A stretch of 64,000 bases of DNA from Paracoccus versutus. GTDB lineage: Bacteria > Pseudomonadota > Alphaproteobacteria > Rhodobacterales > Rhodobacteraceae. The notes beneath the pieces are model-generated. The model was not told the origin of the DNA. It was given only the letters and a program-made list of their open reading frames with translations, and did no database searches. Below, piece by piece: positions 1-64,000 of the stretch. Positions within the stretch are counted from its first letter, which is position 1. The number at the start of each line of letters is the position of its first letter. The stretch spans positions 1 to 64,000 of the forward strand of contig NZ_JRKO01000006.1 in assembly GCF_000763885.1 (NCBI RefSeq), read 5' to 3'. Made by a program: the position numbers and the translations under genes.

Positions 1-494
1 CCGATTTCAACAGCCGCATCAAGGCGCCGCACGGCTTTCACCTTGATGTGCCGCCGCGCCGGCGCGTCTGGGCCACGCCGAACGGCAAGGCGAATTTCCT
101 GCCGCTGCCGGGGCTGGAGGTCAACGATCCGGTGGACGATCCGCAGATGCTCCGACTGTCCACCATCCGCTCGCACGATCAGTTCAACACCACGATCTAC
201 AGCTACAATGATCGCTATCGCGGGATCTACAACGACCGGATGGTGCTGTTCATGAACGCGGGCGACATCGCCGCGCGCGGGTTGCGCGACGGCCAGCAGG
301 TCGCGCTGGACACGATCAGCCCGGATGGGTTGCCGCGGCGCGTCGCGGGGTTGACGGTGGTGGAATATCCGATGCCGCGCGGGTCGGTCGCGGGATATTA
401 TCCGGAACTCAATCCGCTCCTGCCGCTTGACTACTACGACCGGATCAGCGGCACGCCCGCCGCGAAATCCATTCCCGTTCGCATCGCCACCTGA
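1..494 (+). CDS. FdhF/YdeP-family molybdopterin oxidoreductase, C-terminal part (5' end outside window)
   Basis: The reading frame is open from base 3 to a TGA at 492-494, giving about 163 residues with no start in the window. The end of the protein has the molybdopterin-dinucleotide-binding fold of formate-dehydrogenase-like oxidoreductases: RSHDQFNTTIYSYNDRYRGI, then the NAGDIAARGL turn and the GYYPELNPLLPLD tail are characteristic of the FdhF/YdeP (alpha-subunit-like) family. Known relatives are cytoplasmic molybdoenzymes whose physiological substrate is usually unknown. It lies 18 bp upstream of cydA on the same strand, so cotranscription is likely. The active-site residues lie in the missing part. 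Confidence 0.85.
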   Translation, partial: DFNSRIKAPHGFHLDVPPRRRVWATPNGKANFLPLPGLEVNDPVDDPQMLRLSTIRSHDQFNTTIYSYNDRYRGIYNDRMVLFMNAGDIAARGLRDGQQVALDTISPDGLPRRVAGLTVVEYPMPRGSVAGYYPELNPLLPLDYYDRISGTPAAKSIPVRIAT

Positions 495-512
495 TCCCCC
501 GGAGGGGCAGCC

Positions 513-1916
513 ATGTTCGAACATCTGGATGCCGTCATTCTGGCCCGCGTGCAATTCGCGTTCACGGTCTCGTTCCACTTCGTCTTTCCGGCCTTCTCGA
601 TCGGGCTGGCCAGCTATCTCATGGTGCTCGAGGCGCTGTGGCTGCGCACGGGCAGGGGGGTTTATGCCAACCTGTTCCGCTACTGGCTGAAGATCTTCGC
701 GGTGGTCTTCGGCATGGGCGTCGTCTCGGGCGTGGTGATGTCCTATCAGTTCGGCACAAACTGGTCGGTCTTCTCGGAAAAGGCGGGGCCGGTGATAGGG
801 CCGCTGATGGCCTATGAGGTGATGACCGCATTCTTCCTCGAAGCGGGCTTCCTGGGCGTGATGCTGTTCGGGATGAACAAGGTCGGCAAGGGGCTGCATT
901 TCCTTGCCACCTGCATGGTGGCCCTGGGCACCATGATCTCGGCCACATGGATCCTTGCGGTAAACAGCTGGATGCAGACGCCGGCGGGGCACCTGATCAA
1001 CGAACAGGGACAGTTCGTGCCGGGACCGTCCTGGTGGGCGATCGTCTTTACCGCAAGCTTTCCCTACCGGCTGGTGCATACGGTCATCGCGGCCTACCTG
1101 ACCACGGCGCTGGCGGTGGGCGGGGTCGGCGCATGGCACCTGCTGCGCGACCGCGCCAATCCCGGCGCGCGCAAGATGTTCTCGATGGCGATGTGGATGG
1201 CGGCCGTCGTCGCGCCGATCCAGATCTTCGTCGGCGATGCGCATGGGCTGAACACGCTGGAGCACCAGCCCGCCAAGATCCTGGCCGTCGAGGGCCATTA
1301 CGAGCCCAGTCCCGACGGCGCCTCGCTGATCCTGTTCGGCATCCCCGACAGCGAAGCGCGGCGCGTGGACTATGCCATCGAGGTGCCGAAGCTCGGCTCG
1401 CTGATCCTGAAGCACGATCCGAACGCCGCCCTGCCGGGGCTGAACGATTTCCCGCGCGAGGACTGGCCGCCCGTCGGCATCGTGTTCTGGTCCTTCCGCA
1501 TCATGGTCGGGCTGGGCTTCGCCATGCTGGGGCTGGGGCTCTGGAGCCTCTGGGCGCGCTGGCGCGGCATCCTCTACGACTGGTGCTGGCTGCATCGGGC
1601 GGCGCTTGTCATGGGGCCTTCGGGCTTCGTCGCCGTGATCGCGGGCTGGATTACCACCGAGGTGGGACGCCAGCCCTTTACCGTCTACGGCCTGATGCGC
1701 ACCGCGGAATCGCATTCGCCGCTTGCCGCGCCCGCCGTAGCGGCCTCGCTGATCGCCTTTGTCGTGGTCTATTTCTTCGCCTTCGGGGCGGGGATCTATT
1801 ACCTGCTGCGGCTGATGGCAAAGCCGCCGCAGCCCGGCGAAACCCAGCCGCCCAGCCGACCGCAGCGCGCCGCCGGCATCACGCCCGCCGCGTCCGGCGC
1901 CGGCACGGAGTATTGA
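513..1916 (+). CDS. cydA: Cytochrome bd-type quinol oxidase subunit I (cyanide-insensitive, CioA-like)
   Basis: Subunit I oxidises quinol and reduces O2 at haems b558, b595 and d in the inner membrane. At 467 residues it has the short Q-loop expected of the CIO/CioA branch, as against about 520 in E. coli CydA. Visible hallmarks are an N-terminal His22 in SFHFVFPAFSIG, the Glu pair in AYEVMTAFFLEAGFLG (about 102 and 110), the haem-ligand-type His189 in RLVHTVIAAYL, the Q-loop opening DAHGLNTLEHQPAKI, and GWITTEVGRQPFTVYG near the end. The start has an upstream GGAGGGG. cydB follows after one base. These oxidases have high O2 affinity and resist cyanide, nitric oxide and peroxide stress. Confidence 0.95.
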   Translation: MFEHLDAVILARVQFAFTVSFHFVFPAFSIGLASYLMVLEALWLRTGRGVYANLFRYWLKIFAVVFGMGVVSGVVMSYQFGTNWSVFSEKAGPVIGPLMAYEVMTAFFLEAGFLGVMLFGMNKVGKGLHFLATCMVALGTMISATWILAVNSWMQTPAGHLINEQGQFVPGPSWWAIVFTASFPYRLVHTVIAAYLTTALAVGGVGAWHLLRDRANPGARKMFSMAMWMAAVVAPIQIFVGDAHGLNTLEHQPAKILAVEGHYEPSPDGASLILFGIPDSEARRVDYAIEVPKLGSLILKHDPNAALPGLNDFPREDWPPVGIVFWSFRIMVGLGFAMLGLGLWSLWARWRGILYDWCWLHRAALVMGPSGFVAVIAGWITTEVGRQPFTVYGLMRTAESHSPLAAPAVAASLIAFVVVYFFAFGAGIYYLLRLMAKPPQPGETQPPSRPQRAAGITPAASGAGTEY

Positions 1917-1917
1917 C

Positions 1918-2922
1918 ATGGAAAGCATCGATCTGACCGTCGTCTGGGCGCTGATAATCGGCTTCGCGGTCTTTGCCTATGTGGTGATGGACGGGTTCGA
2001 CCTGGGTATCGGCATCCTGTTCCCGACGCTGAAGGTCGGCGAGGAACGCGACCAGGCGATGAACTCGATCGCACCTGTCTGGGACGGCAACGAGACTTGG
2101 CTGGTGCTGGGCGGCGGCGGGCTGTTCGCGGCCTTTCCGCTGGCCTATGCGATCATCCTGCCGGCCACCTATCCGCTGATGATCGCCATGCTGCTGGGCC
2201 TGATCTTTCGCGGCGTCGCCTTCGAGTTCCGCTGGCGCGACCCGCGCCACCGCGCCTTCTGGGACCTGGCCTTCACGGGTGGTTCGGTCGTGGCGGCGCT
2301 GTCGCAGGGCATCGCGCTCGGCGCCATCCTCCAGGGCATCCGGGTCGAGAACGGGGCCTATGCCGGGGGCTGGCTGGACTGGCTCAGCCCGTTCAGCCTG
2401 CTGACCGGGATCGCGCTGCTGACGGGCTATGCGGCGCTTGGCGCGGCCTGGCTCAACTGGAAGACCGAAGGCGGCGCGCAGAGCCACGCCCGCCGCATGG
2501 TGCATCTGCTTGCGCCCGCCATGATCGCCATGCTGATCGCGGTCAGCGCCGCGACGCCCTTTCTCAACTACGACTACTGGCGGCGCTGGTTCGACTTTCC
2601 AGGGGTGCTGCTGACGGCGCAGGTGCCGCTTCTGGTTGCGATCTGCGCCTTGGTGCTGTTCCGCAGCCTGATCGCCGGCGCCGAGCGGCTGCCCTTCCTG
2701 ATGCTTCTCGCCCTGTTCCTGTTGTGCTTCATCGGGCTGGGCATCAGCATCTTTCCCTATGTCGTGCCCCGCTCGGTGACGATCTGGGATGCGGCGGCAC
2801 CGCTGCGCAGCCAGTCCTTCATGCTGGCAGGCGCGATGTTCATCATCCCGATCATCCTGATCTACACGGGATGGGCCTATTGGGTGTTCCGCGGCAAGGT
2901 CGGAACACACGGCTATCATTGA
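1918..2922 (+). CDS. cydB: Cytochrome bd-type quinol oxidase subunit II
   Basis: This 334-residue, very hydrophobic subunit is the partner of CydA. The N-terminus carries AYVVMDGFDLGIGILFP and the WDGNETWLVLGGGGLFAAFPLAYA signature, both diagnostic of CydB. About eight to nine membrane segments are visible. The start codon comes one base after the cydA stop and the stop overlaps the next small ORF, so the three genes are translationally coupled. CydB has no catalytic redox residues of its own in this subfamily and stabilises the haem-bearing subunit. Confidence 0.95.
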   Translation: MESIDLTVVWALIIGFAVFAYVVMDGFDLGIGILFPTLKVGEERDQAMNSIAPVWDGNETWLVLGGGGLFAAFPLAYAIILPATYPLMIAMLLGLIFRGVAFEFRWRDPRHRAFWDLAFTGGSVVAALSQGIALGAILQGIRVENGAYAGGWLDWLSPFSLLTGIALLTGYAALGAAWLNWKTEGGAQSHARRMVHLLAPAMIAMLIAVSAATPFLNYDYWRRWFDFPGVLLTAQVPLLVAICALVLFRSLIAGAERLPFLMLLALFLLCFIGLGISIFPYVVPRSVTIWDAAAPLRSQSFMLAGAMFIIPIILIYTGWAYWVFRGKVGTHGYH

Positions 2923-3038
2923 TGGCGGGCGAGGCCCCCCTGTGGAAGCGGCTGGCCTGGATGGCCGCGATCTGGACCGCCAGCGTTCTGGCCCTCGGCC
3001 TTGTGGCCATGGCCATCCGATGGGCGCTCGCGCCGTAA
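2922..3038 (+). CDS. DUF2474 small single-span protein, candidate bd-oxidase accessory subunit
   Basis: A 38-residue ORF starts in the TGATG overlap with cydB. It reads MAGEAPLWKRLAWMAAIW and continues with one hydrophobic helix ending WALAP. The charged LWKR followed by a single membrane span and the position directly after cydB fit the DUF2474 family, which is found behind CIO-type bd oxidases. By analogy with CydX it probably packs against the oxidase and stabilises the haems; this role is inferred. It would be missed by most length cut-offs. Confidence 0.75.
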   Translation: MAGEAPLWKRLAWMAAIWTASVLALGLVAMAIRWALAP

Positions 3039-3100
3039 GCTCCCGCACCGACACCCGGCAAGAAACCGACACGACTCGCTGAACCAACGAGGAGGAACCA

Positions 3101-5941
3101 ATGGCGACCGAAATGTGCCAGATCTGCGGCATCCGCCCCGCAGCCTATCATGTGACCGTCATGCAGGACGGCGAACGCAAGCAGATGGATATCTGCGAAT
3201 ACGACTATGCCCGGCTGACCCGGCAGCAAAGGCGCGCCTCGCCGCTGGAATCGCTGTTCGGCGGCGATCCCTTCGACGGCTTCTTCGATCGCGCCCGCGG
3301 CCTGATGGGCGACGCCAATGCCCCCGCCGGCCGGGCCGCCATGACCGATGCGCCCAGCGAGCGGCAATATGTGGACAGCTTCAGCGAGCAGACCAAGGCC
3401 ATGCTGCAAAAGGCCGCCGAGCGCACGCAGGAAAGCGGCCGCCGCGACATCGATACCGAGCAGTTGCTCTATGTCCTGCCCGACAGCGAGGCGGTGCAGG
3501 CGATCCTGAAGCAGTTCAAGGTCAGCCCCGCCGACCTGCGGGCCGAGATCGACAAGCGTGCCCCCGAGCTGCCCGGCGCGGGACCCGAGGGCAGGGACAA
3601 GGATGAGGTCGGCGTCTCGCCTCGCGTGAAAAGCGCGCTGAACCGCGCCTATACGGCCGCGCGCGAACTGGGGCACAGCTATGTCGGTCCCGAGCATCTG
3701 CTGATCGGACTGTCCGAGGTGCCGGACAGCCATGCCGGCACGCTGCTCAGAAAATACGGCATGACCCCGCAGGCGATCCGCCAACAGGTGGTCAAGGTGG
3801 TCGGCAAGGGTGCCGAGGACGGCCGGGTCGAAACGCCCACGAACACGCCGAACCTGGACAAGTTCAGCCGCGACCTGACCAAGCTCGCGCGCGAGGGCAA
3901 GCTGGACCCGGTGATCGGCCGCGCGCAGGAGATCGAGACCACGATCGAGATCCTCGCCCGGCGCAAAAAGAACAACCCGGTGCTGATCGGCGAGCCCGGC
4001 GTCGGCAAGACCGCCATCATCGAGGGCCTTGCGCAGCGCATCGTCAACGGCGAGGTGCCCGAGGTCCTGCGCGACAAGCGGCTGATCGAGCTGAACATCA
4101 ACTCGATGGTCGCGGGCTCCAAGTATCGGGGCGAGTTCGAGGAACGCGTCAAGCAGTTGATGGACGAGATCACCGCCCGGAAGGACGAGCTGGTCCTGTT
4201 CATCGACGAGGTCCACACCATCGTCGGCGCGGGGCAGGGCGGGGGCGAGGGCGGGCTGGACATCGCCAACACCTTCAAGCCTGCCATGGCGCGCGGCGAA
4301 ATGAATCTGATCGGCGCCACCACCTTGGCCGAATACCAGAAATACATCGAAAAGGACGCCGCGCTGGAGCGCCGCTTCCAGCCGGTGCTGGTGCCCGAGC
4401 CGAGCGTCGATCAGACCATCAACATCCTGCGCGGCCTGCGCGACAGCATGGAGGCGCATCACAAGGTCACCATCCTTGACGAGGCGCTGGTGGCGGCGGC
4501 GGAACTGTCGGATCGCTACATCTCGGGGCGGTTCCTGCCCGACAAGGCCATCGACCTGATCGACCAGGCGGCGGCGCGGGTGCATCTGTCCACTACCTCG
4601 CGCCCCGCCGACCTGCAAGAGGCCGAGGCCGAGATCGCGGGCTTGAGACGCGAACAGGCCTATGCCACCTCGCGCAAGAATTTCGACAAGGCCAAGGAAT
4701 TCGAAGCCCGGATCGGCGAGCGCGAGAAGGACCTGGAGGAAAGGACCGATGCCTGGAAGGCCAGGGTCGGCTCGTCCAGCGCCGAGGTGCAGGTGGGCGA
4801 CATCGCCGACATCGTCTCGAAGCTGACCGGCATTCCGGTGAACGAGCTGACGCAGGAGGAAAAGGAAAAGCTGCTGAAGATGGAGGAGCGGCTGCATCAG
4901 CGCGTCATCGGCCAGGACCGCGCCATCGAGGCGGTCTCGGACGCCGTGCGCCTGGCAAGGGCCGGGCTGCGGCAAGGCAGCCGCCCCATCGCCACCTTTC
5001 TGTTCCTGGGGCCTACCGGCGTCGGCAAGACCGAGCTTGCCAAGGCGCTGGCCGAGGTGATCTTCGGCGACGAGGATGCCGTGATCCGCATCGACATGTC
5101 CGAATACATGGAGCGCCACGCCGTCGCCCGGCTGATCGGCGCGCCACCCGGCTATGTCGGCTATGACGAGGGCGGGCAGCTGACCGAGCGGGTGCGGCGC
5201 AAGCCCTATTCGGTGATCCTGCTCGATGAGATCGAAAAGGCCCATGCCGATGTCTACAACGTGCTGTTGCAGGTCTTCGACGACGGCCGGCTGACCGACG
5301 GCAAGGGCCGGGTGGTCGACTTCAAGAACACGCTGATCATCGCCACCTCGAACCTTGGCTCGCAGGTGATCATGTCGGGCGGGGGCGAGATCACGGCGGC
5401 GGTCAAGGAGGGCGTCCAGGAGGTGCTGCGCCAGCATTTCCGGCCCGAATTCCTGAACCGGATCGACGAGATCATCATCTTCGACAGTCTCAAGAAGAAC
5501 CAGATCGGCAATATCGTGCAACTGCAGCTGGACGGCATCCGGCAGGTGGCGCTGGGGCAGGACATCACGCTGCTCTTCGACGACAGCGTTGTGAACCACC
5601 TGGCCGAAGAGGGCTACCAGCCCGAATTCGGCGCGCGCGAACTGCGCAGGCTGATCCGGCGCGAGATCGAGGCGCCGCTGGCCAAGGAGATGCTGGCCGG
5701 GAAGGTGGCCGAGGGCGACACTGTCACCGCAAGCTGGGACGACAGCGGCGGCATCGGATTTTCGGTCGGGAAAGCGGCGGAGAAACCCGCTTCTGCCGCC
5801 GCCCCGTCGACGCTGGACGCCGTTGCCGCAACCGATGTGGTCGAAGGCGAGGAGCGCAGCTTGCAAGGCGGTGCCGAACAGGCCGCCGAGGCGACGACGC
5901 TGATCGAGGACGAGGAGGCGGGCTTGCCGCCCGCCTCGTGA
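3101..5941 (+). CDS. clpK: ClpK/ClpG-type AAA+ disaggregase (Clp ATPase with N-terminal zinc-finger-like domain)
   Basis: 946 residues. The N-terminus has CQIC at residues 6-9 and a second cluster at Cys32, then PLESLFGG, which is the ClpK/ClpG N1 domain; the histidine usual in the second cluster appears replaced by Asp35 (CEYD). A Clp_N repeat domain follows (about 85-225), then AAA-1 with Walker A GEPGVGKT near 295, a UVR-like middle segment near 525, and AAA-2 with GPTGVGKT near 637. No IGF/IGL-type ClpP-docking tripeptide is seen before the [12 protein letters not shown] motif, consistent with stand-alone disaggregation rather than proteolysis. Family members confer heat tolerance and often travel on mobile DNA. 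The start follows GAGGAGG. Confidence 0.88.
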
Positions 5942-6170
5942 CGCCTCGGCGACGAACCCGCAACAGGAAGATCATGGCCTGCGATCCCCGACACCTTCAG
6001 GTTCTGCGTGGCGGCGTTCGCGGCCATGAACCCGCCCGGGCATGCCCACCCCGCCGCGGCCGCGCCGGGGACGACCGGAATCGGGGCCATGTTCCGGTCG
6101 GGACGATGCCGGCGCTTTCGCAAGCCGGCTGAATAGGCTTTGCTGGACCCGTGCCAGCGAGGGAGTGCCA

Positions 6171-7196
6171 ATGACGACGATTGCAAGCCAGCCCGCGGAC
6201 GCTTCGCTGACGGCGAATGCGATTTTTCTGACCCTGTCGCTGCATGAGGGCGAGGCGGCGTTGCAGACCTTCCGCGACCTCTGCGCCGACCTGCCGGGGC
6301 TCGTGCGTGCCGTGGGATTTCGCAACGCCGCCGCGGGCCTGTCCTGCGTCATCGGCATCGGCGCGGCCCTGTGGGACCGGCTGGACATGGGCGCGCGGCC
6401 GCAGGGCCTGCACCCGTTCCGCGAACTGGCGGGCGTCCATCGCGCCCCCGCCACGCCCGGCGACATCCTGTTCCACATCCGCGCCGAGCGGCCGGATTTC
6501 TGCTTCGAGCTGGCCAGCCAGGTCATGGCCCGCCTCGGTCCCGTCGCCACCGTCGAGGACGAGACGCAGGGCTTCAAGTTCTTCGACAACCGCGACCTGC
6601 TGGGCTTCGTCGACGGAACCGAGAACCCGAGCGGGGCCGATCGCATGGCGGCGGTGTTCATCGGCGCCGAGGACGAAGTCTTTGCCGGGGGCAGCTATGT
6701 GATCGTGCAGAAATACCTGCACGACCTCGCCAGGTGGGCGGCGATGACGGTCGAGGCGCAGGAAAGGGTGATCGGCCGCCGCAAGCTCTCGGACATCGAG
6801 TTCCCGGACGCCGAGAAGGCCAGCTTCGCCCATAACGTGCTGACCAACATCAGTGACGCGCAGGGCAACCCGTTGCAGATCCTGCGCGACAACATGCCCT
6901 TCGGCAGCCCGGCGCGCGGCGCGTTCGGCACCTATTTCATCGGCTATGCCCGCGAGCCGGGCCGGATCGAGACCATGCTGACGAATATGTTCGCGGGCCT
7001 GCCGCCGGGAAATTACGACCGCATCCTGGATGTCTCGACCGCCGTGACGGGCGGGCTGTTCTTCGTGCCCTCGGCCGATCTTCTGGACCGGATCGGCTCC
7101 GGCGAGGCGCTGGCCGCGCCGGAGCAGGGCATAACGGCTTTTGCGGGGCGGGCGCAAGGCTCGCTTGGCATCGGATCTTTGAAACAGGGGAGCTGA
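6171..7196 (+). CDS. Dye-decolourising (DyP) haem peroxidase, encapsulin cargo
   Basis: 341 residues. The distal motif GFVDGTENPSG (about 145-155) supplies the catalytic Asp; SFAHNVLTN contains the proximal haem His and ILRDNMPFG the distal Arg, as in bacterial DyP/YfeX peroxidases. The last residues contain GSLGIGSLK, an almost ideal cargo-loading peptide for family 1 encapsulins, and the encapsulin gene follows directly. The enzyme is therefore expected inside a protein nanocompartment, using H2O2 to oxidise small substrates. The ATG at 6171 is chosen because it follows GAGGGAG and matches the family start; the open frame extends upstream without homology. Confidence 0.93.
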   Translation: MTTIASQPADASLTANAIFLTLSLHEGEAALQTFRDLCADLPGLVRAVGFRNAAAGLSCVIGIGAALWDRLDMGARPQGLHPFRELAGVHRAPATPGDILFHIRAERPDFCFELASQVMARLGPVATVEDETQGFKFFDNRDLLGFVDGTENPSGADRMAAVFIGAEDEVFAGGSYVIVQKYLHDLARWAAMTVEAQERVIGRRKLSDIEFPDAEKASFAHNVLTNISDAQGNPLQILRDNMPFGSPARGAFGTYFIGYAREPGRIETMLTNMFAGLPPGNYDRILDVSTAVTGGLFFVPSADLLDRIGSGEALAAPEQGITAFAGRAQGSLGIGSLKQGS

Positions 7197-7197
7197 C

Positions 7198-7995
7198 ATG
7201 GACAATCTTCATCGCGAACTGGCCCCGATCAGCGACGCGGCCTGGGCCCAGATCGAGGACGAGGCGTCGCGGACGCTGAAGCGCTATCTGGGCGCGCGGC
7301 GGGTCGTCGACCTGCACGGCCCCGAAGGGTTCGGACTGTCGGCGGTGGGCACCGGCCACCTGCGTCCCGCCGCCTCGCCGGTCGAGGGGGTCGAGGCCCG
7401 CCAGCGCGAGGTGAACCCGCTGGTCGAGCTGCGCGTGCCCTTCACCCTGGCCCGCGCCGCCATCGACGACGTGGCGCGCGGCTCGAACGACAGCGACTGG
7501 CAGCCGGTCAAGGATGCCGCGCGCCGGATCGCCCTGGCCGAGGACCGGCTGGTCTTCCAGGGCCATGCCGATGCGGGCATCAGGGGTATCCTGCCCGAAA
7601 GCAGCAATCCTGCCGTCGCGCTGCCCGCCGATGTCGCCGACTATCCCGAGGCGGTGGCGCAGGCGGTCAGCGCGTTGCGGCTGGCGGGCGTCAACGGTCC
7701 CTATGCGCTGGTCCTGGGCACGGCGGGTTTCACCGCGGCCAATGGCGGCGCCGAGGACGGCTACCCGGTGCTGAAACACCTGGAGCGGCTGGTCGATGCG
7801 CCGGTGGTCTGGAGCCAGGCGCTGCAGGGCGGGGCCGTCGTCACCACGCGCGGCGGCGATTTCGACCTCTGGCTGGGGCAGGACATCTCGATCGGCTACC
7901 TGTCCCACGACGCCGGGACGGTGACGCTCTATCTGCAGGAAACGCTGACCTTCCAGATGCAGACCTCGGAAGCCGTCGTCGGTCTGGACGCCTAG
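7198..7995 (+). CDS. Family 1 encapsulin shell protein
   Basis: 265 residues, the usual size of HK97-fold encapsulins (linocin M18 family). Recognisable stretches are MDNLHRELAPISDAAWAQI, RRVVDLHGPEGFGLSAVGTG, LVELRVPFTLARAAIDDVARG, LVFQGHADAGIRGI and DIWLGQD-like DLWLGQDISIGY. The protein self-assembles into an icosahedral cytoplasmic shell. The start lies one base after the DyP stop, so shell and cargo are coupled in translation. The pair probably acts in oxidative-stress defence, next to a peroxide-tolerant bd oxidase and a disaggregase. Confidence 0.95.
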   Translation: MDNLHRELAPISDAAWAQIEDEASRTLKRYLGARRVVDLHGPEGFGLSAVGTGHLRPAASPVEGVEARQREVNPLVELRVPFTLARAAIDDVARGSNDSDWQPVKDAARRIALAEDRLVFQGHADAGIRGILPESSNPAVALPADVADYPEAVAQAVSALRLAGVNGPYALVLGTAGFTAANGGAEDGYPVLKHLERLVDAPVVWSQALQGGAVVTTRGGDFDLWLGQDISIGYLSHDAGTVTLYLQETLTFQMQTSEAVVGLDA

Positions 7996-8001
7996 CACGC
8001 G

Positions 8002-8895
8002 ATGCCTCCGCGCTCTCAGCCCAATCTGCGCGACATCCTGTTCACGCTCAACGGCTCGATCATCCCCGAGATCCTGGGGCGCCTGGCGGTGATCGGGACG
8101 GTCTGCATCGTGGCGATCCTTGCGGCGCGGATGCATCCCGGCATCTTCGCCCGGATCAGCGCCATCCCCTTCACGCTGATCGGCATCGCGCTTTCGGTGT
8201 TCATGAGCTTTCGCAACAGCACCTGCTATGCCCGCTGGTGGGAGGGGCGCCAGCTTTGGGGGCAGGTGATCGTCGCCTGCCGGGGCCTTGCACGGGCCAG
8301 CGCCGGGCTGGAGCCCGGAACCCGCGCATGGCTGCTGCGCGCGCTTTGCGCCTTTTCCGCCGGGCTGGCCGCGCGGTTGCGCCATCAGGACGAGTTGTCC
8401 GCTATTGCGCATTGGCTGCCCGCCGCGGATGTCTCCGGCCAGCCCAATCCGACGGACCGCGTGCTGCAGCTTGCCGGCCATGAGCTGATCGCCGCGACCG
8501 GGGCCGGGCGTCTGGGCGAAATCCGCTGGTCGGTGCTTGAGGGCTATCTTGCCCAGCTTTCCGCGGCGCAGGCGGCCTGCGAGCGCATCGCCACGACGCC
8601 GGTGCCCTTCGCCTATTCGCTGCTCCTGCACCGCACGGCGCTGGTGTTCTGCCTGCTCCTGCCCTTCGCGCTGGCGGGGTCTCTGGGCATCTGGACGTTG
8701 CTGCCGGTGCTGCTGGTGGCTTATACCTTCTTCGGCCTCGACGCGCTCGGCCACCAGCTCGAGGACCCATTCGGCCAGACCCCCTATGCCCTGCCCCTCG
8801 ACACCCTCGCACAAGCCGTCGAGCGCGAGATGATGGCGGCCGTGTCCGAACCAGGCCGGCCGTATCATGACGGCCGTGCAGGCGCCGTTTGCTGA
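8002..8895 (+). CDS. Bestrophin-like (RFP-TM, UPF0187) membrane channel
   Basis: 297 residues. The N-terminal part has LGRLAVIGTVCIVAILAAR, then the typical FTLIGIALSVFMSFRNSTCYARWWEGRQLWG signature of the bestrophin/YneE family, in which FRNSxxYxRWWEGR is nearly invariant. Two further hydrophobic segments lie near 215-250, and GLDALGHQLEDPFG is the conserved C-terminal signature. Bacterial homologues form pentameric ion channels. It starts 6 bp after the encapsulin stop and so shares its transcript; whether it works with the nanocompartment is unknown. Confidence 0.85.
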   Translation: MPPRSQPNLRDILFTLNGSIIPEILGRLAVIGTVCIVAILAARMHPGIFARISAIPFTLIGIALSVFMSFRNSTCYARWWEGRQLWGQVIVACRGLARASAGLEPGTRAWLLRALCAFSAGLAARLRHQDELSAIAHWLPAADVSGQPNPTDRVLQLAGHELIAATGAGRLGEIRWSVLEGYLAQLSAAQAACERIATTPVPFAYSLLLHRTALVFCLLLPFALAGSLGIWTLLPVLLVAYTFFGLDALGHQLEDPFGQTPYALPLDTLAQAVEREMMAAVSEPGRPYHDGRAGAVC

Positions 8896-9045
8896 TCGGC
8901 TGAAATGCGGCGCGGCGGTGGACCCATCAGCATGAAGACCGATGTAGATCCGGGATGCTTGGCTTCGCTTGCGGTCCTTCGGCAAGACCGAGTGACGATC
9001 GAAAAGCCCTCCCCCGTTGTTGCGCCGGAGGAAGAGCCCGCGCCG

Positions 9046-9948
9046 TCAGTGAAACAGCGCAGCCGTCTTCTGCGCCGTCATCCACACGCCCCAGGCCAGC
9101 GGCAGCCCGACCGCCGCCCAGGCCAGCATCGCCGGCAGGTCGAACCGGCCCCGGTCGATCCCGAACGAGCCGCTCCTGACCTCGGCCGTCTTGTGCTCGC
9201 GCGCCTGCAGCACCGCCAGTTCCTCGGGCTTCATGAACCATTTCTCGTCCAGGGACCGCACCAGTCGGTTGCAGACCAGCCCCAGCGCCAAGAAACCCGC
9301 AAGGATGTACATCGTGTAGTCGTAGACCTGCGCCCGCGGCACGCCCGCCGCGATCTGCGCCTCGCGCAGGTAGTTCACAACGACCGGGCCGACGATCCCC
9401 GCCGTCGCCCAGGCGGTCAGCAGCCGGCCGTGGATGGCGCCGACGAATTGCGTGCCGAAGACATCCGCCAGATAGGCCGGCACGGTCGAGAACCCGCCGC
9501 CATACATCGAGATGATGACGCAGATCATCGCCACGAACAGCACCTGGTTGCCCGAATGCGCGGCACTTGGCGCCAGCAGGTAAAGCACGATCCCCAGGCC
9601 GAAGAAGATGAAATAGGTGGTCTTGCGCCCCAGCCGGTCCGAGGCTGAGGCCCAGCACAGCCGCCCGGCGATGTTGAACAGCGACAAGAGCCCCGCGAAA
9701 CCCGCGGCGATGGCCGCGATGGCCGCTTTCTGGCCGGCGTCCAGCTGGGTAAAGCCCAGGTCCGGCCTGCCGACCAGCGATCCGGCAAAGATTTCCTGCA
9801 GCATGGGCGAGGCCATGCCGATCACCCCGATCCCGGCCGAGACGTTCAGGCACAGCACCAGCCAGATCAGCCAGAACTGCCGGGTCTTGTGGGCGTCGCG
9901 CAGGTGGACGTGGTGCTGGGTGATCATCGCGGCCTGTTTCGTCGAGGT
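9046..9948 (-). pseudogene. C-terminal half of an OFA-family (oxalate/formate antiporter-like) MFS transporter
   Basis: About 300 residues remain of a transporter normally near 550. The sequence begins at the cytoplasmic loop (TKQAAMITQHHVHLRDAHKT) and runs through six membrane segments, including the conserved GRLCWASASDRLGRK loop and GGGFSTVPAYLADVFG. The first six helices are absent. Upstream, the frame stops resembling the family at about 9948, where the start of fhs is found in another frame. An internal ATG (9925-9927) allows translation of a half-protein, but this cannot be a working MFS carrier. Confidence 0.75.
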
Positions 9949-9949
9949 C

Positions 9950-10028
9950 TTGTGAGCTTTGCCGCGACGTCCCGGATCGGCAGCTTGGCCGCCTCCGAGG
10001 CGATTTTCGAGTCGCTCTTGTATGCCAT
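9950..10028 (-). pseudogene. fhs: First ~25 codons of formate-tetrahydrofolate ligase (fhs)
   Basis: Reading leftwards from an ATG at 10026-10028, the sequence gives MAYKSDSKIASEAAKLPI then RDVAAKL. This closely fits the N-terminus of formate-tetrahydrofolate ligase (typically M-x-Y/F-K-S/T-D-I-E-I-A-x-x-A-x-x-x-P-I). The match ends at about 9950, where the OFA transporter remnant begins in a different frame. The two genes are on the same strand, so the simplest explanation is a deletion that removed most of fhs and the 5' half of the transporter gene. Recognised from memory, not by alignment. Confidence 0.55.
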
Positions 10029-10744
10029 GATGATGTTCTTGGTGCTGAAGGTTGTGCCTAAACCATCACCCGCAAGCCGGCTTTACCCGCCGGCCCGGTC
10101 GATTCCGTCAGATGCCGGAGATAGCGGCGGTATGTGGCGCCGCAGAGCCATCCGGCCGCGATGCAGCTCACAGCCCTGGATAGGGTCGCTCATCGAGGCA
10201 GGCCGTGGTCCGCCGGGCATCTGGCGCCTCTGGTGGCAGCCCTGCCGGCATGTTGCAGTGACGCATTATTACCTTCCTTCCCCTAACTGCCGGTGTCCGC
10301 ACGCAGCGTTCCCGGCGAAGCCCCCAACTGCAGGAACGCATATTGCGCTTGGCTGTCAACGTTTTATTGTTTTATATCAGCGTTTTGGTCGGTTATATTG
10401 TCTGTTCACTGTGGCGCGACCGTTCGATATGCGGACATTCTGACCCTGGGGCAGGCGGGTCTGGCGGCCAAACTGGTACATTCTGTCCAAATCGCCCCTT
10501 TTCGATTGGCAGGATCGAACCGCCGTTCCATCCTGGAAAACGGGCTCCGCGCTGCTTCGCAGAACGAATCATCCGTCCCGTCCTGATTGACTTGGCCCGT
10601 GCTGAAAAATCGACGAGCCGCACCCCGGAAACCGCGCTTTGGTGGGAGCGAGACGATGGTATCACGTGGCCTCTCCCATCTGCATTCGACCTCGCTTAAG
10701 CTGCAACCCCGACATGACATTCGCGCCGGATTGATCGGTCGGGG
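10029..10744. other. Intergenic stretch without a supportable gene
   Basis: Short open frames on both strands show no recognisable domain, no good ribosome site and no family resemblance. The left end should contain the promoter of the truncated fhs. A segment near 10511-10527 looks like an isolated tRNA T-arm on the minus strand, but no matching acceptor or anticodon arm is present. Confidence 0.5.
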
Positions 10745-11317
10745 GATTGCGCGGCGCACGCGCTAGGGACAACCAACCCCATGCCCTTGGCGGGCCGCCG
10801 GTCATGCACGGCCTGCTCCAGGGCGTCGAGAACGAAGCGTGCATGCGTCGAGGTGCTGACGCGCTAGCCGGCGATCTTGCGGGCATACGCGTCGATGACG
10901 AAGGCCACATAAGCAAAGCCCTTCCAGGTGGCGACATAGGTGAAGTTGTCGTCCATTGGGCTCGGACCAATGGCGCCACAATGGACGACCCCACAGCATG
11001 TTCGGCGCAGGCACGCGGAACTAGCGGTTCACCTTGTCCAGCGGACGTGGTGCCGATCTGTCCGAGATCGTCGTCTTGTGCGGCTTGCCACGGATAATCC
11101 CTTGGATCCCCAGCCCCTTCATCAACCTCCCGACCGAGCAACGCGCGATGTCGAAGCCTTCGCGGCGCAGCTGCCGCAGACCTTGCGCACGCCATAGACC
11201 CGATAGTTCTCTTCAAAGACCCGCAGGATCTCGGGGCGCAACGCATCGTCACGGCGCGCCCTGTCGGGCAGGCGCGTCAATACCTGCTGGCGCTCCCGTG
11301 GGCTCATTCCGCGCAAC
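10745..11317 (-). pseudogene. IS3-family transposase OrfB remnant, frameshifted
   Basis: Pieces of one OrfB lie in successive minus-strand frames: DRARRDDALRPEILRVFEENY with YRVYGVRKV (about 11200-11290), then NRxFRVPAPNMLWG-like (about 11014) and residues matching the DDE-domain stretch around the first Asp (CRHLEGLCLC in shifted frame), ending near AKGMGL about 10775. No single frame covers it, so it is inactive. Its upstream part is interrupted at 11317 by the IS66 element. Confidence 0.7.
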
Positions 11318-11337
11318 GTAAGCGCTCAGCCGTAGCC

Positions 11338-12672
11338 CTATGGGGCGAGGCTTGACGCGGTGGTGAAGTTCCCCGGCATGAGCTTGTCGATGCGGCTCCT
11401 GGGATGCCCGTCGAGCAAGGCGCGCAGGGTCTCGGCGAGATAGCTGACCGGGTCGACGTCGTTCATCTTGCAGTTGGCGATGAGGCTGGCGAGCATGGTC
11501 CAGTTCTCCGCCCCGACCTCATGCCCCGCGAAGAGGGCATTTTTGCGGGTCAACGCGATCTTCCGAATCTGGTTTTCGACAGGATTGGTGTCCAGTTCCA
11601 GGCGACCATCCTCGAGGAAGCGGGTAAGGCCCGGCCAGCGCGGCAGCGTGCAGCGGATATCTTCGGCCAGTTTCGAGGACCGGGGAATGCGCGAGAGCTG
11701 TGCCGCGAGCCACGGCTGGAAGGCGGCAATGATGGGGGCCGAGAGTGTCCGCCGTGCCGCGAGGCGGACATCAGGCGCCGCGCCGCGCACCGTCTTCTCG
11801 ATGGCATGGAGTTCGGCGATCTGGCGCAGGGCTTCCTCGGCGATCGGCGATCCGTCCTTTTCCAGCCGCTTCACGAACCGCCGGCGCGCATGCGGCCAGC
11901 AATGGACGAGCGTCCAAGGCCCCTCCGTCCGGTCCACCTTGGTCAGCTTGTCATAGGCTTCGTAGCCGTCGCATTGAACGAACTGCCCGCAATAGCCCTC
12001 GAGGAAGCGGAGCGCATGCACGGCACCGCGACCCGGCGCGTAGTGGATTGAGGGCATGAACGCCACTGGCTCGAGTGAATGCCCGAAAACCACGGGCGGA
12101 CTGGTGCTCCCATGCCCGCGATCATCGGAGACGACGGCCCAGAAGTAGCCGGTCCTGGTTCTTCGTCGCCCGGGATCGAGCACCGGTGCCCGGGTCTCGT
12201 CCATGAAGATCCGGTCTGCACATATCAGGCGTTCGCGAAGATGGTCGACGATCGGGCGCAGATGGAAGCAGGCGCGTCCGACCCAGTTGCCGAGCGTGGC
12301 CCGGTCCAACGCGATCCCCTGCCGGGTGTAGATCTCGGCCTGGCGGTAAAACGGGAGATGGTCGCCGAGCTTCGCCACCATGGCCTGGGCGATCAGCGCT
12401 TCGGCGGGAAGGCCGCCGGGCACGACATGCTCCGGTGCGTGGACCTGTACCACCGCGGCGGAGCACTGCCGGCAGGCATATTTGGGGCGCCGCGTGACCA
12501 GTACGCGCAGCTGGGCGGGCACGATATCAAGACGTTCGGAGACGTCTTCGCCAATCTTGGCCATCTCGCCGCAACCACAGGGACACGGCGTGCTCGCAGG
12601 CCAGTGTCGGTCATGACAGGGGTCTGGCACATGGGCCCCGGCGCCACCATCATCAAAGCGTGCCCGAGTCAT
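11338..12672 (-). CDS. tnpC: IS66 transposase TnpC, N-terminally shortened
   Basis: About 444 residues from the ATG at 12670-12672, against roughly 520-530 in intact TnpC. The protein starts just before the zinc-binding segment (CPCGCGEMAKIGEDVSERLD, then RRPKYACRQC), continues through the DDE catalytic core (MDETRAPVLDPG, the Asp in FVQCDGYEAYD and DTNPVENQIRKIALTRKNALFAG) and ends with the C-terminal SLIANCKMNDVDPVSYL motif. The leucine-zipper and HTH part is missing, although the start lies 10 bp after tnpB as usual, which indicates an internal deletion. Activity is doubtful. Confidence 0.85.
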   Translation of the reverse strand: MTRARFDDGGAGAHVPDPCHDRHWPASTPCPCGCGEMAKIGEDVSERLDIVPAQLRVLVTRRPKYACRQCSAAVVQVHAPEHVVPGGLPAEALIAQAMVAKLGDHLPFYRQAEIYTRQGIALDRATLGNWVGRACFHLRPIVDHLRERLICADRIFMDETRAPVLDPGRRRTRTGYFWAVVSDDRGHGSTSPPVVFGHSLEPVAFMPSIHYAPGRGAVHALRFLEGYCGQFVQCDGYEAYDKLTKVDRTEGPWTLVHCWPHARRRFVKRLEKDGSPIAEEALRQIAELHAIEKTVRGAAPDVRLAARRTLSAPIIAAFQPWLAAQLSRIPRSSKLAEDIRCTLPRWPGLTRFLEDGRLELDTNPVENQIRKIALTRKNALFAGHEVGAENWTMLASLIANCKMNDVDPVSYLAETLRALLDGHPRSRIDKLMPGNFTTASSLAP

Positions 12673-12682
12673 TCTGTCGCAG

Positions 12683-13024
12683 CTATCCCCGTCGAACGCG
12701 TTCAGGACGGACAAGCCGCCAGTCGAGGCCCTCGAACAGAGCGGCAAACTGGGCCGGAGACATCTTCATCACGCCATCCTGCACCCGGGGCCGGACGAAC
12801 TTCGCTGCCTCGAGCCGCTTGTGAACCAGGACCATGCCTGTCTGGTCCCAGACCAACACCTTGATCCGGTCCGCGCGCTTGGCCCGGAACACGAAAGCCG
12901 CGCCGCTGAACGGATCGAGGCCGAGCGTCTCTTGGATGGCCAGCGCCAGCCCGTCGATGCCTTTGCGGAAGTCGATCGGGCGCGTGGCAACGTAGACGCG
13001 CAGGTCGCCGCTCGGCGAGATCAT
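12683..13024 (-). CDS. tnpB: IS66 accessory protein TnpB
   Basis: 113 residues with the family hallmarks VYVATRPIDFRKGIDGLA, FVFRAKRADRIKVLVWDQTG and LVHKRLEAAKFVRP. The length is normal for IS66 TnpB (Orf2). The ATG overlaps the TGA of the tnpA frame (CAATGA), the standard translational coupling in IS66. TnpB is required for transposition, but its exact biochemical role is unknown. This ORF is intact although its neighbours are not. Confidence 0.9.
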   Translation of the reverse strand: MISPSGDLRVYVATRPIDFRKGIDGLALAIQETLGLDPFSGAAFVFRAKRADRIKVLVWDQTGMVLVHKRLEAAKFVRPRVQDGVMKMSPAQFAALFEGLDWRLVRPERVRRG

Positions 13025-13440
13025 TGCGACGCCGCCCGGAAGGCACGGATCGTCCGGGCAGCTGCGCCTCGTCGATATCGGAACGCACCCGCAGGATGAC
13101 ACCATCCAGCTCCAGCTCGATCAGGCACGACTTCGCCTCACGCACCGAACCGTCGCGCGGACCGGTCACCGGCGCCGAAGGTGGTGCAACGACAAGCGCC
13201 GCGAACATCGGCTCCGACGCCGTTTCGGCAGTCAGCGCGAGATGGCCCGACGCCAGCTTCTTGCGCCAATCATAGATCTGCCAGCGCGTCACCGCGTGCC
13301 GACGGGCGACGTCCGAAACCCTTGCCCCGGGGCGCCAGGCTCTCGGCAGCGATCCGCGCCCGTTCCTACTCGCTCCGAAGACGGCGGCCAGATCGCCCCT
13401 CCAAAACATCAATCGTGCCCGCGTAGCCATCCGTCGAGCC
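13021..13440 (-). pseudogene. tnpA: IS66 TnpA, inactivated by a stop codon and frameshifts
   Basis: The central part reads SDVARRHAVTRWQIYDWRKK, the helix-turn-helix of IS66 TnpA. Upstream, the matching frame contains an in-frame TAG just before ERARIAAESLAP and a frameshift after it. Near the C-terminus another frameshift after DIDEAQL is needed to reach RTIRAFRAASQ and the TGA that overlaps tnpB. At least three lesions show the gene is dead. Confidence 0.8.
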
Positions 13441-13588
13441 GTCCAAATAGCCGCCCGTTTTGCCGTCCAATCATGCCTTGCCTCGGCGGCAGGACTCTCA
13501 CAGCTGAGTTCAACATCGCAGAAGGGATCGGCCGGGCGCTTACCGCGCAACCGCTCCGAGTCGACTTGCATCTGCTGTTGCCTGGGGC

Positions 13589-13738
13589 TCGACGGCCCGG
13601 TGGACACGCCAGGTCCAGCGCCTGGTGCGCAAGGTTCAGGCTGAAGGCGCCATGGCCATGCGCCACACGTTGCGTGGCCGGCCGTCGAACGTAACGTCTC
13701 GATTGGAACCGCCTTCTGATCTTGGTCTCAGATCTTAA
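13589..13738 (+). pseudogene. ISNCY/IS-type transposase helix-turn-helix fragment
   Basis: One plus-strand frame reads TRQVQRLVRKVQAEGAMAMR then HTLRGRPSN before a TAA at 13736-13738. This resembles the N-terminal recruiting helix of ISNCY-type transposases (R-Q-V-Q-R-L-V-R-x-Y-x-x-x-G with downstream RGRPSN). Nothing further of the transposase is present. A weak, fragmentary identification. Confidence 0.4.
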
Positions 13739-13752
13739 GCTATTTCGTTATT

Positions 13753-13770
13753 GACGTCGTTAACGACGTC
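13753..13770. repeat. Perfect 18-bp palindrome
   Basis: GACGTCGTTAACGACGTC is identical to its reverse complement. It lies between the ISNCY-like remnant and the truncated FdhF gene. It could be an operator, a decayed IS end or a recombination site; nothing in the context decides between them. Confidence 0.8.
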
Positions 13771-13807
13771 GTATCGGGGAGCTGACATCTGGTGCATCAT
13801 GTTGAGG

Positions 13808-14149
13808 TTCGGTTAGCCGACCTTGCATTTCCAGCCAGTAGTCCGACCGCTCGCGCAGGGCACTGACCGTGTGTTCGGCGAAGAACTCACCGTTGACGCG
13901 CAACTTCGTGGCCTCGAACGCGAGGGCCTTGGCGCCCTGTTCGCAGAATTCCAGCCTGTCGCGATGGGCGGGGTCGGGAAAGGCGCAGCTTGGACATTTG
14001 AAGCCACCTGGCTGGTTCATCGACAACAGCGCGCGCGAGCCCTTTACCAGCACGCTTTGCTGCATCAGAGCCCGCGCCGTGGCAGCCGCAGCACCCCCGC
14101 CGCCGGCTGGGTGGTTATAGGGGTGATAGCGCGGCTTCTCGTCTTCCAT
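13808..14149 (-). pseudogene. N-terminal fragment of an FdhF/YdeP-family molybdopterin oxidoreductase
   Basis: About 114 residues from an ATG with a good AAGGAG upstream. SRALLSMNQPGGFKCPSCAF with PDPAHRDRLEFCEQGAKALA and FFAEHTVSALRERSDYWLE matches the family's N-terminus, including the CxxC pair and the FCE-x-GAKA box. Similarity stops at about GRLTEP (13808) and the frame then runs into unrelated sequence, so more than 600 residues are missing. It belongs to the same family as the gene at the left edge of the window but is on the opposite strand. Confidence 0.75.
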
Positions 14150-14204
14150 CTGCGGCTCTCCTTGGATGGAGTTGCATTAACAAGCCTCCACACGAGCCAT
14201 GCTT

Positions 14205-15242
14205 TTAACTGGCCAGTATCTCGCGCACCCTCGGGATGACTTTCGTGCCGAACAGCTCGACCGCGCGCATCAAATGCTCATGCGGCATCGTTCCATAGCT
14301 GTATTTCAGGTCAAAGCGCTGAAGGCCCAATGTCCGCACCGTTGTCGCGATCTTCAGCGCCACCGTATCGGGCGAGCCGACATGCATCGCGCCGTGTTCG
14401 ATATCGGCGATATACTGTTCCTTCGTCACCGGGCTCCAGCCGCGATCCCGGCCGATCCGATCGCGCGCCCGCTTGAAATGTGGAAACAGCAACCGCTGCG
14501 CCTCCTCGTCCGTATCGGCGACAAAGCCCGGTGCGTGCACCCCGACCGGCAGTATTGGCTGACCAAGCTCGGTCAGCGAACGGCGATAAAGTTCGGCATA
14601 GGGTCGGAAGCGCGCCGGATCGCCGCCGATCACCGCCAGCATAAGCGGGAAGCCATAGCGCGCGGCGCGCACGACAGATTCGGGCGAGCCGCCAACGCCG
14701 ACCCAGACAGGTAGCACGCCCCGGGTGGTCTTGGGGAAGACCTCGGTATCGGTTAGCGGCGCACGGTGCCGGCCCGACCAGGTGACCGGCCCTTCGGAGC
14801 GCAGTGCCGCGAAAAGATCCAGCTTTTCGCTGAACAGCATCTCATAATCCGCGAGATCATAGCCGAACAGCGGAAAGGATTCGGTGAACGAACCCCGACC
14901 CAGCGTAACCTCGGCCCGGCCGTCCGAGATCCCGTCCAGTGTCGCAAAGCGCTCGTAGACACGGATCGGATCATCCGAGCTGAGCACCGTCACGGCACTG
15001 CCCAAGAGGATGCGCCCGGTCCGGGCTGCGATCGCGGCCAGCACCATCTCGGGAGCCGAGACGGCGAAATCGTCGCGATGATGTTCGCCGACGCCAAAGG
15101 CATCCACGCTCACCTGATCCGCAAGCACGCCTTGCGCGACCACATTGCGGATCACCTCGGCATAAGGCGCCGGTGCACCATCGAGCCGCGCATTTACATC
15201 GCCAAAGGTATCGAGACCGAGCTGCAGAACTTCAGTGGGCAT
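14205..15242 (-). CDS. LLM-class flavin-dependent oxidoreductase (luciferase-like)
   Basis: 345 residues. QLGLDTFGDVNARLDGAPAP with VDAFGVGEHHRDDFAVSAPE at the N-terminus and SSDDPIRVYERFATLDGISDGR with TLGRGSFTESFPLFGYDL are typical of the Atu2307/SP_0267-type branch of the luciferase-like monooxygenase family (TIM barrel, reduced FMN or F420-like cofactor use). The start chosen (15240-15242, MPTEVLQLG) is where similarity begins; the frame is open further upstream, overlapping doxX in another frame. It lies 47 bp downstream of a DoxX gene on the same strand. Substrate unknown. Confidence 0.88.
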   Translation of the reverse strand: MPTEVLQLGLDTFGDVNARLDGAPAPYAEVIRNVVAQGVLADQVSVDAFGVGEHHRDDFAVSAPEMVLAAIAARTGRILLGSAVTVLSSDDPIRVYERFATLDGISDGRAEVTLGRGSFTESFPLFGYDLADYEMLFSEKLDLFAALRSEGPVTWSGRHRAPLTDTEVFPKTTRGVLPVWVGVGGSPESVVRAARYGFPLMLAVIGGDPARFRPYAELYRRSLTELGQPILPVGVHAPGFVADTDEEAQRLLFPHFKRARDRIGRDRGWSPVTKEQYIADIEHGAMHVGSPDTVALKIATTVRTLGLQRFDLKYSYGTMPHEHLMRAVELFGTKVIPRVREILAS

Positions 15243-15289
15243 GTTTCCCTCGGATTGTAAAACCGGGCCGGAAGCCAGCATCACCGAGA

Positions 15290-15652
15290 TCAGCCCGCGA
15301 ACAGCGCAAACGAGCCCGGCCCCGCCGCAGCCAGTGCAAAGAAGCCGCCGCACAGGGCGATATGTGCCAGAAGCTGGTTGATGTCGTTCTTGTGAGCAAC
15401 CAAGGCGGTTACCACGCACCACAGACCCAACAGCACACCGAACAGCGTCAGCGGCCAACCAATCACCACGCCGATCCCACCGATAAGCTCGCAGGCACCA
15501 ACCATATAGGCCAACGCCTTGGCATCCGGCACACCCATGGCGCTCAGCACCGGAACCAGTTTGGCCTCGCCGCCGCGAAGCTTCATCACCCCCCAGACGA
15601 TAAACGCGCCGCCCATGATCAGCCGCGCCAAGAGAATTGCGAAGTCGAACAT
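15290..15652 (-). CDS. DoxX-family membrane protein
   Basis: 120 residues with four membrane segments. ILLARLIMGGAFIVWGVMKL at the start and LAYMVGACELIGGIGVVIGW in the middle are DoxX signatures (the GxxxKL and the E-L-x-G-G motif). DoxX proteins are small inner-membrane proteins often associated with redox or quinone-linked functions and with detoxification operons. It is probably the first gene of an operon with the flavin-dependent oxidoreductase. Confidence 0.85.
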   Translation of the reverse strand: MFDFAILLARLIMGGAFIVWGVMKLRGGEAKLVPVLSAMGVPDAKALAYMVGACELIGGIGVVIGWPLTLFGVLLGLWCVVTALVAHKNDINQLLAHIALCGGFFALAAAGPGSFALFAG

Positions 15653-15849
15653 GAAATACCCCTTTGACGAGATTAAAAATTAGACTGTTGAGTGTACTGC
15701 CATTGCCTTGTCTCGTATAGCTGGTCTGTGTGTGTAGCCGGCTGCCGGACTTTCCGAACGTATGGCGGCGGGCTGTTGACGCCGCCAGGAAAGGGCAGCG
15801 CGCCCGGGACTTCATATTCGATGGCGCTGCGGCGTCAATCATCTTTACT

Positions 15850-15995
15850 GAGATCCGCCGCCAATGCACCTCTTCCTACAAGATCGTGCCGATCCGCCGG
15901 AAGGTGCGCGAGTTGCTCGGCATAGCCGAGCGGCGCTCGCCCGGATCGCCAATCGCCGAGCAATGGATCGGTATTTCGCTCGACGAGGCGCTTTG
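15850..15995 (+). pseudogene. Fragment of a phage-type PAPS-reductase-like protein
   Basis: One frame reads RRQCTSSYKIVPIRRKVREL followed by LG and, after a variable loop, EQWIGISLDEA. This matches the C-terminal part of phosphoadenosine-phosphosulfate-reductase-like proteins found in prophages (R-x-C-T-x-x-Y-K-I-x-P-x-x-R-x-V-R, then W-I-G-I-S-x-D-E). The PP-loop half is missing and the frame changes character on both sides. A remnant of phage or plasmid origin. Confidence 0.5.
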
Positions 15996-16049
15996 TCAAT
16001 CGGCCTGCAAAGCTGGCTCTGACTCAATCTCGGTGCAGCTTTGCGGTCA

Positions 16050-16220
16050 TCATGCTGCGCCGAGGAGCCGGGCCCTGTCGGGGGGGCAGCCAAGCTTCGG
16101 CGCGATCACCTTGTAGGCCGCACTGTCGCTGGCGTAATCGGCCCGGTTCTCTCTGAAAAGCCGAACACCGCGTTCGCGCAACTCGGCCGGATAGGCGGGG
16201 GTGAATCTTTGCTTCGTCAT
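16050..16220 (-). pseudogene. IS3-family OrfA fragment
   Basis: A 56-residue minus-strand frame starts MTKQRFTPAYPAELRERGVR, continues LFRENRADYASDSAAYKVIA and PKLGCPPD, then ends in unrelated residues and a stop. This is the N-terminal helix-turn-helix of an IS3/IS511-type OrfA; the rest of OrfA and OrfB are absent. It may come from the same IS type as the OrfB remnant at 10.7-11.3 kb. Confidence 0.7.
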
Positions 16221-16291
16221 AGGGCTCATCCTTTGAGTGTTCTACTCTCCGGTAAACCCGGGGCGGTTCAATCGGGCTGATGATGCGGCTT

Positions 16292-16540
16292 CTGGTGTTG
16301 CACTACGTATCGACCTGTGCAGCACTGGCCTCGCCAGGCTTCGATGACGTGCGCTGGTATCGACCTCTGCGCCCAGGCGAGCGCCTTTCGTTGCGTGTGA
16401 CCATAGAGGATAGCCGCGTCTCGCGATCCAAGCCTGATCGAGGAATCGTTTCTATCTTAATGGAGGGCATCGCTCAGGACGGAGTGACCATCGCGCGGGC
16501 TCGTGGAACTGGAATGGTGCTGGGTCGCCCAAATTTATGA
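16292..16540 (+). pseudogene. C-terminal fragment of a MaoC-like hydratase
   Basis: The frame reads ASPGFDDVRWYRPLRPGERL then SLRVTIEDSRVSRSKPDRGI, which matches the second half of MaoC-family (R)-specific hot-dog dehydratases. The N-terminal half with the catalytic Asp-His is missing. The frame is open from an upstream ATG at 16280 but those residues do not fit the family. Confidence 0.6.
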
Positions 16541-16744
16541 ATGCCATCAAATCTATGGAATCAAGCTTACTGTTGGTAAAACTCTTGGAATGTATGCAGT
16601 GACTATTGTGATGCCACGTTTTATAGAAGCTGCGTTTTTGTTCGGCAGTAAGGTTCCGCCGAGGGCCGTCTGTTCGGTCTGAACGTCATGACTTAAGGCA
16701 TGTCTTATGTCATGCGCTAAGGTGGCGCTTCACCGGCTCGACAT

Positions 16745-16938
16745 CGCCCACGTCGCTGGTGGTGAACTCAGCCGCACGGATTTCCAGGGATTTTTCGTCG
16801 ATGCCAATGTGGATCTTGCGCCAGATGCGCCGCTTCGTGCCACCATGCTTGCGGGCGTTCCACTCGCCTTCGCCCTCGACCTTGATCCCGGTGCTGTCGA
16901 CCAGCAGGTGCAATGGGCCGTCTGAACCGCGGTATGTG
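16745..16938 (-). pseudogene. IS5-family transposase fragment
   Basis: The minus-strand frame contains RGSDGPLHLLVDSTGIKVEG then EWNARKHGGTKRRIWRKIHI and GIDEKSLEIRAAEFTTSD. This is the DDE-domain start (first catalytic Asp in LLVDSTG) of IS5-group transposases. Both the N-terminal and C-terminal parts are lost. It directly truncates the 5' end of the ABC permease remnant. Confidence 0.75.
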
Positions 16939-16939
16939 C

Positions 16940-17446
16940 AGGGCATGCATGCAAGCTGGCTGTCGACCCAGGCGCGCATGGCCTATGGCGATGCGGTCGT
17001 GGCGGGCGACTACGGGCTTGAGGTGCGCTATCGCTACAATCTTCGCGATCACCGTCGTGGTGCAGGGGGCGCTGGAAGTACCCATCCGGGGGGCGCTGCC
17101 GTTGTTTCTGGTCGCCACGCTGCTGATGCTGTTCGCCACGACTTCGATGGGGATCTTCCTTGCGACGATGGCCGGGTCCATGCCGCAATTCGGGCTGCTT
17201 CTGATGCTGGTGCTGTTGCCGCTGCAGGTTTTGTCGGGCGGGATGACGCCGCGCGAAAGCATGCCCGAGATCATCCAGAACATCATGCTTGCCGCGCCGA
17301 ATACCCATTTCGTGATCCTCTCGCAGGCGATCCTGTTCCGTGGTGCCGGTCTTTCCGTCGTATGGCCGCAGCTTCTGGCGTTGCTGGTGATCGGCACCGG
17401 CCTGTTCGTCCTGGCGCTCAGGCGGTTTCGTGCCTTTCTCAGATAA
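16940..17446 (+). pseudogene. ABC-2 type permease (YhhJ-like), 5'-truncated and internally deleted
   Basis: A first frame gives SWLSTQARMAYGDAVVAGDY then GLEVRYRYN, the periplasmic end of the first half; the sequence then moves to another frame with AIFAITVVVQGALEVPIRGA, continues through SMGIFLATMAGSMPQFGLLL and ends LALRRFRAFLR. The central membrane helices expected between these parts are missing. The preserved GGMTPRESMPEIIQ and APNTHFV motifs identify an ABC-2 exporter permease. The gene is inactive: its start is replaced by the IS5 fragment. Confidence 0.7.
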
Positions 17447-17455
17447 GCTGGCTGC

Positions 17456-18643
17456 TCACTCGGCCAGGATGCCGCCGGCGACATTGAAGGGCGCGGCAAG
17501 CGTTGCGCCCACGGCATTGAAGACAAGTGCGCCGGCACTGCGGAAGCCGCCGACATCCCCGGCTTCGTCCGACAGCCGGGGGTAGAGCGCAGCAAGCCCT
17601 GCATACCGGCTGTGGCGCATGTCGTCGCTGGTCTCGATGGTCGAAATGTCGACCAGCATGATGTTCGCCTGAAGCGCGCCCTGCTGTACGACCGGGTTGT
17701 TCACGTCCAGCGCACCAACCCTCTGGCGCGCACCCTGGATCATTCTCGACACTTGCAATGCACGGTCGTCGGGTGAGACAAGGACGACCATCGGCGGATC
17801 CATCGGACCGATCACGGAAGCCTGCGCGCGGAACACATCCGCATCTATGTCGGGGGCCGCCAGAACCACGTCCAGCTCGCGCAGCACCCCGTCCTGCCCC
17901 GAAAGGCGCAACTGCCGCAACGACTCGGCCGTCAGCCACCCGCCCATCGAATGCCCCATGACACTGACCCGATCCACTTCGGGCAGTCTGGTGAGGCGCG
18001 CCAACAAACCGGTCAGTCCGTCGCGCGAATAGGTTGCGGCCTCCTTGTCGGTCGCATAGCCCAGAACTTGAGCATCCGACGGCCACGAAAAGAGGATCGG
18101 AGCGCCGGTCAGATTGGCATCGGCAGTCATCTGCGCTGTCCGGAACAGTCCCTCCTGGAAGCTGGTGTTGAAACCGTGGACGAAAACGGCTGCCCCCTCG
18201 CCCTTGGCGGAACTGGTCCGCGCCGCGACCCGCTGCTCGAAACTCGTCGCATCGAGGATTGTGTGGCTGACCACGGTGAAATCCGTCTGCGGATCGGCGA
18301 CCCTGCCTTTGGGCCATTCGATCTCGCCGGGCCGGTGGCCTGGAGGAACCGAGATCCTGAATTCGGCATAGCTCATCTGCCCGGCGCGGAGGTTGGTGAA
18401 GCCGTCTGCGGCATTCTCGGCCCGGCCGCGTGTCGTCGCGACGAAGACGGTGACGATGTCCGGGTTTTCTGCGGCATCCGGGCGGGGATAAAGAACCTCG
18501 GTTCCGGGCCGCTCGGAACAGGCAGCCAGGAGGACCGTGGCCATGACCAGCAATGCGTGACGCAGTCGCCGTCGTCCGCCAGTCAGTGCGGAATGGCGGT
18601 TTGCGCCGGGCGTGAATATGTCTTTACCAGTCAGGCTAGGCAT
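17456..18643 (-). CDS. DUF900 alpha/beta hydrolase, predicted lipoprotein
   Basis: 395 residues from the ATG at 18641-18643. A basic stretch RRRLRHALLVMATVLLAAC ends in a lipobox (LAAC), so the mature protein is probably anchored in the outer or inner membrane. Family features are VTVFVATTRGRAENA, GAAVFVHGFNTSFQEGLFRT and the nucleophile elbow SVMGHSMGGWLT (Ser in GHSMG). Such hydrolases have no well-defined substrate. The gene converges with the ABC permease remnant, their ends 10 bp apart. A downstream in-frame ATG (MATVLLAAC) is possible but would shorten the signal peptide. Confidence 0.85.
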   Translation of the reverse strand: MPSLTGKDIFTPGANRHSALTGGRRRLRHALLVMATVLLAACSERPGTEVLYPRPDAAENPDIVTVFVATTRGRAENAADGFTNLRAGQMSYAEFRISVPPGHRPGEIEWPKGRVADPQTDFTVVSHTILDATSFEQRVAARTSSAKGEGAAVFVHGFNTSFQEGLFRTAQMTADANLTGAPILFSWPSDAQVLGYATDKEAATYSRDGLTGLLARLTRLPEVDRVSVMGHSMGGWLTAESLRQLRLSGQDGVLRELDVVLAAPDIDADVFRAQASVIGPMDPPMVVLVSPDDRALQVSRMIQGARQRVGALDVNNPVVQQGALQANIMLVDISTIETSDDMRHSRYAGLAALYPRLSDEAGDVGGFRSAGALVFNAVGATLAAPFNVAGGILAE

Positions 18644-19208
18644 GAGATTTCCGATGTTGCCATTCGAAAGTGATGCAAGGCGTTGCTGCCCGGTGTTCTG
18701 TTGCGCCGGGATCATCTTCATGCGGAACCGCATGTCAACAAGTGACGATCTTTTCCCCCGCGGAGTCGCAAACGAGCCGCCGCCTTGGAAAATCGCCGCA
18801 CTGCAGTGATTCTTGGAAGACGCTACAGATCCTGCAAGATCTTGCGAGAGACTGTCGGGCCTTGTGTGCGGGATTGATACGCGCCATGCGCCGGAATGCG
18901 AGTATCGCCATGATCCGCTAAGGAAATCCCGAGCGATGACCACGTGCCGGGGCGGATTGGCGGAGGGGTGTGCCAGCGATGCGCCCTGGCGTCGGGGCGC
19001 CAACGAGGAACTTGACGTCACCGATCCTGCGATCTTGGATATGTGGGTTCGGGACTGTCATGCCCATGCGGCGGCGACGGATAGCCATCGCCATCGCTGT
19101 TCTGGGTTTCCGGCTCATCACCCCCCCGGTGGTGATGAGCCGGAAACCCTCCATGACGGAATCAGTTCATCTGTTCCAGGGAGCGAAGGCGAGGGGCGCT
19201 GCCGGACA
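18644..19208. other. Intergenic stretch with no supportable gene, ending in a strong hairpin
   Basis: No frame in this segment resembles a protein family. The DUF900 promoter should lie in 18644-18800. The only clear structure is the inverted repeat at 19104-19149, described separately. Confidence 0.5.
19104..19149. repeat. Perfect 19-bp inverted repeat (stem-loop)
   Basis: The arms GGGTTTCCGGCTCATCACC and GGTGATGAGCCGGAAACCC are exact complements separated by 8 bases. There is no T-run, so it is not a typical intrinsic terminator. It lies 60 bp from the thiolase remnant and may mark a transposon end or recombination point. Confidence 0.85.
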
Positions 19209-19421
19209 TCACGTCTTGAAAACCGTCACGAAGCCTGCCGATCCCATGCCGATGTTGTGTTGCAATGCGACCTTGACGCCCGGAACCTGGCGTTGCCCCG
19301 CCTCGCCGCGCAACTGCGTGATCAACTCGGTGCATTGGGCAAGCCCCGTCGCGCCCAACGGATGGCCCTTGGACATCAGCCCGCCAGACGGGTTCACGAC
19401 GAACTTCCCGCCAATTCTCCC
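19209..19421 (-). pseudogene. C-terminal fragment of an SCP-x/acetyl-CoA acyltransferase-type thiolase
   Basis: About 70 residues: [20 protein letters not shown] then [19 protein letters not shown] and [19 protein letters not shown] before a TGA. The GHPLGATG box contains the active-site His region and NIGMGSAG replaces the second catalytic-Cys loop, as in lipid-transfer-type thiolases. Everything upstream is missing; the sequence changes abruptly at about 19415 into a ClpP remnant on the other strand. Confidence 0.75.
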
Positions 19422-19832
19422 GGTGGCGTCGTCACCAGCGGTCTCGCCATGTATGATACCATGCGATACATCCGCGCGCCGGTTCACACGCTCTGCATGG
19501 GCACGGCCCGTTCGATGGGGTCGTTCCTGTTGATGGCAGGCCAATCCGGCGAACGGGCCGCTTTGCCGAACGCCAGCATTCTCATTCATCAACCGTCAGG
19601 CGGGTTCCAGGGGCAGGCGTCGGATATGCTGATTCATGCCGAGGAAATCTTGAAAACCAAGCAGCGGATGACACGGCTCTACGCTGAGCATTGCAGACGC
19701 ACTTATGAAGAGTTCGAACAAGCCATGGACCGCGACCGCTTCATGACGGTGGAAGAAGCGTTGGAATGGGGTTTGATCGATCGTATCTTGACGGAGCGCG
19801 AACCCGGCGCGACCTCGGAAGTTTCTGGATGA
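19413..19832 (+). pseudogene. ClpP-type protease, N-terminus missing
   Basis: The C-terminal 139 residues of ClpP begin at [17 protein letters not shown]. The Ser in [12 protein letters not shown], the His in ILIHQPSGG and the Asp in [12 protein letters not shown] are all present, so the catalytic triad survives, but the first about 60-70 residues, with the axial loop and start, are gone. The frame extends upstream through unrelated sequence. With the neighbouring thiolase remnant it forms an inverted junction of two truncated genes. Possibly a former partner of a Clp ATPase. Confidence 0.75.
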
Positions 19833-19867
19833 GTTAGCGCCAGTTCTATGAGGACTGTAACTTCGCT

Positions 19868-20413
19868 CTAAGCTCTCAAATTTTCAGCAACGAAGTCGGC
19901 ACGCTGCTCGATTCCCACCAGCGGCAGCTCGACTATCTGATAGCCAAGCCTGCTGTAAGTCTCTGCCATGACCCTAGCTGTCGCCTCAGCCTCTTGCCTG
20001 TCCTGTTTGCGCTCAGTGTCCTGCGTGAAAATGGCATCCCAATATGGTGCGAGAAAAACCCGCTTTTTGTAGGGATGGGTTTTTGCTGCCGTTTCGAAAT
20101 GAGCAGGCACAGGCAGACCGCAGAGTGTGAGATAACCAACAGCATCTGGTATTCCACGGTCCATCAGGACAAGAGCGTCGCTTGCAAGTGCCTCCTGATA
20201 GGAACGCAGTTCCCAGCCCAACATGAGTTCGGCAAAGAGTGCGCGATCCGCCCAAGGCAAAGCTTTACCGCCGATCTTGATTTGGTCTCGAATGATCGCC
20301 CTGCCGGCCTCGGGCATGGTGCGGAAGCCGCGCTGGGCCATGGCATCGATCAGACTGCTTTTGCCGGAACCGGGGCCACCGGTTACGACGATCATGTGTT
20401 CAACATTTGCCAT
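19868..20413 (-). CDS. AAA-type ATP-binding protein (AAA_28 NTPase)
   Basis: 181 residues. The N-terminus is MIVVTGGPGSGKSSLIDAMA with Walker A at 13-19, followed by RGFRTMPEAGRAIIRDQ and VLMDRGIPDAVGYLTLCG, the family's Walker B-like DRGIPD motif, and the arm VFLAPYWDAIFTQDTERKQD. Single-domain P-loop proteins of this type are predicted nucleotide kinases or phosphotransferases with no assigned substrate. The gene appears to stand alone: 35 bp convergent with the ClpP remnant and 125 bp downstream of lysE on the same strand. Confidence 0.85.
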   Translation of the reverse strand: MANVEHMIVVTGGPGSGKSSLIDAMAQRGFRTMPEAGRAIIRDQIKIGGKALPWADRALFAELMLGWELRSYQEALASDALVLMDRGIPDAVGYLTLCGLPVPAHFETAAKTHPYKKRVFLAPYWDAIFTQDTERKQDRQEAEATARVMAETYSRLGYQIVELPLVGIEQRADFVAENLRA

Positions 20414-20538
20414 CAGATTTCGTCCGTATTTAACGTGAGTATCTTGAGTTCGAGGAATGAAGCGTAGCCAGGATCGTAATCCGTTCCGACGGGCGCTGCG
20501 GAGTGTTTCGATACCGATTTAGCGAACAGCAGCTGGCT

Positions 20539-21174
20539 CTACGTCACAAAGATTGGATAAAGCGAGACAACCAGCAGCGCTGCCATGGTGAGATTGAATG
20601 CGCGCAGCTTCGCAGGTTCCGAAAGCAGCCGACGGAGGCCCACACCGAACGCGGCCCAGATACCGACGCAGGGCGCGTTGATCACGGCCATCAGCAGCGC
20701 AGCTGCGGCCACGGACGACAGCGAGGGGGAACCCGGAAGATAAGTGGCGACGGCACCGAGCGCCATGACCCATGCCTTGGGGTTGACCCATTGGAACGCA
20801 GCAGCGCCAATGAAGCCCAAGGGTCTGGCAGCCGATCCTTCTGCATCCTCCGGTGCTGCGGCCCCGGCGATCTTCCATGCCAGATACAGAAGATAGGCGC
20901 CGCCAACCCATCGCAGGACGGTGTTGAGCACGGGATACGTCTCGAAAATCATTCCAAGGCCCATCCCCATGATGACGATCATCGTGGCGAAACCAATGCT
21001 GATGCCCGCAATATGTGGCAATGTCCGACGAATGCCGAAATTAACACCGGATGCCAGCACCATCATGTTGTTCGGTCCGGGCGTGACCGATGTTACGGCT
21101 GTGTAGAGACACAGCGCCAGAAATGCTTGCAAGCCGAACAAGTTGGGCGCGGTTAATTGTGAAACATCTGTCAT
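20539..21174 (-). CDS. LysE/RhtB-family amino-acid exporter
   Basis: 211 residues with six predicted membrane segments. The N-terminal signature TAVTSVTPGPNNMMVLASGV (the P-G-P-N motif) is diagnostic of LysE translocators, followed by GIRRTLPHIAGISIGFATMI. These carriers export amino acids or related small molecules. It is divergent from nothing visible; its promoter lies in the 90 bp between it and the downstream end of the TetR gene. Confidence 0.88.
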   Translation of the reverse strand: MTDVSQLTAPNLFGLQAFLALCLYTAVTSVTPGPNNMMVLASGVNFGIRRTLPHIAGISIGFATMIVIMGMGLGMIFETYPVLNTVLRWVGGAYLLYLAWKIAGAAAPEDAEGSAARPLGFIGAAAFQWVNPKAWVMALGAVATYLPGSPSLSSVAAAALLMAVINAPCVGIWAAFGVGLRRLLSEPAKLRAFNLTMAALLVVSLYPIFVT

Positions 21175-21268
21175 GACTTGACGCGATCCGCGACGTCAAA
21201 AGGAAGTTTTTGGCGCGACTGGCACCAATGCTTCGACCGACCGCCATCCCCGATTTTCATGATCCGCC

Positions 21269-21868
21269 TCATTGTTGATGCTTCAGAAATCGGCCGACCA
21301 TGGTCGTGATCAGTTTGCGGCTCTCCTCGAAGTCAAGGTCCGCTGTCATCAACGGCAGCATCGGCGCGGCATCAAGGACCGCCACCAAAACCGCGCTCGT
21401 GTGCTTTGGATCAAGACCGGAATCGACTTCGCCACGTGCCTGGCCGGCTGTCAGCGCTTCTGTCAGCAATGTTCGAACACCATCGGTGTTCTCTTTGAGG
21501 ATGGCTCTGATTCTTTCGTTGCGTCCTGCTTCTGCCAACAACTCGAACAGAATGCGGCAATGACCGAGATCGTCCCACCCCTTCATGCTCCACAATTCCG
21601 ATAGCAGAACAGTTGCCGTCTGTTCGCCTTCGGGGTGGCCGCTGAAATGGCTGTGGAGGCTGGCAAGGTAATCATCCGCCATCTGCTCAATGATAGCGTC
21701 CTTGCTAGGGAAGTAGTGATAGAGGTGGCCGGGGCTCATCGCCGCCTCTTTGCAGATCATCGAAATCGACGCGCCTTGCAGACCATGGCGCAGGAAGCAC
21801 CGATGTGCCGCTGCGAGAATCTCCTGCCGTCTGCCTTCATGCTGCTCGGGAACGCGCTTGCGGACCAT
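21269..21868 (-). CDS. TetR/AcrR-family transcriptional regulator
   Basis: 199 residues. The N-terminal HTH domain (about 12-60) reads EILAAAHRCFLRHGLQGASI then EAAMSPGHLYHYFPSKDAII, the standard TetR DNA-binding pattern. The C-terminal ligand domain is of the TetR_C_6/BetI-like kind. It is transcribed divergently from the DoxX-like and MFS genes; two inverted repeats in the 150-bp gap are its likely operators, suggesting that it represses itself and the efflux pair until an inducer binds. Confidence 0.92.
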   Translation of the reverse strand: MVRKRVPEQHEGRRQEILAAAHRCFLRHGLQGASISMICKEAAMSPGHLYHYFPSKDAIIEQMADDYLASLHSHFSGHPEGEQTATVLLSELWSMKGWDDLGHCRILFELLAEAGRNERIRAILKENTDGVRTLLTEALTAGQARGEVDSGLDPKHTSAVLVAVLDAAPMLPLMTADLDFEESRKLITTMVGRFLKHQQ

Positions 21869-21884
21869 GCGGCCTCCATAAACA

Positions 21885-21950
21885 TAGAATGATCGTTCTA
21901 ATATAGCTTGACCGCACGGCGATCATAAATAGAGTGAGCATTCAATCTAT
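21885..21950. promoter_or_regulatory. Two inverted repeats between tetR and the doxX-MFS operon
   Basis: The first, 21885-21900, is TAGAATGATCGTTCTA, palindromic at 14 of 16 bases. The second, 21929-21950, has the arms ATAGAnTGA and TCAnTCTAT around a short centre. Both share AGA-n-TGA and TCA/TCT elements and lie where divergent promoters are expected, so they are candidate TetR operators. Inferred from symmetry and position only. Confidence 0.55.
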
Positions 21951-22018
21951 ACCGGAACTGCTGGTGGGTCCAGCCCTATGCTGCCTCAGCCGGTCCGATT
22001 TCCAAGGTGCGAGGCCAC

Positions 22019-22381
22019 ATGAACAGACCCCTTCCGATCATAGCGACCAGCCTGGCTTGGCTGCTGGCGGCTTTCTTTCTCTTCGGCGCTTACGGTAACA
22101 TCTTCATCTCAGAGGAAAATGCGGCGGCCTATGTGGCTTGGGGTTACCCCGACTGGTTCCACTACATCACCGCCGTTCTCGAACTGGCGGCTGGGCTGAT
22201 GCTGATCCGCTCTGGCTTGCGGCCCTATGGAGCCGGCCTTGGCGCGATGGTGATGGCCGCTGCTTCCCTCACGACACTGCTGAACGCTGATTACGACCAT
22301 GCAGTCGCTCCCAGCATTGTCCTGCTCGTCTCACTGGCGGTGCTGTGCCTGTCCTTGGCCGTCCGGCGCGCAGCCAACTGA
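22019..22381 (+). CDS. DoxX-like small membrane protein
   Basis: 120 residues with four hydrophobic segments. PLPIIATSLAWLLAAFFLFG opens the protein; YVAWGYPDWFHYITAVLELAAGLMLI contains the DoxX-like Y-P-x-W-F and E-L-A-x-G motif. The ATG at 22019 is preferred to an upstream in-frame start because the family begins here. It is 25 bp before the MFS gene and shares its promoter with it. Function unknown; probably part of a detoxification unit controlled by the adjacent TetR regulator. Confidence 0.8.
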   Translation: MNRPLPIIATSLAWLLAAFFLFGAYGNIFISEENAAAYVAWGYPDWFHYITAVLELAAGLMLIRSGLRPYGAGLGAMVMAAASLTTLLNADYDHAVAPSIVLLVSLAVLCLSLAVRRAAN

Positions 22382-22406
22382 ACTCCCCACTTTCGGAGAA
22401 TCCCCG

Positions 22407-23828
22407 ATGAATAGCTCACCAACTCCGGCCGGTCCGGCCGATCCCGCAAACGAACCTGCGGCGTATCTGGACGCATGGTCCGATCTTCTGTCCGGCCGCT
22501 ACCTCGCCATCGTCCTGGTCATGGCAAGCGGCGTGCTGCTCTATGCCATGAACCTCTATTTCACCGCTGCACTGATGCCCTCTATCGTCGCGGATATCGG
22601 AGGGCAGCAATATTATGCGTGGGTGACTACAGCCTTCGTCATCTCGGCAATCGTGGCCTCGCTGTTTGTTAGCCGTATCCTCGACTGGAAGGGGCCGGCG
22701 CTTGCCTATGTTACGGCGTTCGTCGTCTTCGCGCTCGGCGCAGCGGCCAATACCGCCAGCCCGACGATGGAACTGCTGATCATCGGCCGAGTGGTGCAAG
22801 GACTGGGCGGCGGTTTGCTCGCGGGCCTTGGATATGCGGTGATCCGCGCCGCGCTTCCCGAACGCCATTGGGCGCGGGCAACCGGCGTTGTGTCAGCCAT
22901 GTGGGGATTGGGCACGCTGTTCGGGCCGGCGCTAGGTGGCCTGTTCGCAGAACTCGGCCTCTGGCGCTGGTCCTACGGTGCGCTGGCGGTGGTTTCGCTG
23001 CTGTTCGGAATTATTGCTCAGCGCGCGTTCGACCGCATGGCAGGCTCGGGGCACCGCTCGCCGGTTCCTGTCGCCTCCCTCATACCGCTTGTACTTGCGA
23101 CCATCGCTATCAGCCTCAGCGCCATCGTGCCGATAGGCTGGCCGACGCTGACAATGGTCGGGATCGGTCTAGTGCTGCTCTGGCTGTTCGTCGTCGTGGA
23201 GCGGCGGGCAAAAGAGACCATCCTTCCGCACATCACCTATCGTCGCGGCAATTCTCTGAAATGGGTCTATCTCACGGTCGCGGCGCTCAGTGCGGGCGTG
23301 ATGGTGGAGAACTTCATTCCGCTGTTCGGCCAGCAACTGGCGGGCCTCTCCCCGCTGATCGCCGGTTTTCTCGGCGCGGTCCTGTCGCTCGCATGGGTCA
23401 TCGCTCAGCTTTTCGTGGTGTCGGTTAAGAGTGAAAGCGGCCGCCGCCGCGCCATCCGTCTCGGCCCGCTGCTGCTGACTGCTGGGCTGATTGCTTATGG
23501 TCTTCTACAAATCTCCGATGCCGATATCGGGATGGTGCTGACTTGGGCGGCTGTCCTCGCATTCGCTGGCGTCGGCATCGGACTGGCATGGCCGCTGCTC
23601 GGTGTGGCCGCGATGAGCAGTACCCACGACCCTGCGGAAGGGGGCAAGGCGGCGGCGGCTATCACCATTACGCAGCTTATCGCCTTCTCGATCACTTCCG
23701 CACTCGCCGGAACCCTGATGGCGGCAGGCGGGGGTTTTGCGGTGGACTCCGCACGCTACGTTACGCTTGGCATCGCGCTCCTGACCCTGCTGGGTATATT
23801 CGCGGCAGGCGTGGCGACGAGAAAGTAG
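22407..23828 (+). CDS. MFS drug-efflux-type transporter
   Basis: 473 residues with at least twelve membrane segments. Motif A-like FVSRILDWKGPALAY follows helix 2, and GRVVQGLGGGLLAGLGYAVI with GVVSAMWGLGTLFGPALGGL (motif C, proton-antiporter signature) marks it as an H+-driven exporter of the EmrB/DHA-like kind. It follows the DoxX-like gene and is the probable main effector of the TetR-controlled operon. Substrate unknown. Confidence 0.85.
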   Translation: MNSSPTPAGPADPANEPAAYLDAWSDLLSGRYLAIVLVMASGVLLYAMNLYFTAALMPSIVADIGGQQYYAWVTTAFVISAIVASLFVSRILDWKGPALAYVTAFVVFALGAAANTASPTMELLIIGRVVQGLGGGLLAGLGYAVIRAALPERHWARATGVVSAMWGLGTLFGPALGGLFAELGLWRWSYGALAVVSLLFGIIAQRAFDRMAGSGHRSPVPVASLIPLVLATIAISLSAIVPIGWPTLTMVGIGLVLLWLFVVVERRAKETILPHITYRRGNSLKWVYLTVAALSAGVMVENFIPLFGQQLAGLSPLIAGFLGAVLSLAWVIAQLFVVSVKSESGRRRAIRLGPLLLTAGLIAYGLLQISDADIGMVLTWAAVLAFAGVGIGLAWPLLGVAAMSSTHDPAEGGKAAAAITITQLIAFSITSALAGTLMAAGGGFAVDSARYVTLGIALLTLLGIFAAGVATRK

Positions 23829-23837
23829 CGAACCGCC

Positions 23838-24311
23838 ATGCGACGGCGGCGTCTGAAAAACCCACAGTCGGCTAGATCGCCTCGAAACCTTGGAGGCTGC
23901 ATCCCTCTGGCGTCTCTCATCCAGACACTCGCAGTCGCGGAGCACTTGAGCTTCCACCGGGCGGCCAAAGCACTCGGCGTCAGCCAACCCAGCGTTAGCG
24001 CGAGGATCAGGACACTGGAGGAAAATCTTGGCGTCCGCCTGTTCGAGCGCAGTACACGAGGCGTCCGGCTCACTGAAGCCGGGCGCGTTTTTGTTGAACG
24101 GGTATCGGTTGGCGTCGATCAACTCGACTATGCGGTGAGAACAGCGGGCATGGCAGCATCCGGCGAGTGCGGCCGGCTTCGCACCGGCATCCACGCCCTC
24201 ATTCCCCGCAGTTTCCTCGCCGAGCTAATCGCGCAATATCGAGAAGCTCATCCCGGCATCGAGGTCGAGATCACCGAAGGCACCGCCCGCGAAGCAGTCA
24301 TGCAGCTGCTG
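23838..24311 (+). pseudogene. LysR-type regulator, truncated and fused in frame to a Rieske oxygenase fragment
   Basis: The N-terminal about 158 residues include a normal LysR HTH (FHRAAKALGVSQPSVSARIR then TLEENLGVRLFERSTRG) and the first part of the effector domain (LIAQYREAHPGIEVEITEG). At AVMQLL the frame passes without interruption into a Rieske domain. The rest of the LysR effector domain is missing. The HTH part could still fold and bind DNA, but no normal sensor remains. It begins 9 bp after the MFS gene. Confidence 0.75.
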
Positions 24312-24981
24312 GTGGTGCGCGGCGACGACGGCACCGTGCGCGTGCTGTCCGATCCCTGCAGCCACCGCAGCATGCCGCTCGCCGAAGGGTCCGGCTCCAC
24401 GCGCCGCTTCGTCTGCTCGTATCACGCCTGGAGCTACGGCCGCGCCGGCGAACTGGTCAACGCCCCCAGCATGCGCGACAAGGGCGTCACCAGGGAAACC
24501 TGCAGCCTGCCGTCGTTTCCCTGCGAGGTGTGGAACGGGTTCGTCTATGCCAACCTGGATCCCTACACGCCGACCGGCCCGAGCCGGCAGTCGATGTCCG
24601 ACGCCAACCTCACTTTCCATTGCGCCAACTGTCCCGAAACCGCGGAATCGCGCGGCATGGGGCGCCGGGCCTTACCGAGGAAGAGCGCCGCCACTCGACG
24701 CTGCTCTGCCTGTTCCAGACGCATATCATCAGCCGGGCGGCGAAGCTGCTGGCCTCCTTCTCGATCCAGCCTCTGGCGGCCTTGCGATGGACCATGTCCA
24801 CCGCGGCGGCCAACTCGTGCAGGACGGGCTGGAGGACAGGATCGCGCTTTGCCACGGAGTCAATCGCGAAGATCGCGAGAAGCTGGAAAGGACGTAGCGG
24901 ACCCTCTCGTCCCACCACGCGCCTTTCGGTCCGGGGGTGCCGCGCGATTACGAGGCCACGATCCGGAACTTCTACCGCTAA
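24309..24981 (+). pseudogene. Aromatic-ring-hydroxylating oxygenase alpha subunit, degenerate
   Basis: The first part, in frame with the LysR fragment, has a Rieske cluster site: DPCSHRSMPLAEG followed by RFVCSYHAWSY (CxH and CxxH). Similarity then jumps between frames: APGLTEEERRHSTLLCLFQ in one, DGLEDRIALCHGVNREDREK in another, and VPRDYEATIRNFYRY before a TAA. The catalytic-domain Fe ligands are lost in deletions. The N-terminal residues of the subunit are absent. Probably once worked with the adjacent ferredoxin. Confidence 0.75.
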
Positions 24982-25108
24982 TTCGGCCGGCAGATTGCTC
25001 TGGAAAACAGGTCGTTGCGTGTGGTCGGCTCGTCCCGAGGCTTCCTGAGCCTTTGCAAATTCCACCCGGGCGCGGATGCGCGCCTGGCGAAATACACGGA
25101 GACCAACA

Positions 25109-25429
25109 GTGCCTCTCATAACCTGGCGTGATGCCGATGGCCGTGAAATCAGCGGGAATGTCGCCTCGGGAACCAACCTGATGAGGGCCGCGCGCGATGC
25201 GGGTGTGCCGGGCATTCATGGCGATTGCGGCGGCGCGCTTGCCTGCGCGACCTGCCATGTCGCAACCGATCCTGTCTGGGCGGAACGTCTCGGCCCACCG
25301 GGCCCGCTCGAGGATGAGATGCTGGACATGGTCGACGGAGAGTGGACCCCGACGAGCCGGCTGAGCTGTCAGATCCTTGCGCACGAGGATCTGGAGGGCC
25401 TCATCCTCATCGTGCCGCCGGGCGCATGA
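25109..25429 (+). CDS. [2Fe-2S] ferredoxin, adrenodoxin/putidaredoxin type
   Basis: 106 residues from a GTG. The cluster ligands are CGGALACATC, with a fourth Cys in SRLSCQI, in the C-x5-C-x2-C-x(n)-C spacing of adrenodoxin-type ferredoxins. Such proteins carry single electrons to oxygenases or P450s. It is intact although the Rieske subunit upstream is wrecked, and no reductase is adjacent, so it may now serve other oxygenases. The GTG start is chosen because PLITWRDADGR is the normal N-terminus; an in-frame ATG at 25076 extends into the remnant. Confidence 0.85.
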   Translation: MPLITWRDADGREISGNVASGTNLMRAARDAGVPGIHGDCGGALACATCHVATDPVWAERLGPPGPLEDEMLDMVDGEWTPTSRLSCQILAHEDLEGLILIVPPGA

Positions 25430-25567
25430 CACCAGAGTCCCCTGCCGTGACAGGGGGGCGATGATACGCCATTCGCAAGCGCCGGAGCGAAGGGCTTGAC
25501 ACTTTCCGCCAGGCCCGCAGCACATGGATCGCGCCGCCTGAACGGCCGCGCGTCCGGTGGCGGCAGG

Positions 25568-26662
25568 CTAGGCCATGGCATCCAGGAAGGCGTCGTTCTC
25601 GTCCGGGGTGGCGATGGTGACGCGGGCCCAGTCCAGGAAGGGCGGCTCTTGCCAGCCCTTGACCAGCACGCCCCGACGCCGCAGCGCCTCGGCGAAATCC
25701 GCGGCCGGGCCGGGGGTGCGGAAGAACAGGAAGTTGGCTTGGCTCGGGACCACCGCATGGCCCGCGGCGGTCAGCGCGGCCGACAGTCGCGCGCGCTCGG
25801 ATCGGGCTAGCGCGACGGTGCGGGCCAGATGCGCCTGGTCCTGCAGGGCCGCCAGCGCGGCGGCGCCGGCGAAGGCGTTCACGGCGAAGGGGTTGCGAGT
25901 CTTGCGCAGGGCCCGCGTCAGCGCGGTCGACGAGCAGAGCCCATAGCCGACTCGCGCGCCAGCCAAGCCATAAGCCTTGGAAAAGGTGCGCAGCGAGATC
26001 CAGTCGAGCCCCGCCGCGCGCATGATGGCGCAAGGGTCGAAGGCCAGCGCGGGGTCGAGATATTCGCGATACGCCTCGTCGAAGACCACTAGCGTGCCCT
26101 GCGGCACCGCCTCCATCAGCGCGCTGAACTCTTCGAGCGACACCGCCGGACCGGCCGGATTCGAGGGCGAGGAGAAGATCAGCACCCGCGCCGGCCGGCG
26201 CAGCGCTTCGACCAGGCCCGGCAGGGGAAAGGTCCAGTCTTCGGCAAAGTGAACCTTCTCGACGCTGGCGCCGAAGGCCTGGGCGCCGAACTCGTGCAGG
26301 CCGAAGCTGGGACAGATCGTCACCACCCGGTCGCCAGGGCGCAGCACGGCGCGATAGATCGCGCCGATCAGGTCCTCGGAGCCGTTGCCGACGATCACCG
26401 CCTCGGGGTCGATGCCAGTCGCGGCGCCGATGGCCTCGCGCAGGGCCAGATCGGCCGCGTCGGGATAGCGCCAGATCCCGGCGGCACAGTCGCGCATCGC
26501 GGCGATGGCGGCGGGGGCGGGACCCAGCGGGTTTTCGTTGCTGTCGAGCTTGGCCCGCGCCTCGACGCCATAGACTGCGCGAAAGCGGTCCAGCGCCAGG
26601 CCGGCGTTGTAATCCGCCAGCGCGGCGATTTCCGGGCGGATCAGGGACGTGTCCTGCGACAT
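25568..26662 (-). CDS. Histidinol-phosphate-aminotransferase-like PLP enzyme
   Basis: 364 residues, fold type I class I/II aminotransferase of the HisC-like group. RAKLDSNENPLGPAP is the HisC N-terminal signature, VFDEAYREYLDP holds the PLP-contacting Asp-x-x-Tyr and ISLRTFSKAYGLAGARVGYG the Schiff-base Lys. A biosynthetic HisC role is unlikely because no his genes are nearby; instead it is last in an operon with an FAD-linked oxidase and a peptide-type binding protein. It probably removes an amino group from the imported compound or a derivative. The start is 9 bp after the upstream stop. Confidence 0.85.
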   Translation of the reverse strand: MSQDTSLIRPEIAALADYNAGLALDRFRAVYGVEARAKLDSNENPLGPAPAAIAAMRDCAAGIWRYPDAADLALREAIGAATGIDPEAVIVGNGSEDLIGAIYRAVLRPGDRVVTICPSFGLHEFGAQAFGASVEKVHFAEDWTFPLPGLVEALRRPARVLIFSSPSNPAGPAVSLEEFSALMEAVPQGTLVVFDEAYREYLDPALAFDPCAIMRAAGLDWISLRTFSKAYGLAGARVGYGLCSSTALTRALRKTRNPFAVNAFAGAAALAALQDQAHLARTVALARSERARLSAALTAAGHAVVPSQANFLFFRTPGPAADFAEALRRRGVLVKGWQEPPFLDWARVTIATPDENDAFLDAMA

Positions 26663-26671
26663 GGCTTGCCT

Positions 26672-28063
26672 CTATAAATCGAAAATCTTGCCGGGGTTCA
26701 TGATGCCCCGCGGGTCGACGGCCCGTTTCAGCCGCCGCATCAGTTCCAGCGCCGGGCCGTGCTCGGCGGCCATGTAGTCCTTTTTCCCCAGGCCCACGCC
26801 ATGCTCGCCGGTGGCGGTGCCCTCCATCGCCAGCGCGAGTTCCACCAGGCGGGCGCTGATGCGCGCCAGCTCGGCCGGGTCGCTTGCGTCGAACAGCAGC
26901 ACCAGGTGGAAATTGCCGTCGCCGACATGGCCGACCAGCGGCGCGACCAGCCCGGTCCCGGCGATCTCGGCCTTGATGGCGGCGATGCATTCGGGCAGGC
27001 GCGACAGCGGCACGCAGACATCGGTGGAAAGTCCGGTGACGCCCGGCCGAAGCGCCCGCGTCGCATAAAGCGCGTCATGGCGGATGCGCCACAGCTTCGC
27101 GGCGTCCTCGGGCGTCTGCGCCAGCTCGATGCGCGAGGCGCCCGCGCCCTCGGCCAGGTCGCGAAACAGCGCGACGTCATGCGCGACGGCGGGGTCCGAG
27201 CCGGTGATCTCGACCCAGAGCGTCGGGCTTTCGGGCAGGTCGGTGCCGGAGTAGGCGTTGATCGCGCGCATCTGCAACTCGTCCGCCAGCTCGATGCGGC
27301 TCACGCCCAGGCCGAATTGCAGCGCCTCGACCACGCAGCCGGTGGCGGCGTTCAGCTCGGCAAAGCTGCACAGCAGCGATTGCGCGGCGGCGGGGATGCC
27401 GAACAGCCGCAGCGTCAACTCGGTGATGACGCCCAGCGTGCCCTCGGCCCCGACGAACAGATGCGTCAGGTCGTAGCCCGAGGCGGACTTGCGCGCCCGC
27501 CCGCCGGTGCGGATCACCTGGCCGTCGGGCAGCACCACGGCCAGCCCCAGCACCAGCTCGCGCATCGAGCCGTAGCGCACCGTCGTCGTGCCCGAGGCGC
27601 GGGTTGAGGCCATGCCGCCCAGTGTCGCATGGGCGCCCAGGTCGACCGGAAAGAACAACCCGCAATCGCGCAGTTCCTCGTTCAGGCGCTGGCGGGTGGT
27701 GCCGCATTGCACGATGCAATCCATGTCCTCGGCATGGACCGCCAGCACCCGGTCCATGCCGGACAGGTCCAGCGTGATGCCGCCTTGTGGGGCCAGCACC
27801 TGCCCCTCGATCGAAGAACCCGCGCCGAAGGGGATGACGGGCGCGCCGTGCCGATGGCAGATCGCCAGCGCCTGCGAGACCTCGGCGGTGTCATGCAGCA
27901 GCAGCACGGCGTCCGGCGGTGCGGCGGGCAGCCAGCTTTCCGCCGCGCCGTAATGCGCCCGCGCCGCGGCCGAGGTCAGCAGCCGCTCGCCGAAGATCGG
28001 GCCGAGTTCGGCCAGCGCGGCCTTGACCGCGCCGACCGGGGTTTCGTGGGCGTCAAGGCTCAT
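26672..28063 (-). CDS. FAD-linked oxidase, D-lactate/glycolate dehydrogenase-like (GlcD type)
   Basis: 463 residues. The PCMH-type FAD domain shows PVIPFGAGSSIEGQVLAPQG then GITLDLSGMDRVLAV and GGMASTRASGTTTVRYGSM; the C-terminus has VGHVGDGNFHLVLLF (metal/substrate His region) and GEHGVGLGKKDYM with RRAVDP-like KRAVDPRGIMNPGKIF. Family members oxidise 2-hydroxy acids to 2-oxo acids. The ATG overlaps the stop of the binding-protein gene (ATGA), so expression is coupled. A 2-hydroxy-acid oxidase beside an aminotransferase suggests 2-oxo/2-amino acid interconversion in the same pathway. Confidence 0.85.
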   Translation of the reverse strand: MSLDAHETPVGAVKAALAELGPIFGERLLTSAAARAHYGAAESWLPAAPPDAVLLLHDTAEVSQALAICHRHGAPVIPFGAGSSIEGQVLAPQGGITLDLSGMDRVLAVHAEDMDCIVQCGTTRQRLNEELRDCGLFFPVDLGAHATLGGMASTRASGTTTVRYGSMRELVLGLAVVLPDGQVIRTGGRARKSASGYDLTHLFVGAEGTLGVITELTLRLFGIPAAAQSLLCSFAELNAATGCVVEALQFGLGVSRIELADELQMRAINAYSGTDLPESPTLWVEITGSDPAVAHDVALFRDLAEGAGASRIELAQTPEDAAKLWRIRHDALYATRALRPGVTGLSTDVCVPLSRLPECIAAIKAEIAGTGLVAPLVGHVGDGNFHLVLLFDASDPAELARISARLVELALAMEGTATGEHGVGLGKKDYMAAEHGPALELMRRLKRAVDPRGIMNPGKIFDL

Positions 28064-29616
28064 TCCGTGAACCACCAGCGTTCGGAGGCGCGGGCGCCGT
28101 CCAGCTCCCAGTCGTTGCCCAGCTCGGCATGGGCCACCTTGTTCGAGGTGGCGTCCAGGAAATCGGCCCAGAGCGGCGCGATCATGCCGCCATCCTCGGC
28201 GATCAGCGACTGGCATTCCCAGTAGAGCTGTCGGCGCTTGGCCTCGTCCTTTTCGCCACGCGCGGCCAGCAGCGCCTTGTTGAAGGCCTCGTTGTCCCAG
28301 CCGGTCTCGTTCCAGCTGCCGATGCTTTCGCGGGAATAGGCCAGCGTCAGCATCACGTCCTCGTTCACGCGGCCCGACCACTTGGTGGCGAACATCGGCC
28401 GCTTGCCCCAGATGTTGGACCAATAGCCGTCGTCCGGCTCGCGCTTGACGTCGATGGTGATGCCGGCGCGGGAGGCCTGCTCGGCATAAAGCTGAGCCAT
28501 GTTGGTCGCGCCGGTAAAGGGCGCCTCGGCCACGTGCAGCGGCACGGTCAGGCCCGAGACACCGGCCTTGTCCAGCAGCGCCCTGGCCTTGTCGGGGTCG
28601 TAGGCATGCTGCGGCAACTGCGGGTCGAAATCGGGATAGGCCTCCGAGATCGGCTGGTCGTTGGCGATCGAGCCATAGCCCGACAGGATCTTATCCAGCA
28701 TCTCCTGCCGGTCGATGGAGAGCTTCAGCGCCATGCGGACATTCGGGTCGGCGAACAGCGGATCCTTGCAATTCATGCTGAAGGCATAGTGCTGCTTGCC
28801 CTTGGTCTGCAGCAGCTTCACGCCGGGCATGGCGCTGAGCAGCATGGCCGTCGCCGTATCCGCCGCGCCCATGGCGTCGATCTGCCCGGTCTGCAGGGCG
28901 GTGGTGCGGGCGTTCACATCGGCGATGGCATGGATCTCGACCGCGTCGAAATGGGCGCGGCCTTCCTTCCAGTAGTTGGGGAAGCGCTTCACGAGGCTGC
29001 GCACGCCCGGCTCGAAATTCTCCAGCACATAGCCGCCGGTGCCGATGCCCTTGCCGAAATCCTTGTCCCCGGCCGGCACGATCAGCAGGTTGACGAGCGC
29101 CATCAGTGCCGGGAAGCCGGAATTCGGCCCGTTCAGGCTGATGCGCACCTCGTCCGGGGCAGTCGCCGCGATGTCGGTGATCGTTTCCAGCAGCGACTTG
29201 ACCTCGGACACCGTGTCCGGGCCGCGATGCAGGTTCAGCGAATAGACCACGTCGTCGGCGGTCATGGTCTTGGCATTGTGGAACTCGACGCCCTGGCGCA
29301 GCTTGAAGGTCCATTCGGTCAGCTCGGCATTCGAGCCCCATTCGGTGGCCAGCTCGGGGATCAGCTTGCCGCCGAGGCCGACCTCGATCAGGCAGTTGCG
29401 CAGCTGGTATTGCAGCTGCATCATGAAGCGCGTCTCGTTCAGCTGCGGGTCCAGCGTGTCGGCGCTGTCGAAATCGGCCACGGCGACGCGGAAGGTGCCG
29501 CCCTTGCGCGGCGCATCCTGCGCCAGCACGGGCAGGGGCCGCAGGCCCAGCGTGGCCGCCGCGGAAAGCGCCCCTGCACCCAGCAGCACGGAACGCCTGG
29601 TAAACAAACTCGCCAT
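28060..29616 (-). CDS. ABC transporter substrate-binding protein, peptide/opine type (SBP_bac_5)
   Basis: 518 residues. The N-terminus FTRRSVLLGAGALSAAATLG looks like a twin-arginine signal ending at VLAQDA. The mature part has TLDPQLNETRFMMQLQYQLR, LTEWTFKLRQGVEFHNAKTM and TADDVVYSL, diagnostic of DppA/OppA-type periplasmic binding proteins. The matching permeases and ATPase are not adjacent but lie on the other side of the Rieske operon (33-37.5 kb). It is the first gene of a three-gene minus-strand operon. Ligand not predictable from sequence. Confidence 0.88.
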   Translation of the reverse strand: MASLFTRRSVLLGAGALSAAATLGLRPLPVLAQDAPRKGGTFRVAVADFDSADTLDPQLNETRFMMQLQYQLRNCLIEVGLGGKLIPELATEWGSNAELTEWTFKLRQGVEFHNAKTMTADDVVYSLNLHRGPDTVSEVKSLLETITDIAATAPDEVRISLNGPNSGFPALMALVNLLIVPAGDKDFGKGIGTGGYVLENFEPGVRSLVKRFPNYWKEGRAHFDAVEIHAIADVNARTTALQTGQIDAMGAADTATAMLLSAMPGVKLLQTKGKQHYAFSMNCKDPLFADPNVRMALKLSIDRQEMLDKILSGYGSIANDQPISEAYPDFDPQLPQHAYDPDKARALLDKAGVSGLTVPLHVAEAPFTGATNMAQLYAEQASRAGITIDVKREPDDGYWSNIWGKRPMFATKWSGRVNEDVMLTLAYSRESIGSWNETGWDNEAFNKALLAARGEKDEAKRRQLYWECQSLIAEDGGMIAPLWADFLDATSNKVAHAELGNDWELDGARASERWWFTE

Positions 29617-29685
29617 CGGATCTTTCTCCCTGATCTCCTCCCGCCTGCCGGCCGTGCCTGGTCGTTGACGGGAACCTGTTTTTAT

Positions 29686-29768
29686 GACTGACCTAAACGC
29701 TAGACTCGGGCCCCATGTCGGACAAATCAGTTTGCGTGGTGCGCGCGACAGTTCAGCTAAACTATCGA
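29686..29768. promoter_or_regulatory. Divergent promoter region of the binding-protein operon and lysR with shared motifs
   Basis: Three motifs are seen: GACTGACCTAAACGCTAG (29686-29703), the palindrome TGTCGGACA (29716-29724) and GTTCAGCTAAACTATCGA (29751-29768). TGTCGGACA occurs again upstream of the permease operon and gntR; TCAGCTAA occurs again there, and CCAGCTAAAC upstream of the Rieske operon. TGTC-n-GACA fits GntR-type operators, and the TAAAC-type motif may be the LysR site. Assignments inferred. Confidence 0.5.
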
Positions 29769-29789
29769 ATCCAGCCAGGACCTTTCGCC

Positions 29790-30722
29790 ATGAACCCGAC
29801 GCTGCCGCCGTTGCGTGCCTTGCAGGCCTTCGAATGCTTTGGCCGGCTGGGATCGGTCAATGCCGCGGCGCGGGCGCTGGGGGTGACGCCGGGCGCGATC
29901 AGCCAGCAATTGCGGCTGCTTGAAGAGCATGTGGGCGTGGTTCTGCTGGTCAAGGACGGGCGGCGGGCGACGCTGACACCGGCCGCGCGGGCCTATCACG
30001 AGCTGATATCGCAGGGCTTCGGACGGCTGATGCTGGCGCAGGACTATATCCTCGCGCACAAGCAAAGCGAGGAGCTGACCATCTCGGGTTTCCCGACGCT
30101 GATGCAGAAATGGTTGAATCCCCGCCTGCCCGAATTCCAGGCGACTGCCCAGGACCTGGCCATCCGCGTGATCTCGACCCATCAGGAACCCGATCCGCAT
30201 ATGCTGGAGCAGACCTTCCGCCTGACCTACGGCGAGGCGGCGCGGCGCTATCTGCACAGCCGCGCCCTGTTCACCGACTGCTGCTTTCCGGCCTGTTCGC
30301 CCGAATTCCTGCAACGCCATCCCGAGGCGCTGGATCCCGCCGTCCTGGCCCGCCTGCCGCTGATCGGCATCGACTGGGGCGGCGGCTACACGACCGAGCC
30401 GCATTGGCGCGACTGGTTCGAATCGCAGGGCCTTGGCGAGCTGCCGCCGATCCGCCCCGTCGCCGTCCATTCCATGTCCAGCCTGGCGCTGGAGGCGGCG
30501 ATCGCCGGGCAGGGCGCGGTTCTGGCCCAGGGCTCCTTCGCCGCCGAGGACATCCGCGCCGGCCGGCTGGTCCGGCTGTCCGAGGCCAGCCTGCACATGC
30601 CCGACCCCTATTTCGTCTGCTGGGGCCCGACGACGCTGGACCGCCCCGTGGCGCGGGATTTCCTGAACTGGCTGATGCGCGCCACCAAGCCGCTGCGCAG
30701 CCGGACGGTTCAGTCCAGCTAA
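29790..30722 (+). CDS. LysR-type transcriptional regulator (GcvA-like)
   Basis: 310 residues. PLRALQAFECFGRLGSVNAA then ARALGVTPGAISQQLRLLEE is the GcvA-type HTH (residues about 7-45); the C-terminal effector domain includes PLIGIDWGGGYTTEPHWRDW and SSLALEAAIAGQGAVLAQGS typical of this subgroup. It is transcribed away from the binding-protein operon and towards the Rieske operon that starts 81 bp downstream. It probably activates both in response to the pathway substrate. The ATG at 29790 fits the family; an upstream in-frame ATG adds 25 unlike residues. Confidence 0.9.
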   Translation: MNPTLPPLRALQAFECFGRLGSVNAAARALGVTPGAISQQLRLLEEHVGVVLLVKDGRRATLTPAARAYHELISQGFGRLMLAQDYILAHKQSEELTISGFPTLMQKWLNPRLPEFQATAQDLAIRVISTHQEPDPHMLEQTFRLTYGEAARRYLHSRALFTDCCFPACSPEFLQRHPEALDPAVLARLPLIGIDWGGGYTTEPHWRDWFESQGLGELPPIRPVAVHSMSSLALEAAIAGQGAVLAQGSFAAEDIRAGRLVRLSEASLHMPDPYFVCWGPTTLDRPVARDFLNWLMRATKPLRSRTVQSS

Positions 30723-30780
30723 ACGATCTGGCTGCGCTTCTGCGCTGAACGCTTCGGCATTCGCCTATACATTTGCCGAA
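30712..30780 (+). promoter_or_regulatory. Promoter region of the Rieske oxygenase operon: LysR-motif copy and inverted repeat
   Basis: AGTCCAGCTAAACGATCTG at 30712-30730 repeats the motif upstream of lysR (CAGCTAAAC-n-ATC) and overlaps the end of lysR. Downstream, TTCGGCA (30753-30759) and TGCCGAA (30774-30780) form an inverted repeat with a 14-bp spacer. Both lie within 95 bp of the oxygenase start and are plausible regulator sites. Confidence 0.45.
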
Positions 30781-30803
30781 ACGCAGCCACATAAGGTGCA
30801 GCC

Positions 30804-31844
30804 ATGTTCCTCAAGAACGCCTGGTATGTCGCGGCCTGGAGCCATGAGATCACCGACAGCCTTCAGCAGATCCTCGTCCTGGGCGAAAAGATCTGCATCT
30901 TCCGCAACAGCCAGGGCGAGGTGATCGCGCTCGAGGATGCCTGCCCGCATCGCAAGCTGCCGCTGTCCAAGGGCCGCATCAAGGGCGACAATGTCGAATG
31001 CGGCTATCACGGGCTGACCTTCGACTGCGCCGGGCAATGCGTCTGGGCGCCGGGCGGCGGGCGCATCCCCTCGGCCGCCAAGGTGCGGCCCTATCCGGTG
31101 CATGAGAAATACGGCCTCGTGTGGATCTGGATGGGCAACGCCGCCATTGCCGATGCGGACGAGATCATCGACATTCCGAATTTCGACAGCCCGGACTGGG
31201 GCATCAACTGCGGCGCCGCGATGGAGCTGCGCTGCAACTATCTGTTGATGTGCGACAACCTGCTGGATCCGACCCATGTCGCCTGGGTCCATGAAAGCAG
31301 CTTTGCCCAGGACGCGACGCGCGACACGCCGCTGAAGGTCACGCGGACCGAAAACGGCGTCATCGTCCACCGCTGGATGATGGATGTCGAGCCGGCGCCC
31401 TTCTACAAGAAGATCGTCGAGTTCGACGGCAATTGCGACCGGCTGCAGCATTACGAGGTGCGCTATCCCGCCCACGCCCTGATCCGCGCCGTCTTCACCC
31501 CGGCGGGGACCGGCGGGCCGGACGGCACGCTGCACGAAAAGACCTTCGTCATGGACAGCTACAACTTCATGACGCCGACGACCGAGACCGAGACCCGCTA
31601 TTACTGGTTCCAGCTGCGCAACATCCGCCCGCATGACGAGGAACTGTCGAAGATGATGTCCGAGGACGTGCGCCACGCCTTCGAGGAAGACCGCGCCGTG
31701 CTGAACGAGGTGCAGATCGGCATGGCCAGCAAGACCTCGCCGCATATCGACCTGTCCATCGACGCCGGCCAGCTGCGCTTCCGCCGCCAGCTCGAGGCGA
31801 TGATCGCCGAAGAGCGCATGGTCGACGAGAAGATGAGGGCCTGA
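30804..31844 (+). CDS. Rieske non-haem iron oxygenase, VanA (vanillate O-demethylase)-like
   Basis: 346 residues. The Rieske cluster is bound by Cys47-His49 (DACPHRKLPLSKG) and Cys66-His69 (VECGYHGLTFD). The mononuclear iron site is in CDNLLDPTHVAWVHESSF (Asp and two His). MFLKNAWYVAAWSHEI is the standard VanA-group N-terminus. Family members demethylate aryl ethers or hydroxylate aromatic and N-methyl compounds, with electrons from a VanB-type reductase, here the next gene 3 bp downstream. Because of the aminotransferase, deacylase and peptide-type transporter around it, an amino- or acylamino-compound is a more likely substrate than vanillate itself. Confidence 0.88.
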   Translation: MFLKNAWYVAAWSHEITDSLQQILVLGEKICIFRNSQGEVIALEDACPHRKLPLSKGRIKGDNVECGYHGLTFDCAGQCVWAPGGGRIPSAAKVRPYPVHEKYGLVWIWMGNAAIADADEIIDIPNFDSPDWGINCGAAMELRCNYLLMCDNLLDPTHVAWVHESSFAQDATRDTPLKVTRTENGVIVHRWMMDVEPAPFYKKIVEFDGNCDRLQHYEVRYPAHALIRAVFTPAGTGGPDGTLHEKTFVMDSYNFMTPTTETETRYYWFQLRNIRPHDEELSKMMSEDVRHAFEEDRAVLNEVQIGMASKTSPHIDLSIDAGQLRFRRQLEAMIAEERMVDEKMRA

Positions 31845-31847
31845 TCC

Positions 31848-33029
31848 ATGGCCGATCCGTTCCGCCGCTTCCGCCTGGCCCGCAAGGTGTCGGAAAGCGC
31901 CTGCATCACCTCATTCCACCTGGTGCCCGAGGATGGCGGCCCGCTGTGGGACATGCGGCCGGGCCAATACCTGACGCTGCGGATCCCGGCGCCCTCGGGG
32001 CCGGTGCTGCGGACCTATTCGCTGTCGGCGCTGCCCGAGGGGCGGGACCATCACCGCATCAGCGTCAAGCGCGAGCCGCAGGGGCTGGGCTCGCGCTGGC
32101 TGCACGACCAGCTGGCCGAGGGCGAGGTGATCGAGATCGCCCCGCCGCGCGGCGGCTTCGTGCTGGACGAGGCCAGCACCCGGCCGGTGCTGCTGCTGGC
32201 GGGCGGCGTCGGTCTGACGCCGCTGCTGGCGATGCTGCACCGGCTGGCGACGGGGGCGCGGCGGGCGTTCTTCGTGCAGGCGGCCGAGAACGGCGAGGTG
32301 CACGCGCTGCGGGACGAAGTGGCGGCGCTGGCCGCGGGCTCGGGCGGGCGGATCATCGCGCGCACGGTCTACCGCGCCCCGACCGAGGCCGACCGCGCCG
32401 CGCGCCGCTTCGATGCCGAGGGCGTGGTGGACCGCACCCTCCTGCAATCCCTGCTGCCGCTGGACGATTACGAGGTCTATCTCTGCGGCCCGACACCCTT
32501 CATGGTGGCGATGTGGAAGCTGCTGACGGGCTTGGGCATCGCCCCCGCCCGCATCGCATACGAGTTCTTCGGCAAGGGCGGCTCGCTGGCCGCGCTGGCG
32601 GCCGGGCCGGGGCCGGCATCCGCACCCGTGCATGGCAACCGCATCCCGGCGCGGGCGCCCAAGTCCCTGGCCAAGCTGGAATTCCTGACCGATCCCGATG
32701 CGCTTGGCCTGCCCGATGCGCTGCCCGGCACGGTGGCCGAGGCGGCAGCCAAACAGGCAGAACCGACCGAATCCGGCGCCGAGGTGGTCTTTGCCCGCTC
32801 GGGCCTGACCCTGCCCTGGAACGGCGCCAGCCGCACCATCCTGGAGCTGGCCGAGGCCGCGGGACTGGAGCCCGAGTTCAGCTGCCGCGAGGGAATCTGC
32901 AACACCTGCCGCTGCGCCATCCGCGAGGGCGCGGTGGAATATGTCACCGATCCGCTGGACCCGCCGGGGCCGGGGCAGGCGCTGATCTGCTGCTCGCGCC
33001 CGGCGGGGCGGGTGGTGCTGGACCTGTAG
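31848..33029 (+). CDS. VanB-type oxygenase reductase (FMN/NAD/[2Fe-2S])
   Basis: 393 residues. The N-terminal flavin domain has LRTYSLSALPEG (R-x-Y-S/T motif), then the NAD domain LLLAGGVGLTPLLAMLH and YLCGPTPFMVAM, and a C-terminal plant-type ferredoxin domain with CREGICNTC and LICCSRPAG. A linker of about 70 residues (about 255-320) between NAD and ferredoxin domains makes it longer than the about 315 residues of classical VanB. It supplies electrons from NADH to the preceding oxygenase. A strong bidirectional terminator follows at once. Confidence 0.9.
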   Translation: MADPFRRFRLARKVSESACITSFHLVPEDGGPLWDMRPGQYLTLRIPAPSGPVLRTYSLSALPEGRDHHRISVKREPQGLGSRWLHDQLAEGEVIEIAPPRGGFVLDEASTRPVLLLAGGVGLTPLLAMLHRLATGARRAFFVQAAENGEVHALRDEVAALAAGSGGRIIARTVYRAPTEADRAARRFDAEGVVDRTLLQSLLPLDDYEVYLCGPTPFMVAMWKLLTGLGIAPARIAYEFFGKGGSLAALAAGPGPASAPVHGNRIPARAPKSLAKLEFLTDPDALGLPDALPGTVAEAAAKQAEPTESGAEVVFARSGLTLPWNGASRTILELAEAAGLEPEFSCREGICNTCRCAIREGAVEYVTDPLDPPGPGQALICCSRPAGRVVLDL

Positions 33030-33059
33030 GAAAGGGGGCGGTGTATCCGCCCCCTTTCC
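33029..33059. terminator. Bidirectional terminator hairpin
   Basis: GGAAAGGGGGCGG and CCGCCCCCTTTCC are perfect 13-bp complements with a 5-base loop, located between two convergent genes (the reductase and the deacylase). Confidence 0.85.
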
Positions 33060-33062
33060 GTT

Positions 33063-34106
33063 TCAGCCGATGCGGCGGTCCAGCGCCTCGGGCGCGATCT
33101 CGGGGCCGATGACGAACAGGTGGTCGCCGTGGCCGACCAGCCCGTTGCGGCGGCGGATCAGCACCCGACCCGCGACCGGCGCCGTCAGCACCTGCGGCGC
33201 CTGCGTGATGTCGAAGAGGTCGTAGAGTTTCGCGACCGGCTGCCCCTCGGCCACCTCGTCGCCCAGTTCGACCAGCGGCTCGGCCAGGGCGTGGCGCATG
33301 GCGGTGACTTGGCGGCTGCCCGCGCCCAGGTCGACGAAGCGGGTCTGGCAGCCCGGGCCCGTGGCCAGCCGCTTCGTCGCCTCGGGCGCCACGATCCCTT
33401 CATGCGCCAGCAGGTTCAGGATGCCGTTCCAGCCATGGCCCAGCGACTGGGGCGAGACCTGCGCCATGCCGCCCAGTTCGCAGGAGATCATGGCGCAACC
33501 TGCCGCCAGCGCGGCGCTGTCCAGGTCGCCCCCGGTGCTGCCCAGGCCCACGACCATGGTCCAGGGCAGGCCGAAGGCGCGGGCCAGCGCCGCCCCGCGC
33601 CGGTCCTGGGCCGGATCGCCGGTCAGCGTCAGATAGGCGGCGTCGAGGTAATTCGTCGTGCCGCCGCCGGAATGCAGGTCGATCACCAGCCCGGCGCGCG
33701 GCAGCAGGTGGCGGTTCAGGAACCCCGCCAGCGCCCGCGTCGGCCCCTGTCCCGTCGCGCCGGGAAACACCCGGTTCATGTTGCCCCCATCCAGCGGCGA
33801 GACCCGCGTCCGCGCCATCACCGCCGGCATGTTCAGCGCCGGCACCAGGATCAGCCGGCCGGCGACATCCTGCGGCTCCAGCGCCTCGAACAGCCGGCGG
33901 GTGATCAGCTGCCCCTCGTATTCGTCGCCGTGATTGCCGCCGACCACCAGCGCCGTCGGCCCCTCGCCGCCGGCAATGACGCCGATGGGGCTGCGGATCA
34001 CGCCGAAGTCATGGCGGTTGTCGGAATGGCTCAGGTCGATCCATCCCGAGGCCTTGCCCGGGGCGTCGAGATCGATTTCGCAGGTGACGGTGTCGTAGCG
34101 GTTCAT
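33063..34106 (-). CDS. Succinylglutamate desuccinylase/aspartoacylase-family deacylase (DoeB-like)
   Basis: 347 residues of the M14-like zinc hydrolase family. LVVGGNHGDEYEGQLI supplies the His-x-x-Glu zinc ligands and VIDLHSGGGTTNY the second His. SPLDGGNMNRVFPG and SCELGGMAQVSPQSL are further family boxes. The closest named relatives, such as N-acetyl-diaminobutyrate deacetylase DoeB of ectoine breakdown, remove acyl groups from amino acids. Its ATG overlaps the stop of the ABC ATPase gene, so import and deacylation are coupled. This suggests that the imported compound, or an intermediate, is an N-acyl amino acid or a related amide. Confidence 0.85.
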   Translation of the reverse strand: MNRYDTVTCEIDLDAPGKASGWIDLSHSDNRHDFGVIRSPIGVIAGGEGPTALVVGGNHGDEYEGQLITRRLFEALEPQDVAGRLILVPALNMPAVMARTRVSPLDGGNMNRVFPGATGQGPTRALAGFLNRHLLPRAGLVIDLHSGGGTTNYLDAAYLTLTGDPAQDRRGAALARAFGLPWTMVVGLGSTGGDLDSAALAAGCAMISCELGGMAQVSPQSLGHGWNGILNLLAHEGIVAPEATKRLATGPGCQTRFVDLGAGSRQVTAMRHALAEPLVELGDEVAEGQPVAKLYDLFDITQAPQVLTAPVAGRVLIRRRNGLVGHGDHLFVIGPEIAPEALDRRIG

Positions 34107-35728
34107 GCGGCGCCTTTCTCTTGCATCTGTCGCTGGCCCAGCAGGCGGGTCAGCCAGTCCGGGTCCATCTCGGGGACCGAGGACAGCAGTTTCTCGGTAT
34201 AGGGATGGTGCGGCGGCTGGAACATCTGCGCCTTGGGGCCCTGCTCGACCACCGCGCCGTTCTGCATCACCACCACCTCGTCCGCGATGGATCGCACCGT
34301 GGCGAGGTCGTGGGTGATGAACAGATAGCTGAGCCCCATCTCGCGCTGCAAACGGTCGAGCAGGCGCAGGATGCCCTCGGCCACCAGCTGGTCCAGCGCG
34401 CTGGTCACCTCGTCGCAGATGATGAGCTCGGGCTCGGCCGCCAGCGCGCGGGCGATGCAGAGCCGCTGCTTCTGCCCGCCGGACAGCTCGCCCGGCAGGC
34501 GGTCGATGAAGCGGCCCGGCTCCAGCTCGATCTGGTCCAGCAAGTCGCGGATCCGGTCCTCTTTCTTGCGGCCGCGCAGGCCCAGGAAGAACTCCAGCGG
34601 GCGGCCCAGGATCTCGCGCACCCTGTGACGCGGGTTCAGGGCGGTGTCGGCCATCTGGTGGATCATCTGCAGCCGGCGCTGCAGGGTGCGGGGCCGGTTG
34701 CGGGACAGTGGGTCCAGCACCTGCCCGTCGAAGACGACCTGTCCCGCGCTCGGCGGCAGCAAGCCCATCACCACCCGCGCCGTGGTCGACTTGCCCGAGC
34801 CGCTTTCGCCCACCACCGCCACCGTGCGGCCGCGCGGCACGCTGATCGAGACATCGCGCAGCACCGGATGCACGCCGTAGCTGGCCGAGACGCCCTGGAT
34901 GTGCAGGATCGGCTCGGGCGGCGCCGGCTCGTCGCGCGGCGCGGGCTGGAAGTTCCGCACCGCCCAGAGCGAGCGGGTGTATTCCTCGCGCGGGGCGGCT
35001 AGCATCTCGCGGGTCGGGGCTTCCTCGACCTCCTCGCCCTTCAGCAGCACCTTGATGCGGTCGGCCATCTGCGCCACCACCGCCAGGTCGTGGGTGATGT
35101 AGATCGCGGCGGCGTCGTGGCGGCGCACCACCTCGCGGATCGCGGCCAGAACCTCGATCTGCGTGGTCACGTCCAGCGCCGTGGTCGGCTCGTCGAAGAT
35201 CAGCAGCTCGGGATGGCAGGACATGGACATGGCGGTCATCGCCCGCTGCAACTGCCCGCCCGAGACCTGATGCGGATAGCGCGCCCCGATCCGCTCGGGG
35301 TCGGGCAGGCGCATTTCGCGATACAGGCTCACAGCCTCGGCCTCGGCCTGGGCACGGGGCATCAGCCTATGCTGGACCGGGCCCTCGCAATATTGCGCGA
35401 TCAGCCGCCAGGCCGGGTTGAAGGCGGCGGCCGAGGATTGCGCGACATAGGCGATGCGCCGCCCTTGCACCTGCCGCAACAGCCGCGCATCCGCCCCGGC
35501 CAGTTCCAGCCCGTCGAAGCGGATCGAGCCCCCGGTGATGCGGCAGCCCGGCTTGACATGGCCCATGGCGGCCAGCCCCAGCGTCGATTTCCCGGCGCCG
35601 GATTCGCCGATCAGGCCCAGGATCTCGCCCCGGTCCAGGTTCAGGTCCACGCCCTTGACGATCTCGGTCCGGCCCTCGCGGCTTTGCGCCTCGATGCGCA
35701 GGCCGCGGATGTCCAGCAGTCGTGTCAT
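34103..35728 (-). CDS. Fused double ABC ATPase of a peptide-type importer (DppD-DppF-like)
   Basis: 541 residues with two complete nucleotide-binding domains. The first has Walker A GESGAGKST, signature VSGGQLQRA and Walker B LLIFDEPTTALD; the second has GESGSGKST, LSGGQKQRL and LIICDEVTSALD. This fused arrangement is common for dipeptide/glutathione-type importers. It energises the two permeases just upstream, and together with the binding protein at 28-29.6 kb completes one importer. The start is 4 bp after the permease stop. Confidence 0.92.
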   Translation of the reverse strand: MTRLLDIRGLRIEAQSREGRTEIVKGVDLNLDRGEILGLIGESGAGKSTLGLAAMGHVKPGCRITGGSIRFDGLELAGADARLLRQVQGRRIAYVAQSSAAAFNPAWRLIAQYCEGPVQHRLMPRAQAEAEAVSLYREMRLPDPERIGARYPHQVSGGQLQRAMTAMSMSCHPELLIFDEPTTALDVTTQIEVLAAIREVVRRHDAAAIYITHDLAVVAQMADRIKVLLKGEEVEEAPTREMLAAPREEYTRSLWAVRNFQPAPRDEPAPPEPILHIQGVSASYGVHPVLRDVSISVPRGRTVAVVGESGSGKSTTARVVMGLLPPSAGQVVFDGQVLDPLSRNRPRTLQRRLQMIHQMADTALNPRHRVREILGRPLEFFLGLRGRKKEDRIRDLLDQIELEPGRFIDRLPGELSGGQKQRLCIARALAAEPELIICDEVTSALDQLVAEGILRLLDRLQREMGLSYLFITHDLATVRSIADEVVVMQNGAVVEQGPKAQMFQPPHHPYTEKLLSSVPEMDPDWLTRLLGQRQMQEKGAA

Positions 35729-35732
35729 CCGG

Positions 35733-36590
35733 TCACTCCTTCAATCCGCTGGACAGGTGCAGCACCCAGTCCACCACCAGGTTCACCGCCACGGTCAGCA
35801 GCGCGATGGCGCCCGCCGGCAGCAGCGGCGCCAGCCCGAAGGTTGCCGCCTGCCAGCTGGAGAAATTGGCGAAGGCGATCAGCTTGGCGCTTTCGCGCAC
35901 CATCGAGCCCCAGTCCGCCGTCGGCGGCTGCAAGCCCAGCCCCAGGAAGGACAGGGCCGAGATGAACAGGAAGACGAAGCAGAAGCGCAGGCCGAATTCC
36001 GCGATCAGCGGCGCGCTGGCATTGGGCAGCACCTCGCGGCGGATGATCCAGCCCAGCCCCTCGCCGCGCATCCGCGCGACCTCGATATAATCCATGGTCA
36101 GGATGCCCTGCGCCACGGCCCGCGACAGCCGGAACACCCGCGTGCTGTCCAAGACCGCGATCACCAGCACCAGCGCCACGACCGAAGTGCCGGCGATGGT
36201 CAGGATCAGCAGTGCGAAGATCAGCGAGGGCACCGCCATCAGCACATCGACCAAGCGCGAACTCGTCGTCTCGAACCAGCCGCCGAGGGTGGCGGCCAGC
36301 AGCCCGGTGCCTGCCCCCAGCGCAAAGGCGAGGAGGGTGGTCAGCAGCGCGATGCCGACCGTGTTGCGGGCGCCGTAGATCATGCGCGACAGCACGTCCC
36401 GGCCCAGCATGTCGGTGCCCAGCCAATGCTCGGCCGACCAGGGCAGGTATTTGGCGCCGACGATCGCCGCCTCGGGATAGGGCGCCAGCAGCGGCGCAAG
36501 GAGCGCCACCACGGCATAGGCGGCGATCAGCGCCATGCCGATCCGGGCCGAAAGCGGTGCCGTCCGCAGGGTCTTGAGCAGAGCGTTCAT
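35733..36590 (-). CDS. ABC transporter permease, DppC/OppC type
   Basis: 285 residues with six membrane segments. The N-terminal GMALIAAYAVVALLAPLLAP with WLGTDMLGRDVLSRMIYGAR is the OppC signature, and EVARMRGEGLGWIIRREVLP holds the EAA loop that docks on the ATPase. The true start is the ATG at 36588-36590 (MNALLKTLR); the frame is open further but overlaps the partner permease. Only 2 bp separate it from the upstream permease stop. Confidence 0.9.
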   Translation of the reverse strand: MNALLKTLRTAPLSARIGMALIAAYAVVALLAPLLAPYPEAAIVGAKYLPWSAEHWLGTDMLGRDVLSRMIYGARNTVGIALLTTLLAFALGAGTGLLAATLGGWFETTSSRLVDVLMAVPSLIFALLILTIAGTSVVALVLVIAVLDSTRVFRLSRAVAQGILTMDYIEVARMRGEGLGWIIRREVLPNASAPLIAEFGLRFCFVFLFISALSFLGLGLQPPTADWGSMVRESAKLIAFANFSSWQAATFGLAPLLPAGAIALLTVAVNLVVDWVLHLSSGLKE

Positions 36591-36592
36591 GC

Positions 36593-37543
36593 CTACCTCG
36601 GATGCAGGAGTCGGGGATTCGAGACGATGCCCAGCACGTCCGCCAGCAGGTTCAGCACGATATAGGTGGCGGCAAAGATCAGGCAGGCGGCCTGCACCAC
36701 CGTCATGTCGCGCTTGGCCACGCTGTCGACCAGCAACTGGCCAAGGCCGGGATAGACGAAGACCACCTCGACCAGCACCACGCCGACGATCAGATAGGCC
36801 AGGTTCAGCGCCACGACGGTGACGATGGGCGCCACCGCATTGGGCAGGGCGTGGACGGCGATCACCCGCCAGCGCCGCAGCCCCTTCAGCTGCGCCATCT
36901 CGATATAGGGCAGGGCCAGCAGGTTGACGATGGCGGCGCGTGTCATGCGCATCATATGCGCCATGACGATCAGCACCATGGTCAGCGCCGGCAGGAAGGT
37001 CACGTAAAGCCGCACCCCCAGCCCCATGCCGGGCGAGACGGTGGCCAGGCTCGGGAACCATCCCAGCCAGGCCGAGAACAGCAGGATCAGGATATAGGCG
37101 ACGAAGAATTCGGGAAACGAGATCACCGCCAGCGTCGAGGTCGAGATGAAGCGGTCCAGCGCCGAGCCGCGGTAAAGCGCCGCCAGCAGCCCCAGGCCGA
37201 TGGCCAGCGGCACGGCGATCACCGCGGCATAGCCGGCCAGGAAGAAGGTGTTCACCACGCGTTGCCCGATCAGTTCGGCGATGGGGCGCTGGTTGGCCAG
37301 CGACAGGCCGAAATCCCCGGTCAGGGCGCCGCCGAGCCAGTGCAGATAGCGCAGCAACGCCGGGTCGTTCAGGCCGTTCCTTTCGCGAAAGGCGGCCAGG
37401 GTCTCGGGCGTCGCGGACTGGCCCAGCACCTCGCTGGCGATATCCCCAGGAAGCAGTTCGACGGCCCAGAAGATCAGTGCCGAAACGATAAGCAACGTCA
37501 GCGCGCCGATGGCAAACCGGCGCAGGACCAGCTTCAGGATCAT
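36593..37543 (-). CDS. ABC transporter permease, DppB/OppB type
   Basis: 316 residues, six membrane segments. MILKLVLRRFAIGALTLLIV at the start and ELLPGDIASEVLGQSATPET are OppB-like; the EAA loop is EMAQLKGLRRWRVIAVHALP and the C-terminus VFVYPGLGQLLVDSVAKRD. It is the first gene of a four-gene minus-strand operon (permease, permease, ATPase, deacylase). Its promoter region is shared with the divergent gntR gene. Confidence 0.9.
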   Translation of the reverse strand: MILKLVLRRFAIGALTLLIVSALIFWAVELLPGDIASEVLGQSATPETLAAFRERNGLNDPALLRYLHWLGGALTGDFGLSLANQRPIAELIGQRVVNTFFLAGYAAVIAVPLAIGLGLLAALYRGSALDRFISTSTLAVISFPEFFVAYILILLFSAWLGWFPSLATVSPGMGLGVRLYVTFLPALTMVLIVMAHMMRMTRAAIVNLLALPYIEMAQLKGLRRWRVIAVHALPNAVAPIVTVVALNLAYLIVGVVLVEVVFVYPGLGQLLVDSVAKRDMTVVQAACLIFAATYIVLNLLADVLGIVSNPRLLHPR

Positions 37544-37624
37544 GGGTTCCTTGCTCTCTTATGGCTGGGCTTGGGGGTGGATATGACTAGGTATAATGAC
37601 AGCCCCGCGCCACAGGTCCAGCCT

Positions 37625-37651
37625 CGCTTAGGTTAGCTGACCTGTCGGACA
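37625..37651. promoter_or_regulatory. Shared regulator motifs between the permease operon and gntR
   Basis: On the minus strand GGTCAGCTAACCTAAGCG (37625-37642) resembles the CAGCTAAAC motif found near lysR and the Rieske operon, and TGTCGGACA (37643-37651) is identical to the palindrome at 29716-29724. Their presence at both halves of the split transporter argues for common control by the GntR and LysR regulators. Confidence 0.5.
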
Positions 37652-37711
37652 TGTTAGAGACACTGCGGATGGTTCTGTGCTCATCTGGGGCCAGCAACGC
37701 CAAGGTTCAGC

Positions 37712-38407
37712 ATGTGTACGACGACCAGTTTCCGCGTCATCAAGGCGGATATCCTGCGCCGCATCAGCGGTGGCGAATGGCCGCCGGGCTCGCTGCTGCC
37801 GAACGAGCTGGCGCTGGCGCGGGAATTCGGCGCGGCCAGGGCCACCGTCAGCCGCGCCATGCGCGAGCTGGTCGACGACGGCATCGTCGAGCGCAAGCGC
37901 AAGGCCGGCACGCGGGTGCGGCCGGTGCCGCTGCGACAGGTGCGGCTGGACATCCCGCTGGTCCGGGTCGAGGTCGAGGCGCAGGGTTCCAGCTATCGCT
38001 ATGCGCTGGTTTCCTCGGAGACCGTGCCGGCGCCGAACTGGCTGCGCGCGCGTCTGGACCTGCGCCAGGGCGCCGAGATGCTGCACCTGGTCTGCCTGCA
38101 TCTTTCGGACGGCCATCCCTACCAGCTCGAGGATCGCTGGATCAACCTGGGCGCCGTGCCGCAGGCCGAGCAGGCGGATTTCTCGACCCTGGGGCCAAGC
38201 GAATGGCTGAGCCGGCAGATGCCCTTCTCGGACATCGAGATCAGCTTCTCGGCCAGCGCCGCCGAGGCGGAGCAGGCCCGGCAGCTGAGTTGCGCCGTGG
38301 GCGACCCGCTGTTCCGCATCGAGCGGCAGACCTTCTGGGAGGGCCGGCCGATCACCTTCGTGCGCATGGTCTATCGCTGCGGCCACCGGCTGATCGCCCG
38401 GTATTGA
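37712..38407 (+). CDS. GntR-family regulator with UTRA domain
   Basis: 231 residues. The wHTH domain has FRVIKADILRRISGGEWPPG then LLPNELALAREFGAARATVS with RAMRELVDDGIVERKRKAGT, the standard GntR pattern. The rest is a UTRA ligand domain (EDRWINLGAVPQAEQADF and VGDPLFRIERQTFWEGRPIT). Regulators of this HutC-like group usually repress a neighbouring catabolic operon until the substrate or an intermediate binds. It is divergent from the permease operon and has the palindrome TGTCGGACA 60 bp upstream of its own start. Confidence 0.9.
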   Translation: MCTTTSFRVIKADILRRISGGEWPPGSLLPNELALAREFGAARATVSRAMRELVDDGIVERKRKAGTRVRPVPLRQVRLDIPLVRVEVEAQGSSYRYALVSSETVPAPNWLRARLDLRQGAEMLHLVCLHLSDGHPYQLEDRWINLGAVPQAEQADFSTLGPSEWLSRQMPFSDIEISFSASAAEAEQARQLSCAVGDPLFRIERQTFWEGRPITFVRMVYRCGHRLIARY

Positions 38408-38607
38408 GGGATGGAACGGGTGATCTGGTTGGTATTTCTATGGTCGTTGTTGAAGGAAGCAGGGGCGGCGGCAACGAAGCTATAACCTTCTTCCTCATTG
38501 AGCGGATACCTTGGGGGAATTCCCGGCAACGGGATGAGCGGCGGCCCCCGCATTGAAAACAAACGGAACCGCCCTCCCGGCGAATCTTGCGAGGCAGGCA
38601 GCAAACG

Positions 38608-38775
38608 ATGACCAACCTGTTCGAAGAAACCCGCAACGGCAATGTTGCTCTGACCCGCCTGAACCGTCCCAAGCAGTTCAATGCGCTGAACTCGCCTCTC
38701 GCCGTTGGGATGGTCGCGGCAGCCGAGGAGTTGGACGCGGCAGGAGCGTCAATGCCATCGCCGTCACCGGGTTAG
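38608..38775 (+). pseudogene. N-terminal fragment of an enoyl-CoA hydratase/crotonase
   Basis: About 45 residues, MTNLFEETRNGNVALTRLNR then PKQFNALNSPLAVGMVAAAEEL, are a typical crotonase N-terminus with the P-x-x-x-N-A-L-N/S motif. The rest is missing; the frame ends at a TAG in IS110-like sequence. The gene was cut by, or next to, the mobile element. Confidence 0.75.
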
Positions 38776-38876
38776 GCGGAATGCTGGCGCGCAAGCCACC
38801 CATGCTGGTGCGGGTAGCGCTGGCAAACAAGATCGCGCGTATCGTCTGGACTTTGATGGCCCACGGTGACGTCTAA
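38776..38876 (+). pseudogene. IS110-family transposase C-terminal fragment
   Basis: The frame reads MLARKPPMLVRVALANKIAR then IVWTLMAHGDV and a TAA. This matches the last about 30 residues of IS110/IS116/IS902 transposases (K-P-x-x-V-A-x-A-N-K-x-A-R-x-x-W-A-x-L). No upstream catalytic domain is present. Confidence 0.7.
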
Positions 38877-39279
38877 AAGGCTCCCGCCCCAGCGGTGTAA
38901 GCCGTCAAAGTCGCGAGGACGTCGGAGCGGAAGAGGGCAAGGAGACGTTTGGCGCAACGGTCGTGAGACGGAATCAGAGGAAGCAGCCTGCAACAAAGTG
39001 CCTTCGAGCACGCGGCGTTGATTTGGGACCTGATCCGCGAACACCATACGGGCCCGCATCATGACTATGGCCGCAATAATGGCCGGATACATGTCAGTAC
39101 CCGGCTGCGCGCGAAACTGAGCCAGAAACCCTCTTGTGCAAGGGGCGGTTATACTTGTAGCAGAAGTCAGCGTGTGAGCGGGCTTCCCCCTCTTCCCCGT
39201 TAGGGTTTTGACACGCGTTCAATCTCAGCGATGCCGAGTGTGGCGACGTCATCTTGGGCGGGGTGCCGCTTTTGCCGGA
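38877..39279. other. Non-coding stretch, probably the tail of the IS110 remnant
   Basis: No supportable gene. Frames on either strand are short and unlike known families. It may contain the 3' flank of the IS110 copy and a stretch of old intergenic DNA downstream of the binding-protein gene. Confidence 0.4.
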
Positions 39280-40494
39280 TCAGTTCTTTGCGCCCGGTTT
39301 GAATTTCGACAGATCTGGGGTGCTCAAGGTTGTCCCTGCATCCTTGACCTCGACGAAGGTGAACCAGTTGTCATCCGGCGAACCATGGTGGTTTTCCTTG
39401 CCGAATTCATAATGAGCTCCCTCGCGGCCTTGCAGGCCGTAGAAGCTACTCATTTCTTCGATTGCATCCTTTAACGCCACACGGGCGCCCGCAATGTCGT
39501 CTGCCGCCAGCCGTTCCTGCACGGCCGGAGCGGCTGCCGCCGCGAAGATGATCTGGGCCGTGTCATAGCCAAGAAGGGGATACATGGTGGGCTGATGCTC
39601 GACGCCAAACTTGGTATCGAGTCTCACGAAGAAATCCTGTACCTCTGGCCGTTCCATATCGACCGTATTTGGGATCAGAATGCCATCGCTTGCCTCTGCG
39701 GCCATCTCGCGAAGCGCTTTCAGCAAGGCGCTGCGGGCCACCACCGTCGGCACATTCAGGTCAAGCTGGCGCATGGTCCGCAACACACGCGCGCCATCGG
39801 CAGAATAAGGATAGACGATGACCGCATCCGGTTCTGCCGCTTTCAGACTGAGGATCTGCGGCGAAAGGTCCACTGCATTGATCTCGTACGCTTCTTTCTG
39901 GACGATATCGATTCCCTGCTCCGCCAGCGCCTTGCTAGAGGCTTCGATGCCATCCAGACCGAAGTTCAGGGTGTTGCCGATCAGCGCAACCCGCTTGAAC
40001 CCTTGCGCGGCCAACATATCGGCGATCGCCTGCGCATCCTGGCCATTGCGGGGACCGACACGGAAAACATAGCCAGCCGGATTGTCGGTCAGGTTGTCCG
40101 TCGCCAATGCCATCAGCAGCAGCGGAATCTCATATTCGTTCGCGACCGGGATCATCGAGATCGAGGTGTCGGGATGGGCACCGGTGATGGCGATGGCGCC
40201 GTCATCCTCGGCACAGCGCGTCGCGGCCGTTCCGGCAAGCTGGAAGTCCATCTTAATGTCATAGACGACGATCTCGACGTTTCTGCCGGCGATGCCTCCT
40301 GCCGCATTCTTCTCGTCGACGGCAAGGCGCAGCCCGTTCAGAGCAAGCTGTCCCACCTCTGCCGCGCCATTGGACTGGTCATCGGCCGAACAGATGATGA
40401 TCGGTTTCAACTCCTCGGCCAACGACACGCAGGGTGGTGCCAACATCAAAAGCGACAAGAACCCAGCCGCAAGGGCGAACCTTCCGTAAGTCAT
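39280..40494 (-). CDS. Branched-chain-amino-acid-type ABC binding protein (orphan paralogue)
   Basis: 404 residues with a signal peptide (LAAGFLSLLMLAPPCVSLAEE). The mature protein has the periplasmic-binding-protein type 1 fold: QLALNGLRLAVDEKNAAGGI, YEIPLLLMALATDNLTDNPA and SDGILIPNTVD. It is clearly paralogous to the binding protein at 59.2 kb, sharing TDNLTDNPA, SRSALLK/ARSALLK-L-R-E, SDGILIPNTVD and DLSPQ-L-LKA boxes. No permease or ATPase gene lies next to it, so it may feed the LIV-type importer at 60.5-63.9 kb. The ATG at 40494 follows GGAGG; an upstream ATG would overlap that site. Confidence 0.88.
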   Translation of the reverse strand: MTYGRFALAAGFLSLLMLAPPCVSLAEELKPIIICSADDQSNGAAEVGQLALNGLRLAVDEKNAAGGIAGRNVEIVVYDIKMDFQLAGTAATRCAEDDGAIAITGAHPDTSISMIPVANEYEIPLLLMALATDNLTDNPAGYVFRVGPRNGQDAQAIADMLAAQGFKRVALIGNTLNFGLDGIEASSKALAEQGIDIVQKEAYEINAVDLSPQILSLKAAEPDAVIVYPYSADGARVLRTMRQLDLNVPTVVARSALLKALREMAAEASDGILIPNTVDMERPEVQDFFVRLDTKFGVEHQPTMYPLLGYDTAQIIFAAAAAPAVQERLAADDIAGARVALKDAIEEMSSFYGLQGREGAHYEFGKENHHGSPDDNWFTFVEVKDAGTTLSTPDLSKFKPGAKN

Positions 40495-40549
40495 GCTATC
40501 CTCCATTGCATGAATGATGGTCGAGACCGTCCGGCAGCGCGTAAGCGCG

Positions 40550-41437
40550 TCACGGATGGACGAAAAGGCTGCGCAGCAGAGCGTCACTGCCCTGTTCGGC
40601 TGCGCCCGCCTGATGAATGGTGCGCATAATGTCGAGCCCGCGCATGCCCAACGGGGTTGGCTGCCCGTCAGCAACCATCCGATACCTTGCGGCGACTCTA
40701 TAGATCGCGAACCGGTCAAGTGGGACGCTATCCAGTTCCCCGATGACATCCGCGATTTCCCCGAGCGATTTTTCGGCTTCCCTCCGTATCCGCAGGGCCG
40801 CGATATAGTTCAGACCCGCTACCTGACCGGCAACATTCGGGGTGTTCCACCACTCGTGATTGCCTTGGGTAAGCGTGTGGCCGGTCATCGGCTTCAGCGC
40901 CGGATCGGCTTTGGAAATGCCTTCGGCGATACGTGCAAGCGCCTTGCCGACCTCTTCGGGTTCGGGGCTTTGCGCGCTTTGGAAAAGCACATAGACTTGT
41001 TCCGGTGCCTGCACCTCGGGGTCGATGTTCTCGGTTTCGATCCAGACATCCTCGGACCAGACCGTCCGCGCCTCGGCGCTGAGCGGGATGGAGACCACGC
41101 GACTGAACAGGATCTGCTCGTCCCGGCGAATGAAATCGCTGACTTGGCTGGACGCGAGCCCGCTAGAGCCGGAACTTGGCGCGAAGATCACCTCGGCAAT
41201 GCCGTCGATCGGATTGCTCGCGGGGGGCTGTCCCGGCGGCGTGAAGGGATCGGGAAGCAGGTGATACTGGACATAAGAGGTAAAGCCGGGAACCCGGGTT
41301 GCAAGAACGCCGTGAACGTCGCGCCAGTAGCGCTGGAACAGATCGCTCGATATGTCGCCGCGCCGCTCGAGGATCGCGACAAGGGAATCCATGCGGCCGG
41401 TCGGTTCGGTAGCGGATGCGGTCTCAGCGCTCTGCAT
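40550..41437 (-). CDS. EthD-domain protein
   Basis: 295 residues. RGDISSDLFQRYWRDVHGVL then ATRVPGFTSYVQYHL is the EthD signature (ferredoxin-like alpha/beta barrel). A second, similar half is suggested by the C-terminal region (SAQSPEPEEVGKALARIAEG onwards). EthD proteins accompany P450 and aromatic catabolic systems, some acting as decarboxylases or dehydratases of polyketide-like or aryl intermediates, but the biochemical role is generally uncertain. It lies 55 bp upstream of the binding-protein gene on the same strand. The start MQSAETA is chosen because upstream residues of the open frame are unlike a protein. Confidence 0.75.
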   Translation of the reverse strand: MQSAETASATEPTGRMDSLVAILERRGDISSDLFQRYWRDVHGVLATRVPGFTSYVQYHLLPDPFTPPGQPPASNPIDGIAEVIFAPSSGSSGLASSQVSDFIRRDEQILFSRVVSIPLSAEARTVWSEDVWIETENIDPEVQAPEQVYVLFQSAQSPEPEEVGKALARIAEGISKADPALKPMTGHTLTQGNHEWWNTPNVAGQVAGLNYIAALRIRREAEKSLGEIADVIGELDSVPLDRFAIYRVAARYRMVADGQPTPLGMRGLDIMRTIHQAGAAEQGSDALLRSLFVHP

Positions 41438-41608
41438 GACGGACCCCGTTGATGCAAAGGGCGGCCATTGACTCCCAAGCCTGAGATTCCTGGTTGTGTC
41501 GGGCAGGGGTGGGTCTACGGACAAGTCCTTGAAAGTGCATTTGATTATCGGTCCTTGATTTTTTCTATTGCGCACAGAACCCGCAGAGGCAGGTTGTCGT
41601 TGTGCATG

Positions 41609-41631
41609 AAAAAACAGCCCCTCCGAGGCTG
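41609..41631 (-). terminator. Intrinsic terminator of the first GMC gene
   Basis: On the minus strand CAGCC-N7-GGCTG is followed by a run of six T. It lies about 40 bp after the GMC stop codon, separating that gene from the EthD gene. Confidence 0.7.
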
Positions 41632-41668
41632 CGGGGCGGTTCCGGCCTCTGTACCGTGATGGTCGTCA

Positions 41669-43276
41669 TCAGGCGAGTTCTGTCTGGATCAGGTCGCCGG
41701 CCCGCGCCGCCAGCATCAGGGTCGTGGCCATCGTATTCCCCGAAATCAGCGTGGGCATGACCGAGGCATCGACAACCCGGAGTTTTCTGAGTCCTCGCAC
41801 ACGAAGCGCCGGATCCACAACCGCCATCGGATCGCCGTCCGGCCCCATCCGCGCGGTGCCGACGGGGTGGAAGGTGGTCGATCCGGTCCGATAGCAATAG
41901 TCCAGCAGTTCGTCGTCGGTCTGGACATCCGGCCCCGGCGTCAGTTCCGCATCGACATAGCGGCGCAAGGCATCGCTTCCCATCAGCCTGCGGGCCAGTT
42001 TCAGGCCGGCCAGCATGGTCTGCCGGTCGGTTTCGTCATCCAGATAGTTCGGCTGGATCTCGGGGTTTACGGAAAGATCGGTCGAAAGGGTTCGCACCTG
42101 GCCACGGCTGTTGGGACGATGCTGCCACATGCCGCAGGTTATGCCCGGCTCGGTCGCCAGCCCTTGCGCGCCATAGCTCGCGGGGAAGAAAATGCCCTGA
42201 AGGTCAGGGAAATCCAGTTCGGCGCGCGATTTGGCAAAGATCTGCACAAGCGATGGCGGAAGGCCCAGTAGGCTGGGCCGCCCAAGCGCCCAGCGGAGAA
42301 CCTCGCCCACCAGACGCAGGCCGCGCGACTTTTCGTTGAATGTTCCGGTTCCTGTGACACGCGCGGTTACGGTCGAATAGTAATGATCCTGCAGATTTCC
42401 GCCGACCCCGGGCAGATCATGGACGACGTTGACGCCGATTGCCTGTAGCGCCTTGGCATCGCCGATGCCCGAAAGGTTCAGCAGCCTGGGCGTATTGATG
42501 GCGCCGGAACTTATGATGACCTCGCGACGGGCCAGGATGCGGGCACCGGGTTGCCGTGTCCGCATATCGACCGTATCGATCCCGCGCGCCGTCTTGTCCT
42601 CGATGATGATCCGGCTTGCCAGAGTATTCGTCCTGACCTCCAGATTGCTGCGCGACCGGGCGGGACGCAGGAAGGCGGTCGCGGCGCTGACCCGCTTCTG
42701 ATTTTCGATGATCGTCTGGTAATATCCGACGCCGAACTGGTCTTTGCCATTGTAATCGGCGTTGAAGGGCAGGCCCAGGCGTTGTGCCCCTTCGATGAAA
42801 GCGGCGGACAGCGGTTCGCGGTATCCCACATCGGTGACGGGCATGGCGCCTTTCCGTCCCCGAAATGCCCCGTCTCCGCCCTCGCGGCGTTCGATCTGCT
42901 TGAAATAAGGCAAGACATCTGCATAGCGCCAGCCGGTATTGCCCATCTGTGCCCAGTCGTCGAAGTCCCGGGCCGTCCCGCGGACAAAGATCATCCCGTT
43001 GACCGAGGTCGATCCTCCCAGCGTCTTGCCCTGCGGCAGCGACACCGCCCGACCTCCGGTCCGGTCGGTGGGGGCGGTTGCAAAATGCCAGACATAGTCA
43101 GGGTTGGGCAGGATCTTTGTGAAACCCGCCGGTATATGGATGAAGCGGTGGTTGTCATCAGGCCCCGCCTCAAGCAGGCAGACGGAGTATCTGCCCCCTT
43201 CGGACAGCTTGCATGCAAGCACTGAGCCCGCTGCCCCTGCGCCGACGACCACGTAGTCAAATGTCGCTGTCTCCAA
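41669..43276 (-). CDS. GMC-family FAD oxidoreductase (choline-dehydrogenase-like)
   Basis: 535 residues. The FAD-binding motif is YVVVGAGAAGSVLACKLSEG at the N-terminus; GKTLGGSTSVNGMIFVRGTA is GMC signature 1 and ISSGAINTPRLLNLSGIGDA signature 2. The catalytic His lies in TTFHPVGTARMG and the Asn in ISGNTMATTLML. Such flavoenzymes oxidise alcohols to aldehydes, with a quinone or O2 as acceptor. It is divergent from an aldehyde dehydrogenase gene (43.4 kb) across a shared operator, so the pair probably carries out consecutive alcohol and aldehyde oxidation. Confidence 0.92.
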   Translation of the reverse strand: METATFDYVVVGAGAAGSVLACKLSEGGRYSVCLLEAGPDDNHRFIHIPAGFTKILPNPDYVWHFATAPTDRTGGRAVSLPQGKTLGGSTSVNGMIFVRGTARDFDDWAQMGNTGWRYADVLPYFKQIERREGGDGAFRGRKGAMPVTDVGYREPLSAAFIEGAQRLGLPFNADYNGKDQFGVGYYQTIIENQKRVSAATAFLRPARSRSNLEVRTNTLASRIIIEDKTARGIDTVDMRTRQPGARILARREVIISSGAINTPRLLNLSGIGDAKALQAIGVNVVHDLPGVGGNLQDHYYSTVTARVTGTGTFNEKSRGLRLVGEVLRWALGRPSLLGLPPSLVQIFAKSRAELDFPDLQGIFFPASYGAQGLATEPGITCGMWQHRPNSRGQVRTLSTDLSVNPEIQPNYLDDETDRQTMLAGLKLARRLMGSDALRRYVDAELTPGPDVQTDDELLDYCYRTGSTTFHPVGTARMGPDGDPMAVVDPALRVRGLRKLRVVDASVMPTLISGNTMATTLMLAARAGDLIQTELA

Positions 43277-43305
43277 TTCCGCCTCCCTCGGCCGTTAGAG
43301 AGCTT

Positions 43306-43322
43306 CAATGGTTCTTCCATTG
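43306..43322. promoter_or_regulatory. Operator copy 1 of the 39-64 kb regulon
   Basis: CAATGGTTCTTCCATTG has perfect 6-bp arms (CAATGG/CCATTG) around 5 bases. Its right end runs into TTGACC, a possible -35 box for the aldehyde dehydrogenase gene with CATAAC 16 bp further on. It lies between two divergent catabolic genes. Matching sites occur at 45022, 48727 and 57086. Confidence 0.75.
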
Positions 43323-43377
43323 ACCTATGTGGTATGTCAATCATAACTTTCACAAGTTTCACGCGGCGGGAGGTAAT

Positions 43378-44820
43378 ATGAGCGCTGTTGATTATCCGAA
43401 TTCCGAACTGCTGATCGCGGGCGTCTGGCGCCAGGGGGCCGACAACGCAACGTATGAGGTGTCCAATCCCGCGACGGGCCGCGTGATCGGCAAAACGGCC
43501 CAGGTTGGGGCCGGTGATCTTGATGAAGTCGCTGCCGCCGCCTGGACTGGCTTTCTGGCCTGGCGCGACGTGCCGGCCCATGATCGCAGCCTGAAATTGC
43601 GGGCGGCGGCGCAACGGTTGCGCGATCAGGCAAACCAGATCGGGCATGTCATCACGCTGGAGCAGGGCAAGCCGCTGACTGAGGCCGTCGGTGAGGTGCT
43701 GACGTCCGCGGACGTCATCGACTGGTGTGCCGAAGAGGCCAAGCGCACCTATGGTCGGGTGATTCCGCCGCGCAATCCGCAAGCCCGGCAAATGGTCCTG
43801 CGCGAACCCATTGGCCCGGTGCTGGCGATCACGCCATGGAATTTTCCCATGTTGCAGGCCGCACGCAAGCTGTCCTCGGCTCTGGCGGCGGGGTGCTCGG
43901 TGATTCTGATGGGTTCGCGCAACACGCCTGCGACGCCTGCGCTTCTGATCCAGGCCTTTGTCGAGGCCGGAATTGGTGCCAATGCAGTGCAGGTCATCTC
44001 GGGCGATCCACAGGCCGTCAGCGAAAGGCTGATTGCCGATCCGCATGTCCGCAAGGTGACCTTCACCGGCTCGACCGAAGTCGGAAAGCGCATCGCCGCG
44101 CTGGCGGGGCAGCATATGAAACCCGCGACGATGGAACTAGGCGGCCATGCGCCGGTGCTGATCTTTGACGATGCCGATCTGGATCGGGCGATTCCCGAAC
44201 TTGTCGGGTTCAAGTTCATGAATGCGGGTCAGGTCTGCGCCTCGCCGACGCGGCTTTTGGTGCAGGCGGGCATTCACAAACGCTTCGTCGAGAAATGGAC
44301 CGAAGCGGCACGGCAGATCGTCGTCGGCGATGGGCTGGCGGCCGGTACCGGCATGGGGCCTTTGGTGAGCGATGCACGCAAGAATGCTGTTGATTCGCTG
44401 ATCGAAGAGGCGGCGAGTTGTGGCTCTCCCGTGGTCAGGGAGCGAGCGGGCGACCTGCCCCGGCTGGGCAGCTTCCTTGCGCCGACCCTGCTGACCGATG
44501 TGCCCCCTCATGCGCGGATCATGAACGAGGAGCCCTTTGGCCCGGTGGCCGCAGTGTTCCGTTTCGAAACCGCCGACGAGGCCATCGCCGAGGCCAATCG
44601 GTTGAGCTATGGCCTGTGCGCTTATGCCTATACAGGAGAACTGTCGCTGGCTAACCGCATCACCCGCGAAGTCGAGGCCGGTTCGGTGTCCGTGAACCAC
44701 ATCAACGTCGCCCTGCCGGAGGTGCCGTTTGGCGGGATCCGGGATTCGGGCTATGGCAGCGAGGGCGGCGCCGAGACGACCGAGCCCTATCTGGTGACGA
44801 AGTTCGTCTCGATGCTTTGA
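43378..44820 (+). CDS. NAD(P)-dependent aldehyde dehydrogenase (GabD-like)
   Basis: 480 residues. TPWNFPMLQAARKLSSALAA, FTGSTEVGKRIAALAGQHMK, the general-base Glu in MELGGHAPVLIFDDAD and the nucleophilic Cys in MNAGQVCASPTRLL are standard for the superfamily. NTPATPALLIQAF is unusual in place of the common K-P-(A/S)-E-x-T-P, because the coenzyme-binding Lys appears as Arg-Asn (SRNTPAT); this may alter cofactor binding. The ATG follows GGGAGG. The divergent GMC enzyme probably produces its aldehyde. Confidence 0.9.
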   Translation: MSAVDYPNSELLIAGVWRQGADNATYEVSNPATGRVIGKTAQVGAGDLDEVAAAAWTGFLAWRDVPAHDRSLKLRAAAQRLRDQANQIGHVITLEQGKPLTEAVGEVLTSADVIDWCAEEAKRTYGRVIPPRNPQARQMVLREPIGPVLAITPWNFPMLQAARKLSSALAAGCSVILMGSRNTPATPALLIQAFVEAGIGANAVQVISGDPQAVSERLIADPHVRKVTFTGSTEVGKRIAALAGQHMKPATMELGGHAPVLIFDDADLDRAIPELVGFKFMNAGQVCASPTRLLVQAGIHKRFVEKWTEAARQIVVGDGLAAGTGMGPLVSDARKNAVDSLIEEAASCGSPVVRERAGDLPRLGSFLAPTLLTDVPPHARIMNEEPFGPVAAVFRFETADEAIAEANRLSYGLCAYAYTGELSLANRITREVEAGSVSVNHINVALPEVPFGGIRDSGYGSEGGAETTEPYLVTKFVSML

Positions 44821-45143
44821 ACGCATCCGCTGTCCGGGCTGCGCATGGCTCGGACAGATTCCATCTTTTGCAGATCGGCAAGCGACGCCACGTCGCCAAA
44901 AAACCCCCGGTGACACTTGCCGAGACGCTGCATGTTCGGGGTGCCTCGCCGTCGCATTGGACCTCTTCAGATTTCGCTCTCCATACTCGGCATCGTGTTT
45001 TGTGCGGGTGCAAGCAAAACCTAATGGTTGATCCATTGACAAATGCTTTCCGCTGGCACATGATAGCTTCGAGGGCATGGGATCTTCCGGCCCGGATGGG
45101 GCTGACGGTCCACTGTAACCGGCTGATATGAATGGAGGAGTGC
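44821..45143 (+). promoter_or_regulatory. Promoter region of the gentisate-dioxygenase-like gene, with operator copy 2
   Basis: This 323-bp gap contains no gene. TAATGGTTGATCCATTG at 45022-45038 is the second copy of the shared operator and overlaps a -35 TTGACA (45036-45041), followed after 17 bp by CATGAT as a -10 box. The overlap predicts repression. GGAGG precedes the start at 45144. Confidence 0.7.
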
Positions 45144-46184
45144 ATGGCTGAGGTGCAGATGGTTGATGCCGATGAGCGGCGGACGCTGATTGCCGAACTT
45201 GAGAAATACAATTTTCGGGTCAGCTCGCCCGACCGCCCCTTGTTCACCAAGGAGCCGAATTCCTCCATGGTGCCGGTCCTGTGGAAGGCCGGGGATATTG
45301 CCGAACAGCTGGAACAGATCGGCTCGCGGCTGAAGCTTCAGGCGGGGGGCGCGCGCCGGACCCTGCAACTCAGCAATCCTGGACTGCCTTATGGCACGAC
45401 GCCGACCTTTTGGGTGTCGATCCAGTATATCCTGCCCGGAGAGATCGCGACGGCGCACCGTCACATGGCCTCGGCATTGCGCTTCATCATGCAGGGCGAG
45501 GGGGCCGATACCACCGTCGACGGCGAAATGTATCAGATCAACGAGGGCGATCTGGTGCTGACCCCGAACTGGACCTGGCACGATCACGAACACAAGGGCA
45601 GCGAGCCGATGGTCTGGATCGATGTCCTGGACATCTCGCTGGTGCGGTCCTGCCATGCCGTGTTCTTCGAGGATTTTGAATCCGCGCGGCAGACACCCAA
45701 TGTGATCCCGGACGAATCCTATCGCCGCTTCGGCAGCGGCCTGATGCGGCCGCTGCGCCGGCCCGAGCCGAAGAAATACAGCCCGCTGCTCGCCTATACT
45801 AGCGCCATGTCTGAAGAGGCGCTGCGGCAGGCAGCGGGGCTCGACCCGGATCCCTATGACGACGTGATCCTGGAATATCAGAACCCTTTGACCGGCGAGT
45901 CGGCCCTGCCGACCATCGGCACGCGGCTGCAGATGCTGCGTCCGGGCACGCACACGCGCGCGCATCGTCACACTGGCAGTGCCGTCTATTACGTGGTGCG
46001 GGGCGAGGGGGCGACGATCATCGACGGCCGGCGTTTCGAGTGGGCCAAGGGCGATTTCCTGGCGCTGCCGCCTTGGGCCGTGCATGAGCATCTCAATACC
46101 GGGCAAAGCGAAGCCGTATTGTTCCAGGTGAACGACATCCCCGCCCTCGAGAAGCTCGGCTTCTATCGCGAGCAGCCGGCCTGA
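45144..46184 (+). CDS. Gentisate 1,2-dioxygenase-like bicupin enzyme
   Basis: 346 residues with two cupin domains. The first has AHRHMASALRFIMQGEGADT and LTPNWTWHDHEHKG, which provide the Fe(II)-binding histidines of gentisate/salicylate 1,2-dioxygenases; the second has AHRHTGSAVYYVVRGEGATI and ALPPWAVHEHLN. Family enzymes open the ring of gentisate or 1-hydroxy-2-naphthoate between C1 and C2 to give maleylpyruvate-type products. The next gene, 76 bp downstream, encodes a flavoprotein hydroxylase that could make the dihydroxy substrate. Start chosen by the upstream GGAGG. Confidence 0.88.
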   Translation: MAEVQMVDADERRTLIAELEKYNFRVSSPDRPLFTKEPNSSMVPVLWKAGDIAEQLEQIGSRLKLQAGGARRTLQLSNPGLPYGTTPTFWVSIQYILPGEIATAHRHMASALRFIMQGEGADTTVDGEMYQINEGDLVLTPNWTWHDHEHKGSEPMVWIDVLDISLVRSCHAVFFEDFESARQTPNVIPDESYRRFGSGLMRPLRRPEPKKYSPLLAYTSAMSEEALRQAAGLDPDPYDDVILEYQNPLTGESALPTIGTRLQMLRPGTHTRAHRHTGSAVYYVVRGEGATIIDGRRFEWAKGDFLALPPWAVHEHLNTGQSEAVLFQVNDIPALEKLGFYREQPA

Positions 46185-46260
46185 CGCGGAACCTCGTCGC
46201 GGGCCTTGCCCGCAGTCACCAGGCGCGCGCTGCGCCTGCCACCATTCAGGGAAGATAAGT

Positions 46261-47907
46261 ATGGACACTCCTGTTTTGATCGTCGGCGCTGGCCCGATCG
46301 GCCTGGCGCTCGCCGGGGATCTGGGCTTTCGCGGCACCGCTTGCACGCTGGTCGAGCGGAGCGACGGCCAGATCCTGCAACCGAAAATGGACATGGTCGG
46401 CATCCGCACCATGGAGTTCTGCCGCCGCTGGGGCATCGTGCCCTGGGTGGAAAGTGCCGGCTACAACCGCGCCTATCCGCAGGATTGCGCCTGGGTGACG
46501 TCGCTGACCGGCCACGAATTCGGGCGCGAGGTCTTTCCGGCCCCGCAGGACGAGAAATGCCCGGCGCAAAGCCCGCAGAAGCGCGAGCGCTGCCCGCAGA
46601 ATTTCTTCGACCCGGTGCTGCGCCGCTTTGCCAGCCAGTATCCGTATGTCTCCCTGCGCTACCGCACCGAGCTGATCGGCTTCGTCGAGGACGAGGACGG
46701 CGTTCTCAGCACGCTGCGCGACCTCGAAAGCGGCGAGACCTTCGAGATCCGCTCGCAATACCTGGTCGGCACGGATGGCGGGGCCAGCAGCGTGCGGCAG
46801 GCGCTGGGCATCGCCATGTCGGGCGAGCCGACCCTGACCTATACCACCAATGTGGTGTTCCGCACCGAAAACCTGGAAGGGCTGCACCACCTGCGCCCGG
46901 CCTATCGCTATATCTTCATCGGCCCCGAGGGAACCTGGGCCACGCTCGTCGCCATCAACGGCCGCGACCAGTGGCGCTTCTCGCTGGTGGGGGACGACAG
47001 GATGCAGACCCATTCCGAGGAGGTGATGCGCGCAGCCATCATCCGCGCGGTCGGCAAGGAGTTCGATTTCGAGATCCTGTCGTTGTTGCCCTGGGTCCGT
47101 CGCCAGCTAGTCGCGGACAGCTATGGCACCAAGCGGGTTTTCCTGGCCGGGGACGCGGCGCACCTGACCTCGCCCACCGGCGGCTTTGGGATGAACACGG
47201 GCATCCAGGACGCGGTGAACCTGTCGTGGAAGCTTGCCGCGACGATCGAGGGCTGGGGCGGACCGAACCTGCTGGGCTCCTACGAGGCAGAGATGCGGCC
47301 GGTGGCGATCCGCAACGTGTCCGAGGCGACCGGCAACCTCAAGCGGATGCTGTCGCCGCGGGTGGTTTCTCCGGGCCCCGAGATGTTCGCCGACACCCCC
47401 GAAGCGGAGCAGAAGCGCCGCGAGTTCGGCGAGGCCTATACCGAGCTGATGAAGCGGGAATGGTTCTCGATCGGCATCCATCTTGGCTATATGTTCGAGG
47501 GCTCGCCCATCGTCATTCCCGACGGCACGCCCCGTCCCGAGGATACCGTGCAGACCTATACCCCGACCTCGCGGCCCGGCTCGCGCGCGCCGCATGTCTG
47601 GCTTGAGCCCGGCAAGTCGATTCTCGACCTGTTCGGCAAGGAATTCGTCCTGTTGCGCTTTGGCGAGGATGCGCCCTCCGGCGACGGGCTTGCCACTGAG
47701 GCGGCAGCGCGCGGGGTGCCGTTCCGGGTCGTCGCCATCGACAATGCCGAAGCCGCGGCACTTTACGAACGCCGGCTCGTCCTGGTGCGGCCGGACGGGC
47801 AAGTGGTCTGGCGCGACGACGCCGCCCCGGCGCGGCCGAGCGAGATCATCGACGCCGTGCGCGGCATCGCCGACGGCCAGGCGCTGGGCATCCGCAGTGC
47901 GGCCTGA
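46261..47907 (+). CDS. FAD-dependent aromatic hydroxylase (PheA/TfdB/MhpA family)
   Basis: 548 residues. The Rossmann motif VLIVGAGPIGLALAGDLGFR opens the protein; YLVGTDGGASSVRQALGI is the DG motif and KRVFLAGDAAHLTSPTGGFG with MNTGIQDAVNLSWKL the GD motif of class A flavoprotein monooxygenases. A C-terminal thioredoxin-like domain, ending with RLVLVRPDGQVVWR, is typical of the phenol-hydroxylase-like subgroup. It hydroxylates an aromatic ring with NAD(P)H and O2. Being directly downstream of the gentisate dioxygenase-like gene, it probably forms that enzyme's substrate; the exact phenolic acid is not predictable. Confidence 0.9.
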   Translation: MDTPVLIVGAGPIGLALAGDLGFRGTACTLVERSDGQILQPKMDMVGIRTMEFCRRWGIVPWVESAGYNRAYPQDCAWVTSLTGHEFGREVFPAPQDEKCPAQSPQKRERCPQNFFDPVLRRFASQYPYVSLRYRTELIGFVEDEDGVLSTLRDLESGETFEIRSQYLVGTDGGASSVRQALGIAMSGEPTLTYTTNVVFRTENLEGLHHLRPAYRYIFIGPEGTWATLVAINGRDQWRFSLVGDDRMQTHSEEVMRAAIIRAVGKEFDFEILSLLPWVRRQLVADSYGTKRVFLAGDAAHLTSPTGGFGMNTGIQDAVNLSWKLAATIEGWGGPNLLGSYEAEMRPVAIRNVSEATGNLKRMLSPRVVSPGPEMFADTPEAEQKRREFGEAYTELMKREWFSIGIHLGYMFEGSPIVIPDGTPRPEDTVQTYTPTSRPGSRAPHVWLEPGKSILDLFGKEFVLLRFGEDAPSGDGLATEAAARGVPFRVVAIDNAEAAALYERRLVLVRPDGQVVWRDDAAPARPSEIIDAVRGIADGQALGIRSAA

Positions 47908-47932
47908 GCGCGGCATTGATCGGCAGCTTCGG

Positions 47933-47961
47933 GGCGCGGCGGGAAACCCGCCGCGCCTTTT
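47933..47961 (+). terminator. Intrinsic terminator after the hydroxylase gene
   Basis: GGCGCGGCGGG and CCCGCCGCGCC are perfect 11-bp complements separated by AAA and followed by TTTT. It lies between the convergent hydroxylase and dienelactone hydrolase genes. Confidence 0.88.
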
Positions 47962-47982
47962 CATCTATCTGCCCGACCCGGC

Positions 47983-48660
47983 CTACGGCTTGCCGTCCAT
48001 ATGACGGTCGAAAAAGGCCAGGCTGCGCTGCCAGGCCAGGGTGGCGGCGGGTTCCACATAGCTGGCCCGCTCGGTGCAGCCGAAGCCGTGCCCGGCTTCA
48101 TAGATGAAGACCTCGACATCCGGGCGGGCGTTCCGCACCTGCAGCGCGTCCTCCAGCGGGATGGCGTGATCCTTGTCGCCATAGTGCAACTGCACGGGAC
48201 AGTTCAACCGGGCATCGAGATCGGCGGCGATTCCGGTGCCGTACCAGCCGACCGCGGCATCGAAAGCCGTGCTGCGCGAAGCGGCCTGCCAGCACAGCGC
48301 GCCGCCCATGCAGAAGCCGATGATTCCCTTGCGTCCGGGCAGCAGCGCTGCCGCCGCCAGAATGTCGTCGAGCGCCAGGGCCTCGTCGAGTTGGCGCCGG
48401 ATTGCCATGCCCTCCTGCGCCTCCTCGCGGCTGTAACCGCGCTCATAGCCGCGGCTGACGCGGTCGAAAAGAGCAGGGGCAATGACGCGATAGCCCAGAT
48501 CAGCCAGTTTTTGGCACACCGAGCGGACGTAGTGATTCACGCCGAAAATTTCCTGCACCACGACCAGCGAACGGGTGGCTGCGGGCGGGCCGGCGCACCA
48601 GGCCGAAAGGACGTGGCCGTCGCTTGCGGTGACGTCGATAAAGCCGGGGGTTTTGTACAT
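47983..48660 (-). CDS. Dienelactone-hydrolase-family protein
   Basis: 225 residues. The catalytic Cys is in IGFCMGGALCWQ, the Asp in LHYGDKDHAIP and the His in IYEAGHGFGC, the ordered triad of dienelactone hydrolases; LVVVQEIFGVNHYVRSVCQK is the conserved Glu-containing loop. Members hydrolyse dienelactones or other cyclic esters formed during ring cleavage. It is divergent from a CoA-transferase gene and shares an operator with it (48727-48743). Confidence 0.88.
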   Translation of the reverse strand: MYKTPGFIDVTASDGHVLSAWCAGPPAATRSLVVVQEIFGVNHYVRSVCQKLADLGYRVIAPALFDRVSRGYERGYSREEAQEGMAIRRQLDEALALDDILAAAALLPGRKGIIGFCMGGALCWQAASRSTAFDAAVGWYGTGIAADLDARLNCPVQLHYGDKDHAIPLEDALQVRNARPDVEVFIYEAGHGFGCTERASYVEPAATLAWQRSLAFFDRHMDGKP

Positions 48661-48726
48661 AGGGCACCTTTCCGAAAGTCCTGTCTATTTCTGCTTGACT
48701 TCTATCCAGCAGTTGAGGATAAAAGT

Positions 48727-48743
48727 CAAAGGTTGAGCCAATG
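48727..48743. promoter_or_regulatory. Operator copy 3 of the 39-64 kb regulon
   Basis: CAAAGGTTGAGCCAATG fits the shared pattern CAWWGG-N5-CCAWTG. On the minus strand it runs into TTGACT (-35) with GATAGA 17 bp downstream, for the dienelactone hydrolase gene. It also lies about 43 bp upstream of the CoA-transferase start on the plus strand. Confidence 0.65.
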
Positions 48744-48785
48744 TGCCATTCGGTCGATGCCGGAGGCGAGAAAGAAGGAGGCGTC

Positions 48786-49970
48786 ATGACCGGTGCTTTG
48801 GATGGAATCCGCGTGCTGGACTTCACGCAGATGATGAACGGCCCCATGGGGACCATGCTTCTTGCGGATTTCGGGGCGGACGTGATCAAGGTCGAGCCGC
48901 CGCAGGGCGACACGTTCCGCAAGACAGGCGAGACGTTCCTGGGCGACGATGCTGCCTATTTCCTGACGATGAACCGCAACAAGCGCAGCGTCGTCCTTGA
49001 TCTCGGCACGGAGGCAGGCAAGCGAGCCGCCCGCGAACTGGCGAAGCATGTCGACATCGTCGCGGTGAACTTCCGTCCGGGCATCGCCGAGAAGCTGGGG
49101 ATCACCTACGAGGAACTCAGCGCCGAGAATCCCGGGCTGATCTATTGCCAGACCACCGCCTTCGGGACTGAAGGCGACGACAGCACCCGTCCGGGCATGG
49201 ATCCGGTGATCCAGGCGTTGTCTGGCCTGATGCAATTGACCGGCGACGAAAAGACCGGTCCGCTGAAGACCGGCATGCCCTATTGCGACCTGATCACGCC
49301 CCTGCTTTCAACCATCGGCGTCATGGCCGCCCTGAACGCCCGGCAGAAGACCGGCAAGGGCCAGCGCATCGACCTGTCGATGATGGACGCCACCATCTAC
49401 AGCATGATCCCGCGCGATTCCTATTACTTCTCGACGGGCGATACGCCGGCCCGCATGGGCAATGCGCATTGGCAGATCGTGCCCTATAATACCTATGAGA
49501 CCTCCGACAAGCGCCACGTCATGATCATCGCCCATACCGACAAGTTCTGGCGGGCGTTGGCGGGGGCGGTGGGGGCTGACGATCTCCTGGCGGATGAGCG
49601 CCTTGCGACCAAGGAGGGGCGTCTGGCCCATCGCGAGATCGTCGATGCCGGGCTGGCGCGAGCCTTTGCAAAAAAGCCCATGGCGCATTGGAACAAGGTG
49701 CTTCTGGAAGCCGGGACCATGTTCGCGCCGGTGGCGACCTTCGACGAGGTTTTCGCGGATCCGCGCATCCAGCGCGACTTGGTGGTCGAACTGGATCATC
49801 CGCGGGCGGGCCGCTTCAAGCTTCTGGCCAATCCGCTGAAGCTTTCGGGAACGCCGCTGAGAAAGGTCTCGCGCCCGCCGGTCCTGGGGGAGCATACCGA
49901 AGAGGTTCTGGCTGAATTCGGCATCGTCCTGGACAGGGAAGGCCGGACCGGTAGGCTTGAGGAGGCCTGA
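48786..49970 (+). CDS. Family III CoA-transferase (CaiB/BaiF type), copy 1
   Basis: 394 residues. LDFTQMMNGPMGTMLLADFG then ADVIKVEPPQGDTFRK is the family's N-terminal signature; the catalytic Asp is in TRPGMDPVIQALSGLM. Such enzymes transfer CoA between carboxylic acids, usually to activate a catabolic substrate. The ATG at 48786 follows AGGAGG; an upstream in-frame ATG is within the operator region. The P450 operon begins 87 bp downstream on the same strand. A second CaiB gene lies at 57.1 kb. Confidence 0.92.
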   Translation: MTGALDGIRVLDFTQMMNGPMGTMLLADFGADVIKVEPPQGDTFRKTGETFLGDDAAYFLTMNRNKRSVVLDLGTEAGKRAARELAKHVDIVAVNFRPGIAEKLGITYEELSAENPGLIYCQTTAFGTEGDDSTRPGMDPVIQALSGLMQLTGDEKTGPLKTGMPYCDLITPLLSTIGVMAALNARQKTGKGQRIDLSMMDATIYSMIPRDSYYFSTGDTPARMGNAHWQIVPYNTYETSDKRHVMIIAHTDKFWRALAGAVGADDLLADERLATKEGRLAHREIVDAGLARAFAKKPMAHWNKVLLEAGTMFAPVATFDEVFADPRIQRDLVVELDHPRAGRFKLLANPLKLSGTPLRKVSRPPVLGEHTEEVLAEFGIVLDREGRTGRLEEA

Positions 49971-49988
49971 CCGGCGCCGATACGACAA

Positions 49989-50008
49989 GCTGCATCGGTC
50001 GATGCAGC
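49989..50008. repeat. 9-bp-arm palindrome upstream of the P450 gene
   Basis: GCTGCATCG and CGATGCAGC are perfect complements separated by GT. A 2-base loop makes a transcript hairpin unlikely, so a DNA-binding site is more probable. It lies 50 bp upstream of the P450 start and differs from the shared operator. Confidence 0.7.
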
Positions 50009-50057
50009 GACCCGAATAACGGGACCTGGGTGGACAGGTTCCAAGGAGGAGAAAGCA

Positions 50058-51302
50058 ATGTACCCGTCGTCCATTGACACGTCAGAGCGTTCCGTCGGTG
50101 AAGACGGGCTGCCGAACTTTCCGATGCGGCGTTGTCCCTTTGCGCCGCCGGCGGAATATGCCGAAATCCGCAAGAAGCCGGGGCTGAGCAAGGTCCGCAT
50201 GCCGGACGGCGCCTGGGCGTGGATCGTCACCCGCCATAACGAGGTCAAGCAGGTGCTGGGCGACAACCGCTTTTCCACGGTGCCCTCGACGCCCAACTAT
50301 CCGATGATCGCGCCGGCGCGCGCGTCGCTGCTACGCAACGAGCATCCCGCGACGCTGATCCGCATGGACCCACCCGAACACACCAAGCATCGCCGGATGT
50401 TCTCGCGCGAGTTCATGGTCAAGACCGTCGAGGCGATGAAGCCCTATCTGAACGATCTCGTCGACCGGCTGCTCGACGAGATGGAGGCCAAGGGCGGCAG
50501 CTGCGATTTTGCCGAGGTCTTCGCCCTGGCGCTGCCGACCACAGTGATCTCGAACATGCTGGGCGTGCCCTACGAGGACCAGGAATATTTCCACGAACGC
50601 GCCCTGCAGAAGCTCGACCTGAAGGCGGACCCTGAAGTTCCGCTGCGGGCCGGGCGCGAAATGCGCGAGTATCTGGACGGGCTGATCACCCGCAAGCTCG
50701 AGGCGGCCGAGCCGGCAGACGACCTGATCACCCGGATGCTGCACAACTACATGCTGCCCGGCCACATCACCCGCGCGGAGGCGCTGGCGACCGCCGAGCT
50801 TCTGCTGATGGGCGGGCACGAGACCACGGCGAACATGATCGCCCTTGGCTGCCTTTCGCTGCTGCTGCACCCCGATCAAAAGGACGCACTGGTGGCCGAC
50901 CCGTCGCTGGTGGTGGGCGCGGTCGAGGAGATGCTGCGTTTCCACACCATCGTGCATTACAACGGTCCGCGGGTGGCGCTGGAGGATGTCGAGGTTGGCG
51001 GAACCCTGATCCGCAAGGGCGACGGGGTTTTGGCGCTGATCAGCGCCGCGAACCGTGACCCGGCCGCCTTCGACGATCCCGACCGCTTCGACATTCGCCG
51101 CAAGGCGCTGCATCATGTGGCCTTCAGCTTCGGTTCGCATCAATGTCTGGGCCAGGCCCTGGCGCGGGCCGAGCTGCAGATCGTGTTCAGCAAGCTGTTC
51201 CAGCGCTTCCCGAACCTGAAGCTTGCGGTCCCGGTCGAGGAGCTGGAATTCCGCTATGACGCTTTCGTCTACGGTATCGAAAAGCTCCCCGTCACCTGGT
51301 GA
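50058..51302 (+). CDS. Cytochrome P450, class I bacterial type
   Basis: 414 residues. The I-helix is LLMGGHETTANMIALG (acid-Thr pair, near 251), the K-helix EEMLRF supplies ExxR, and FSFGSHQCLGQALARAEL carries the haem-ligating Cys363. DPPEHTKHRRMFSREFMVK is the usual C-helix heme-contact stretch. The next two genes encode a 3Fe-4S ferredoxin and a ferredoxin reductase, so a complete monooxygenase system is present. Sequence style is close to actinobacterial-like soluble P450s. Substrate unknown; the following aldehyde dehydrogenase and GMC genes suggest that an alkyl or methoxyl carbon is hydroxylated and then oxidised. Confidence 0.93.
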   Translation: MYPSSIDTSERSVGEDGLPNFPMRRCPFAPPAEYAEIRKKPGLSKVRMPDGAWAWIVTRHNEVKQVLGDNRFSTVPSTPNYPMIAPARASLLRNEHPATLIRMDPPEHTKHRRMFSREFMVKTVEAMKPYLNDLVDRLLDEMEAKGGSCDFAEVFALALPTTVISNMLGVPYEDQEYFHERALQKLDLKADPEVPLRAGREMREYLDGLITRKLEAAEPADDLITRMLHNYMLPGHITRAEALATAELLLMGGHETTANMIALGCLSLLLHPDQKDALVADPSLVVGAVEEMLRFHTIVHYNGPRVALEDVEVGGTLIRKGDGVLALISAANRDPAAFDDPDRFDIRRKALHHVAFSFGSHQCLGQALARAELQIVFSKLFQRFPNLKLAVPVEELEFRYDAFVYGIEKLPVTW

Positions 51303-51358
51303 CGGGGGAAACGCCCGAAGCGCCCCGGCGCCCGCGGCTGCCAATGAGGAGGATGGCA

Positions 51359-51562
51359 ATGAAAATCACGGTCGATATGGACAAGTGCATTGGCGCGGGG
51401 CTTTGCGTGGTCGCGGCTCCCCAGGTCTTTGCGCAGAACGACGATGACGGGCTGGTGATCGTGCTGAACGAGAACCCGCCTGCGGATCAGCACGAAGCGG
51501 TGCGCGAGGCGGCCCGCCTGTGCCCGGCTCTGGTCATCCATCTGCAGGACGACAATGACTGA
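51359..51562 (+). CDS. Small 3Fe-4S-type ferredoxin, P450 partner
   Basis: 67 residues: MKITVDMDKCIGAGLCVVAA then PQVFAQNDDDGLVIVL and RLCPALVIHL. The pattern C-x5-C-x(n)-CP, with Ala-Gly in place of the fourth Cys, indicates a [3Fe-4S] cluster as in actinobacterial P450 redox partners. GGAGG lies 6 bp upstream of the ATG at 51359. The gene overlaps the reductase gene by 8 bp. Confidence 0.9.
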   Translation: MKITVDMDKCIGAGLCVVAAPQVFAQNDDDGLVIVLNENPPADQHEAVREAARLCPALVIHLQDDND

Positions 51563-52793
51563 TTCCGAGATCGTGATCGTTGGGGCGGGACAGGCCGGCT
51601 ATCAGCTTGCCGGCGCTCTGCGAGATGCTGGCCACCGGGGCCAATTGGTCCTGATCGGGGACGAGGCGGAACTGCCCTACCAGCGCCCGCCGCTCTCCAA
51701 GGCGTTTCTCAGCGGCGCCATCGGCGCCGAGGCGCTGACCTTCCAGCAGCCGGTGCATTTCGAAAGCAAGGGGATCGACCTGCGAATCGGCACCCGGGCC
51801 GAGCGGCTGGACCGGGTGGGCCGCAGGTTGATTCTCGCCGATGGAAGCGACATCGGCTATGACAAGCTGGTGCTGGCGACCGGCGCGGCGAACCGCGTGC
51901 TGCCGGGTTCCGAAGGAATCGATGGTGTGCACAGCATCCGCACCATCGCTGATGCCCGCGCGATCCGGGAGCGGCTTGAGCGCAGCAGGAATGCCGTCGT
52001 CATCGGTGGCGGCTTCCTTGGCCTGGAATTCGCTGCCGTGGCGCGCGAATGGGGCTTGGCTGTCAGCATCGTCGAGGCCGGTCCGCGCCTGATGGGACGT
52101 GCCATATCGCAGCCGATGGCTGAGGCTTTCCGGGCACATCACGTCGCGCTGGGAAGCCAGCTTTTCCTGCAGGCCAAGGTCCGCCGGCTGATTGCCGAAG
52201 CCGGCGAGATCAGCGCCGTCGAACTCGAGGACGAGATCCTTCTGCCTGCCGATCTGGTCGTGGTCGGCATCGGAGTCGAGCCGCATGTCGCGTTGGCGCG
52301 GGATGCCGGGATCGATTGCGACAATGGCATTGTCGTTGATGATCGCCTTGCCACCAGCGATCCTTCCATCTTCGCGCTGGGCGATTGCGCGGTGTTCCCT
52401 TCGCGTTTCGCCCTGCAGCCGTCGCGGCTGGAGTCGATCCAGAACGCCATGGACCAGGCCCGGCATCTCGCGGCCGTGCTGACCGGCAAGCCCGCCGCAT
52501 ATGACGCGGTGCCATGGTTCTGGAGCGACCAGGGCGGCGCCAAGCTGCAGATCGCCGGCCTTGCGCAGGGAACCGACCGCGAGGTGCTGCGGGGCGATGT
52601 CTCCGGGATGAAATTCTCGGTCTTCTGCTATCGCGGCGATCGGCTGGTCGCGGTGGAATCCGCCAACCGGCCTGCCGATCATATGGCCGCGCGTCGCCTG
52701 CTGACGGCCGGGCTGTCGCCCACCCCCGAGCAGGCGGCCGATCCCGGCTTTGACCTGAAATCCCTGTTCGCCGCGGCGCAGCCCGCCGCGTGA
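51555..52793 (+). CDS. FAD-dependent ferredoxin reductase (putidaredoxin-reductase type)
   Basis: 412 residues. EIVIVGAGQAGYQLAGALRD binds FAD, ELPYQRPPLSKAFL is the conserved substrate loop, NAVVIGGGFLGLEFAAVARE is the NAD Rossmann motif and DPSIFALGDCAVFPSRF the second FAD motif. It passes electrons from NAD(P)H to the 3Fe-4S ferredoxin and so to the P450. The 8-bp overlap with the ferredoxin gene supports equimolar expression. Confidence 0.93.
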   Translation: MTDSEIVIVGAGQAGYQLAGALRDAGHRGQLVLIGDEAELPYQRPPLSKAFLSGAIGAEALTFQQPVHFESKGIDLRIGTRAERLDRVGRRLILADGSDIGYDKLVLATGAANRVLPGSEGIDGVHSIRTIADARAIRERLERSRNAVVIGGGFLGLEFAAVAREWGLAVSIVEAGPRLMGRAISQPMAEAFRAHHVALGSQLFLQAKVRRLIAEAGEISAVELEDEILLPADLVVVGIGVEPHVALARDAGIDCDNGIVVDDRLATSDPSIFALGDCAVFPSRFALQPSRLESIQNAMDQARHLAAVLTGKPAAYDAVPWFWSDQGGAKLQIAGLAQGTDREVLRGDVSGMKFSVFCYRGDRLVAVESANRPADHMAARRLLTAGLSPTPEQAADPGFDLKSLFAAAQPAA

Positions 52794-52815
52794 ACCGCAA
52801 CCAGGACGTGGACAG

Positions 52816-54306
52816 ATGACATTGCACCCCGGGCTTTCCGCCGACGCCGCCAGCTTCATTTCCGGCAGGCATCTGCTGCTGATCGACGGGCAATGGGTCA
52901 GCCCGAGCGAGGGGCGGCGCTTCGAGGTGTTCGATCCGGCGACGGGGGCCGTGGTCGCTGCCGCATCCGAGGCTAGGGCCGAGGATGTCGATCTGGCGGT
53001 GGCGGCGGCGCGCCGGGCGCTGGACGGGCCCTGGTCGCGCTTTTCGGGGCCCGAGCGGGCGCGGCTGCTGATGCGCCTTGCCGACCTGATCGAGGCCAAC
53101 GGCGAATTGCTGGCCCAGGTCGAGGTGGTCGACAACGGCAAGCCCCTAGCCCTAGCCCGGGCCGGCATTGCTGGCGTTGCCGAAATGGTGCGCTATTTCG
53201 CTGGCTGGACGACCAAGCTGAACGGCGAGACCGTCAAGGTTTCGCTGCCAGGCGAATGGCACGCCTTCACCAGCCATGTGCCGATCGGCGTGGTCGCGCA
53301 GATCATCCCGTGGAACTTTCCGCTGTCGATGGCGATCTGGAAGCTGGCGCCCGCTTTGGCGGTGGGCTGCACGGTGGTGCTGAAACCGGCCGAGCAAACA
53401 CCGCTCAGCGCGATCAAACTGGGCGAGCTGATCCTGGAGGCGGGGTTTCCGCCCGGCGTGGTGAACATCCTGACCGGCTTCGGCTCGGGCGCCGGTGCCG
53501 CGCTGGCCCGGCATCCGGGCGTGGACAAGGTCGCCTTTACCGGCTCGACCGGCACCGGCAAGAAGATTGTCGAGGCCGCGCTGGGGAACCTCAAGAAGGT
53601 CACGCTGGAACTGGGCGGAAAATCCCCCGTCTTCATTTTTCCCGATGCCGATATCGATGCGGCGATCCAAGGCGCGGCAAATGCCATCTTTCTCAACAGC
53701 GGGCAGGTCTGCTCGGCCGGCTCGCGGCTCTACGTCCATGAGCGGGTTTTCGACCAGGTGGTCGAAGGCGTGGCGGCGATCGGTGACAGCATGACGCTGG
53801 GGCACGGGCTGGACGCCGGAACGCAGCTGGGGCCGCTGATATCTGCGGTGCAGCGCGATCGGGTATCGGACTATATCGACAGCGGGCTGGCCGAGGGTGC
53901 CCGGATCGCGGGCTCGGGCGCCAAGCCGCAAAGTGAGGGATACTTCGTTGCGCCAACAGTCTTGGTCGATACCCGCCCCGACATGCGCGTCGTCCGCGAG
54001 GAGATCTTCGGCCCGGTGCTGGTGGCCCAGAAATTCGGCAAGGACGAGGACCTTGCCGTCTTGGCCCACACCGCGAACGATACAGAATACGGGCTGTTCG
54101 CTGGCATCTGGACCTCGGACATCGGCAGGGCGCTCCGCTTTGCGCGGCAGATCCGGGCCGGGTCCGTCTCGGTGAACGCGCATATGGTCAATGAGCCGGC
54201 GCTGCCCTTCGGCGGCTTCCGCCAATCCGGATGGGGCCGTGAGCGCGGGCGCGAGGTGCTGGAGCTTTATACCGAATTGCAGAGCGTGGCCATCAGGCTG
54301 GCCTGA
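52816..54306 (+). CDS. NAD-dependent aldehyde dehydrogenase, copy 2
   Basis: 496 residues. PWNFPLSMAIWKLAPALAVG, CTVVLKPAEQTPLSAIKLGE (coenzyme Lys in KPAEQTP), the general-base Glu in LELGGKSPVFIFPDAD and nucleophile Cys in LNSGQVCSAGSRLYV are all present, so it should be active. It resembles betaine/phenylacetaldehyde-type dehydrogenases. It lies 22 bp after the ferredoxin reductase gene and 29 bp before a GMC alcohol oxidoreductase gene, so it probably oxidises the aldehyde made in the P450-GMC steps. Confidence 0.93.
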   Translation: MTLHPGLSADAASFISGRHLLLIDGQWVSPSEGRRFEVFDPATGAVVAAASEARAEDVDLAVAAARRALDGPWSRFSGPERARLLMRLADLIEANGELLAQVEVVDNGKPLALARAGIAGVAEMVRYFAGWTTKLNGETVKVSLPGEWHAFTSHVPIGVVAQIIPWNFPLSMAIWKLAPALAVGCTVVLKPAEQTPLSAIKLGELILEAGFPPGVVNILTGFGSGAGAALARHPGVDKVAFTGSTGTGKKIVEAALGNLKKVTLELGGKSPVFIFPDADIDAAIQGAANAIFLNSGQVCSAGSRLYVHERVFDQVVEGVAAIGDSMTLGHGLDAGTQLGPLISAVQRDRVSDYIDSGLAEGARIAGSGAKPQSEGYFVAPTVLVDTRPDMRVVREEIFGPVLVAQKFGKDEDLAVLAHTANDTEYGLFAGIWTSDIGRALRFARQIRAGSVSVNAHMVNEPALPFGGFRQSGWGRERGREVLELYTELQSVAIRLA

Positions 54307-54335
54307 AAGGGATGGCCAAAAGGGCCGGGAGCAAG

Positions 54336-56048
54336 ATGTCGGACTATGACTTCATCATCGTGGGCGGCGGCTCGGCGGGCTGTGTCTTGGCCAACCGCCT
54401 GTCGGCGCGGGCCGCGAACCGGGTGCTGCTGTGCGAGGCCGGGCCGGATACGCCCGTGGGTGAGGAGCCGCCGGCGATCCTCGACAGCTATCCGGGCACG
54501 GCCTATCTGAACCCGGGGTTTCTCTGGCCCGATCTGATGGTCACGACCGAAGGCGTGGCTTCGTCGAACAGCGCGGCGCCGCCGCGGGCGCGCAAATACG
54601 AACAGGCGCGGATCATGGGCGGCGGCTCCTCGGTCAACGGCCAGTTCTTCAATCGCGGCGGTCCCTCGGATTACGACGAATGGGCGGCGCGGGGGGCGGC
54701 CGGCTGGGATTGGGACTCGGTCCTGCCCTGGTTTCGCAAGGTCGAGACCGATCTCGATTTCGACGGGCCGCTGCATGGAAAGGACGGGCCGGTCCCGGTC
54801 CGGCGGATCTTCCCCGATGCCTGGCCCGGCCATGCCAAGGCGCTGGCCGAAGCGATTGCCGAGCAGGGCTATCGCTACCTGCCCGATCAGAACGGGCCGT
54901 TCGAGGACGGTTACTTCCCCATCGCCATCTCGAACCGGGACGAGCGGCGGGTATCCTCGGCCATGGCCTATCTGGACGATGCGACCCGACGGCGCGCCAA
55001 TCTTCACATCCGCTCGGATGCGACGGTCAGCCGGCTGGTGTTCGACGCCGGGCGCTGCACCGGCATCTGCCTGGTCAGGCCGGACGGGCAGGAGGAGCAG
55101 CATCGCGCCGGAACCGTGATCCTCAGCGCCGGGGCCCTGCAATCGCCGGCGATCCTGATGCGGTCGGGGATTGGACCGGCCGCGCATCTGGCCGAGAACG
55201 GGATCGAGCTGCGGCAGAACCTGCCCGGCGTGGGGCAGAACCTGATGGAACATCCGTCCATCGCGCTGGCCGCTTTCTTGCGCCGCGCGTCGCGGCTGAA
55301 CGGGGGACCGAGCCGGCGGCATATCTATGTCGGCTGGCGCTATTCCTCGCAGATCGGCGGTGCGCCGGCCGGCGACATGTTCGTGGCCGGGGTGACCAAG
55401 ACTTCTTGGCACGCGGTAGGCGACCGGATCGGCACCATGCTGATGTATGTCAACAAACCCCATTCCGATCGGGGCGCGGTGCGGCTGCGCGGCGCGGACT
55501 GGCGGGTGAACCCGGCCGTCGATTTCAACCTGCTCTCGGACAACCGCGATCTGGACCGGCTGACCGATGGGTTTCGTCGCATGGCTGCCGTCCAGCTGAG
55601 TGGAGCGATGCAGGCCGCCACCGCCAACCCCTTCCCGGCCAGCTATTCCGAGAAGGTCCGCCAGATCGGCATGCTGAGCCGCAAGAACAAGCTGCTGACC
55701 GATGCGCTTGCGACCCTGCTGGACGGGCCTGCACCGCTGCGCGACTTTCTGATGCGCCGGGTGGTCGCGGGCGGTCCGGGCCTGCATGAGCTGCTGGCCG
55801 ATCCGCAGGCGCTGGAGACTTTCGTACGCGGCGCCTGCGTCGGGGTCTGGCACCCGTCCTGCACCTGCCGGATGGGCGCCGCCGACGATCCGCTGGCGGT
55901 GCTTGACCCGCAGGGCCGGGTGCGCGGCATCGGCGGGCTGCGCGTCTGCGACGCCTCGATCTTTCCGGTGATCCCCTCGGGCAACATCAACTTCCCGACC
56001 ATGATGGCGGCCGAGAAGATCGCCGATTCCATCCTGTCGGGCGCATAG
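54336..56048 (+). CDS. GMC-family FAD oxidoreductase, copy 2
   Basis: 570 residues from the ATG at 54336 (GGGAG upstream; an earlier in-frame ATG at 54312 is less likely). FIIVGGGSAGCVLANRLSAR binds FAD, RIMGGGSSVNGQFFNRGGPS is GMC signature 1 and LSAGALQSPAILMRSGIGPA signature 2. The catalytic His is in GVWHPSCTCRMG and the Asn in IPSGNINFPTMMAA. It is probably an alcohol dehydrogenase acting after the P450. It differs clearly from the GMC protein at 41.7 kb, so the two probably have different substrates. Confidence 0.92.
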   Translation: MSDYDFIIVGGGSAGCVLANRLSARAANRVLLCEAGPDTPVGEEPPAILDSYPGTAYLNPGFLWPDLMVTTEGVASSNSAAPPRARKYEQARIMGGGSSVNGQFFNRGGPSDYDEWAARGAAGWDWDSVLPWFRKVETDLDFDGPLHGKDGPVPVRRIFPDAWPGHAKALAEAIAEQGYRYLPDQNGPFEDGYFPIAISNRDERRVSSAMAYLDDATRRRANLHIRSDATVSRLVFDAGRCTGICLVRPDGQEEQHRAGTVILSAGALQSPAILMRSGIGPAAHLAENGIELRQNLPGVGQNLMEHPSIALAAFLRRASRLNGGPSRRHIYVGWRYSSQIGGAPAGDMFVAGVTKTSWHAVGDRIGTMLMYVNKPHSDRGAVRLRGADWRVNPAVDFNLLSDNRDLDRLTDGFRRMAAVQLSGAMQAATANPFPASYSEKVRQIGMLSRKNKLLTDALATLLDGPAPLRDFLMRRVVAGGPGLHELLADPQALETFVRGACVGVWHPSCTCRMGAADDPLAVLDPQGRVRGIGGLRVCDASIFPVIPSGNINFPTMMAAEKIADSILSGA

Positions 56049-56075
56049 GCCCGACCGCCCCGGCATTCAAAGGCA

Positions 56076-56098
56076 AGGCCCCGCGCTCTGCGGGGCCT
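56076..56098. terminator. Bidirectional terminator hairpin
   Basis: AGGCCCCGC and GCGGGGCCT are perfect 9-bp complements with a 5-base loop, between the convergent GMC and C-C lyase genes. No long T-run follows on either strand. Confidence 0.75.
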
Positions 56099-56107
56099 GC
56101 TATCGTT

Positions 56108-57007
56108 TCAGGGCAGCGCCGTGGCGATGATCGAGGCGTCCAGGGCCTCGAACTCGTGATAGCCGATGGTGTCGTAAAGCTCGGCCCGGGTCTGCATCTG
56201 CTCCAGTATCGCCTTGGTGGCACCGGTGTCGCGAATCGTCGCGTAAAGCTGTTCCTGCGCACGGGCGGCGACGCGCAGCGAGCTGACCGGCCAGATCACC
56301 ATGCTGTAGCCCAGCTCCTGGAACTCCTGCGCCGTCAGAAAGGGCGTGCGGCCGAACTCGGTCATGTTGGCCAGAAGCGGTGCGTCCACCTGCCGGGCGA
56401 ATTCGCGGAACATCTCGGGCGTGGTCAGCGCCTCGGGGAAGATCGCATCCGCGCCCGCCTCGAGATAGAGCTTCGCGCGGGCCACAGCGCCCTCCATGCC
56501 CTCGCTGGCGGCAGCATCGGTGCGGGCGACGATGTAGAGATGCCGGCGCGCCTTGGCCGCCGCGGCGATCTTGGCCGCCATGTCCTGTGGCGCGGCCAGC
56601 TTCTTGTCGTTCAGATGCCCGCATTTCTTGGGCAGCAACTGGTCTTCCAGATGCACGGCCGCCGCGCCCGCATCCTCGAAGGCGCGGACCATGTGCATGA
56701 CGTTCAGTGCCTCGCCATAGCCGGTGTCGCCGTCGACCAGAACCGGCAGCCCCGATGCGCGCGCGGTCTGCCGGATGAAGAAGCAGACATCCTCGACCGA
56801 GATGATGCCAAGATCCGGCAGGCCCATGGACGCGCTCATCGCCGCCCCGGACAGATAGGCGGCCTGGAAGCCCGCGCGCTTGACCTGGATCGCGGCCAGG
56901 CCGTTATGCGCGCCCGGCAATTGCAGGATGTCCTGCGATTCGACGAGCGCGCGAAAGCGTTCGCCGGCGGGTGCTGTCTCAAGACTTCCGGCAAGCAGAT
57001 ATGTCAT
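56108..57007 (-). CDS. Isocitrate lyase/PEP mutase-family C-C lyase (methylisocitrate-lyase-like)
   Basis: 299 residues, a TIM-barrel of the ICL/PEPM superfamily. LPVLVDGDTGYGEALNVMHM contains the Mg-binding Asp residues, LLPKKCGHLNDKKL the catalytic KKCGH loop and IVARTDAAASEGMEGAVARA the family's R-T-D box. Relatives cleave 2-methylisocitrate, dimethylmalate or similar hydroxy-diacids, or decarboxylate oxaloacetate. The ATG follows AAAGGAG. It is divergent from the second CoA-transferase gene and shares operator copy 4. Downstream of ring cleavage it may split a branched C5-C7 diacid. Confidence 0.88.
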   Translation of the reverse strand: MTYLLAGSLETAPAGERFRALVESQDILQLPGAHNGLAAIQVKRAGFQAAYLSGAAMSASMGLPDLGIISVEDVCFFIRQTARASGLPVLVDGDTGYGEALNVMHMVRAFEDAGAAAVHLEDQLLPKKCGHLNDKKLAAPQDMAAKIAAAAKARRHLYIVARTDAAASEGMEGAVARAKLYLEAGADAIFPEALTTPEMFREFARQVDAPLLANMTEFGRTPFLTAQEFQELGYSMVIWPVSSLRVAARAQEQLYATIRDTGATKAILEQMQTRAELYDTIGYHEFEALDASIIATALP

Positions 57008-57085
57008 GGTGTTCTCCTTTCTGGCCAGGAACGGCCGAAGCAAATCATGCGAATGAGACTTTACAGCATGAATGGGATAAAGTAT

Positions 57086-57102
57086 CAATGGTTCATCCAA
57101 TG
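57086..57102. promoter_or_regulatory. Operator copy 4 of the 39-64 kb regulon
   Basis: CAATGGTTCATCCAATG fits CAWWGG-N5-CCAWTG. On the minus strand it leads into TTGATA with TGTAAA 17 bp downstream, for the C-C lyase gene. It is 20 bp upstream of the CoA-transferase start, so one site probably controls both directions. Confidence 0.7.
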
Positions 57103-57121
57103 AAGTAAATCGGAATCGAAG

Positions 57122-58261
57122 ATGACGATCGAAAGCCCTACCATCGCCGACCGCCCCCTGAGCGGGATCACAGTGATCGAAACATCGAGTTTTCTGACCG
57201 GCCCGTTCGCGTCGATGATGCTGTCGGACCTGGGGGCGGACGTCATCAAGGTCGAGCCGCCCGGGGGCGACGGCTTTCGCCGGTTCGGCCATAATCGCGA
57301 CGGGTTTGGCGCCTCGTGGACCAATGCCAACCGCGGCAAGCGCAGCATCGTCATCGACCTGAAGACGGCCGAGGGCATGGCGCGGCTGAAGCATCTGCTG
57401 ACGACCGCCGATGTGTTGATCGAGAACTGGCGCCCGCGTGTTTCCGAATCGCTGGGCCTGGGCGAGGATGTGGTGCGCGAGCTTAATTCGCGGCTGATCC
57501 GGCTGTCGATCAACGGCTTCGGCAAAAGCGGCGCGCTTGCCAATGCCCCGGCCTTCGACTCGCTGATCCAGGGCCGCACCGGCATCGTCGCCTCCGAGGG
57601 CCGCAACGGCATGCCTGCCGTGACGCCCTTCAACATGGTCGACAAGGTGACCGGCACGTTCGGCGCCCAGGCGGTTCTGGCCGCGCTTTACGAGCGCGAG
57701 CGCACCGGCAAGGGCGCGGTGATCCAGCTGCCGATGCTGGACGTGATGGGCTATTTCAATTTTCCCGACATGTTCCAGCACCGCACCTTCCAGAACGACC
57801 GCAGCGATTGGAAGCCGCCGGCGTCGCAGGTACTCGCGACCTCGGATGGCTATGTCGTGATCTCGCCCGCGAACGGGCAGCAGATGTCCAAGACCCTCAA
57901 CGCCATCGAGCGCCCGGAGTGGAAGGAGGACTTCAAGCGGATGCCCGATCCCGTCGCGATGGCGAATGAATTCTTCCGCCGCGTGGGCGAGGTGGTCGTG
58001 CAGAAGGACACGAAGCACTGGCTGCGCGTCTTCGCCGAGCAGGACGTGCCGGCCGCGCCGGTATTCAGCCTGGACGAGTTCCTTCAGGATGGGCAGGTGG
58101 CCCATAACCGGATCTTCAGCAAAGTCGACTCGCATATCGGCCCGATCCGCACGGCGCGGCATCCCGCGATCTTTGACGACCGACTGATGACGGCGCGCTC
58201 GGGTCCGCCGGCCATTGGCGAACACGATGCCGAGATCGCCCCGGCCGGAGGTGAGTCATGA
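57122..58261 (+). CDS. Family III CoA-transferase (CaiB/BaiF type), copy 2
   Basis: 379 residues. LSGITVIETSSFLTGPFASM then LSDLGADVIKVEPPGGDGFR is the N-terminal signature; the catalytic Asp lies in NAPAFDSLIQGRTGIV. It is distinct from copy 1 at 48.8 kb, being closer to the mesaconyl/citramalate-like CoA-transferase style. The stop overlaps the start of an FAH-family gene by 4 bp. The gene probably starts a long operon that also includes the LIV-type transporter. Confidence 0.92.
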   Translation: MTIESPTIADRPLSGITVIETSSFLTGPFASMMLSDLGADVIKVEPPGGDGFRRFGHNRDGFGASWTNANRGKRSIVIDLKTAEGMARLKHLLTTADVLIENWRPRVSESLGLGEDVVRELNSRLIRLSINGFGKSGALANAPAFDSLIQGRTGIVASEGRNGMPAVTPFNMVDKVTGTFGAQAVLAALYERERTGKGAVIQLPMLDVMGYFNFPDMFQHRTFQNDRSDWKPPASQVLATSDGYVVISPANGQQMSKTLNAIERPEWKEDFKRMPDPVAMANEFFRRVGEVVVQKDTKHWLRVFAEQDVPAAPVFSLDEFLQDGQVAHNRIFSKVDSHIGPIRTARHPAIFDDRLMTARSGPPAIGEHDAEIAPAGGES

Positions 58262-59157
58262 AGCTGGTCGGTTTTGACGGTGGCCGCATCGGAGTCGCGC
58301 TGGAAGACGGCATCGTCGATATTACCGCGCTGTCCGGCGTCCCGGCCGGAAGCTGGCCGCCGGTGGGCATGGTCCGGCTGATCGCGGATTTCGACGGCTT
58401 GCGCCAGGCCATTGCAGAGGCGGTGGCCGGCGGACCGCGCCTCGACCCGGCGCAGCTGCGGCTCGAGGCACCGGTGCAATGGCCCAACAAGCTGATCGCC
58501 TATCCGGCGAATTACCAGGCCCATATCGAGGAGCAGATCACCTCGAAGGTCGGGCTGATCTCGACCTTCAAGGCCAGCGGCCAGGGCTTCTTCCTGAAGG
58601 CTAATTCCAGCCTCAGCGGGCCGTCCGATCCCATCGTCCTGCCCGCTTTGCCGGATCGCGACATCCATCACGAATGCGAACTGGCCGTCGTCATCGGCAA
58701 GGGCGGGAGGGGTATTCCCCGCGAGCGGGCGATGGAGCATGTCTTCGGCTTTTCCTGCCTGCTCGACATGGTGGTGCGCGGCCGCGAAGAGCGGGTGATG
58801 CGCAAGTCCTTCGACAGCTTCTGCCCGCTGGGTCCGCATATCGTCACCGCCGACGAGATCGCCGATCCCGCCGCAATCAGCCTTGAGCTGCGCGTGAACG
58901 GCGAACTGCGCCAGCAGGCCAGCACCCGCGATCTGATCGTCGACATCCCCGAGATGATCGCCATGGCCTCTTCGGTCATGACGCTGTGCCCGGGCGACAT
59001 CATCGCCAGCGGCACGCCCGCGGGCGTGGGGCCGGTGGTCGGTGGCGACGTGGTGACCATCTCCATCAGCGGGGTAGGAGAGATGAGCCTGCCCGTGGTT
59101 CAGGGCGCCGCCGGCGCCCATTCGGTCTGGGACAAGCAGGAGGCCTTGTCGGCCTAG
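58258..59157 (+). CDS. Fumarylacetoacetate-hydrolase-family protein
   Basis: 299 residues. HHECELAVVIGKGGRGIP supplies the metal-binding Glu-x-Glu, SFDSFCPLGPHIVTADEI the Asp region and GDIIASGTPAGVGPVVGG the C-terminal signature of the family. Members hydrolyse C-C bonds of acylpyruvates (fumarylpyruvate, maleylpyruvate), or hydrate or decarboxylate related dienols. With a gentisate-dioxygenase-like enzyme in the same regulon and no maleylpyruvate isomerase in view, it may hydrolyse the ring-fission product directly. Overlap with the CoA-transferase gene shows coupling. Confidence 0.9.
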   Translation: MKLVGFDGGRIGVALEDGIVDITALSGVPAGSWPPVGMVRLIADFDGLRQAIAEAVAGGPRLDPAQLRLEAPVQWPNKLIAYPANYQAHIEEQITSKVGLISTFKASGQGFFLKANSSLSGPSDPIVLPALPDRDIHHECELAVVIGKGGRGIPRERAMEHVFGFSCLLDMVVRGREERVMRKSFDSFCPLGPHIVTADEIADPAAISLELRVNGELRQQASTRDLIVDIPEMIAMASSVMTLCPGDIIASGTPAGVGPVVGGDVVTISISGVGEMSLPVVQGAAGAHSVWDKQEALSA

Positions 59158-59228
59158 CGAAACCGTCGGAGCCCGGCGGCATGAACACGGGCCCGGTACA
59201 ACGGAACATGTCATCGAGGGAGGAGCGA

Positions 59229-60440
59229 ATGACAAGAACAGGAAAAGGGTTGCTGAGGACCGGCGGCCTGGCGTTGGCAATGACCGCGCTCATGGCGGGC
59301 ACGGCGCTGTCCAAGGATGCGATCCGCATCTGCTCGATCGATGATCGCAGCGGCGCGGCTGCCGATACCGGCAATGAAAGCTATCGCGGCCTGAAGATGG
59401 CGGTGGAGGCCGCGAATGCCGCGGGCGGCATCAACGGCCACATGATCGAGATGATCGAATATGATGGCAAGACCGACCCCCAGCTTTCCGCAAGCTTCGC
59501 TGCCCGCTGCGCCGAGGACGACAATGCGCTGTTGATCATCGGCGGCAATCCCGCCGGTCCCGCGGCGGCGGTCATGCCCATTGCCGGTGAATACGACATT
59601 CCGTTCTTCATGCTGTCGGCGGGCACCGACAACCTGACCGACAATCCGGCGCCCTGGCTTTTCCGCTTCGGCCCGCGCAACGCCCAGGACGCGATCGCCT
59701 ATGCGCAGCTGCTGGATCAGCAGGGCTTCAAGAAGGTCGCGCTGATCTACAACACGCTGCCCTTCGGTCTGGACAGCGCCACCGTCGCCCGCAAGTATCT
59801 TGCCGAACACGGCATCTCGGTCGTGGCCGAGGAAGGATACGATATCGCGGCGACCGATCTTTCGCCGCAGGTGCTGAACCTGAAGGCCTCGGATGCCGAG
59901 GCGGTGCTGGTCTTTCCTTATCCCGCCGACGGGGCGCGGGTGCTGAAGACGCTGGATCAGCTGCAGGTGGGCAAGCCCGTGGTCGTCAGCCGCAGCGCGC
60001 TGCTGAAGACACTGCGCGAGATTGCCGGCCCGGCCAGCGACGGCATCCTGATCCCCAACACCGTGGACACCGGGCGGGCGGATGTGCAGGCGTTCTTCCA
60101 GGCCTATGAACAGGCCTATGGCGAGGAGACCCAGCCGACCCTCTATCCGGTGATCGGCTACGACGCCGGCATGGTCGCCCTTCAAGTCATGGCGCGGCCC
60201 GATGTCATGGCCGCCATCGAAGGCGGGGACATCCAGGCGGCACGCACCGCTCTGCGCGATGGCGTGCTGGCCCAAGGCACGTTCAAGGGGCTGCAAGGCA
60301 AGGAAACCGCCAGCTACAGCTTCGCCGACGACAAGCGGCACGGTTCGCCCGACCAGGATTGGTTCATCTTCACCACGGTTGCCAATGGCGGGGCCGATCT
60401 GGTTCCCCCGGATCTGAGCAAGTTCGTCCCGGCGCACTGA
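59229..60440 (+). CDS. Branched-chain-amino-acid-type ABC binding protein
   Basis: 403 residues with a signal peptide (LLRTGGLALAMTALMAGTAL then SKDA). The mature part shows IRICSIDDRSGAAADTGNES, MAVEAANAAGGINGHMIEMI and IPFFMLSAGTDNLTDNPAPW, characteristic of type 1 periplasmic binding proteins for LIV-like importers. It is the receptor for the importer encoded directly downstream. In catabolic islands of this type such receptors usually bind aromatic or other carboxylic acids rather than amino acids (inference). It is a paralogue of the orphan receptor at 39.3 kb. Confidence 0.92.
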   Translation: MTRTGKGLLRTGGLALAMTALMAGTALSKDAIRICSIDDRSGAAADTGNESYRGLKMAVEAANAAGGINGHMIEMIEYDGKTDPQLSASFAARCAEDDNALLIIGGNPAGPAAAVMPIAGEYDIPFFMLSAGTDNLTDNPAPWLFRFGPRNAQDAIAYAQLLDQQGFKKVALIYNTLPFGLDSATVARKYLAEHGISVVAEEGYDIAATDLSPQVLNLKASDAEAVLVFPYPADGARVLKTLDQLQVGKPVVVSRSALLKTLREIAGPASDGILIPNTVDTGRADVQAFFQAYEQAYGEETQPTLYPVIGYDAGMVALQVMARPDVMAAIEGGDIQAARTALRDGVLAQGTFKGLQGKETASYSFADDKRHGSPDQDWFIFTTVANGGADLVPPDLSKFVPAH

Positions 60441-60510
60441 CTGGCTCCGCGGCCTTCGCGATCTCGGTCGCGGAGGCCGCCCGAAACCAACCAAGAAGGG
60501 AGGCCGTTAC

Positions 60511-61392
60511 ATGGACAAGTTCAGTGTCCTGCTTTTCTCGGGTCTTACGAATGGCAGCGTCTACGGCCTCGTCGGACTTTCGCTTTCGCTGATCTATGGC
60601 GCCAACCGCGTGATCAATTTCGCTCAGGGCGAATTCGTCATGATCGGCACCATGTCCGCGATCCTGTTCATGGCAACCTACAATTTGTCGCTTCCGGTGG
60701 CGCTGGTCCTGACGCTGGGGGTTGTGCTGGCCATGGCGCTTGCGCTTGAATTCGCGGTCTATCTGCCGCTGCGCAGGCGCGGTGCCCCACCCCTGACCAT
60801 CATGATCGGCACCATGGCCTTTGCCATCACCACCATGGGATTGGCGCTTCTGGTCTGGGGCCCCAACCAGCTTTCCGTGCCCAACATCCTGCCGATGGAG
60901 CCCATGACCGTGGGCCCGCTGATCACCAACTGGCAGCAGCTTGCGATCATCGGCGCCTTCGTGGCCTTTCTGGGGCTGACCTGGTTCATCCTCTATCGCA
61001 CCTCGTTCGGCCTGGCGATCCGCGCCACCGGCGTCGACCCCAAGGTGGCGCTGCTGATGGGCATCCGTTCGGACCGGATCGTGCGTTTCGCCTTCCTGTT
61101 CAGCGCCACCGTCAGCGGCCTTGCCGGCGTGCTGATCGGGCCGCTGCTGGGCGGGCAGATTTCCATCGGTGTGGCCCTGACGGTCAAGGGCTTCATGGCG
61201 GCCATCCTAGGGGGTCTTGGCAGTCCCTTCGCTGCCGCGGCCGGCGGCCTGGCCATCGGCGTCGCCGAAGCGATGATCGCCGGCTACGGCAACAGCCTCT
61301 ATGCCGAGCCGATCATCTTCCTCATCATTCTCATGATCCTGTTCGTGCGGCCCTATGGCCTGCTCGGGGACTTCGAAGCCGCCCGGAGGTAA
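60511..61392 (+). CDS. LIV-type ABC permease (LivH-like)
   Basis: 293 residues, about eight membrane segments. FSGLTNGSVYGLVGLSLSLI then YGANRVINFAQGEFVMIGTM is the LivH signature; AIRATGVDPKVALLMGIRSD holds the EAA-like loop. It forms the membrane channel together with the next gene, 5 bp downstream. The start has GGGAGG upstream. Confidence 0.93.
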   Translation: MDKFSVLLFSGLTNGSVYGLVGLSLSLIYGANRVINFAQGEFVMIGTMSAILFMATYNLSLPVALVLTLGVVLAMALALEFAVYLPLRRRGAPPLTIMIGTMAFAITTMGLALLVWGPNQLSVPNILPMEPMTVGPLITNWQQLAIIGAFVAFLGLTWFILYRTSFGLAIRATGVDPKVALLMGIRSDRIVRFAFLFSATVSGLAGVLIGPLLGGQISIGVALTVKGFMAAILGGLGSPFAAAAGGLAIGVAEAMIAGYGNSLYAEPIIFLIILMILFVRPYGLLGDFEAARR

Positions 61393-61397
61393 GCGAG

Positions 61398-62396
61398 ATG
61401 CGGAGTATGTTCCGGAATGGAAACCTTGCCATCGTGCTGATTGTCGTCGCCGCGCTGATCCTGCCGGCGCTGCTGTCCAGCGGCTATCAGCTTCGCATGG
61501 TCTCGATCATCTGGGTCTTTGCGCTGCTGGCCATGGGGTTCAACCTTCTCTATGGCATCACTGGCCAGATCTCGATGGCACAACAGGCGTTTTTTGCGAT
61601 CGGCGCCTATGGCTTCGCCATGCTTCAGGCCAGGCTGGGCTGGTCGCCCTTCGCCGCCCTGCCGGCGGCGGTGCTGATCGTGGCCGGCGTGGCCGCGGTG
61701 ATCGGCCTGCCGCTGCTGCGGCTGCGCACCCATTACCTCGCCATGGCGACGCTGGCCTTTTCGCTGATGATGGTCGGGCTCACGAACAGGTGGGTCGAGT
61801 TCACCGGCGGATCGGCTGGCATCCAGATCCCGACCATCACGATGGGCGACTGGAGCATGAGCCGCGCCGGGCTTTACTATACGCTGGTTATCGTCGCGGC
61901 CATCGGCCTTGTCATCCACAACTTCATCATCTCGGGCCATCTGGGCCGCGCGATGCAGGCGGTGCGGGACGACGAGACGGGGGCCGAGTCGCTGGGCGTG
62001 AACGTCACCGCGGTCAAGCTGCGGGTATTCGTCCTGGCTGCGGTCTATGCTGCGGTCGGGGGCATCGGCTTCGGCCTTGTCAGCCGCCAGGTCAACCCCA
62101 GTTTCGGCGAGTTCCCGGTCATCGTCTCGCTGCTGACCATCGCGGTCGTCGGCGGCCTCGGCACCCGGTTCGGGCCGGTCATCGGCGCCATCGTCGTGGT
62201 GCTTGCGCCCCAGGCGCTCGCCCGGTTCGGCGAGCTTGAGACGCTGATCTATGGCCTGTGCCTGGGCGTGTTCCTGATCTTCCTGCCGAACGGGCTTTCC
62301 GGCGTCATGGAGCGCTGGGGCACAAGGCTGTTTCGGTCGCGTCCGCCGGCCCGCCAGCCCGTCGCCAAGAACGTTGTCGAGGGAGGTGCAAGATGA
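61398..62396 (+). CDS. LIV-type ABC permease (LivM-like)
   Basis: 332 residues. ALLAMGFNLLYGITGQISMA then QQAFFAIGAYGFAML is the LivM signature and AVRDDETGAESLGVNVTAVK its cytoplasmic loop. The C-terminus overlaps the start of the ATPase gene by 4 bp. Second half of the membrane channel. Confidence 0.93.
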   Translation: MRSMFRNGNLAIVLIVVAALILPALLSSGYQLRMVSIIWVFALLAMGFNLLYGITGQISMAQQAFFAIGAYGFAMLQARLGWSPFAALPAAVLIVAGVAAVIGLPLLRLRTHYLAMATLAFSLMMVGLTNRWVEFTGGSAGIQIPTITMGDWSMSRAGLYYTLVIVAAIGLVIHNFIISGHLGRAMQAVRDDETGAESLGVNVTAVKLRVFVLAAVYAAVGGIGFGLVSRQVNPSFGEFPVIVSLLTIAVVGGLGTRFGPVIGAIVVVLAPQALARFGELETLIYGLCLGVFLIFLPNGLSGVMERWGTRLFRSRPPARQPVAKNVVEGGAR

Positions 62397-63202
62397 ACGC
62401 GATGACCCCGAACATCGGCCAGGATGCGCCGCTGCTCGAACTGCGCAACGGCACCAAGCGCTTCGGCGGGCTGGTCGCGGTGAACGATGTCTCGTTCTCG
62501 GTGCGCAGCGGCGAGGTGGTCGGCCTGATCGGGCCGAACGGCGCCGGCAAGTCGACGCTGTTCAACCTGGTCACCGGCGTGGCGCAACTGTCGGTGGGCG
62601 AGATCCTGTTCGAGGGGCGGTCGATCACCGCCCTGCCGCTGCACAAGCGGCCCTCGATCGGCATGTCGCGCACCTTCCAGATCGTCCGCCTGTTCCCCGG
62701 CATGACCGTTTTGCAGAACGTGCTGATGGGCTTTCACCCGCAGCTTCCCGACGGGTTGCTGCGCACGCTTCTGGGCCTGCGGCACAGCTTGCGAGAGGAG
62801 CGCCGTGTCACCGAGAAGGCCATGGAACTGCTGCAATTCGTCGGTTTGGAGGATCTGGCCGACGAGAAGATCGGCGAATTGCCCTATGGCAAGCAGCGCC
62901 TGGTCGAGATCGCCCGCGCCATGGCCATCGAGCCGCGCATCCTGCTGCTGGACGAACCGGCGGCCGGTCTGAACGGCACCGAGACGGCCAATCTTGGCGC
63001 CATGCTGCGCGTCCTGAACGAACGGGGCGTCACCGTCCTGATCGTCGAGCACGACATCGACTTCATGATGGGGCTTTGCGACCGGATCGTGGTGCTGGAC
63101 CACGGTATCAAGATCGCCGAGGGCGTGCCCTCGGAAGTGCAATCCGATGAAAAGGTCATCGAGGCCTATCTGGGGCGGAGGGGTAGCCGTGCTGCAGCTT
63201 GA
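62393..63202 (+). CDS. LIV-type ABC ATPase (LivG-like)
   Basis: 269 residues. Walker A is GLIGPNGAGKSTLFNLVTGV, the signature IGELPYGKQRLVEIARAMAI and Walker B RILLLDEPAAGLN; SRTFQIVRLFPGMTVLQNVL is the LivG-specific Q-loop region. The PYGKQR form of the signature is typical of LivG. The ATG at 62393 overlaps the livM stop. The end overlaps the next gene by 14 bp. Confidence 0.93.
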   Translation: MNAMTPNIGQDAPLLELRNGTKRFGGLVAVNDVSFSVRSGEVVGLIGPNGAGKSTLFNLVTGVAQLSVGEILFEGRSITALPLHKRPSIGMSRTFQIVRLFPGMTVLQNVLMGFHPQLPDGLLRTLLGLRHSLREERRVTEKAMELLQFVGLEDLADEKIGELPYGKQRLVEIARAMAIEPRILLLDEPAAGLNGTETANLGAMLRVLNERGVTVLIVEHDIDFMMGLCDRIVVLDHGIKIAEGVPSEVQSDEKVIEAYLGRRGSRAAA

Positions 63203-63917
63203 CAACATCCGGGCCGGATATAAGGGCACCGAGGCGCTGCACGGCGTTTCCATGTGGGTGGATGCGGGCACCATCGTCTCGGTCGTGGGCTCGAACGGCG
63301 CCGGCAAATCGACGACGGTGAACACGATCTCGCGGCTGGTGACCACCTATGGCGGCCGCATTACCTTCGAGGGACGCGACATCACCGGGCTGGGCCCGGC
63401 CGAGGTCGTGGACATGGGCATCATCCAGGTCCCCGAGGGCCGCCAGCTTTTCGGCCCCCTGACCGTGGCCGAGAACCTGCGGCTGGGCTTTCACCGCCAG
63501 CGGCGGGTCAAGAACCGCGAAGCCGCTTTCCGCGACAAGCTGGATTACATCTACGATCTGTTCCCGCGCCTGAAGGAACGCGCCGGACAGCGCGCAATCA
63601 CCCTCAGCGGCGGCGAGCAGCAGATGGTCGCCATCGGCCGGGCCCTGATGGCCGAGCCGCGGCTGCTGCTGCTGGACGAGCCGTCGCTGGGTCTTGCGCC
63701 GCTGATCGTTGAAAAGATCTTCGACGTGCTGTCCGGGCTGCGCGCGCAGGGGCTGACCATGCTGCTGGTCGAACAGCATGCCGACGAGGCGCTTGCGCTG
63801 GCCGATTACGGTTTCGTGCTTTCGGTCGGCAAGGTGACGGTTCATGGTCCCGGCGTCGAGCTGCGTAGCAATGCGGCCGTCACCAGTTCCTATCTTGGCC
63901 ATGCAGGCGCGGCGTGA
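63189..63917 (+). CDS. LIV-type ABC ATPase (LivF-like)
   Basis: 242 residues from a GTG at 63189, which has GGAGGGG just upstream and gives the normal N-terminus (V)LQLDNIRAGYKGTEALHG; an in-frame ATG at 63147 would overlap the livG gene further. Walker A is GSNGAGKSTTVNTI, the signature LSGGEQQMVAIGRALM and Walker B RLLLLDEPSLGL. It is the second ATPase of the importer. Confidence 0.93.
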   Translation: MLQLDNIRAGYKGTEALHGVSMWVDAGTIVSVVGSNGAGKSTTVNTISRLVTTYGGRITFEGRDITGLGPAEVVDMGIIQVPEGRQLFGPLTVAENLRLGFHRQRRVKNREAAFRDKLDYIYDLFPRLKERAGQRAITLSGGEQQMVAIGRALMAEPRLLLLDEPSLGLAPLIVEKIFDVLSGLRAQGLTMLLVEQHADEALALADYGFVLSVGKVTVHGPGVELRSNAAVTSSYLGHAGAA

Positions 63918-63931
63918 AGGGCAGATACAGA

Positions 63932-64000
63932 TGGAAATGAATGCGGATGTGGTCGTCATGGGCGCGGGCCTGGCCGGCCTGGTCGCTGCCCGGCGCGCGG
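63932..64000 (+). CDS. FAD-dependent oxidoreductase, N-terminus only (runs off the window)
   Basis: Only 23 codons are visible: MEMNADVVVMGAGLAGLVAA then RRA. The dinucleotide-binding motif G-x-G-x-x-G with the preceding hydrophobic strand identifies an FAD-binding oxidoreductase. It is 14 bp after the LivF stop and presumably continues the catabolic operon. The subfamily cannot be decided from this piece; a second ATG (63938) is possible. Confidence 0.7.

Follow-up and report, generated by a model that had tools for sequence, protein, structure and literature searches.

A nine-site palindromic motif as the putative operator of a GntR/FCD repressor in a catabolic island of Paracoccus versutus

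A 17-bp palindrome found nine times in a catabolic island of Paracoccus versutus very probably serves as operator for a repressor of the FadR subfamily (GntR/FCD), which is encoded in the island itself at 71841-72581. The motif, its positions, the regulator gene, and the co-occurrence and co-variation of motif and regulator across species can all be read from the DNA. Four copies lie in the analyzed window, a stretch of 64,000 nucleotides, and five further copies were found past it on the same contig (C6, numbered as the window) at 67748, 71779, 72624, 73508, and 75350. A preliminary description of the window had proposed one operator for a regulon of catabolic genes with a likely repressor, and this idea is supported. 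The shared operator stands, but the proposed extent of four sites in a 25-kb island was understated, as nine sites are spread over about 40 kb and the island continues past 64 kb. The network is well supported, though as regulation it is of an ordinary bacterial type.

Table 1. Putative operators and genes of the island and its left flank (positions on contig C6).
Feature	Position	Strand	Sequence	Context or remark
GntR/UTRA (HutC-type) regulator	37712..38407	+		left of the island
Peripla_BP_6 binding protein, EthD-domain ORF, GMC oxidoreductase	39280..43276	-		divergent from operator 1
Operator 1	43306..43322		CAATGGTTCTTCCATTG	divergent gap, GMC oxidoreductase (-) / aldehyde dehydrogenase (+)
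Aldehyde dehydrogenase	43378..44820	+		likely start 43378, behind GGGAGG
Operator 2	45022..45038		TAATGGTTGATCCATTG	tandem gap, upstream of gentisate-type dioxygenase
Gentisate-type cupin dioxygenase	45132..46184	+		
FAD-dependent aromatic hydroxylase	46261..47907	+		FAD_binding_3 + Rng_hyd_C
Dienelactone-hydrolase (DLH)-family protein	47983..48660	-		
Operator 3	48727..48743		CAAAGGTTGAGCCAATG	divergent gap, DLH-family hydrolase (-) / CoA-transferase (+)
CoA-transferase III, P450, ferredoxin, ferredoxin reductase, aldehyde dehydrogenase, GMC oxidoreductase	48786..56048	+		apparent operon behind operator 3
PEP-mutase/isocitrate-lyase family protein, PrpB-like	56108..57007	-		C-C lyase of the preliminary description
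Operator 4	57086..57102		CAATGGTTCATCCAATG	divergent gap, PrpB-like lyase (-) / CoA-transferase (+)
CoA-transferase III, FAH-family hydrolase, branched-chain-type ABC importer	57122..64000	+		
TcuA-like FAD enzyme, Zn alcohol dehydrogenase	to 66455			beyond the window
MFS	66442-67731	-		
Operator 5	67748-67764			between MFS gene (-) and ECH/SDR/ACAD/PrpF-family genes
ECH, SDR, ACAD, PrpF-family	67782-71751			
Operator 6	71779-71795			just upstream of GntR/FCD regulator gene
GntR/FCD regulator (FadR-subfamily)	71841-72581	+		246 aa
Operator 7	72624-72640			between GntR/FCD regulator gene and MBL-fold hydrolase gene
MBL-fold hydrolase	72652-73512			
Operator 8	73508-73524			at the junction of MBL-fold hydrolase and acyl-CoA ligase genes
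Acyl-CoA ligase	73561-75240			
Operator 9	75350-75366			ahead of second ABC importer
Second ABC importer	75369-79473			

The elements at 43306, 45022, 48727, and 57086 are imperfect palindromes of one motif with the consensus CAATGGTTSAWCCATTG. All four sequences were present where the preliminary description had placed them, and its assignment of three sites to divergent gaps was correct (43306, 48727, and 57086), with 45022 in a tandem gap. It had also claimed that each site runs into a TTGA-type -35 box. This holds for 43306 and 45022, which overlap TTGACC (43320-43325) and TTGACA (45036-45041), respectively, but not for the other two, where -10-like boxes were found: GATAAA (48718-48723) immediately precedes 48727, and 57086 overlaps TATCAA (57083-57088). 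These -10 and -35 assignments are consensus matches at 8-10 of 12 positions and carry little weight on their own. Between the sites at 57086, 67748, 72624, and 75350 and the start codons used lie 2-19 bases, or as many as 26 should the last ORF begin at its later start.

With the pattern CAATGGTTNNNCCATTG and up to three mismatches, 10 strand-matches were found in the window, eight of them being the four sites on both strands; the same count in shuffled windows gave a mean of 3.86 and reached 10 in two of 100. The case from this loose CAATGGTTNNNCCATTG count alone is weak; its strength comes from the matrix and the relatives. When each copy is scored by a leave-one-out matrix, the nine range from 19.5 to 25.8, against at most 12.5 anywhere else in the 115,274 bp of contig C6. 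A matrix built on the four window sites recovers all five outside copies with scores of 18.2-22.3, the next best position scoring 12.5. In a first-order random sequence of 11 Mb no place reached a score of 22 and five reached 20. The matrix scan covered contig C6 and the fetched pieces, and the remaining genome was scanned by patterns. The exact core pattern WWNGGTTSAWCCWWWG is confined to the island in the 5.5-Mb genome, with 7 strand-matches at 6 sites. Allowing one mismatch gave six places outside the island, against five in all for a reversed-pattern control. Six outside matches (on contigs C1, C16, C70, C78, C99, and C2) score 13.7-17.8 by the matrix, and each falls within one or more open frames at least 139 codons long; they are probably coding matches, though they could still be sites. 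The own-genome comparison set was fetched by the pattern itself and so offers no neutral control.

The preliminary description had an unseen repressor acting in trans, but the gene that probably encodes it belongs to the island and lies 7.8 kb beyond the end of the window. A GntR gene with the same site in its promoter had been predicted just beyond 64 kb, and it was found there, with the operator at 71779 ending 45 bases ahead of its start. Its product has the N-terminal GntR winged helix-turn-helix (wHTH; PF00392, 67.2 bits, cut-off 27) and C-terminal FCD domain (PF07729, 72.1 bits, cut-off 24.3) of the FadR subfamily. R47 and R57, mapped on FadR R35 and R45 by the table in PMC4494728, correspond to the arginines that contact DNA at positions 28 and 38 of the HTH and are invariant in all 23 aligned sequences. 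The best PDB sequence relative is NanR (E 7e-17), and no orthologue of known function was found. Fold matches include NanR, LldR, FadR-DNA, and Atu1419-DNA, with TM-scores of only about 0.4-0.6. The DgoR metal ligands D146/H150/H195 align with N161/H165/R207, and R207 is invariant in 23 of 23 aligned sequences, so that the His ligands plus Asp/Asn of metal-binding FCD domains are not all present in this alignment. Asn is an accepted metal ligand elsewhere, and the His-to-Arg change is therefore the telling point.

The form of the operator agrees with this subfamily. FadR-subfamily operators are described as palindromes TKGT-N3 (or N2)-ACMA (PMC4494728), and the nine-site consensus is TGGT-TSA-ACCA. 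Single sites are degenerate: both strict boxes of TKGT-N3-ACMA occur in one of nine (75350), at least one intact box in eight, and neither at 48727; the AC dinucleotide is present in four of nine sites. According to PMC4494728, G in the operator goes with Arg at HTH position 28, and A/T next to the center goes with Asn near position 39. Mapping onto the HTH positions located the corresponding residues in the island regulator, consistent with the consensus. Four loci have regulators with SRN[ST]VRQ in place of SRNTVRE; each of them contains the core GGGTSACCC two times (8 in 79 kb), and this core has no occurrence in the other three sequence sets searched. Across these relatives the predicted operator core becomes GGGTSACCC where the recognition helix has Gln for Glu. 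A regular-expression scan of GntR upstream regions missed imperfect sites because perfect TGGT/ACCA-type boxes were required; its upstream column was discarded and the residue columns were kept.

Among 30 loci around regulator relatives, 26 hold at least one match scoring 13 or more, against two in all for their reversed sequences; the remaining four (L060, L062, L067, and L069) have no such match. Ten loci with a regulator at least 53% identical, the nearest Burkholderiales relatives, contain 31 matches of at least 17 (reversed, 0), at least two per locus, and the same enzymes are present in nine of them. Paraburkholderia sp. PREW-6R has a 37-kb cluster with matches to the same enzymes and 10 motif matches of at least 13 (reversed, 0). 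Fifty loci of the remotest FCD relatives gave one match, against two reversed. Genus-wide, the regulator is present in two of 125 genomes, the same two being the only ones with the site cluster (7 exact strand-matches each); among the other 123, 24 have 1-3 and 99 have none. This distribution and the nearest relatives suggest that the island was probably acquired horizontally. The PrpB-like gene, with 81% DNA identity to Paracoccus prpB, may be resident and is treated only as a divergent neighbor.

The same regulator and operator could serve an inducer-dependent activator, since CitO is described as an FCD-family regulator that induces upon ligand binding, and the sites at 43306 and 45022 touch -35-like boxes. 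We regard activation as improbable: 57086, 67748, 72624, and 75350 lie so close before start codons that a protein bound there would be expected to obstruct polymerase and not to recruit it, and 48727, following a -10-like box, is likewise in a blocking position.

It is less probable still that the sites belong to another regulator, whether the HutC-type protein, one of the other 29 FCD proteins, or a member of another family. A UTRA regulator is encoded 4.9 kb from the first site, and cross-binding by other FCD regulators is possible because the genome has 30 FCD-domain genes. However, in HutC-subfamily operators GT and AC are mostly separated by four bases (PMC4494728), whereas the gapless alignment of the nine sites places the half-sites three bases apart. 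None of the nine adjoins the UTRA regulator gene, which was judged not to own them, and the motif accompanies the 71841 gene through Burkholderiales clusters and varies with its recognition helix. A chance likeness of AT-rich promoter DNA with no common operator could appeal to the two shuffles that matched the loose window count, but the cross-validated matrix, the random-sequence control, the genus-wide distribution, and the relatives refute chance for the set and leave it a negligible probability; single sites could still be non-functional.

The island genes look made for the breakdown of an aromatic compound. The dioxygenase has the 3-His iron site together with Q108, R127, H162, W172, D174, and R83 (SDO numbering), as read from its alignment to 2phd and compared with PMC11264262. 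It scores below the NCBIfam equivalog cut-off of TIGR02272 (267.8 against 442.1 bits), and it may act on a substituted gentisate or on salicylate. Among the best 120 of its 2162 matches in a name search, no names occur other than "gentisate 1,2-dioxygenase" and "cupin domain-containing protein". Among the NCBIfam matches listed for 20 proteins including the regulator, only the flavin hydroxylase passes a cut-off (NF004780, a generic subfamily). PDB sequence relatives include RebC/TfdB-like hydroxylases, gentisate dioxygenases, and P450s with CYP105 entries. Candidate substrates include methyl-substituted gentisates, thymol-like phenols, and terpenoids. Among the papers listed in searches of open-access PMC, none dealt with this cluster or operator.

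Binding, repression rather than activation, the inducer, the operon extents, and the substrate are parts of a model that we infer for the FCD repressor. Without inducer, a repressor dimer on each of the nine operators, which would overlap or flank a -35, -10, or start region, would block the promoters, including its own via 71779. An acidic substrate or early intermediate (a carboxylate or its CoA ester) would bind the FCD domain and release the repressor. Release would jointly induce the importers, the P450 system, alcohol and aldehyde oxidation, and CoA activation, together with the flavin hydroxylase, gentisate-type ring cleavage, and follow-on enzymes. More tentatively, and with somewhat less than even probability, the network may mark an undescribed, horizontally moving pathway, in which the P450, GMC, and aldehyde dehydrogenases oxidize a side chain, CoA-transferases and ACAD/ECH/SDR shorten it, and ring opening falls to the flavin hydroxylase and the gentisate-type dioxygenase. 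The dedicated FCD regulator clade of this pathway, with an invariant Arg for one metal-binding His of the effector pocket, would then sense the acid itself rather than by way of a metal.

In this way two importers, a ring-cleavage enzyme, a P450, and dispersed oxidases come together as a single testable regulon, for which the regulator gene can be named and the operators placed exactly, and kin clusters of it occur in several Burkholderiales. A reporter with one island promoter could reveal the substrate, and the relatives, in which operator and recognition helix change together, supply a small set of natural variants for the study of GntR specificity.

The regulons of PdhR, LldR, FadR, and DgoR share with the island a wHTH plus FCD-type protein and an odd palindrome TKGT-N3-ACMA (PMC4494728), but differ in that nine operators and aromatic-type catabolic genes are gathered here in one island. 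AphS/BphS of phenol and biphenyl catabolism are likewise GntR-family repressors that have several sites ahead of genes for aromatic catabolism, though with a different consensus, AwATATCGATATwT (PMC6449761). Atu1419 of Agrobacterium fabrum, an FCD repressor of hydroxycinnamate catabolism, resembles the regulator predicted here in its species-specific aromatic-acid region, repression of its own gene, and several palindromes. It differs in its 10-bp palindrome, its VanR group, and a Zn site with three His (PMC7797058), one of which is replaced by Arg in all 23 sequences aligned here.

The four 17-bp elements claimed in the preliminary description were all found letter for letter, and they are imperfect inverted repeats. 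The evidence from the window alone is modest, because the loose pattern gave ten strand-matches where shuffles averaged 3.86, and ten was also attained by 2 of 100 shuffles. The same pattern located five more copies past the window on the contig (115,274 bp), of which the window makes up bases 1-64000. A symmetric matrix built from all nine sites scores them at 22.2-26.6, while nothing else on the contig exceeds 11.8, and leave-one-out matrices score them at 19.5-25.8 against at most 12.5 anywhere else. Trained on the window's four sites, the matrix gives the outer five 18.2-22.3 (best other place 12.5); training on the outer five yields 20.0-24.1 for the window's four (best other place 13.7). 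First-order random sequence matching the contig in composition (11 Mb) contains no place scoring at least 22, five at least 20 and 17 at least 17. Across the genome (5.5 Mb in 187 contigs), the exact core pattern has seven strand-matches at six sites, every one inside the island, the catabolic gene group of about 40 kb. Allowing one mismatch raises the count to 21 (15 at the nine island sites and six elsewhere), and the reversed-pattern control gives five. The idea of one regulon with a single operator stands, but its extent, with nine sites on the contig, is larger than was claimed. The set of candidate operators is well supported as a regulon that is new but belongs to a known kind, and no paper on it was found in the open-access literature searched.

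Candidate operators and genes on contig NZ_JRKO01000006.1 (window numbering)
Feature	Position	Observation
Operator	43306	overlaps TTGAC-type -35-like box
Operator	45022	overlaps TTGAC-type -35-like box
Operator	48727	comes after -10-like box
Operator	57086	overlaps -10-like box
Operator	67748	
Operator	71779-71795	ends 45 bases upstream of regulator start codon
Operator	72624	
Operator	73508	
Operator	75350	
Regulator	71841-72581	GntR wHTH and FCD domains (Pfam)
HutC-type GntR/UTRA gene	37712-38407	outside island
Separate small cluster	33063-38407	peptide-type ABC transporter parts and AstE/AspA-like deacylase, divergent from GntR/UTRA regulator
PrpB-like lyase gene	56108-57007	81% DNA identity to a Paracoccus prpB
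Luciferase-like monooxygenase and VanA-like Rieske oxygenase genes	14205-15869 and 30804-31844	
Type I restriction genes	81746-87251	HsdR-like and specificity-domain; directly right of island

The regulator gene lies 7.8 kb beyond the window's end. A GntR, IclR or TetR gene with the same site in its promoter just past 64 kb had been anticipated, and a GntR gene is found here; the unseen repressor elsewhere gives way to a likely local regulator within the island. No second gene with a DNA-binding regulator domain was detected among those scanned at 39-80 kb, which include some of the small ORFs, and the AraC_binding match of the dioxygenase is to a cupin-fold model. In the sections of PMC4494728 consulted, the FadR-subfamily operator consensus consists of TKGT/ACMA boxes with GT and AC mostly three bases apart, and HutC operators have four bases between them. 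The island consensus TGGT-TSA-ACCA fits the FadR-subfamily rule as given there; at least one strict box is present in eight of the nine sites, both only in 75350 and none in 48727. The same sections link Arg at HTH position 28 to the G in the box and an Asn near the centre to A/T, and by our own mapping R47, R57 and N58 of the regulator occupy the corresponding places.

A -35 box had been assigned to each of the window's sites, which holds for the first two, whereas the other two are associated with -10-like boxes. The outer five sites end 2-45 bases upstream of the start codons used. This placement at promoter boxes and start codons favours repression by occlusion, in which the repressor would block the promoters and a pathway compound would act as inducer.

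The catabolic pathway is the most interesting part of the regulon. It looks like a predicted side-chain oxidation followed by ring cleavage. A P450, with CYP105 enzymes among its relatives, and the dioxygenase are accompanied by CoA-transferases and ACAD, ECH, SDR, FAH, PrpF-like and PrpB-like proteins. The dioxygenase scores below its NCBIfam cut-off (267.8 vs 442.1 bits). By our count on the alignment it keeps the three iron-binding His, and also Q108, R127, H162, W172 and D174, with R83, which the part of PMC11264262 consulted describes as conserved in gentisate dioxygenases. These retained residues support an ortho-hydroxy aromatic acid as the putative ring-cleavage substrate. The PrpB-like gene or part of it is the best match of 40-64 kb in all ten Paracoccus plasmid records listed out of 14.

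Among 394 genomes sampled across the family (one other genus member), a regulator above 44% identity occurs only in the window's own genome. Within the genus it is found at E <= 1e-60 in 2 of 125 genomes, each with seven strand-matches of the exact core; among the 123 without it, 24 have 1-3 and 99 have none. From a genome-collection scan, the best 80 of 294 loci with regulator relatives were kept. The regulator of Paracoccus sp. MKU1 (L043) is 98% identical, those of seven Caballeronia/Paraburkholderia loci (L044-L049 and L071) 65-67%, and the remaining ones of L043-L072 36-58%. Scored with a matrix from the window's contig alone, 26 of these 30 loci have a hit of at least 13, all but L060, L062, L067 and L069, against two hits in total in the 30 reversed sequences. 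Hits of at least 17 number 31 vs 0 reversed in the ten loci whose regulators are 53% identical or more (L044-L051, L071 and L123; each at least two), 5 vs 0 in five loci at 47-52%, 28 vs 0 in 15 loci at 36-45%, and 1 vs 2 in the 50 remotest loci.

By local tblastn, the Caballeronia/Paraburkholderia loci contain the island enzymes, mostly at 55-80% identity and in changed order, with the ADH-like gene at 29-30% only; L051 has no island match besides the regulator. In Paraburkholderia sp. PREW-6R, 40.7 kb of one replicon (L123) has 26 places matching island proteins and ten matrix hits of at least 13 (none reversed); judged from the ORF list, these ten fall into gaps or onto the edges of ORFs. 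Its cluster additionally holds ETF subunits, a porin and an alpha/beta hydrolase. Two paralogous regulators (1867-2586 and 20001-20711; 58% and 66%) share the same motif in this one 37-kb cluster. The patchy distribution and the kin in Burkholderiales suggest horizontal transfer of the island.

The regulators of L052, L054, L055 and L056 have SRN[ST]VRQ in place of SRNTVRE as recognition helix. Each of these loci contains the core GGGTSACCC, flanked by A/T, twice (eight in 79 kb), and this core is absent from the contig and from two other sets searched. GGTTSAACC is absent from these four loci; the contig has four copies and the other sets have 5 and 11. The outcome of a matrix-free palindrome search is in line with this helix-linked core change. 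Gln for Glu goes along with GGGTSACCC replacing GGTTSAACC, a natural specificity change. The core is not set by the helix alone, because in that search GGTTSAACC is also found with regulators that have different helices, SRSGVRE among them. Regulators at L029-L042 (family members), L068 and L070 are 35-44% identical and lie near palindromes with TGGT...ACCA-type boxes and centres that differ from the island's (such as AGA, AGG, ATT and TCT); some of these loci have several adjoining GntR genes.

The AlphaFold model of the regulator (mean pLDDT 85.0, pTM 0.63) matches the folds of NanR, LldR, FadR and Atu1419 with TM-scores of about 0.4-0.6. We infer that its FCD domain binds a carboxylate directly. 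The metal ligands D146, H150 and H195 of DgoR, as reported in the part of PMC7674646 consulted, align with N161, H165 and R207. Since Asn is able to act as a metal ligand, as in Atu1419 (PMC7797058, in part), the argument against metal is the His-to-Arg change: R207, at the place of one of the usual metal-binding His, is invariant in all 23 aligned sequences, the regulator and 22 relatives.
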